IMG/VR virus record: IMGVR_UViG_3300034101_000614
Coordinates: 1-25,193 of that record
Reading direction: 5' to 3' (one strand)
DNA length: 25,193 bases
Source: a virus
A model generated the notes under the pieces. It worked only from the letters and a program-made list of their open reading frames with translations, searched no databases and was not told the origin of the DNA. Within the stretch, counting starts at the first letter, position 1. The number at the start of each line of letters is the position of its first letter. Both the position numbers and the translations under genes were made by a program. Of this stretch, positions 1-25,193 are shown in pieces.

Positions 1-886
1 GGTCGGCCTTCTGGAATTCAGAGGACACGAGAAAGTTCCCCACGCCGGGGATAGCCGCCATGGCCCGCTGTTTCATGTCGGTCTGCACCGGCCCTGTAGC
101 GGTCAGGATAGCGTCTGCCGCTCGCATACGATCCGCATACAATGCAGCGTTCGACTGATCGTTGTTCATGGAGGCGCCGGCCTTGGGGCTTCCGAGGCGA
201 TTGCCCAAAGTCCCGTCACGATTCAGCGTAAACACGCCCTCGGCCATCTCGATGGTGTTCGGCGCCCGGTCCTGCTGGCCCATCTTGGCAATCTCAAGCT
301 GCAATTCCTGCTGGGCTGCGGAATTGCCCTGCGTTGCCGCGATCTGAAGACGAGCAAGGCGCTCCTGATTCGCCATGCTCTCCTGGCTCTGGCTGCGCTG
401 GAAAGACTGGGTCGATTCGCGCTCCGCAGCGCGGTCACGGAGAGTGTTCTGCCGATCAATCTCGGCCTGCTGTTGAGCGCGGTCATGTTGCTGAGCCTTC
501 ATGGTCATGTCGAAGGCCATCGGCGCAGTTTCCTCATTTTGCGCCAGTCGCAGCGCGGCGGCATAAGCAGCCGGCTTTTTCGTCTCGACAGTCGCGGCGC
601 CGGGGACCCCAAAAACGGGCTCCTGCACCGTGGTATCGCCGCCGCCCATGATTGACATTGCCTCGGCCAGCGCTTTGGCCTTCGCTGATTTCTTGGTGTC
701 TTCCTGGTTTTGGACATCGCCAAGAACCGAAGCGCCAAGCCAGCCGGACGCCATGTTGGCGAGACCCTGCCACGGCGACTGAATCGGCGCCGACGAGCGG
801 CCCTGATTGAGCAACGCCATTGCCATCTGGCGCCTGGCGGCGGCAGTGTCCTTCGGCTGAAGCGCAGTGAGGAAATCAAGGGCCAT
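1..886 (-). CDS. Virion-associated (ejection/internal virion-like) protein, 3' end cut by window edge
   Basis: An open frame runs leftward from an ATG at 886 to the window edge without a stop, giving 295 codons; the C-terminus lies outside. The start is well supported: AGGAGG at 896-901 lies 9 nt upstream and overlaps the stop codon of the preceding gene. The N-terminus starts MALDFLTALQPKDTAAARRQ, followed by a Gly/Ala-rich amphipathic stretch (about residues 30-60) and a long Gln/Arg/Glu-rich helical region (about 125-200) that looks coiled-coil. This composition and its place at the end of the tail block are typical of podovirus internal virion or DNA-ejection proteins, but I see no catalytic motif. 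Role is inferred from context; function is not established. Confidence 0.75.
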   Translation of the reverse strand, partial: MALDFLTALQPKDTAAARRQMAMALLNQGRSSAPIQSPWQGLANMASGWLGASVLGDVQNQEDTKKSAKAKALAEAMSIMGGGDTTVQEPVFGVPGAATVETKKPAAYAAALRLAQNEETAPMAFDMTMKAQQHDRAQQQAEIDRQNTLRDRAAERESTQSFQRSQSQESMANQERLARLQIAATQGNSAAQQELQLEIAKMGQQDRAPNTIEMAEGVFTLNRDGTLGNRLGSPKAGASMNNDQSNAALYADRMRAADAILTATGPVQTDMKQRAMAAIPGVGNFLVSSEFQKAD

Positions 887-900
887 CGGATAATTCCTCC

Positions 901-1854
901 TTAACTGAGCGCGTAGGCCATCAGGCCAGTTCCGCCAAGCCCGAACAGCCCGCCCAATGTGGCGTTGTTCGATTGGGCTTGCTGGTTGTATTGGTTCTGC
1001 TGCCCGGCCTGCTGCATGCCATAGGCGCCCATCACATCAGTCGGCGCCACCTGGACCTGTCCGGGGTTCGGCGCGGACGGCGCCTGAATCTGGCTGGTAT
1101 TGCCCATGAGCGAGTTCAGTTCCTGCAACGGCAGCCCGCGAAGGAAAGTCGCCTCCTGAATGGCGTTCTGGCGAGCGGCATTCTGGGCGTTCATCTGGTT
1201 CTGGCCTTCTCCGAACAACTGCGCACGTTGGCCGCTGGTCAGGCCGTACAGCCTGGACTGTTCCTGACCGCCGGCCGCAATGGAGTTGTTGAGAGCGGTC
1301 TGGTAGGCGTCATTCCGCGCCGTCTCCAGATCGGACACCGCACCCTGATAGGCTTCCGAGCCCATGGTGATGCCCTGGTTTGCAAGGCGGCTTTCAAGCG
1401 CCCGCTCCCGATCCTGCCACATGGGGTCAAGCCTGCTCGTCGCCTGCCCGTACATAGCGTCTTCGACCCGCTTGCGGTCGGCGCTGAAGTCCTGGGTCAG
1501 TGACGGCAATCCGCCGGTGTCCACTTGGCTCTGGTATTCCGGCATGCCGTCATAGCTGAACGGGGTGGACAGGTTTGCGCCGATTCTCCCGATTTGCTGC
1601 TGACCAAGGCCACCAAGCTGCGAAGTGATGGCCCGCCGCTGGTCAAGCGCGGCCTGATCCTGCGGATTCAGCACCGTCTCTTGGCGATACCGATCATTTC
1701 CGAGGTCGGAATAGGTCGTGGCCGAATACGGATTGTAGACATCCATTCGGTTGATGCGGCCGGTAACGCGGGCCGTATCGACGTTGGCCGCGCTCTGCGC
1801 CTGGGCAAGCTGCGTCGGGTTGATCGCGCTGGGCTGGCTCGGTTCGTCTTTCAT
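901..1854 (-). CDS. Gln/Asn/Ala-rich phage virion protein, probable tail/ejection component (317 aa)
   Basis: The protein is low in Cys and Lys and very rich in Gln, Asn, Ala and Gly. Its middle (about residues 130-230) looks strongly helical and carries a segment LANQGITMGSEAYQGA that resembles a family I know from podovirus structural clusters, often labelled tail-fibre-domain or structural protein. The C-terminus ends in a Gly-rich hydrophobic stretch (LGGLFGLGGTGLMAYALS) that could insert in membrane. GAGGTGATGAC precedes the ATG and directly follows the stop of the upstream gene, so the two are probably translationally coupled. It lies between two other Ala/Gln/Gly-rich proteins, which suggests the three form one assembly, such as an ejectosome. 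That assembly is inference. Confidence 0.75.
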   Translation of the reverse strand: MKDEPSQPSAINPTQLAQAQSAANVDTARVTGRINRMDVYNPYSATTYSDLGNDRYRQETVLNPQDQAALDQRRAITSQLGGLGQQQIGRIGANLSTPFSYDGMPEYQSQVDTGGLPSLTQDFSADRKRVEDAMYGQATSRLDPMWQDRERALESRLANQGITMGSEAYQGAVSDLETARNDAYQTALNNSIAAGGQEQSRLYGLTSGQRAQLFGEGQNQMNAQNAARQNAIQEATFLRGLPLQELNSLMGNTSQIQAPSAPNPGQVQVAPTDVMGAYGMQQAGQQNQYNQQAQSNNATLGGLFGLGGTGLMAYALS

Positions 1855-1863
1855 GTCATCACC

Positions 1864-3489
1864 TCAATACATGCCGCCGGCACCAAAGCCGAAATTACCG
1901 CCGCCAAGCGACGAAGGTTGGAGGTCCATGGCAAACGGCCCTCCGAATGAATAGAGCGCGTTGGCATATGGCGCCTGTGCCGTAATCGCCGCGTTGGTCG
2001 CCGTATTGACGTCGGTTCCGCCAAGCCATGACGGAACCATTGCGCTGGCCCAATCTGACACTCCAAGATTTTGCCCCTGCACACCCATTCCTGCGAGAGT
2101 ATCGTTTGCCCTGCTGACTTCCGCCGCAGTCCCCAGGCCACGACCGATCAAGCTGCCCCCCGGAACCGGAAGGAGCGATCCGACAGCCCCGCCAATCGCG
2201 CCCCATGGCGTATCCCCGCCAGAGGCGGGCATCACGTCCGGATTCGCGCCATAGCTCGGCTGATACATGCCGTTCGAGTTCGCCAGACCCATCGCCGCCG
2301 ACGTGGTGAAGCCGGGCGCCGTGGTCGCGGTCGAAGGCTGATAAACCGGGTTAAACGGCGCTTCTTGCGACATGGCTTCGGGGCTGCCGGGGGCCGGTTG
2401 TTCGGTCAGGTCTAGCGGCTTGAATTCGCCGCCCTTGACGCCGCCCCACCATGACGGCTTGGCATAATCACCCTGCCCCGCGCCCCAAGTTGACCATTCC
2501 GCCCGAGCCTGGGAAAACGGATCATTGCTCTGTGCCGCCGGCTGGCCGAATGACCGCAGCGAAGCCGCCATGGTCGGCGCCTGATCGGCAGCGCTTGTTG
2601 CCGCCGGCTGCGCTATGGGCGAAGAGGCCGGGGCGGCAAGACCCTGCGGCGCTGCCGTCTGCTTCGGCATGAAATCAGCGGCAGCCTTATCCCAGGCGGC
2701 GACGTACTGATCATAATAGGCCGGCTTGGTGGCCTTGCCGGTGGCGTACTGAACCATCCAGTCGTAATTGATTGAACCGTCGAGGTTGCGATTGGGTAGA
2801 AGATTAGCCACGTCTGGCAGCGACGACTTAATCCGCTCTGCCATCTCGGCTTGGATCTTCGGCACGATGGCTTGGTTGTTGGCCGCGTGCTCTGCTCGCA
2901 TCTGGCCGGGAATGTCCAGGCCTGTCGCCTGGGTCATCTGCCCCACGCTGGCACTGCTCGGAAGGCCGAAAGCCGCCGGCCCGAAACGCTCGGCCTTGCT
3001 GCCGGTCACAAGCCCCGCGCCCTCGCCGTAATCGGCGGTGTTAACCCACGGTACCGCGTCAGGCGTCAACGTCCCCGCCAGATACTGCTGATTGCGGGCG
3101 GCAATCTCGGTCAAAGGGCGGTTGGCGAGGATATCCGAGACGGCGAAGGTTGACCCGTCCGGCGCGGTGATCCATGTGCCGTCGTTCTGGAAACCGTTGC
3201 TGGCGCCCTGGCTTAGAGCGGCTTCCTCAACCTGCTTTGTCCAGGGCACGCCAGACCACTTCGCCACGGTGCTGGTGCCGTCGTCATAGGCGGAAGGGGC
3301 TTGCGTGAACAGCCTGCCCTGGGTCGGCAAGGGCGCAGCAGGGGCGAAGCTGTCGAAATCAGGCAGGGGCGCGCCATTAATGGTCTGATCGGCCAGGGCA
3401 TACTGCCGCGCCAGATTTTGCGCGTCCGGCGACATCCTGCCCCAATTTGGGTAGAAACTGCTGATATTCTCAGTGTTCCACTCGGCCAT
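1864..3489 (-). CDS. Large Ala/Gly/Pro-rich virion protein of unknown function (541 aa)
   Basis: I do not recognise an enzymatic domain. The N-terminal third contains aromatic-rich sequence, starting MAEWNTENISSFYPNWG. The middle (about residues 280-400) is Ala/Pro/Gln-rich and probably disordered. The C-terminal 120 residues contain a Gly-rich hydrophobic segment with GAIGGAVGSLLPVPGGSLIG, which resembles membrane-active parts of ejection proteins, and the protein ends in a Gly/Phe/Met tail. The start at 3489 is preceded by AGGTGG and overlaps the last 20 nt of the acetyltransferase-like gene. Its place after the tail hub gene and before two Gln/Ala-rich proteins supports a virion role. No peptidase or lysozyme motif was found by eye. 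Confidence 0.75.
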   Translation of the reverse strand: MAEWNTENISSFYPNWGRMSPDAQNLARQYALADQTINGAPLPDFDSFAPAAPLPTQGRLFTQAPSAYDDGTSTVAKWSGVPWTKQVEEAALSQGASNGFQNDGTWITAPDGSTFAVSDILANRPLTEIAARNQQYLAGTLTPDAVPWVNTADYGEGAGLVTGSKAERFGPAAFGLPSSASVGQMTQATGLDIPGQMRAEHAANNQAIVPKIQAEMAERIKSSLPDVANLLPNRNLDGSINYDWMVQYATGKATKPAYYDQYVAAWDKAAADFMPKQTAAPQGLAAPASSPIAQPAATSAADQAPTMAASLRSFGQPAAQSNDPFSQARAEWSTWGAGQGDYAKPSWWGGVKGGEFKPLDLTEQPAPGSPEAMSQEAPFNPVYQPSTATTAPGFTTSAAMGLANSNGMYQPSYGANPDVMPASGGDTPWGAIGGAVGSLLPVPGGSLIGRGLGTAAEVSRANDTLAGMGVQGQNLGVSDWASAMVPSWLGGTDVNTATNAAITAQAPYANALYSFGGPFAMDLQPSSLGGGNFGFGAGGMY

Positions 3490-3901
3490 CGATCCACCTG
3501 CATTCGTCGCGCAACATGCCGTAAATCACGGCATCGTCCGAAAGAAAGCCTCTTCGGGCACAGCCCTCTAGCTTAAATCCGGTGCCTTCGATCAGGTGAC
3601 GCGCCCGGCGATTTCGCTTGGGGGTAATCGCGGTTACGCGATTCGCTTTCAGGTCGAGGAACGGGTAAGCAAAAATAGCACGCAAATTGCCTTTTGTCGC
3701 CCATTTTGGCGAGACAGCAGCAATGGACATTTGGACGCTTCTATAAGCCGGGCGGTATTCGTGATAGACCACGCCGGCAATCAAAACGTCGTCTATCGCC
3801 ATCCCTAAAGCGACACAGGGGCCAAAGCCGTTGACAGCGTGCGGAATGTGAGATTGCACCCACTTCGCTACCGCCTCGTCATAGCCAATGACCAGAGTCA
3901 A
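3470..3901 (-). CDS. GNAT-like acetyltransferase in the tail cluster (143 aa, TTG start)
   Basis: The frame opens further upstream, but the best start is TTG at 3901, because AGGAGG lies 6 nt upstream and the TTG overlaps the stop of the tail gene (TTGA), a typical coupled junction. The protein then begins MTLVIGYDEAVAKWVQ. The C-terminal half has a GNAT-like pattern: a basic loop (TPKRNRRARHLIEGTGFKLE) followed by GCARRGFLSDDAVIYGMLRDE, matching the usual helix, 'GFk.eG' and final 'ygm' strand. The acetyl-CoA loop is not canonical (R/Q-x-x-G-x-G/A is not clear), so activity is uncertain. Small GNAT proteins occur among podovirus head/tail genes; the acceptor substrate is unknown. Confidence 0.75.
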   Translation of the reverse strand: MTLVIGYDEAVAKWVQSHIPHAVNGFGPCVALGMAIDDVLIAGVVYHEYRPAYRSVQMSIAAVSPKWATKGNLRAIFAYPFLDLKANRVTAITPKRNRRARHLIEGTGFKLEGCARRGFLSDDAVIYGMLRDECRWIDGRVEH

Positions 3902-5427
3902 AGAACGCCTCCTATCTCCATGAGATAGTCGGTTGACCGCAGCGACACCGACAGCGACGACGACGCAACCACGATCCGCAGCGCTCCGGCATAGCCGATG
4001 CCGGTCACAGACTGCCAGTCCTTCGAAATCGTCACTTCTCCCACCCACGCCGCCGCGTCCCAGGCCGACACGTCCCAGACCGCAGAGCCTGGGGTGGTGA
4101 AAGTCGGCGTGGTCGGGGGTGGCACCACGTCAAAGTCGATATTCATGCCCAGGGCGGCCTGGAACGGGCCGTTGGTGGCAAACACCGGACGGACCATCTT
4201 GAACAGCTTTTGCGCCCCCCTGGCGCCGAAATAGCTGAACGCCTGCAGCATGTCGGCTTCGATGTTGCTGCCGTTGTCATCGGTGCCTGTGTCTGCTTTG
4301 TAAACGGAGCCGTCGATACCGCCAAAATACGGTGCGTCCGAGTACAATCCCCAACAGGCCGCATCCATGCCGGTGAATTTGCAAGCCGCCCCGGTGATGG
4401 TGTTGAAGACGAATTGCACCGCGCCATCAATCACGTTGCTGGCATTGGCTGTCGGGCTGTTGAACAGCAGCCACTTTCCCCGAGGATAGCTGAACCCCTG
4501 CCAGCCGTAGAAACTGCCATAGTCCAGAACCGCGTCGTTCACCGCGCCGTTGATCTTGTCGGAGATGGCGATCTTGTCGGCGCCGACCCGATCAATGGGC
4601 AGCACCTTGGATAGCGGGACGAACCCGTCCTCGGTAATCAAGGTCGAATCCGAGCCGGTCTTGACGGCGAAATTCCGCCCGATGGGCTTGCCGATGCGGA
4701 AAACACCTACAAGCGACCACGTATCAGCCGCCACAGGGTCAATGCCTTGGTAGACGATGGCCTCGCCCTCGGACGTGACGAACACGGCCAGGTCATCCAT
4801 ACCGGCGCCGCCGTCACGGGTCCAACTGACCATATGGACAAGCGACCCGCCCAGCCGCGCCAGGGGGGAAAGGTCGAACTTAGTCGCCGTGCCGGCCACA
4901 GAATTGATGTCGAAATACCAAAACGCGAGGCTGTCAACCTCTCCGGCCCACAGCCGGCTTTGATGGCTCTGCACCCATACGATATTCGCCGCCGTAGGGC
5001 CGGTGATCGAAGGCGTTGCCCAGGTCGTGCCGTTGTAATGCCGGGGCGCGTCAACGCCGTTGCAGCACCACAGGAATTGCCCGCCGGGCGTGCCGAAATT
5101 GACATACTGAAACTTGGTGCTGCCCAGGCTTCCGACCGCAGCGGCGCCGACCGCGCCCGCGCTCGATACGTCGTAAATCCCGCCATTGCCACAGGCGAAC
5201 ATTTGCGAGCCGGTCAGGCCGTTATAGACCATCAGGGTTTCGACAGACGCGCCGATGCCGGTGGCGTATTCCTCGAATCCCTTCCGCAACTGCACATCGG
5301 CGGTGTTCGGGAACCAGTTTTCCAGAATTACCGCGTCAAGAGGGTCCATGTCGGCGAGCGCATCGCGGGCGTTCCAGCCTTTGATGGGGGGCGGCAGCGA
5401 GGCCGTCTTTGACCGAACGGCGCCCAT
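3898..5427 (-). CDS. Beta-rich tail/tail-hub structural protein (509 aa)
   Basis: The protein begins MGAVRSKTASLPPPIKGWNA and continues DALADMDPLDAVILENWFP, then a long run of beta-strand-like repeats. The 'PIkGWn..D....m...dAv.leNwfp' opening is typical of a widespread podovirus virion family that follows the head-tail adaptor and fills the place of tail tube/hub proteins (T7 gp12-like position). The C-terminus has a repeated WD-type pattern (VWDVSAWDAAAWVGE), also common in this family. I see no enzymatic motif. Start and stop are overlapped on both sides: TAATG with the adaptor upstream, TTGA with the acetyltransferase downstream. Confidence is high for a virion protein, moderate for tail hub. 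Confidence 0.8.
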   Translation of the reverse strand: MGAVRSKTASLPPPIKGWNARDALADMDPLDAVILENWFPNTADVQLRKGFEEYATGIGASVETLMVYNGLTGSQMFACGNGGIYDVSSAGAVGAAAVGSLGSTKFQYVNFGTPGGQFLWCCNGVDAPRHYNGTTWATPSITGPTAANIVWVQSHQSRLWAGEVDSLAFWYFDINSVAGTATKFDLSPLARLGGSLVHMVSWTRDGGAGMDDLAVFVTSEGEAIVYQGIDPVAADTWSLVGVFRIGKPIGRNFAVKTGSDSTLITEDGFVPLSKVLPIDRVGADKIAISDKINGAVNDAVLDYGSFYGWQGFSYPRGKWLLFNSPTANASNVIDGAVQFVFNTITGAACKFTGMDAACWGLYSDAPYFGGIDGSVYKADTGTDDNGSNIEADMLQAFSYFGARGAQKLFKMVRPVFATNGPFQAALGMNIDFDVVPPPTTPTFTTPGSAVWDVSAWDAAAWVGEVTISKDWQSVTGIGYAGALRIVVASSSLSVSLRSTDYLMEIGGVL

Positions 5428-6131
5428 TACGGCCAGTTACCTTCCGGCACGTTGGCCGCGCCGGTATAGAATCCGCGCCGAACCGTCTGCAACACGGGAG
5501 ACCCCTCCTGCTGCACCGCCTTCTTGGCGACCTGGTCCCGATAATCCTTATATGCCGTTTCCCAGGTCGCCAGCCCCTTGGCCCGCAAGAAGCGATAGAC
5601 CACGCCCAAGGTAATCAGGTCTTCCGGGATAACGGCGGTGTTCGCGTCCGCCGTCCATGATGCGCTGTCGCCCGTGCCGTCGCCGTTGGTGTCAACCCAC
5701 AGGGTGCTGACATACTCGTAATAGATCGAATTCCCAGCCGGCGGCAGAGGATGAATCAGGATTTCACCGCCCCGCACCCGGAACCACCACTCGACCGTTG
5801 ACGAGGCCGGGAACGCCAGCCGCTGCTGCCATTCCTGCGGCGTGATCGGCCCGTGCATCTTGCGTTGCAGGGTGCGATTGAACATCGAGCCGTTGATGAA
5901 CCTATTCCAATCGCTTGGAATGCTGTTTGTCTGGGCATAGGCGGCGATGCTAGTGAAGGACGTTTCCTTGGTCAATTCCTGCCAGGGAATCGCCTTCGCC
6001 AGTTCGTCGCCTTCCTGCTGTGCAAACGTCAGCAGTTCCCGATAGCTCTGGTCTTGAGATGCAATGACGGCAGACGGGCGCGGCAGCCCGATCTTATCGC
6101 AAGCGTTCGAAACGATAGAAAGCAGCGTCAT
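5427..6131 (-). CDS. Head-to-tail adaptor protein (SU10/TtpA-like, 234 aa)
   Basis: Length, order and sequence features fit the adaptor family that binds below the portal in podoviruses. The N-terminus is helical (MTLLSIVSNACDKIGLPRPS, then residues about 25-48 with YRELLTFAQQEGDELA), followed by a beta sandwich with an RGGEILIHPLPPAGNSIYYEY strand pair and a C-terminal helical segment beginning about residue 165 (PEDLITLGVVYRFLRAKG). These are standard features of phage connector/adaptor proteins. AAGGAG lies 10 nt upstream of the ATG. The last base of its stop overlaps the next start, so tail protein translation is likely coupled. I am fairly sure of the role; the match to a specific Pfam entry would need a profile search. 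Confidence 0.82.
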   Translation of the reverse strand: MTLLSIVSNACDKIGLPRPSAVIASQDQSYRELLTFAQQEGDELAKAIPWQELTKETSFTSIAAYAQTNSIPSDWNRFINGSMFNRTLQRKMHGPITPQEWQQRLAFPASSTVEWWFRVRGGEILIHPLPPAGNSIYYEYVSTLWVDTNGDGTGDSASWTADANTAVIPEDLITLGVVYRFLRAKGLATWETAYKDYRDQVAKKAVQQEGSPVLQTVRRGFYTGAANVPEGNWP

Positions 6132-6144
6132 TGCGGTTCACTCC

Positions 6145-6180
6145 TTAGCGGCCCTTGCCGCCCTTCTTGCACGGCTTCAT
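6145..6180 (-). CDS. Possible 11-codon coupled ORF (Lys/Gly-rich peptide)
   Basis: An ATG at 6180 overlaps the stop of the upstream gene (ATGA) and opens an 11-codon frame, MKPCKKGGKGR, ending in TAA at 6145-6147. The stop immediately precedes the AAGGAG that serves the adaptor start at 6131. The ORF therefore bridges two genes in an otherwise gapless operon and could keep ribosomes loaded across the junction, or make a small basic peptide. There is no clear SD of its own, so initiation would depend on coupling. It is too short to judge by composition; chance is a real alternative. Confidence 0.35.
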   Translation of the reverse strand: MKPCKKGGKGR

Positions 6181-6812
6181 GCTGCGGCATCCTTCCTCGG
6201 GCGCCCGCGGCGCGGGGCGGATTCATCGTCCGACGACAGCAGCGCCGTCAGCGTCTCTACCTGTTCGGTCAGGTGGGCGATCTGATTGCGCATCGTCTCG
6301 TTTTCAGCGGCCAGAGCGGCAACCGGCTCCATGCCCTTCGCCTGTTCCAGATACGCCCGCGCCTGATCGCGGAGCGGGCGACCGCCCATGAACAGCGCGC
6401 CATCCTGGAGGCCGGCGAGCGATTCAATGGTGTGAATGCCCATCTCGCGAAGGGACGCCTGCCAGGACACATCCAGCGACTTCAGCTCAGACAGCGGAGT
6501 GCCGGTCATCACGTCGGCATTGCCCGCTTCCCAGGCGCCCAACTGCGTCCGGTAGCGGTCGCGCAGTTCATGGTTCACCTTGACTTCCGCCGGCACATCG
6601 TCGCCCTGCCACAGATGCCGTTCAATCACCAGAACAGCCACCTGATTTTTCATCCCCGGCGACGTGATATAGGCTTTCAGGTATTTGTCATGGATCGGGC
6701 GCCCGACGCGGGTTGACTGGAAATTGTTCTTTTCCGTCTCCCATTTGAATTGCACCAGAGAGAATTCCTTTCCCTCCTGAACCTTCATCATCGGCGAAAC
6801 CAAGTTGCTCAT
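6177..6812 (-). CDS. Phage head-completion-region protein with coiled coil and AT-hook-like tail (211 aa)
   Basis: The N-terminal half (residues 1-90) looks like a small alpha/beta domain (MSNLVSPMMKVQEGKEFSLV, then QFKWETEKNNFQSTRVGRPI). Residues about 115-155 have a helix-hairpin-helix-like pattern (REMGIHTIESLAGLQDGALF, then MGGRPLRDQARAYLEQA). Residues about 167-193 form a Leu-zipper-type coiled coil (AAENETMRNQIAHLTEQVET). The protein ends with RRGRPRKDAAA, which contains the RGRP core of an AT-hook. It resembles an uncharacterised family found between capsid and adaptor genes in podoviruses. A DNA-binding virion or assembly role is possible but inferred. AAGGA upstream of the ATG lies inside a small hairpin (6814-6829). 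It overlaps the 11-codon ORF by ATGA. Confidence 0.75.
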   Translation of the reverse strand: MSNLVSPMMKVQEGKEFSLVQFKWETEKNNFQSTRVGRPIHDKYLKAYITSPGMKNQVAVLVIERHLWQGDDVPAEVKVNHELRDRYRTQLGAWEAGNADVMTGTPLSELKSLDVSWQASLREMGIHTIESLAGLQDGALFMGGRPLRDQARAYLEQAKGMEPVAALAAENETMRNQIAHLTEQVETLTALLSSDDESAPRRGRPRKDAAA

Positions 6813-6831
6813 GGAAAGGGTTTCCTTTCGG

Positions 6832-7644
6832 CTAGGCCGCTTTGCTGCGCTGGCACTCGCCAGCCTTTCGCATTGTGCGGCAGATATGGGGAATCAGCCC
6901 GTCACCGTGGGCGATTATATCAATCTTTCCGGAGAAAGTCTTCCGCATCAAGTCCGCGAAGTCTTGCGCCTGCTGTGCGAGGTATGGAACGACCTTGAAC
7001 GCCTTGCCCGCGCAGACAACCTCGAATTCGGTCGCACGAATTCCGGTCAGGCTCTCGGCCGGGGCAGCGTAATGGCCACGGTCAATGGAAGAATCCATCC
7101 CGTAAATGTGCATTTTGCGGAAGCCCATCAGGTATCCGAGGTTGATGCAGCGAAGCCCGACGGTGCAGCCGCCCCCGATCATGCACCACGGCTTGTCCGG
7201 GAAAGTCTCCTGCATAAAGTCATGCTCTCCCCGCCCCATGTCGGCATGCCACAGGATCACGGGACAGCCCTCCAGGGCATCAAACACCGATGGGTGGACG
7301 ATGGACGCCACCAGATACGAAACCCGCCTATCGGGCTGAATATAGCGCTCCATGCCCTCGCCGCCGTCCAGCATGGCAACGAAATCCGGAACAATGCCCT
7401 TGGACAGAAGAAATTTGTCAGCGCCCTGCACCGTCATGATTACGCCGCCCCGCGCCTTGCGGTCTCGGATGGCGCGAAGCTGGCCTCTCAGGCTCGGCCC
7501 GTTGCCAACGATAATCATGGTCTTGTCGTGCTCGGGAAATTCACAGAACGGGTGCAGCCCCCTCGCCATGGACGCGGCCATCCGCTCTTTCGCCAAGTCC
7601 AGCGAATAGTGGCACGGCATGTTCATGTGAGGCATGAGTTGCAT
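6832..7644 (-). CDS. DUF115 / MptE-like domain protein in the head gene cluster (270 aa)
   Basis: Residues 47-52 are GNGPSL, the nucleotide-binding signature of the DUF115 family (MptE-like, 6-hydroxymethylpterin diphosphokinase fold, also present in motility-accessory Maf proteins). After it come VPDFVAMLDGG, GGCTVGLRCINLGYLMGFRK and HIYGMDSS segments, all in the usual order for this fold. In cells DUF115 proteins act in pterin synthesis or in sugar transfer to flagellin; the phage role is unknown. The ATG at 7644 has only a weak GGTGA upstream, and a later ATG (MPHMNM) is possible. A strong UUCG hairpin lies just upstream, between this gene and the decoration gene, so expression is probably below capsid level. 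It could also be a virion-modifying or nucleotide-sugar enzyme; that is speculation. Confidence 0.8.
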   Translation of the reverse strand: MQLMPHMNMPCHYSLDLAKERMAASMARGLHPFCEFPEHDKTMIIVGNGPSLRGQLRAIRDRKARGGVIMTVQGADKFLLSKGIVPDFVAMLDGGEGMERYIQPDRRVSYLVASIVHPSVFDALEGCPVILWHADMGRGEHDFMQETFPDKPWCMIGGGCTVGLRCINLGYLMGFRKMHIYGMDSSIDRGHYAAPAESLTGIRATEFEVVCAGKAFKVVPYLAQQAQDFADLMRKTFSGKIDIIAHGDGLIPHICRTMRKAGECQRSKAA

Positions 7645-7661
7645 TTGTCACCAAGTGAGAT

Positions 7662-7681
7662 GGGGAGGCCGAAGCCTCCCC
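7662..7681 (-). terminator. UUCG-tetraloop hairpin after the decoration gene (attenuator or processing site)
   Basis: On the leftward RNA this is a perfect 8-bp stem GGGGAGGC / GCCTCCCC closing a TTCG tetraloop, six bases after the stop of the decoration gene. No U-tract follows (ATCTCACTTGG), so it is not a classic rho-independent terminator. It may cause partial termination or protect the 3' end of the abundant capsid mRNA. Confidence 0.6.
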
Positions 7682-7687
7682 AGCCCA

Positions 7688-8155
7688 TTAGAAGGTAGTG
7701 GACTTCGGCCAAGTCGCGATGATTTCCGCGTTGGTCGCCGCCGTGATGGTCGAGGTCGAAACCACGCCATCGATCTTGGTCTGCGAGGTCGAAGCGTCGT
7801 CCAGAACACCAGCGGTGCCGGTGGTGTACAGGGCAACGTCGGCAGCGCAGTTGATCGCCAGACGAGTACGGATGTTGCTGCCCTTGGTGGCAACCCAGCC
7901 ATAATCGTTGTCGGCGAACGCCACCTGAGCGAAACCGATGATCCAACCATCATCGGCCATCGCCTTAGTCAGGGCTGCGGCCTGATAGTCCTCATCGATG
8001 CCAACCGCATCGTACTGAGTGATGGCGCCGTTGGCCTGGACGTAAGTCCATTCGGTGCCATCGGTGCCGTTGGTCTTGGTGCCGAGAGCGTGTTCGGCAG
8101 TGGTCACGGTGCTGGCGAGGCGAACACCAATGACGTTGGAGGTAGAAAAAGCCAT
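7688..8155 (-). CDS. Probable capsid decoration/cement protein (155 aa)
   Basis: The protein is small, Thr/Ala/Gly-rich, acidic and without Cys-pair or catalytic motifs. It starts MAFSTSNVIGVRLASTVTTA, then contains the segment TNGTDGTEWTYVQANGAITQ, which matches a family of small proteins encoded next to podovirus capsid genes. Predicted strands and hydrophobic spacing suggest a beta-barrel. It is encoded 22 nt downstream of the major capsid gene with a good AAGGAG, and is followed by a strong hairpin. This is a frequent arrangement for highly expressed head genes. Cement function is inferred from position and composition; a head fibre or minor capsid role is possible. Confidence 0.72.
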   Translation of the reverse strand: MAFSTSNVIGVRLASTVTTAEHALGTKTNGTDGTEWTYVQANGAITQYDAVGIDEDYQAAALTKAMADDGWIIGFAQVAFADNDYGWVATKGSNIRTRLAINCAADVALYTTGTAGVLDDASTSQTKIDGVVSTSTITAATNAEIIATWPKSTTF

Positions 8156-8177
8156 ATCCGTATCTCCTTGGTCTTGG

Positions 8178-9149
8178 TTACGCCTTCAGGACGCCCTGGA
8201 ACTTGCAGCCCGAGGCGGTCATGTTGCCGGCCCAGCCGATCAGCTTCACCATGGCATCCTGGTTGATGCTGTACCGATCATCACCAATCGGGGTCATGTT
8301 CCGGTCGCGATGCGGGCGGAGGAACAGATATTTGGTGTTGAGCATGTACATGTGGTTGCTGGGGCAGGCGCCACCGATGCCGCCATCCATCACCACGTCG
8401 GCATTCATGTACTTGAGGTTCATGAAGCCGGCCGAAGCCATCTTTTCGTTGGTGATGCGCTGGATGGCCTGGAGGCTCTCCAGATACAGGCGCCAGTAGT
8501 TGTTGTCCGCGACGATCAGGTCCGGAGCGTCACGGCCACGAACCAGCTGGACATAAAGCTGGTTCATGAACGACTGGATGTTGGTCGCGCTGGCCGCGCT
8601 GCCGCCGTCCGTGCTGGCATCAAAGCTGATGTTCTTCCAGAACGCCCACGAGGCGCGGTCAATGCCGCCCACGGTGCCGCTGGTCGGGGTATCAGCCACC
8701 AGAAGCTGGAGGCCGCCGATCTGCTTGCCGCCGTTGGCGGTGCCGTCCGAATACACGTCGGAGGCCAGGCCGTTAACCATCGAGTCTTCGGCGTTGGAAA
8801 TTCGGGCTTCCAACAGGTCGATAACCTGTTCGCTTCCGCTGTTCTGCAGCCCTTCCAGGCCCGAGATGGACACCGAAACAGCGACCTGTTTGATGTCGAA
8901 TTCGGCGCTGGTGAACACGTCCTGGGGCGACACGTCCAGCACGTCATAGCCGCTGTAACGGGTGTAGGTGCTGTTTTCGGCATAGGACAGTTCCTGCAGG
9001 ATGGTGCGACCACCGGAGAACGGCTTGACGTTGCCGCGTTCCTTCAGGCGCATCAGCAGGGCATTGTTTTCGGTCACGTTGTCGGCGAGGGCACCAGTGC
9101 GATTCCGCAGCGTGGTGGTGATGATTTCCGAAAGATTGGGCGAGGACAT
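8178..9149 (-). CDS. Major capsid protein (HK97-type fold, 323 aa)
   Basis: Length and order (scaffold, capsid, decoration) fit a phage major capsid protein. The N-terminus (MSSPNLSEIITTTLRNRTGA) is helical, as in the N-arm. FSGGRTILQELSYAENSTYT resembles the E-loop start. The long region SGSEQVIDLLEARISNAEDS matches the spine helix. APDLIVADNNYWRLYLESLQ, followed by AIQRITNEKMASAGF, is the typical A-domain pattern 'pDlIv....yw..y...l...qR'. The ending region LFLRPHRDRNMTPIGDDRYS is also characteristic. AAGGA precedes the ATG. There is no N-terminal protease or fused scaffold; the scaffold is the separate upstream gene. I am confident of the role. Confidence 0.9.
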   Translation of the reverse strand: MSSPNLSEIITTTLRNRTGALADNVTENNALLMRLKERGNVKPFSGGRTILQELSYAENSTYTRYSGYDVLDVSPQDVFTSAEFDIKQVAVSVSISGLEGLQNSGSEQVIDLLEARISNAEDSMVNGLASDVYSDGTANGGKQIGGLQLLVADTPTSGTVGGIDRASWAFWKNISFDASTDGGSAASATNIQSFMNQLYVQLVRGRDAPDLIVADNNYWRLYLESLQAIQRITNEKMASAGFMNLKYMNADVVMDGGIGGACPSNHMYMLNTKYLFLRPHRDRNMTPIGDDRYSINQDAMVKLIGWAGNMTASGCKFQGVLKA

Positions 9150-9167
9150 CGGCCCGGTTCCTTTCTA

Positions 9168-10259
9168 TCAGGCGCGACCGGCGGCAAGCTGCCGCTCAAG
9201 TTCAGCGCGAAGGGTGGGGGCGGGCGCCTGCTTGCTGCTGCCAGCATTTCCTGGAGCGCCCGTGACGGATACCGCCGCGCTTTTCGCCTTCGCCACCTGT
9301 GCAGCCTGTGCAGCCTTCCGTTCCGCCTCGGCCTTCGCCTGCGTTTCCGCCTGGACGATGGCTCGGGTTGTCGGGTTCATCCAAACGGCCCGGTCATAGG
9401 CTTCTTGCAGGGTGGTTGCCCTGCCAGAATCCAGGAGCGCGGCCATATCCTCGCGCACCGCGTCAAAGTGCGGCGCCGACGACTTGAACGACTCGATTTC
9501 GGAGACGAACTGCTGTTGCTTCTGCTGCTGCTCGGCCTGGCGCTGTTGGGCAAGGGTGGCCTTGACCTGTTCCAGTTCCTGCATCACGCGATGGACAGCA
9601 GGATCGGGGCCGGCTTGGGGTGTCTGCGAGATATGCGCGACATGACCTATGTCAATCCCGTACTGCCGCGCCACTTGTGCCAGCGCGGTAGCCTTCTGCT
9701 CGGGCGAGCCAGTGCGGAGAACCGCCGCCGTCTGCATGAGAGACGCAACGGCACGGTCGGGAGTGGTCCCTTCCTGGCGTAGCAACTGCTCATACGGGGC
9801 AATTTGCTTCCACATGACCTCGGCAAAGGCTGCCTTGGATTCATAGGCCTGCTTGAGTTTGGCAACGCCGGCCTGCTGTTCCGCGTCCCGCTTGGCGATG
9901 TATTCGCGCAAGGCCGGGTCGGCTTTGGTAAACAGGTCGCGTGCCGCCGCGTTCCAGCTTGTCGGAGCCTCAATGGCTGCCGCAGGCTGTTGCGCGGGTT
10001 CCGCCGGCTTGTCTTCCGGCGGGGAAACTTGGGGGGAGGCCGCAGCCTGCTCGACCTCTACGGTCGGGGAGGGGCTGCCCGCTTCGGGAGCGGCTGCGGT
10101 TTCGGTCTTCCTCGCGAAGCGGCCCGATTCATCACGGGCGCGGCTCTCGGATTCGGACGGGGTATCAGAGGCCGAAACCTCCGACACCGCCGCCTCGATA
10201 GTCTCACGCAAGGAGGGCGTGGATTCGGACTGGTCAACCGGGTTGCCGGTGTCGTCCAT
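9168..10259 (-). CDS. Capsid scaffolding protein (363 aa)
   Basis: The gene lies immediately upstream of the major capsid gene, 18 nt away. The product is highly charged, Ala/Gln/Glu-rich and nearly all helical or disordered. Residues 1-105 are Ser/Glu/Pro/Ala-rich and likely disordered. About 110-175 (SWNAAARDLFTKADPALREY) and 225-260 (VMQELEQVKATLAQQRQAEQ) are coiled-coil-like. The C-terminus is a basic helix (PTLRAELERQLAAGRA), as expected for capsid contact. 'W...p..a...f...p.......k.' near the start of the helical part is common in podovirus scaffolds. It is the first gene behind the promoter/UTR module at 10265-10335, with GGAG 7 nt before the ATG. Confidence 0.85.
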   Translation of the reverse strand: MDDTGNPVDQSESTPSLRETIEAAVSEVSASDTPSESESRARDESGRFARKTETAAAPEAGSPSPTVEVEQAAASPQVSPPEDKPAEPAQQPAAAIEAPTSWNAAARDLFTKADPALREYIAKRDAEQQAGVAKLKQAYESKAAFAEVMWKQIAPYEQLLRQEGTTPDRAVASLMQTAAVLRTGSPEQKATALAQVARQYGIDIGHVAHISQTPQAGPDPAVHRVMQELEQVKATLAQQRQAEQQQKQQQFVSEIESFKSSAPHFDAVREDMAALLDSGRATTLQEAYDRAVWMNPTTRAIVQAETQAKAEAERKAAQAAQVAKAKSAAVSVTGAPGNAGSSKQAPAPTLRAELERQLAAGRA

Positions 10260-10264
10260 GGGGA

Positions 10265-10335
10265 CACTCCATCATGGGATGCGGCGATTCACATCGCGGC
10301 TGCTGTTGTTATACTATAACATTTCGATTTTACAA
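10265..10335 (-). promoter_or_regulatory. Late promoter/5' UTR module A, upstream of the scaffold-capsid genes
   Basis: Leftward -35 TTGTAA (10330-10335, overlapping the stop of the upstream gene), 16-nt spacer, -10 TATAAC (10308-10313). The -10 lies in a perfect palindrome GTTATACTATAAC (10308-10320). Downstream is a 5-bp hairpin GCGAT/ATCGC with loop GTGA (10284-10297 on the transcript) and then an SD block ending in GATGGAGTG (10265-10273). The 21-bp core (10307-10327) is 18/21 identical to module B at 14001-14021, and the 19-nt SD block is 17/19 identical. Repetition makes a promoter/leader likely; sigma factor and regulator are unknown. Confidence 0.7.
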
Positions 10336-10671
10336 AGCACCCATCGCCCGCTTGATCGCTTCTACCCTATCGCCTCTGTTCAATGACTTCCGAGGCGCCG
10401 ACGGCGGTGCCTGATCGCCAATCTCGACGCAGCCATGGGCGCGGGTCCACTTGCGGAATTCGCTCTTGCTGTCGGTGCGGCGACCTTCCGCCGGGTGAAG
10501 CAGGCCGTTGACGTTGCCAGAGCCGCCGACGTAATCGGAAATCACCATCGGGCCGGCGGGCGCGGCGTGGCGCTCGTCAAATGAGCGGTTGAATTCCTCG
10601 ACCGTTTTCCGAAATTCGGATTCGGGGACGCGACGGTGATTGAGGAAGTCCCAGACAAGCCGTTCGCTCAC
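10330..10671 (-). CDS. Small conserved phage protein downstream of the portal (113 aa, GTG start)
   Basis: The protein belongs, by eye, to a family often encoded next to portal or scaffold genes. It has PMVISDYVGG, then SKSEFRKWTRAHGCVEIGDQ, where family members read roughly 'PmvisDi.py.s...g..i.sRs.hr..lr.hGcvEvGne'. Length is also normal. No function is established that I know of; an assembly or virion-associated role is assumed from position. The start is GTG at 10671 and overlaps the portal stop (GTGA), with GGAGG just upstream inside the portal gene. Its stop codon coincides with the -35 of promoter module A. Confidence 0.75.
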   Translation of the reverse strand: MSERLVWDFLNHRRVPESEFRKTVEEFNRSFDERHAAPAGPMVISDYVGGSGNVNGLLHPAEGRRTDSKSEFRKWTRAHGCVEIGDQAPPSAPRKSLNRGDRVEAIKRAMGAL

Positions 10672-12704
10672 TGCACACCTCCGATGGGCTGCCCCATCAT
10701 CATCTGCTGTTCCATCAACGCCTGCTGTTGCGCGAATTCCTGCTGTTTCATCACGGCTTCAATCCCGGTCTGTTGAAGCTGCAATTGCGCATCCTGCATG
10801 TCGGCCTGGGCACGCACCTTCTCGGCATCCGCCTTGACAACCTCGGTCGGGTCGGGCTGCGGCGGAGGCTTCGGCGCCATGGCCGATTGCTGTATTTGCT
10901 CGAACGTCTGCTCAATGGTGTTTTCCAGTTCCTCGCCCGCCTTGAAGCCGCGCACCGCGAACTTGAGCAAGTCGCCGGCCAGGGTGGACAACTGCGGCGC
11001 CTGGGCCAGGATCGGCGCCCAATTGCCGACGAACTGGCTGACCGCCGTGACGAATTCCACCCGGCTTTGCTTGTCTGCCTGCTCATCGGCGGCGATGGTC
11101 GAATCCGCCTCGATGTCAATCCGCCAGTTGCGCGTGGAATCGTTCTTGAGCAGATCAAGCGCGGCCATCGCCAATTCCCCGTTGAACTGCTCCACCGGCT
11201 GGCCCGTCATCGGGTCCATGGCCTGCATCTTCAGTTCCGGGATGCTCTCAGCATTGCTGATTTTCAGGATTGTCTCGGGCGAAAACAGTTCAGAGATGAT
11301 TTCAGCCTTGATGCGGATCACATCACGGGCGAACCGAGCCACTTCCTGTTGACGGTCGCGCACGCGCACGCTGCCCCACTGGGCTTTGATGCTCTGAGCC
11401 GTCGCAGTCTCGTTGGCATCGCTGGAGCCGCGCAGGATGTCCGACAGCCCGGTGACTTCGTAAAGGTCCTGTTTCGCCCGCTCGCGCGCCTCGTAAAGCT
11501 GAATGGCGGTCTGAGCAATGTCCTTGAGCGGAATCCAGGAAATGGCGTTCTGAATGCCGCCCTTGTCGGCGAACATCGCCCAATTCTCAACCGGGATCAG
11601 GTCGCCCTCGTCACCGTCCTGGAACAGCCGCTTGATTTCCGAAATCTCGCCGGCATACAGCCCGCGCACCTTAAGCGACTTCACAAGGTGGTTGATGCGC
11701 TGCGTCAGATTGTCGATTTCCTCGGCCTGATCCTGGTACTGGGCATAATCCGGCACAGGCGTCATGGTGCCGCTGGTCATGGTGGCGAACAGCGGGCGCG
11801 GGCACGGGAAGAAGTTCTGAAGCTTCAGAGGGTCTTCGCGAACGTCAAGCGGCTTCTCGGGGTATTGGGCATGAATCCAATAGACCTTCTCGCTGCTCTT
11901 GTCCCAAATCTCGTAAACCGTGGCCTTCTTGAACATCTCCGCTTGCGGGCTGTCCTCGGCCATGCCCTTGGGCTTGGCGTCCAGCGGGATATGGTCGGCA
12001 CAGTCGGGGAACCGCTCGCGCAACTCGTCGCGGGTCAGGTACGCCTTGCGCCAGACGGCATAGACTTCCTCCCATGTGCGGGCGCCGCTGTTATGGCCGA
12101 AGTCGGACCAATAGACGTAATCGTCAACGACTTCCTCATATTCAAGCTCTTCGACCATCTCGACGGCTTCGGGCTGCTCGGCCCCATCCGCGCCGTTGTC
12201 GTCCTGGTAGTCGCCGATCTGGTAGCCTTCCTCGGCAATGTCCTCGGTCGGTGCTGCTTCGACCATCCGCATGTGCGGGACATAGCGCTGCCAGGACACG
12301 CCGATGCCGCACAACAGCAGGTCGTCTCGGCATGACCGCATGACCGAATCGAAGCGCGACACGTCGGACGACAGGAAGTAATCAACAGACCGCTCAAGGA
12401 TGATCGAGGCCACGCGCCCAACCGGGTCTTGATCGCGGAACCGCCGTTTCACCGATGCCTTGGGCGTCTTGGCATAGACGGTCGGCTTGAGTGTCTCAAC
12501 GTTTGACCACAGCAGATTCAGCCGCCGCTGTTCGGCCTGATTGGTGTCCCGCTCGTCCCGATACCGGCGGATGATCTTCTTGCACCGGGTGTTGAACGTC
12601 TCCCGGTCCTTTTCGAACATCTGGATTTCGGTAATCCAGCGGCGGGCGACTGCGCTTTCGTCGTCGCCAAGATCGGCGGCAGTCTCAATCGGTCCTTCGG
12701 CCAT
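10668..12704 (-). CDS. Portal protein (P22/SU10-type, 678 aa)
   Basis: Large portal typical of podoviruses. Residues 20-110 form the N-terminal wing (RWITEIQMFEKDRETFNTRC, then RRLNLLWSNVETLKPTVYAK). Residues about 110-330 contain the crown-side alpha/beta region. Around 330-440 lies the clip/stem region (DQAEEIDNLTQRINHLVKSL, then ARERAKQDLYEVTGLSDILR). 'y.vtGlSDilRG.s...ETataq.i...wgs.R...rQ.evarf.rd' is a strong signature of this portal family. The C-terminal 100 residues are Gln/Ala-rich and helical, as in barrel extensions. It starts directly after the stop of the upstream gene (TAAATG), with GGGAG about 10 nt upstream. No frameshift is visible. Confidence is high. Confidence 0.92.
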   Translation of the reverse strand: MAEGPIETAADLGDDESAVARRWITEIQMFEKDRETFNTRCKKIIRRYRDERDTNQAEQRRLNLLWSNVETLKPTVYAKTPKASVKRRFRDQDPVGRVASIILERSVDYFLSSDVSRFDSVMRSCRDDLLLCGIGVSWQRYVPHMRMVEAAPTEDIAEEGYQIGDYQDDNGADGAEQPEAVEMVEELEYEEVVDDYVYWSDFGHNSGARTWEEVYAVWRKAYLTRDELRERFPDCADHIPLDAKPKGMAEDSPQAEMFKKATVYEIWDKSSEKVYWIHAQYPEKPLDVREDPLKLQNFFPCPRPLFATMTSGTMTPVPDYAQYQDQAEEIDNLTQRINHLVKSLKVRGLYAGEISEIKRLFQDGDEGDLIPVENWAMFADKGGIQNAISWIPLKDIAQTAIQLYEARERAKQDLYEVTGLSDILRGSSDANETATAQSIKAQWGSVRVRDRQQEVARFARDVIRIKAEIISELFSPETILKISNAESIPELKMQAMDPMTGQPVEQFNGELAMAALDLLKNDSTRNWRIDIEADSTIAADEQADKQSRVEFVTAVSQFVGNWAPILAQAPQLSTLAGDLLKFAVRGFKAGEELENTIEQTFEQIQQSAMAPKPPPQPDPTEVVKADAEKVRAQADMQDAQLQLQQTGIEAVMKQQEFAQQQALMEQQMMMGQPIGGVQ

Positions 12705-13949
12705 TTAGCGAATCTCCCGCCAGTTCATAATGGCCCGCGTGGCCGATGTGCCGCCAATGCCGGTAACAATGAGCGAAAGCGTCCCGAGCGAGCGGACTGC
12801 GCCGGCTGCGTTCAACGTGATCGGATAGCGAAGGTCAACCCGGCTCGATACATTCGTGCGGCTCTGGTTCGTCGCGGTGACGTACCCGGCGGCGACAACG
12901 ATTGCCGGGGCGCCGCTGATTGTGCCGGCGGTGTTGTATTCGAAGCCGCTATAGGTCGCATTCACGTCATTGAACGTCGTGGTGCCGCTGATCGCTTGGC
13001 CGATTACCAATTCCCACTTGACCGGGTTTGCCCCAGTCACCGTGACTTCGATGTTCTCAAGCACGAATTTCGAGCGGTTGGCGATGCTGTTAAACGTCGT
13101 CTTGGGCCGAACGGAAAGGATGTGCGTCTGAGCGCCGCTGGCGGCAGTGACGGTGCCCTCTTGTGAAAACTGGAACCCAGCAATGTCCTTTTGCCCGCCC
13201 TCGGAGATCACGGTGCAGCAGTTGAACCGCATGGTGGTCGAGACAGTGCCGGTGCAAGTCATTCCGACGCGAACGGGGAGGTTGGCTGTCTGAATGTACG
13301 GGCTGGTTTCGCTGTTGGCGTTGTCGTCCTCGTGGAACTGCACAAGACACCCGTCGATATCCAGATACGCCCGGACGCGCCCGACGTAAAGCGCCTGGAG
13401 GTCAACGCCGAGGATTTGCTGCTTGCTCCAGTCAACCGTGACCGCGCTGCGGCCCTCGCCGTTAAGCGGGTCGTCCCAATCGGCCTGATTGACATACTGA
13501 TTGCCGTGGCCGGTGCCCGACAGGATTGCCAGCCGCATCGTCGTGCCGTTGTACTGAAGTTCAACGCCGTTGGTGCCGTCCGAGTAGCCGGCGAACTTCA
13601 AGCAGTTGGCAACGCCGGCCACGAAGTTGAACGTGACGAACACCAGTTGCGAGCGGCCCGGCTGATAGCGGAAATGCTCGAACGTCTGCATAATCGCGCT
13701 GCCGCCGGTCGGCGTGCTGGCGAAGGTAAGCAGCGCATTTCGGTCGGTGGCGTCGTGGGCGATGGTCGCGCCAGACTGAGCCGTGATCTGTTCGAACAGC
13801 AGCGGCTGGAGATTGTAGGTTAGCTGTGAATCGAACACGTATTCCGGCGAGCTAACGCGATGGCGCCCGAAGGCGTCGGACGACGGATCGCCGTTGACGC
13901 CTAGGTAACGCTCTGCGGCCTCGGCCACGACCTCGTTGAAGCTGGACAA
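12705..13949 (-). CDS. Beta-rich probable virion protein between terminase and portal (414 aa, TTG start)
   Basis: No enzymatic motif is recognisable. The N-terminus (MSSFNEVVAEAAERYLGVNG) is helical, then RHRVSSPEYVFDSQLTYNLQ and PLLFEQITAQSGATIAHDAT introduce a long beta-rich, Thr/Gly/Asn-rich region. Similar proteins occur in many uncultured phage genomes, mostly as unknown structural proteins. A jelly-roll or lectin-like sandwich is plausible. The start is TTG at 13949; GGAG lies 9 nt upstream and no better start fits. It is the first gene behind promoter module B, so it is co-transcribed with portal. It could be a head fibre, a tail fibre or a decoration protein. The location next to portal rather than with tail genes is unusual for a receptor-binding protein. 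Confidence 0.65.
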   Translation of the reverse strand: MSSFNEVVAEAAERYLGVNGDPSSDAFGRHRVSSPEYVFDSQLTYNLQPLLFEQITAQSGATIAHDATDRNALLTFASTPTGGSAIMQTFEHFRYQPGRSQLVFVTFNFVAGVANCLKFAGYSDGTNGVELQYNGTTMRLAILSGTGHGNQYVNQADWDDPLNGEGRSAVTVDWSKQQILGVDLQALYVGRVRAYLDIDGCLVQFHEDDNANSETSPYIQTANLPVRVGMTCTGTVSTTMRFNCCTVISEGGQKDIAGFQFSQEGTVTAASGAQTHILSVRPKTTFNSIANRSKFVLENIEVTVTGANPVKWELVIGQAISGTTTFNDVNATYSGFEYNTAGTISGAPAIVVAAGYVTATNQSRTNVSSRVDLRYPITLNAAGAVRSLGTLSLIVTGIGGTSATRAIMNWREIR

Positions 13950-13956
13950 TCAGCCG

Positions 13957-14028
13957 CACTCCATCACGGGAAGCGCCGTCATCACGACGGGGCACGCGAA
14001 TGTTATAACATAACACTTCGAAGGTCAA
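13957..14028 (-). promoter_or_regulatory. Late promoter/5' UTR module B, upstream of the portal segment
   Basis: Leftward -35 TTGACC (14023-14028, overlapping the terminase stop), 15-nt spacer (16 if TTTGAC is used), -10 TATAAC (14002-14007). Downstream is a 5-bp hairpin CCGTC/GACGG with loop GTGAT (13976-13990), then a 19-nt block ending GATGGAGTG with the GGAG used by the TTG start at 13949. The layout matches module A element by element, and the hairpin stem has changed with pairing kept. Confidence 0.7.
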
Positions 14029-15416
14029 ATGCGCCCTGACTTTCCGCCGCTGTCCCATTTCAAATCACTGAACCGCACAGTTGACTTGCCGCCTACGGTC
14101 AGCACACGGCCCGGTTCCTTCGCCACCTCTGCCGCCGGCTCCTTGACTACCCAGGCGAGATAGCGCAGCACGTCGGCATTGTGGTTCGTCCAGTCGCGGC
14201 GGGGAGCGTCACGGAAGCATTTGCGCTCGGTGTCCCACTCGCGCTGAAACTGGCTGATCGCGTTGATGAACTTACAGCACCGCTCCGCGTCCACCCACAG
14301 CTTCGGGAACATACCGCGCACGGCCATGATGCCTTGCTGTTCCGTGTTTTTGTTCGGCAACACGGCAATCGTCTTCATCGGCACGCCCTCGGCCACCAGA
14401 AGCTCAAGGGCACTCTTGCCGCCGCTGATTAGGGTTCGCGCCTGGGCATCATGCGGCAGCCAGTGTCGGCCGTACTGATAGCCCTTCTCACGTAGGATTC
14501 CGGCATAATGGGCCAAATCCTGACCGTTGGCCTCGTAATGGTCGATCACCCTCACTTCGCCGCGCAGCACCTGATAGAACAGGATCACGGTATCGTCAGA
14601 CCATCCCAAATCCCACACTGTGTGGACGGGCAACAAAGGGTCATAATCCACGCGACCGATCCGGCAGGCATCACGCGCCCGGTTGACCTCCCCGCCATAG
14701 ATGGCGCCAAGAATGGCAGCCTCGAAGCTGCACAGGTACTCCTGCTCGAACAGAGCGATGCCGTGGTCCTCGCCATACGTCGTGATGTATTCGCGCCGTG
14801 CCGCGTCGATTTCACCCGGAGCAAGCGCCTCGGTGTCATGGATGTTCAGCCGCTGAACAAGCCAATCAGGATCACCCTGAAAACCCTCATACATTCGATG
14901 GCAATGGTTCTTCCCTCGCGGCGTGGTGATAAACGCTGCCCACCCGCCATTCTCTCTGAGGATCGGCGACAGGTAGCCCCAGGCTGATGGATTCGCCAGT
15001 GCCCATTCCGACGCGGTGACGCCGACCGGCGGCGACCCAACGAGGCTGTTGTAATTGTCGCTGCCGACAAGCTGCCAAATCGAGCCGTTGACGAATTCGA
15101 TCAGCATTTGACTGTCGTTCGTGCGTCTGCGCATGGCGGGCGGGAATGCCTCGTCAATGCGTCGGACGCCCGTGTGCGGGTTGACAGCGTTCCATACGCT
15201 CTTCCTGGCTTGCTCGTATTCTGGCAGCATGTGCCAATAGTTCCCAGGCCGTTGTATGCCCATGGCGGCGGCTAGGTGCAGGCAGACATCATCCTTTCCG
15301 GCGCGACGGTGCCAAACCAAAAGCGCCCGCTTCTTGCGGCCGCTCCATAGTTCGTACCACGCTTTGCGCTGGTAAGGGCGGGGCGCCCAATTATTCGGTA
15401 GCGTCAGGGTCGCCAA
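14025..15416 (-). CDS. terL: Terminase large subunit (463 aa, TTG start)
   Basis: ATPase and nuclease of the DNA packaging motor. The N-terminal ATPase has a Q-like PRPYQRKAW (12-20), a Walker A variant HRRAGKDD (36-43), a Walker B/glutamate region VGVTASEWAL (131-140, E137) and a coupling motif ITTPRGKNH (163-171). The C-terminal RNase H-type nuclease starts with VWDLGWSDDTVI (267-278, D269 and D274/D275 likely metal ligands); a downstream segment, NADVLRYLAWV, supplies a late Asp. Length is normal. The start codon is TTG at 15416 inside the end of terS (26-nt overlap), with only AAGG upstream, so coupling is probable. The type of packaging (pac, cos or direct repeats) cannot be read from the sequence. 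Confidence 0.92.
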   Translation of the reverse strand: MATLTLPNNWAPRPYQRKAWYELWSGRKKRALLVWHRRAGKDDVCLHLAAAMGIQRPGNYWHMLPEYEQARKSVWNAVNPHTGVRRIDEAFPPAMRRRTNDSQMLIEFVNGSIWQLVGSDNYNSLVGSPPVGVTASEWALANPSAWGYLSPILRENGGWAAFITTPRGKNHCHRMYEGFQGDPDWLVQRLNIHDTEALAPGEIDAARREYITTYGEDHGIALFEQEYLCSFEAAILGAIYGGEVNRARDACRIGRVDYDPLLPVHTVWDLGWSDDTVILFYQVLRGEVRVIDHYEANGQDLAHYAGILREKGYQYGRHWLPHDAQARTLISGGKSALELLVAEGVPMKTIAVLPNKNTEQQGIMAVRGMFPKLWVDAERCCKFINAISQFQREWDTERKCFRDAPRRDWTNHNADVLRYLAWVVKEPAAEVAKEPGRVLTVGGKSTVRFSDLKWDSGGKSGRI

Positions 15417-15747
15417 AGTTCACAACCTTGATGACCATATCGCCGCCGTCCTTCCCCGTATGCTCAAGCACCGAAGTTTCCCGCCACCGCGCCCGCGTCT
15501 TGAGCCAGAAGATAGCGGCGGTCACGCTTTCGCGCCCATCGCCTGTCGCCTTGCGAAACAGGTTCTCGGCCACTCTGGCGCATGCCTCGGCATTGGCCCT
15601 GTCCAGTTCCTCGCGGTAATGCTCGCGCAGCGTGGTGTCGTGAATGCCGATGACCTTGGCGATATCATCCTGCGGGATGCCGTATGCGCTCATGGCCTTG
15701 ACGGTCTTGCGCTGCTGCTCGGTCGGCTTATGCGGCGGCATTGGCAT
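15391..15747 (-). CDS. terS: Terminase small subunit (118 aa)
   Basis: DNA-recognition subunit of packaging. Residues about 10-42 form a helix-turn-helix (TVKAMSAYGIPQDDIAKVIG, then IHDTTLREHYREEL), the typical TerS N-terminal domain. Residues about 50-90 form the oligomerisation helices (ARVAENLFRKATGDGRESVT, AAIFWLKTRARWRE), also standard: 'A...l...A..g......a.ifwLK.r..wre'. The C-terminal tail is short and polar. It overlaps the methylase gene upstream by 20 nt and terL downstream by 26 nt. The role is clear from both motif and order. Confidence 0.88.
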   Translation of the reverse strand: MPMPPHKPTEQQRKTVKAMSAYGIPQDDIAKVIGIHDTTLREHYREELDRANAEACARVAENLFRKATGDGRESVTAAIFWLKTRARWRETSVLEHTGKDGGDMVIKVVNFGDPDATE

Positions 15748-16999
15748 TGGTCTTGTCCTCCGCTACCTGGGCGAACGTCGCGCCGGTTGCTTCCAGGGTT
15801 GCCTCCTTGCCGGTGAACTCCTGCCACCGCTTGACGGCAACATCCACATAGGCCGGGTTTAGCTCGATGGCGTAGATGTGCCGCCCGGTCATTTCACCGG
15901 CAATGATGGTCGTACCGGAACCGCTGAACGGCTCGTAGACGGCTTGGCCTGGGCTGCTGTTGTTCTCGATGGGGCGCTTCATGCACTCGACTGGCTTTTG
16001 GGTGCTGTGGCCGGTCTCGGACTTCTGTGGCTTGGGGATTTGCCAAAGGGTTGTCTGCTTTCGGTCGCCGCAGTAGTGGCCTGTCTTCTTATTCCTTACG
16101 GCATACCAGCACGGCTCGTGGTGCCAATGATAGTCACCGCGTGACATGACCATTTGAGACTTGGCCCAGATAATCTGTGACCGCAGCGTGAAGTCGCAGG
16201 CGGTCAAGGAGTCCGCAACGACGCCAGCGAACAACCCGGCATGCCAAACATAGGCCACGTCTCCGGGGAACAACGCCCAGGCTTCGCGCCAGTCGGCGCG
16301 GTCGTCGTTCAGAACCTTTCCGCTTGCCGCCCCTGGTCCGTTTATACCTGCAGTCTCCCGCCAAGCCGCATCATACTCGACCCCATAAGGCGGGTCCGTG
16401 ACCATCAAATGCGGCTTGACCTTGCCCAGAAGCTTCTCGACCGTATGCGCGTCGGTTGACGATCCGCAGATGATGCGGTGATTGCCGAGAATCCACACAT
16501 CGCCCTCGACGCTCACCGGGTCGGCGGGCGGCTCTGGCGCGTCGTCAGGATCGGTCAGCCCTTCCGTTTGCTCGGCCAGCAAGTCGGCAAGCTCATCGCC
16601 GCCAAAGCCGGTAAGGCCAACGTCAAATCCAAGCTCGCCCAAATCGGCAAGCTCGACCTTGAGGGCGTCCAAGTCCCACCCGGCATTCAGCGCCAGCTTG
16701 TTGTCCGCGATGACGTAGGCTTTCTTCTGTGCCTCGGTCCATCCCGTCGCCGTCATGGCAGGGACTTCCGTCAACCCGAGTTTACGCGCCGCCATGATGC
16801 GGCCATGACCTGCGATCAGTTGCCCCGTCTCATCCACCAGAACCGGGATAGTCCAGCCCCACTCGTTGATGGAAGCGGCGATCTGCGCCACCTGCTCGTC
16901 GCTATGGATGCGTGAATTGCGGGCATATGGGACGAGCCGAGAGACCGGCATCAGTTCCACTTTGGCGGCTGGCCAATGCTTTATAGGGGCGGTTTTCAT
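15728..16999 (-). CDS. ParB-like domain / beta-class DNA N6-adenine or N4-cytosine methylase fusion (423 aa)
   Basis: Residues about 15-100 are a ParB/Srx-like N-terminal domain (LVPYARNSRIHSDEQVAQIA, then GHGR at 64-67). Residues about 165-395 are an AdoMet-dependent methylase: catalytic motif IV DPPY at 202-205, HSTQKP at 331-336 and the AdoMet-binding FSGSGTT at 358-364. Motif IV before motif I makes it beta class, the class of CcrM. Such fusions are common in phages; they modify phage DNA, and the target site is not readable from sequence. No restriction endonuclease partner is nearby. It heads the operon with terS and terL. The predicted -10 places +1 at the ATG itself, so the mRNA is likely leaderless, and no SD is visible. 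Confidence 0.88.
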   Translation of the reverse strand: MKTAPIKHWPAAKVELMPVSRLVPYARNSRIHSDEQVAQIAASINEWGWTIPVLVDETGQLIAGHGRIMAARKLGLTEVPAMTATGWTEAQKKAYVIADNKLALNAGWDLDALKVELADLGELGFDVGLTGFGGDELADLLAEQTEGLTDPDDAPEPPADPVSVEGDVWILGNHRIICGSSTDAHTVEKLLGKVKPHLMVTDPPYGVEYDAAWRETAGINGPGAASGKVLNDDRADWREAWALFPGDVAYVWHAGLFAGVVADSLTACDFTLRSQIIWAKSQMVMSRGDYHWHHEPCWYAVRNKKTGHYCGDRKQTTLWQIPKPQKSETGHSTQKPVECMKRPIENNSSPGQAVYEPFSGSGTTIIAGEMTGRHIYAIELNPAYVDVAVKRWQEFTGKEATLEATGATFAQVAEDKTNANAAA

Positions 17000-17005
17000 A
17001 GAGCC

Positions 17006-17034
17006 AGTTTACTCCATGCCATACGATTGTGCAA
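17006..17034 (-). promoter_or_regulatory. Leftward promoter of the methylase-terminase operon (leaderless)
   Basis: -35 TTGCAC (17029-17034), 17-nt spacer, -10 TAAACT (17006-17011). Six bases separate the -10 from the ATG at 16999, so the expected start site is the A of the initiation codon. Confidence 0.6.
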
Positions 17035-17055
17035 CTCGACCGAATCGGATATAAT
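17027..17055 (+). promoter_or_regulatory. Rightward promoter of the Cro-like regulator
   Basis: -35 TTGTGC (17027-17032), 17-nt spacer, perfect -10 TATAAT (17050-17055). It overlaps the -35 of the leftward promoter, so the two divergent promoters probably compete for polymerase. Confidence 0.7.
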
Positions 17056-17058
17056 CCG
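17046..17058. promoter_or_regulatory. Palindromic candidate operator over the rightward -10
   Basis: CGGAT-ATA-ATCCG is a perfect 5-bp inverted repeat with a 3-nt centre, covering the -10 of the regulator's own promoter. It fits autorepression by the HTH protein encoded 27 nt downstream; binding is inferred. Confidence 0.45.
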
Positions 17059-17084
17059 CCAAGGATAACCCAGGAGTGTCCGAG

Positions 17085-17273
17085 ATGCAATTGGTTGATT
17101 GGCGACGGATTAAGAACAAGACCCAGGCCGACGTTGCGAAGGCACTGGGGGTGATCGTTGTGACGGTCAGTCGCTGGGAGCGGTTCGAGCGGACGCCGAC
17201 CTCCAAACTCCAGATCGAGATATTCAAGCTGACCAATGGCCGCGTCACGCCGAACGATTGGATGCGGATATGA
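17085..17273 (+). CDS. Cro/XRE-type HTH regulator (62 aa)
   Basis: Short Cro-like DNA-binding protein. The HTH is TQADVAKALGVIVVTVSRWE (residues about 13-32), with the scaffold of an XRE fold and a C-terminal VTPNDWMRI. The usual 'r..Ltq.elA..lGvs..tvsrwE.G...P' pattern is visible. I chose ATG 17085 rather than GTG 17076, because AGGAG (17072-17076) lies 8 nt before the ATG and overlaps the GTG. It is the only rightward gene in the left 20 kb and faces the methylase-terminase operon across overlapping promoters. It therefore probably controls that switch. No CI-type repressor with a peptidase domain is present in the window. Confidence 0.82.
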   Translation: MQLVDWRRIKNKTQADVAKALGVIVVTVSRWERFERTPTSKLQIEIFKLTNGRVTPNDWMRI

Positions 17274-17274
17274 T

Positions 17275-17294
17275 GGTGGGGAGTTACCCCCACC
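17275..17294. terminator. Hairpin between convergent genes, probable bidirectional terminator
   Basis: GGTGGGG and CCCCACC (7 bp, 6-nt loop) lie 2 nt after the regulator stop and just before the stop of the leftward gene at 17300. The rightward side continues CTATTTCA, so the U-tract is weak. Confidence 0.5.
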
Positions 17295-17299
17295 CTATT

Positions 17300-17593
17300 T
17301 CACAATGGGAGGTGGAGATTGTTTGCGATTAAAATTTCCTCCAGCCTTGCGTAAAGCTTTGGCCTATTGTTCATCATGGTGATGATGTCCTTCGACTCGG
17401 CCAAACGTTCTCCATCCCACGCGGTCCAGTAATTTGCCTTGTGTTCGATCACGCCATCGAACGCGACTTTAACAGCGAGCCACCTTCCTTTTTTGGGCCC
17501 GATGGATATCACCCACTTGTCTGTCTGAAACATCGCCTCCCATCCATCTCCATCGAGGATGGCACCGGCGTATTTTTTCGGCTTTAGTCTCAT
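17300..17593 (-). CDS. Small orphan protein (97 aa)
   Basis: I do not recognise a family. The protein starts MRLKPKKYAGAILDGDGWEA and is an alpha/beta-looking, Trp-rich, net basic, soluble protein with no Cys, signal peptide or membrane helix. Segments KWVISIGPKKGRWLAVKVAF and HKANYWTAWDGERLAE suggest beta strands, followed by a C-terminal helix (RPKLYARLEEILIANN). AGGGGG precedes the ATG by about 5 nt, and a promoter-like sequence lies further upstream. It is transcribed leftward after the primase and the repeat array, and converges on the Cro-like gene. It may belong to early control or host takeover; that is guesswork. Confidence 0.6.
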   Translation of the reverse strand: MRLKPKKYAGAILDGDGWEAMFQTDKWVISIGPKKGRWLAVKVAFDGVIEHKANYWTAWDGERLAESKDIITMMNNRPKLYARLEEILIANNLHLPL

Positions 17594-17609
17594 CGTTACC
17601 CCCTAAGCC

Positions 17610-17638
17610 TCTATAAAGAGTATAGACAAGTTTCACAA
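17610..17638 (-). promoter_or_regulatory. Possible leftward promoter of the 97-aa gene
   Basis: -35 TTGTGA (17633-17638), 17-nt spacer, -10 TATAGA (17610-17615). Another -10, TATACT (17619-17624), is also present and would leave a better UTR; the two -10 boxes sit in an inverted repeat CTATA-aagag-TATAG. Confidence 0.4.
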
Positions 17639-17656
17639 AAAAAGGCAGCCAGGGCA

Positions 17657-17814
17657 TTACCCTAAAACCGCCGATCTAGCCTTTGACCCTAGGTGTGTAC
17701 ACCACCAAGTCACTACGTTGGTGGGTATAGCACACGTCCAGGGTCAAAGTCAAGCTTTTGATCCTTTGACCCTAAATTACCCTAGGGTCAAAAAAAGGGT
17801 CATTTAGGGTCAAG
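17657..17814. repeat. Array of GGGTCA/TGACCC half-sites, candidate origin or operator
   Basis: TGACCC occurs at 17684-17689 and 17768-17773; GGGTCA at 17741-17746, 17785-17790, 17797-17802 and 17807-17812. Most copies extend to TAGGGTCAAA or its complement, and TTACCCTAAA at 17657-17666 is a partial copy. The palindrome ACCCTAGGGT sits at 17779-17788. The last three copies are in direct orientation at 10-12 bp steps, about one helical turn. The last one overlaps the primase stop codon. The array occupies the only non-coding stretch near the primase, over 200 bp long. Confidence 0.65.
17702..17724. other. Hairpin inside the repeat region
   Basis: CCACCAA (17702-17708) and TTGGTGG (17718-17724) form a perfect 7-bp inverted repeat with a 9-nt loop. 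It lies between the first two GGGTCA-type sites and is AT-poor; it may be a structural part of an origin or a terminator for the primase transcript. Confidence 0.4.
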
Positions 17815-19840
17815 ATGTTTCACGGCGCTGGAGTAGAGCAAAGGATGCAACCTTATCCATCAAAATCCACCCTTTGTTGTCGTATGTTTCGATCACTCCG
17901 GCGGTGATAAGTGCGCCTATTAGTTTGTCTTGATAGGATGGGTTTATCATGTTTCGGATGGTGCGTTCGGCGTGCCCGTCCATCTCCAATTTCGCCTTCA
18001 GGGCATCGCGGGAGACATAAACCAGACCATCTCGATCTTCCGCGCCGCATGCCCACCACGCCGTCTCAAACGCCTTTTGGTGCTTCTTTATGGGGCTATC
18101 TTTCTCGGCTTTGGCGGCCCTCTCAACGTCATCCGGCACGGCGACACAGGTGGTAGCGACCCTCCCAAACTTGGTGGTTCCTATCTCGATGATGTCGAGT
18201 TTAAAGAGGATATCGTCTCCCTTGCCGGGCAGTTCTCGCTGCTTGGTGATGGTTGCCCGGCGCCCATCCTGATCGGAAACCACCTCAATCTCGGTATCAA
18301 TGTGGGCGCGGATTCCGCTCCATCCCCGCGACCCGGCTGCGGCGTTTTTGCCATTGTGGTGAATAATCACCATCGCGGCTTGCGTTTCCTTGGCAACGGC
18401 GTCGAAGCGTGCCATGACCGGCCCCATGTCGCTTCCGCGATTTTCGTCTGCACCGGCTGACATGCGGGCCAGGGTATCGCCGACGATCATGCGGACGGGT
18501 GCGCCGGTCTGATCCTCAACCACGCGGACCAGTTCGATAACATCTTGGGCATCGCCGTCGCCCTCATAGAAGTTGATCGGAACCTGGACGATAACGAGGT
18601 ATTCCATGCCCCATCCGGTATGGCGCTTGATGGCCTGGACGCGGGTTCGGACGCTGCTGGGGCTTTCGGTGGCAAGGTAGATCACGAGGCCCTTGTCTGT
18701 CTGTCTCCCGAACCATTCGGCGCCCTCGGCCACGGCTGCGGCTAGGGAGAGCGCCAGGAAGGTCTTTCCGCTGTTGCTGTCGCCATAGATAACCGTCTGG
18801 CTGCCAATGACGATCAGGCCCTCGACCAGTTCATTGGGAACGGCGAAGTCGGTGCCAAGCTGATTGCCGAACACCGCATCCAGCTTGGTGATGATGTCCG
18901 ACCCGGTGACCGGCGGATGAAGCAGCCCCTTTAAATCCTTGCCAGCTTTTCGGAAGTCGTTGGCATCGCCCTCGATGGGCGGGATGACGATCCTGGCGCC
19001 GTATTTGGCGGCGGCTTGTTCGGCGTACCGCTGCCCGACACCGGAGGCGTCATTGTCGGCGACGATGATAATGGGCTTGGTCTTGCCGTGGATTTCGCGC
19101 ATGGCCGCCAGGGCCGGGACGAGGTTACTGGCCGAATAGGCGACAATGCAGAGGTTGCCGGTTTCTTCATGGATGGTCGCCGCAGTGGCAAAGCCCTCGG
19201 CGATATAGATCGTGCTGTCGTCGGTGCCGATGCTCCAGAACTTTCCGCCGGTCGCCCCGCCGGGGTGATATTTCTTGTCGCCGTCGTCGCTGATGTATTG
19301 AAGGCTGCTGATGGTGCCGTCGGGGCTGTAGAGCGGGAGCATGAGGCGCCCGTCTCCGGTCACCCTGGCGCAGTGAACGCCGATCCCCTTGCGGGCGAGG
19401 TAGGGATGGTCGGGCGAAGCCGCCATGCCGTCCGACCATATCTTGTCAACCACGGTTGACGCGGTTTCGCGTGTTCGCTCAAGCTCTGCATCACGGGTGG
19501 CCTTGGCCTCGGCCATGCGGCGGGTGAATGCCATCTCCTCCGCTGGGGTAAAGCTCCGCTCCATGGTGGCACGCCACGTCTTCTCAACGCCAGCCCGCCA
19601 ATCGCCGAATCGCCCAGCGGGGATACCGTCTCCGAAAGCGACATACCATGCCGATAGGTCTTTTCGCTTGCCGGTGTTGAAGCGGTGCAGTTTGCCGTCG
19701 AGATGGATGCTTGCCGGCGGGTCCAGACCTTCGCGGCGCATGGCGTCCTGAAGCTGGACCTCGGGCGGCTCGACGAACGGCTTATCGGTGGGCGGGACGT
19801 AGACAAACTCCCCGCCGAATATGCTGGTGATATCAGCCAT
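17810..19840 (-). CDS. Phage primase-helicase: TOPRIM domain fused to RepA-like AAA ATPase (676 aa)
   Basis: Residues about 40-160 form a DUF3987/primase-like N-terminal region. The TOPRIM domain has YIAEGFATAATI (catalytic Glu, about 212-223) and VADNDASGVG (about 260-269). The RecA-like domain carries Walker A GDSNSGKT (about 353-360) and a Walker B-type RMIVGDTLARM (about 450-460), followed by a HHNGKN sensor. These are the features of RepA/Gp4-like primase-helicases that open and prime replication forks. The start is ATG 19840, with GAGGA 6 nt upstream; the frame extends 11 codons further but without an SD. It overlaps the small membrane protein gene by 8 nt. The C-terminal 100 residues look like a winged-helix domain. 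The GGGTCA array follows directly. Confidence 0.85.
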   Translation of the reverse strand: MADITSIFGGEFVYVPPTDKPFVEPPEVQLQDAMRREGLDPPASIHLDGKLHRFNTGKRKDLSAWYVAFGDGIPAGRFGDWRAGVEKTWRATMERSFTPAEEMAFTRRMAEAKATRDAELERTRETASTVVDKIWSDGMAASPDHPYLARKGIGVHCARVTGDGRLMLPLYSPDGTISSLQYISDDGDKKYHPGGATGGKFWSIGTDDSTIYIAEGFATAATIHEETGNLCIVAYSASNLVPALAAMREIHGKTKPIIIVADNDASGVGQRYAEQAAAKYGARIVIPPIEGDANDFRKAGKDLKGLLHPPVTGSDIITKLDAVFGNQLGTDFAVPNELVEGLIVIGSQTVIYGDSNSGKTFLALSLAAAVAEGAEWFGRQTDKGLVIYLATESPSSVRTRVQAIKRHTGWGMEYLVIVQVPINFYEGDGDAQDVIELVRVVEDQTGAPVRMIVGDTLARMSAGADENRGSDMGPVMARFDAVAKETQAAMVIIHHNGKNAAAGSRGWSGIRAHIDTEIEVVSDQDGRRATITKQRELPGKGDDILFKLDIIEIGTTKFGRVATTCVAVPDDVERAAKAEKDSPIKKHQKAFETAWWACGAEDRDGLVYVSRDALKAKLEMDGHAERTIRNMINPSYQDKLIGALITAGVIETYDNKGWILMDKVASFALLQRRETS

Positions 19841-20045
19841 GGTTGATCCTCGTGAACAAGCGCCGGACAGCATAGCCTCTCACGATGCTGACGACGGTGT
19901 AAATGGCGGTGACGGCGATGTTGTCGCCGATGGTCAAGTTCCAGCCGAAAGCGGGGAATACCACGGCGCCAACCGCCAGAGAGACGCCAAAGCCAATGAA
20001 TGTACTGGTAATGGCCTCGATGGCCGACATGCGTTTGGATTGCAT
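19833..20045 (-). CDS. Small two-helix membrane protein (DUF7220-like, 70 aa)
   Basis: The protein starts MQSKRMSAIEAITSTFIGFG and has two hydrophobic helices (about residues 9-32 and 42-60), then a basic end RRLFTRINHG. The arrangement 'qsr.mS..Ea..n...G......l.fP.fg....l..n..i..iftvvSi.R.Y.lRRlF' is common in phages (the DUF7220 family, as I recall it). Location would be the inner membrane; no activity is known to me. I chose ATG 20045 (GGGAGG 8 nt upstream) over TTG 20060, which overlaps that SD. It overlaps the primase start by 8 nt, so the two are coupled. The SD is paired in a strong hairpin. Confidence 0.78.
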   Translation of the reverse strand: MQSKRMSAIEAITSTFIGFGVSLAVGAVVFPAFGWNLTIGDNIAVTAIYTVVSIVRGYAVRRLFTRINHG

Positions 20046-20051
20046 TTCATA

Positions 20052-20080
20052 CCCTCCCAAAGCCCGATAGAATGGGAGGG
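20052..20080 (-). promoter_or_regulatory. Hairpin sequestering the SD of the membrane protein gene
   Basis: On the leftward RNA, CCCTCCCA (20073-20080) pairs perfectly with TGGGAGGG (20052-20059) across a 13-nt loop. The 3' arm contains the GGGAGG Shine-Dalgarno 7 nt before ATG 20045. Folding would block initiation of the membrane protein and, through the overlap, reduce primase synthesis. Confidence 0.55.
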
Positions 20081-20090
20081 CGAAAATAAT

Positions 20091-20145
20091 TTGACAAGAT
20101 AAAAAAATCCGTTGCGGATTATTTTCAACCCTTTTATGGTTTCAA
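20091..20145. promoter_or_regulatory. Divergent promoter region with central palindrome
   Basis: Rightward: -35 TTGCGG (20112-20117), 17-nt spacer, -10 TATGGT (20135-20140), start site about 45 nt before ATG 20192; TTGACA at 20091-20096 has no well-spaced -10. Leftward: -35 TTGAAA (20140-20145), 16-nt spacer, -10 AATAAT (20118-20123). AATCCG-TTG-CGGATT (20106-20120) is a perfect 6-bp inverted repeat covering both elements, and is a candidate operator. Confidence 0.5.
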
Positions 20146-20191
20146 CATAGCCCGACCGGAATTGGCCGAATGGGCTTTCGGAGTGCCATAG

Positions 20192-20863
20192 ATGGCAATC
20201 AATCTCAAGCGCACGGGTGGTGCTGCCACCTTCATTAACATGCTCGTTTACGGGCAGGCTGGAGCGGGCAAGACAAGCCTGATCAAGACCCTTCCCAACC
20301 CCATTATCCTCTCAGCCGAAAGCGGACTTCTGTCCATCGCGGACGCCGGTCTGCAATATATCGAGATTGACTCGATTGACACGCTGCGAGAAGCCTATCT
20401 CTGGCTGACCCAGTCTGATGAGGCCAAGGGCTTCGAAAGCGTGGCCCTGGACAGCATCAGCGAAATCGGGGAAGTCTGCCTTGCTTCGGCCAAGAAGACC
20501 GCCAAAGACCCCCGCCAAGCGTATGGTGAGCTGGCCGAGACGATGGGCGAAATCATCCGCTCGTTCCGTGATCTTCCCAACCGCCACGTCTACTTTTCGG
20601 CCAAGGTCGAGAAGACCCAGGACGACATGGGACGGGTGCTTTACGCGCCGTCCATGCCTGGGTCAAAGGTCGGGCAGAGCCTGCCCTACTTCTTTGACGA
20701 AGTCCTGGCTCTCCGCATCGAGCGGGACGCCGATGGCATCGTCCAGAGGGCGCTCATGTGCGAGTCTGACGGCCTCTGGCAGGCCAAAGACCGATCCGGC
20801 AAGCTGTCCACATGGGAAGCCCCCAACCTTGGCGAAATCATCGCCAAAGTGCGGGGGGCGTAG
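20192..20863 (+). CDS. Sak4-like RecA-fold ATPase, phage recombination protein (223 aa)
   Basis: The N-terminus has Walker A GQAGAGKTS at 21-29 in the context MLVYGQAGAGKTSLIKTLPN, followed by PIILSAESGL, a Walker B-type VALDSISEI about residue 85, and RSFRDLPNRHVYFSAKVEKT. These are typical of the phage nucleotide-binding family (TIGR01618-like) to which Sak4 single-strand annealing proteins belong. They help homologous recombination of phage DNA together with an SSB. It is the first gene of the rightward operon; GGAG lies 8 nt before the ATG. A DUF669 protein and a nuclease follow, which supports the recombination role. Activity as annealase or packaging ATPase has not been shown here. Confidence 0.8.
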   Translation: MAINLKRTGGAATFINMLVYGQAGAGKTSLIKTLPNPIILSAESGLLSIADAGLQYIEIDSIDTLREAYLWLTQSDEAKGFESVALDSISEIGEVCLASAKKTAKDPRQAYGELAETMGEIIRSFRDLPNRHVYFSAKVEKTQDDMGRVLYAPSMPGSKVGQSLPYFFDEVLALRIERDADGIVQRALMCESDGLWQAKDRSGKLSTWEAPNLGEIIAKVRGA

Positions 20864-20865
20864 TC

Positions 20866-21240
20866 ATGGCGGTTAGCCTCTATCAAGACTGGATCAACGC
20901 CAAGGAGGCGGAACGCGCCCTCACCGAGCGCCGCCGCGCTATCGAAGACGAAATGACAAAGCATCTCGAAACCGATTCCGAGGGCGTCGTGACCTTCACT
21001 CATGAAGGCTACAAGATCAAGGTGACGATCCGCATGGATCGGAAGGTCAATGGCGACTTGGCAAAGGAAATCGCCTCCGCCAATGGCCTCGATAGCTATC
21101 TCTCGACGCTGTTCCGGTGGAAACCTGAACTGAACTTGACCGCCTGGAAGGGCACCACGTCAAACATCACTGGCATTTTTGCCGACGCCATCACCACGAA
21201 GCCTGGACGACCCAGCTTCGAAATCACAAAGGAGGTCTAA
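20866..21240 (+). CDS. Small phage protein of recombination operon (DUF7173-like, 124 aa)
   Basis: The start is ATG 20866, two bases after the Sak4-like stop, with a GGGGGG run 7 nt upstream; a longer frame from 20812 would lie inside the upstream gene without an SD. The N-terminal 40 residues are a charged helix (DWINAKEAERALTERRRAIE) followed by a beta region (GVVTFTHEGYKIKVTIRMDR). The C-terminus contains LDSYLSTLFRWKPELNLTAW. It looks like a family (DUF7173, as I recall it) that is frequent between Sak4-like and DUF669 genes. A partner of the recombination proteins is likely from this constant neighbourhood, but no biochemical role is known to me. Confidence 0.65.
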   Translation: MAVSLYQDWINAKEAERALTERRRAIEDEMTKHLETDSEGVVTFTHEGYKIKVTIRMDRKVNGDLAKEIASANGLDSYLSTLFRWKPELNLTAWKGTTSNITGIFADAITTKPGRPSFEITKEV

Positions 21241-21242
21241 CC

Positions 21243-21728
21243 ATGGCTTTTCTCGGACAGGAATTTAACCGCGATGAACTCCCGGCCGCCGGAAGCGGTG
21301 ACTTCGAGCCCATCCCCGAGGGCTGGTATAACGCCACAATCGTGAAGGCCGAGGTCAAGCCGACCAAGTCCGGCACCGGGTCTTACATCGGGCTCCGCCT
21401 GGACATTACCGGCCCGACGTATCAGGGCCGGGTGATCTTCTGCAACCTCAACATCAACAACCCCAACCCAAAGGCCGAGGAGATCAGCCGCCAGCAGTTG
21501 AACCAAATCATGGGCGCGCTTGGCCTGCCGACCGTCAAGGATTCGGATCAATTGGTGGGTGGCGCAGTTGCCGTTAAGGTCAAAATCAAGGTCGAAGGCG
21601 AAGACAAGAAGAACGACGTGGCCGGGTTCCGCGCCATCGCCGGGTCGTCGGTTCCGTCATCCATCCCGAAGACTGCGGCCTCCGAACCGGCGACCAAGTC
21701 TGCCGCCCCGCCGTGGGCCAAGAAGTAA
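21243..21728 (+). CDS. DUF669 ssDNA-binding-like protein (161 aa)
   Basis: The sequence has the DUF669 layout: FEPIPEGWYNATIVKAEVKP near residue 22, GSYIGLRLDITGPTYQGRVI about 48-68, then NINNPNPKAEEISRQQLNQI and a strand LVGGAVAVKVKIKVEGEDKK. The C-terminus is a flexible Ser/Ala/Pro tail ending PPWAKK. DUF669 proteins are seen as phage SSB-like partners of recombinases and helicases; an OB-like fold is assumed. The tail lacks the acidic tip of cellular SSB. The AGGAGG around 21231-21236 lies in the end of the upstream gene, and the start follows its stop by 2 nt. Confidence 0.8.
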   Translation: MAFLGQEFNRDELPAAGSGDFEPIPEGWYNATIVKAEVKPTKSGTGSYIGLRLDITGPTYQGRVIFCNLNINNPNPKAEEISRQQLNQIMGALGLPTVKDSDQLVGGAVAVKVKIKVEGEDKKNDVAGFRAIAGSSVPSSIPKTAASEPATKSAAPPWAKK

Positions 21729-21742
21729 CACGTTACCAAAAG

Positions 21743-21766
21743 ACGGCGTGGCTTCGGTCACGCCGT
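21743..21766 (+). other. Intercistronic UUCG hairpin before the nuclease gene
   Basis: ACGGCGTG (21743-21750) pairs with CACGCCGT (21759-21766). A G-U and a C-G pair extend it to a 10-bp stem closed by TTCG. No U-tract follows; GGAGG for the next start lies 5 nt after the stem. The hairpin is flanked by the direct repeat CGTTACC (21731-21737 and 21764-21770). It may stabilise or process the mRNA. Confidence 0.5.
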
Positions 21767-21779
21767 TACCGGAGGAAGC

Positions 21780-22811
21780 ATGACCACCATCCCCGACCCT
21801 CAAAACTCCATCTCCGCCATGATCGACGCATCCCATGAAGCGGTGTCGGACAAGCCTCGCATCCACATGGGCGCCAGCATCCTAGGCCACCACTGTGACC
21901 GGTGGCTTTGGCTGTCTTTCCGATGGGCCGTGATTGAGAAATTCCCCGGCCGTATCCGACGGCTGTTCCGGCGCGGCCACCATGAAGAAAGCTGGATCGT
22001 GGCCGATCTGAAAATGATCGGCATCGAAATCGGCAGCACCGAAGGCGACCAAGCCTTCCTCAAGCTTGGCGGTCACATCGGCGGGTCGACGGACGGCATC
22101 ATAGAGCGCGGTGTGCCGGAAGCTCCGAATAAGCGCCATGTGGCAGAATTTAAGACGCACTCCAAGAAGTCCTGGGAAGAAGTGGCGACAAAGGGCGTCC
22201 AGGCCAGCAAGCCTCTGCACTACACCCAGATGCAGATTTACATGCACGGAACCAAGATCGACCGGGCTCTCTATGTGGCCGTCTGCAAGGACGATGACCG
22301 CATTTATACCGAGCGCGTCCGTTATGACGCGACGCACGCCGAAAAGGCCATAGCCAGGGGGCACCGGATTACGACGGATGACCGCCTCCCTCCGCCATGC
22401 TCTACCGACCCGACGTGGTATCAATGCCGCTTTTGCGCAGGGCATGAATTCTGCCATAAGACGAACAGGACCAAAGAGGTCCACTGCCGGACCTGCGCCC
22501 TATCGACGGCAAAGCCGGACGGCACTTGGACGTGCGAACGCTGGAGCGGTGCCGTCATCCCCAATGAGACGCAGTATGAAGGATGCGACAGCCATGTCTT
22601 GCACCCCGATCTGGTGCCGTGGAAACTGATCCCCGGTGAGGCCGATAATGAGGCCATTTACGAAATCGACGGAAAGCCGGTTCGCAATGGCGAGGGTGAC
22701 GCTTTCGTGTTTTCGTCTAAAGAAATCCTGGCGAATCCGAGCGCATGTGCTGCCGCCGATCATCTGGTGATGGAAGTTCGGGGCAAGCTTGGAGGGAGGA
22801 TTCAGGGATGA
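21780..22811 (+). CDS. Cas4/RecB-like PD-(D/E)XK nuclease with FeS-type and extra Cys clusters (343 aa)
   Basis: Nuclease core: an N-terminal C39-D-R motif of the Cas4/AddB type, GGSTDGII with D105, AEFKT with E123 and K125, and a Q-rich helix HYTQMQIYM (Q150/Q152). Four cysteines, C39 with C216, C219 and C225, have the spacing of a Cas4-like 4Fe-4S cluster. A second set, C236, C239, C252 and C269, forms a separate zinc-type module. The expected activity is 5'-3' or 3'-5' exonuclease making single strands for Sak4/DUF669. GGAGG lies 5-6 nt before the ATG. It overlaps the helicase gene by ATGA. Polarity and substrate cannot be read from sequence. Confidence 0.8.
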   Translation: MTTIPDPQNSISAMIDASHEAVSDKPRIHMGASILGHHCDRWLWLSFRWAVIEKFPGRIRRLFRRGHHEESWIVADLKMIGIEIGSTEGDQAFLKLGGHIGGSTDGIIERGVPEAPNKRHVAEFKTHSKKSWEEVATKGVQASKPLHYTQMQIYMHGTKIDRALYVAVCKDDDRIYTERVRYDATHAEKAIARGHRITTDDRLPPPCSTDPTWYQCRFCAGHEFCHKTNRTKEVHCRTCALSTAKPDGTWTCERWSGAVIPNETQYEGCDSHVLHPDLVPWKLIPGEADNEAIYEIDGKPVRNGEGDAFVFSSKEILANPSACAAADHLVMEVRGKLGGRIQG

Positions 22812-24397
22812 TCCTCCGCGAATACCAACAGCGCACCATCGACCAGCTTTATGACTGGTTCCAAGGCGGAAAAGAAGGCCACCCTTGCTTGGTGCTCCCG
22901 ACCGGGTCGGGAAAATCAGTCATCATTGCCGCCCTGTGCCGAGACGCGCTTCAAAACTGGCCCGAGACGCGGGTGTTGATGCTGACCCACGTTAAGGAAT
23001 TGATCGAGCAAAATTACTCCAAGATACGAGCTGTCTGGCCTAATGCCCCGGTCGGCATTTACTCTGCAAGCATTGGCCGGAAGGACTTAGGAGAGCCTAT
23101 TACTTTCGCTGGCATTCAGTCTATTAGGACGAAATCCGCGAAGATTGGCCACGTCGACTTGATTATTGTGGACGAGTGCCATACCATTTCCCACAAGGAC
23201 GAAGGCGGGTATCGGTCGCTGATAGGAGAATTGACCAAAATCAATCCTTATCTTCGGGTCATTGGCCTTACCGCGACGCCCTGGCGGCTTGGTCACGGAC
23301 GCATCTGTGACGGCGATGCGCTGTTCTCCGACCTGATCGAGCCGGTCAGCATCGAGGAGCTTCTATATCTTAAGCACCTCGCGCCGCTTCACTCCAAGCG
23401 CACGGATTTCCGGCTTTCTACCGATGGCGTCCACAAGCGCGGCGGCGAATTCATAGAAAGCGAGCTCCAAGCCGCCGTTGATACGGCCCTTGGCAATGCC
23501 GAGGCGGTGGAGGAGATTATTGCAAGGGCTGGGGAGCGCAAGGCATGGCTTGTTTTCTGCACTGGTGTAGCACATGCCCGACACATCAAAGATGCCCTCT
23601 TGGAGCGCGGAATCGCGGCTGAGTGCGTTACCGGCGACACGCCCAAGAGCGAGCGGGCCAGGATGCTGGAGGACTTCAAGGCTGGTCGCATTCGGGCGAT
23701 GACAAACGCCAACGTCTTGACGACCGGCTTTGACTATCCCGACATTGACCTGATCGCCATGCTTCGTCCGACCATGAGCCCTAGCCTTTACGTGCAGATG
23801 GCCGGTCGCGGGCTCCGCCCCAAGAGCCACACCGATCATTGCTTGGTGTTGGACTTCGCCGGGAACGTGGAAACTCACGGGCCTATCACCAATGTCCGCG
23901 AGCCGGCCAAGAAAGGCGAAGCCCAGGGCGAAGCTCCAGTTAAAGTCTGCCCGGAATGCCAGGAGCTTGTGGCGATTGCCGTTCGGCTTTGTCCGACCTG
24001 TGGATATGAATTCCCGCCGCCAGCGGCCAAGGTCTATGCCCTATCGAATGCCGACATCATGAGGGATGAACCGGACAAAAGCATGGCGGTGACGAGCTGG
24101 AAATTCCAGCCTCACACGTCCTATTCAAGCGGAAAGGATATGATCAGGATCACCTATTATGGCGACCTGTCCGACAAGCCGATCCACGAATATCTGACGG
24201 TTTTCCACGAAGGCTATGCCGGGGAAAAGGCCGCTCGCACCCTGGCGAAGATATGCCAAAGCGCAGGGATTGATGCCAATTCCGACGACTGGAGGGCATG
24301 GTGCGATTATGCCACGACGCATGGAGCGCCTCCGGAATCAATCGACTACACCATGGATGGGAAATATTCCCGCATCACACGGAGGAACTGGCAATGA
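22808..24397 (+). CDS. SF2 DEAD/DEAH helicase with zinc ribbon (529 aa)
   Basis: Start ATG 22808 overlaps the nuclease stop; a frame opening at 22745 lies inside the nuclease gene and is less likely. Motifs in order: REYQQRTID (Q/motif 0), PTGSGKS at 31-37 (I), DECH at 122-125 (II), GLTATPWR (III), CVTGDTPKSERA and NANVLTTGFDYPDID (IV-V), QMAGRGLRP (VI). About residues 395-420 carry CPECQELVAIAVRLCPTCGY, a Cys4 zinc ribbon. This matches the phage SF2 helicases of the RecB/RecG-neighbour or UvsW type, which act on branched DNA or recombination intermediates. Location with nuclease and Sak4 supports that. The C-terminal 100 residues have no obvious domain. Confidence 0.88.
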   Translation: MILREYQQRTIDQLYDWFQGGKEGHPCLVLPTGSGKSVIIAALCRDALQNWPETRVLMLTHVKELIEQNYSKIRAVWPNAPVGIYSASIGRKDLGEPITFAGIQSIRTKSAKIGHVDLIIVDECHTISHKDEGGYRSLIGELTKINPYLRVIGLTATPWRLGHGRICDGDALFSDLIEPVSIEELLYLKHLAPLHSKRTDFRLSTDGVHKRGGEFIESELQAAVDTALGNAEAVEEIIARAGERKAWLVFCTGVAHARHIKDALLERGIAAECVTGDTPKSERARMLEDFKAGRIRAMTNANVLTTGFDYPDIDLIAMLRPTMSPSLYVQMAGRGLRPKSHTDHCLVLDFAGNVETHGPITNVREPAKKGEAQGEAPVKVCPECQELVAIAVRLCPTCGYEFPPPAAKVYALSNADIMRDEPDKSMAVTSWKFQPHTSYSSGKDMIRITYYGDLSDKPIHEYLTVFHEGYAGEKAARTLAKICQSAGIDANSDDWRAWCDYATTHGAPPESIDYTMDGKYSRITRRNWQ

Positions 24398-24567
24398 AAA
24401 AGCCGAAAGTCTTGATTGACTGGGAGGCCGCAGGCCCTCCAATGGTCTGCTACAATTGCGAATTCAACACCGGAAGCGAATGTGCGAAATTCAACGCAAT
24501 TCCGCCGGAAGATTTCCAACAGACACCGGGAGCGTGTGACCAATGGGACCAACAGATTCCTTTCTGA
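24394..24567 (+). CDS. Small Cys4 protein (57 aa)
   Basis: The ATG overlaps the helicase stop (ATGA), with GGAGG about 8 nt upstream. Four cysteines are spaced C19-x2-C22-x7-C30-x17-C48, the last followed by Asp, and the protein ends QQIPF. This suggests a zinc-binding fold. The same order, CxxC, then C, then CD, appears in the C-terminal part of the nuclease gene of this operon. Such tiny Cys proteins are frequent beside VRR-NUC genes in phages. A protein-protein or DNA-binding accessory role is inferred. Confidence 0.72.
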   Translation: MKKPKVLIDWEAAGPPMVCYNCEFNTGSECAKFNAIPPEDFQQTPGACDQWDQQIPF

Positions 24568-24902
24568 GTGAACACCAAGAACAGGCTCTTTTTGTGCAGT
24601 GGTTTCGCAGGGAATATCCTGGCGTCCGCATTCTTGCCATACCAAACGGCGGTGGGAGAAGCCGCAGCCAGGGCGCCAAGCTCAAGGCCGAAGGCGTCAG
24701 CGCTGGCGTGCCAGACCTCTTCATTCCACACGGGGAGATCTGGGTGGAGATGAAGAGGGCCAAGGGCGGTAGCGTTTCCGCCGTCCAAAGAGACTGGCAC
24801 CGATACCTAGAATCCATCGACCACACGGTGATCGTCGGATATGGATTTGAGGATGCCAGGACTAAAATTCTCTCTTGCATCATGTTAGCCGTTGTGGCTT
24901 AA
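24543..24902 (+). CDS. VRR-NUC domain nuclease (119 aa)
   Basis: Standalone VRR-NUC (PF08774-type) nuclease, of the family that includes FAN1 catalytic domains and phage Holliday-junction-type nucleases. Visible features: AIPNGGGRSRSQGAKLKAEG (about 33-52), GVPDLFI with the catalytic Asp (about 56-62), WVEMKR with Glu and Lys (about 68-73), then GGSVSAVQRDWHRYL with the Gln. Together these give the PD-D/E-x-K active site. Length is normal. The gene overlaps the Cys4 gene by 25 nt, and no SD is strong, so coupling is likely. The role would be resolution or trimming of branched phage DNA. Confidence 0.88.
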   Translation: MGPTDSFLSEHQEQALFVQWFRREYPGVRILAIPNGGGRSRSQGAKLKAEGVSAGVPDLFIPHGEIWVEMKRAKGGSVSAVQRDWHRYLESIDHTVIVGYGFEDARTKILSCIMLAVVA

Positions 24903-24909
24903 TTCTCTT

Positions 24910-24978
24910 GCCGGACCGTTCCGGCGCGGCGCCCTCCCCGTCGCGGGGCTGGTCTCAGGATCAGCCCCAAAGGGGAGG
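24910..24978 (+). ncRNA. Strongly structured leader/intergenic RNA before the 51-aa gene
   Basis: Two structures in 70 nt. Hairpin 1: GCCGGA/TCCGGC with a CCGT loop (24910-24925). Element 2 is nested: outer stem CCTCCCC (24933-24939) with GGGGAGG (24972-24978), inner stem GGGGCTG (24945-24951) with CAGCCCC (24962-24968), internal loop 5+3 nt, apical loop 10 nt. The GAGGAG of the next gene starts 4 nt after element 2. Function (attenuator, translation control or stability) is unknown; no known riboswitch core is recognised. Confidence 0.45.
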
Positions 24979-24994
24979 CCAGAGGAGAAAGACA

Positions 24995-25150
24995 ATGACC
25001 AATATAAAGAAGCGCAGGATTGTCACTTGGGGCGGATACGTCCTGGGTCATGCCACCACGGTTCGCGGCGCTTTGCGCCTTCTCCGCAAGATGAACGCTT
25101 CCATTGCCAGCGCCGGTATCAGCGGCGGGCATTGGGTTGCGATGTACTAG
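24995..25150 (+). CDS. Small basic orphan protein (51 aa)
   Basis: Starts MTNIKKRRIVTWGGYVLGHA with GAGGAG 7 nt upstream, a clear SD. The protein is basic, with one helical segment (TVRGALRLLRKMNASIA) and a Gly-rich end (GISGGHWVAMY). No family recognised. It resembles small phage early proteins that bind nucleic acid or a host protein, but nothing proves that. The start lies beyond a strongly folded 5' region, so it is likely regulated apart from the VRR-NUC gene. Confidence 0.6.
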   Translation: MTNIKKRRIVTWGGYVLGHATTVRGALRLLRKMNASIASAGISGGHWVAMY

Positions 25151-25164
25151 TGAAGGGCTGAGCC

Positions 25165-25193
25165 ATGAGCCTTCTCCCCCTTTTCGCGGGCAT
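25165..25193 (+). CDS. Start of a rightward gene cut by the window edge
   Basis: ATG 25165 opens MSLLPLFAG and continues to the edge. AAGGG lies about 8 nt upstream, 2-3 nt after the stop of the 51-aa gene, so the operon probably continues. Too short to name. Confidence 0.4.

Follow-up and report, generated by a model that had tools for sequence, protein, structure and literature searches.

Two late-gene starts in a viral contig carry copies of a widespread, covarying RNA hairpin element found before phage virion genes

The leader of T7 gene 10 is composed of the promoter phi10, a 5' stem-loop and a strong ribosome site. In polycistronic mRNAs, intercistronic hairpins set differential expression, as in the Rhodobacter puf operon. 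The lambda-type boxB RNA hairpin has a 5-bp stem and a GNRA-like loop. Autoregulation has been reported for the scaffold of phage P22. The locus described here shares features with several of these systems. High-output virion genes are preceded here by one block that combines a putative promoter with a 5' hairpin and a ribosome site, as they are in the T7 gene 10 leader. Unlike that leader, the loop and stem have other sequences, the promoter hexamers are sigma70-like, and most copies of the wider family lie inside operons, between genes, without an evident promoter. Like the puf-type hairpins, the element is located between genes of one operon and before a gene needed in excess. It differs from them in that the family keeps its loop (GUGA or GAGA) and a UCC...GAYGGAG block across unrelated genes.

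The window is the whole stretch of DNA that was analysed, 25,193 nucleotides of IMG/VR virus record IMGVR_UViG_3300034101_000614. Its late genes lie on the minus strand in the order ParB/methyltransferase, small and large terminase, a 414-aa virion protein (phrog_1645), portal, a 113-aa gene, putative scaffold, major capsid protein and further virion genes. The first of these (15728-16999, minus strand) opens the cluster and fuses a ParB-like domain to an N6/N4 DNA methyltransferase. Site 1 is the gap between the 113-aa gene and the scaffold gene, and site 2 is the gap between the large terminase gene and the 414-aa gene. The putative scaffold gene (363 aa; 9168-10259, minus strand) is directly upstream of the major capsid gene (phrog_9953) and is homologous to the gene in the same position in relatives; it has no PHROG or Pfam match of its own. 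The 414-aa virion structural protein gene (12705-13949, minus strand) has a PHROG match with E = 8.9e-63 and a TTG start codon. The first-pass annotation had placed the two sites before the scaffold gene and the portal segment. The first placement holds; at site 2 the 414-aa gene comes first and the portal gene follows it.

A blastn search of the 6-kb region against the phage collection returns no match. A sibling contig, IMGVR_3300042366_000227, is 100% identical to the window across 13 kb around both sites (window 5560-18704) and 99.2% identical over a second compared stretch (10512-24946). The differences between the two therefore lie to the right of approximately 18704 (window 18705-24946), in replication genes.

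Both sites contain a hairpin followed by UCC and GATGGAG. Copy 1 precedes the scaffold gene (10267-10297, minus strand) and copy 2 precedes the 414-aa gene (13959-13990, minus strand). In the sequence and in the RNA fold, the hairpin of copy 1 is GCGAT-GTGA-ATCGC (10284-10297, minus strand) and that of copy 2 is CCGTC-GTGAT-GACGG (13976-13990, minus strand). This agrees with the earlier description of two hairpins with a GTGA-type loop whose stems differ while pairing is kept; the second loop is a pentaloop. The 19-nt ribosome-site block, CGC[A/T]TCCC[A/G]TGATGGAGTG, which includes TCCCRTGATGGAGTG, has the 17 identities between sites that had been claimed for it. Its Shine-Dalgarno sequence, GGAG, is 7 nt ahead of the scaffold start codon in copy 1 (10267-10270, minus strand) and 9 nt ahead of the TTG start of the 414-aa gene in copy 2 (13959-13962, minus strand). 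The distance from stem to GGAG is 13 nt in both copies and in one related contig (L097). Ribosome sites at the other late genes of the window are of the AAGGA type, compared to A[U/C]GGAG at the genes that follow the element. Single-sequence folding of the leaders is weakly better than that of shuffled sequences.

Among relatives reached through the capsid protein, the first sign of the element is found upstream of the scaffold gene, as GTGCT-GTGAT-AGCGC (L097) and TCGCC-GTGA-GGCGA (L099/L100), each followed by UCC and ATGGAG. A search pattern made up of a stem, a GTGA loop, T[CT]CC and GA[TC]GGAG has 21 matches in the fetched loci, compared to 0-1 in shuffles and 0-3 for twelve other loop sequences. 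All loci newly found with the stem and GTGA pattern are at gene starts. A covariance model built from eight loci (R1), in which site 1 of the window is a seed and site 2 is not, recovers both window sites (35.6 bits for copy 1; 26.8 bits for copy 2). The element is kept ahead of scaffold or portal genes in the L006/L291 record and in L097, L099, L100, L127, L157, L166, L205 and L064. The L006/L291 record, in which TerL and portal are 58-60% identical to those of the window, is the closest distinct relative and contains three copies, before the portal, scaffold and tail-fibre-like genes. Several genomes contain two to three copies. In L064, only the terminase is common with the window among the genes tested, yet the element precedes its scaffold-like gene.

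The leaders of some relatives are more elaborate. L127 has two tandem hairpins before the scaffold gene (4755-4881) and a further copy, with the Shine-Dalgarno sequence GATGGAA, before the major capsid gene (5961-5994). A small extra hairpin is inserted between UCC and GAYGGAG in L099 (1176-1227), L100 (5882-5932), L127 (4827-4881) and L157 (4872-4923). In several loci of the window's capsid clade (L138-L147), a different conserved leader, of the kind TTGCCGCGAAATTTCCCGCTGCCTAGCATCCTCAGCATGCAAATCAGCGGGGAT, is present upstream of the scaffold gene.

A scan of viral contigs that makes no use of pairing (CTCCRTCTAAGGGA-N7-14-TCWC, the reverse complement of the loop and downstream block) finds at least 120 stretches. 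In the 101 distinct contexts among the scan matches listed, 426 of 505 flank positions pair (shuffled mean 333, maximum 349). A second covariance model (R2), built from 25 sequences that again include site 1 as a seed and exclude site 2, finds at least 119 copies in at least 98 sources at E <= 0.01. It recovers copy 1 with 38.8 bits (E = 1.1e-9) and copy 2 with 30.8 bits (E = 4.1e-7), and both have the features of the family, namely a covarying 5-bp stem with a GNRA-type loop, then UCC and GA[U/C]GGAG at the start-codon spacings given above. In 109 distinct aligned copies, 96% of cells pair and two-sided changes occur in all five stem pairs. The covariation score of these copies is 0.544, compared to 0.185 +/- 0.014 when shuffled and 0.067 or less when slid; their alignment was fitted to model R2, and the pairing count in the 101 contexts is the cleaner covariation test. 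When R2 is run on 100 loci picked by protein homology, there is one further convincing copy (L064, itself a seed), so the element has a patchy distribution and the model a low background.

The two sides of the stem change together, and the hairpin reads in the same direction as the gene behind it and keeps a nearly constant distance to the ribosome site; it is therefore an RNA element. The suggestion that it is under selection is strongly supported by its conservation and covariation in many phages. The hairpin and the UCC...GAYGGAG block are a real, widespread RNA element and form a large family outside Rfam. No Rfam 15 covariance model matches at the gathering threshold, and a permissive E-value search of six short loci is also empty. 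Two leader consensus queries, run by short-sequence blastn on the phage collection, give weak, chance-like matches only, and no description of the motif was found in open-licence papers.

The element is found at the starts of genes for virion proteins. In 111 of the 119 copies listed, a start codon with a frame of at least 50 aa is located 4-14 nt past GGAG, mostly at 6-9 nt and most commonly at 7 nt; some of the loci in this tally were found with a pattern that itself includes the ribosome site, which makes the association with gene starts partly dependent on the search. The proteins downstream of the R2 copies listed form 33 clusters. Twenty downstream representatives were compared to PHROGs; 17 belong to head or tail families and three to families of unknown function, one of which also has a weak major-head match. 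The families comprise major head proteins (617, 212, 283, 1005, 29 and 334), scaffolds (3927 and 673), major tail proteins (1407, 158 and 13196) and a tail fibre. The window-type capsid (phrog_9953) is preceded by the element in L127, which brings the total to at least seven major-head families.

This range of genes bears on whether the hairpin is a translational operator, at which a phage protein (scaffold or coat) would bind and repress its own translation, on the model of the P22 scaffold. The element does precede scaffold genes in the window and in most podovirus relatives, with the hairpin near the ribosome site. The proteins downstream are unrelated (several major-head families, tail tubes and fibres) and occur in phages without common capsid genes, which makes a single conserved phage ligand improbable, and we consider an operator of this kind unlikely. 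Use by non-homologous genes argues against one phage protein as the reader and in favour of a cis effect or a possible reader on the host side.

The putative promoter half of the two sites has a much narrower distribution than the hairpin. The 21-bp core (10307-10327 versus 14001-14021) has 18 of 21 identities, as first described, and its consensus, with up to three mismatches allowed, never occurs by chance in 100 dinucleotide-shuffled sequences. It contains an exact palindrome, TGTTAT-N3-ATAACA, that is present at both sites and has no third occurrence in the record. The palindrome of site 1, TGTTATAGTATAACA (10307-10321, no strand assigned), holds a putative -10 hexamer, TATAAC (10313-10308), and that of site 2, TGTTATGTTATAACA (14001-14015, no strand assigned), holds the same hexamer (14007-14002). 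At both sites the putative -35 hexamer overlaps a stop codon, in keeping with the first description. TTGTAA (10330-10335, minus strand) lies over the TAA of the upstream 113-aa gene, and TTGACC (14023-14028, minus strand) lies over the TGA of the large terminase gene. Read by eye, the hexamers are TTGTAA-16-TATAAC at site 1 and TTGACC-15-TATAAC at site 2. A simple promoter scan scores TTGACC-17-TAACAT at site 2 as 9/12 (14028-14000) and has no match on the minus strand at site 1. Judged by these hexamers, a promoter at each window site is plausible.

Among related loci, the AT-rich palindrome and -10 core is present only in IMGVR_3300042366_000227. In viral contigs, the palindrome combined with the ribosome-site pattern matches this sibling contig; six further contigs match too, with the short pattern as their only similarity. 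The closest relatives keep the hairpin and have different upstream sequence, which is often AT-rich and in some cases contains -10-like hexamers (TATAAC in L290; TAGTAT and TACTTT in L097). A hexamer with at least four of six matches to TATAAT is present 10-20 nt ahead of the stem in 7 of 15 podovirus-group copies, compared to 1.5 expected at random positions, a comparison confounded by the AT-richness of intergenic DNA.

The first-pass annotation had viewed both sites as a phage-specific late regulatory cassette, with the palindrome as a possible binding site for an activator or repressor of the phage. A late promoter or operator of this type, with the palindrome as the key part and the hairpin as incidental, would account for a palindrome that is exact at both sites, absent elsewhere in the record and overlapping a -10-like hexamer, and for the excess of such hexamers before the stem if AT-richness is set aside. 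In the relatives examined, the near-identical contig excepted, the palindrome is missing while the hairpin and ribosome block persist. Conservation of the palindrome at the late promoters of related phages, as a late operator requires, is not found. The hairpin and ribosome-site half is common to phages with non-homologous capsids and is not phage-specific. The expected conservation in relatives thus holds for the hairpin and ribosome block and fails for the palindrome and -10 core, and a palindrome-centred cassette is quite improbable.

Upstream of the GNRA hairpin, mostly 10-15 nt to its 5' side, a second hairpin with a 9-nt loop, CUU[G/A]GGCAA, and a covarying 4-bp stem is present in 39 distinct contexts (e.g., L371:1018-1038). 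In its stem, 152 of 156 cells pair (shuffled mean 93, maximum 111). This loop is not found in the window. It occurs in a subset of copies only and therefore does not define the R2 family. A universal second hairpin was rejected; the folding excess over the 45 nt upstream of the hairpin is small (mean z -0.2), and only the CUU[G/A]GGCAA subset is supported. Two further structures near the ribosome site were considered and set aside. One is a UCC/GGA stem masking the ribosome site, in which pairing is possible but the base beside UCC is unconstrained and there is no covariation support. The other is a CsrA-type ANGGA site; GAAGGAG copies exist.

The second hairpin and the intergenic, within-operon position of most copies are consistent with a site at which a polycistronic late mRNA is processed or stabilised. 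The GNRA hairpin would then guard the downstream segment from 5' decay and produce differential expression while hardly acting on translation directly. Its close link to the ribosome site, with the same 13-nt spacing in both window copies and in L097, suggests a role in initiation instead, and a site acting through decay alone is rather doubtful. Antitermination of the nut/boxB type, through a phage or host antiterminator, has in its favour that the 5-bp stem and GNRA-like tetra- or pentaloop resemble lambda boxB. Whereas boxB sits upstream of a transcription unit, the hairpin here is linked to the ribosome sites and start codons of individual genes, several copies lie within operons, and the sequence from UCC to the ribosome site is not constant. 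This function is very improbable.

An alphaproteobacterial host link is likely. Copies in bacterial genomes (L482, L483, L484 and L495) are from the class of a Caulobacteraceae genome, and one divergent copy is in a Nitrosovibrio prophage (L205). For the most frequent capsid, the closest isolate relatives are Rhizobium, Sinorhizobium and Labrenzia phages, in which the element is missing. No convincing copy is found in isolated Rhizobium, Roseobacter, Labrenzia, Bradyrhizobium, Stenotrophomonas and Pseudomonas phages (best E = 0.01). Isolated phages of Rhizobium and Roseobacter have related capsid proteins but no copy of the element, which is therefore dispensable in those lineages. A different hairpin cluster lies upstream of the major capsid gene in L478, L479 and L480: in Rhizobium phages RHph_TM3_3_14B and RHph_Y3_1 it is CAGCC-GCAA-GGCTG and then CCGGC...GCCGG, and phage 16-3 has a related CCGGC...GCCGG stretch.

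We favour the interpretation, to which we give a probability of roughly 60%, that each window site holds a copy of an mRNA leader that acts in cis and that many phages place before high-output virion genes. The proposed leader begins with a hairpin of 5 bp whose loop is of the GNRA type (GUGA or GAGA, in many copies one base longer). A spacer of 3-7 nt and UCC follow, and then GA[U/C]GGAG, which would serve as the Shine-Dalgarno site, with the start codon approximately 7 nt further on. It probably sets the expression strength of head, scaffold, tail and fibre genes. Its likeliest function, as far as sequence comparison can indicate, is to raise or tune how well genes needed in large amounts are translated, or how stable their mRNA is. 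The hairpin would act in the mRNA, at translation initiation or transcript stability, alone or via a host factor; a cis effect or a host factor is proposed on the ground that the element is common to phages whose capsids are unrelated. In the window phage, a sigma70-like promoter just upstream may start transcripts near the hairpin, which would join promoter, 5' hairpin and ribosome site in one block. A more specific proposal, tentative and on balance unlikely, is that a host factor (a ribosome-associated or RNA-binding protein) is recruited by this undescribed element, which is shared among phages whose capsids are non-homologous and whose hosts are mostly alphaproteobacterial, and serves as a common control point for structural genes late in infection.

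If the leader does act in this way, a single small RNA part that sets the output of capsid, scaffold, tail and fibre genes has been reached by convergence, or passed on by exchange, among unrelated phages. It would then provide a sequence-level handle on the balance of phage structural proteins, a compact expression part, and a marker for virion genes in unannotated viral contigs.
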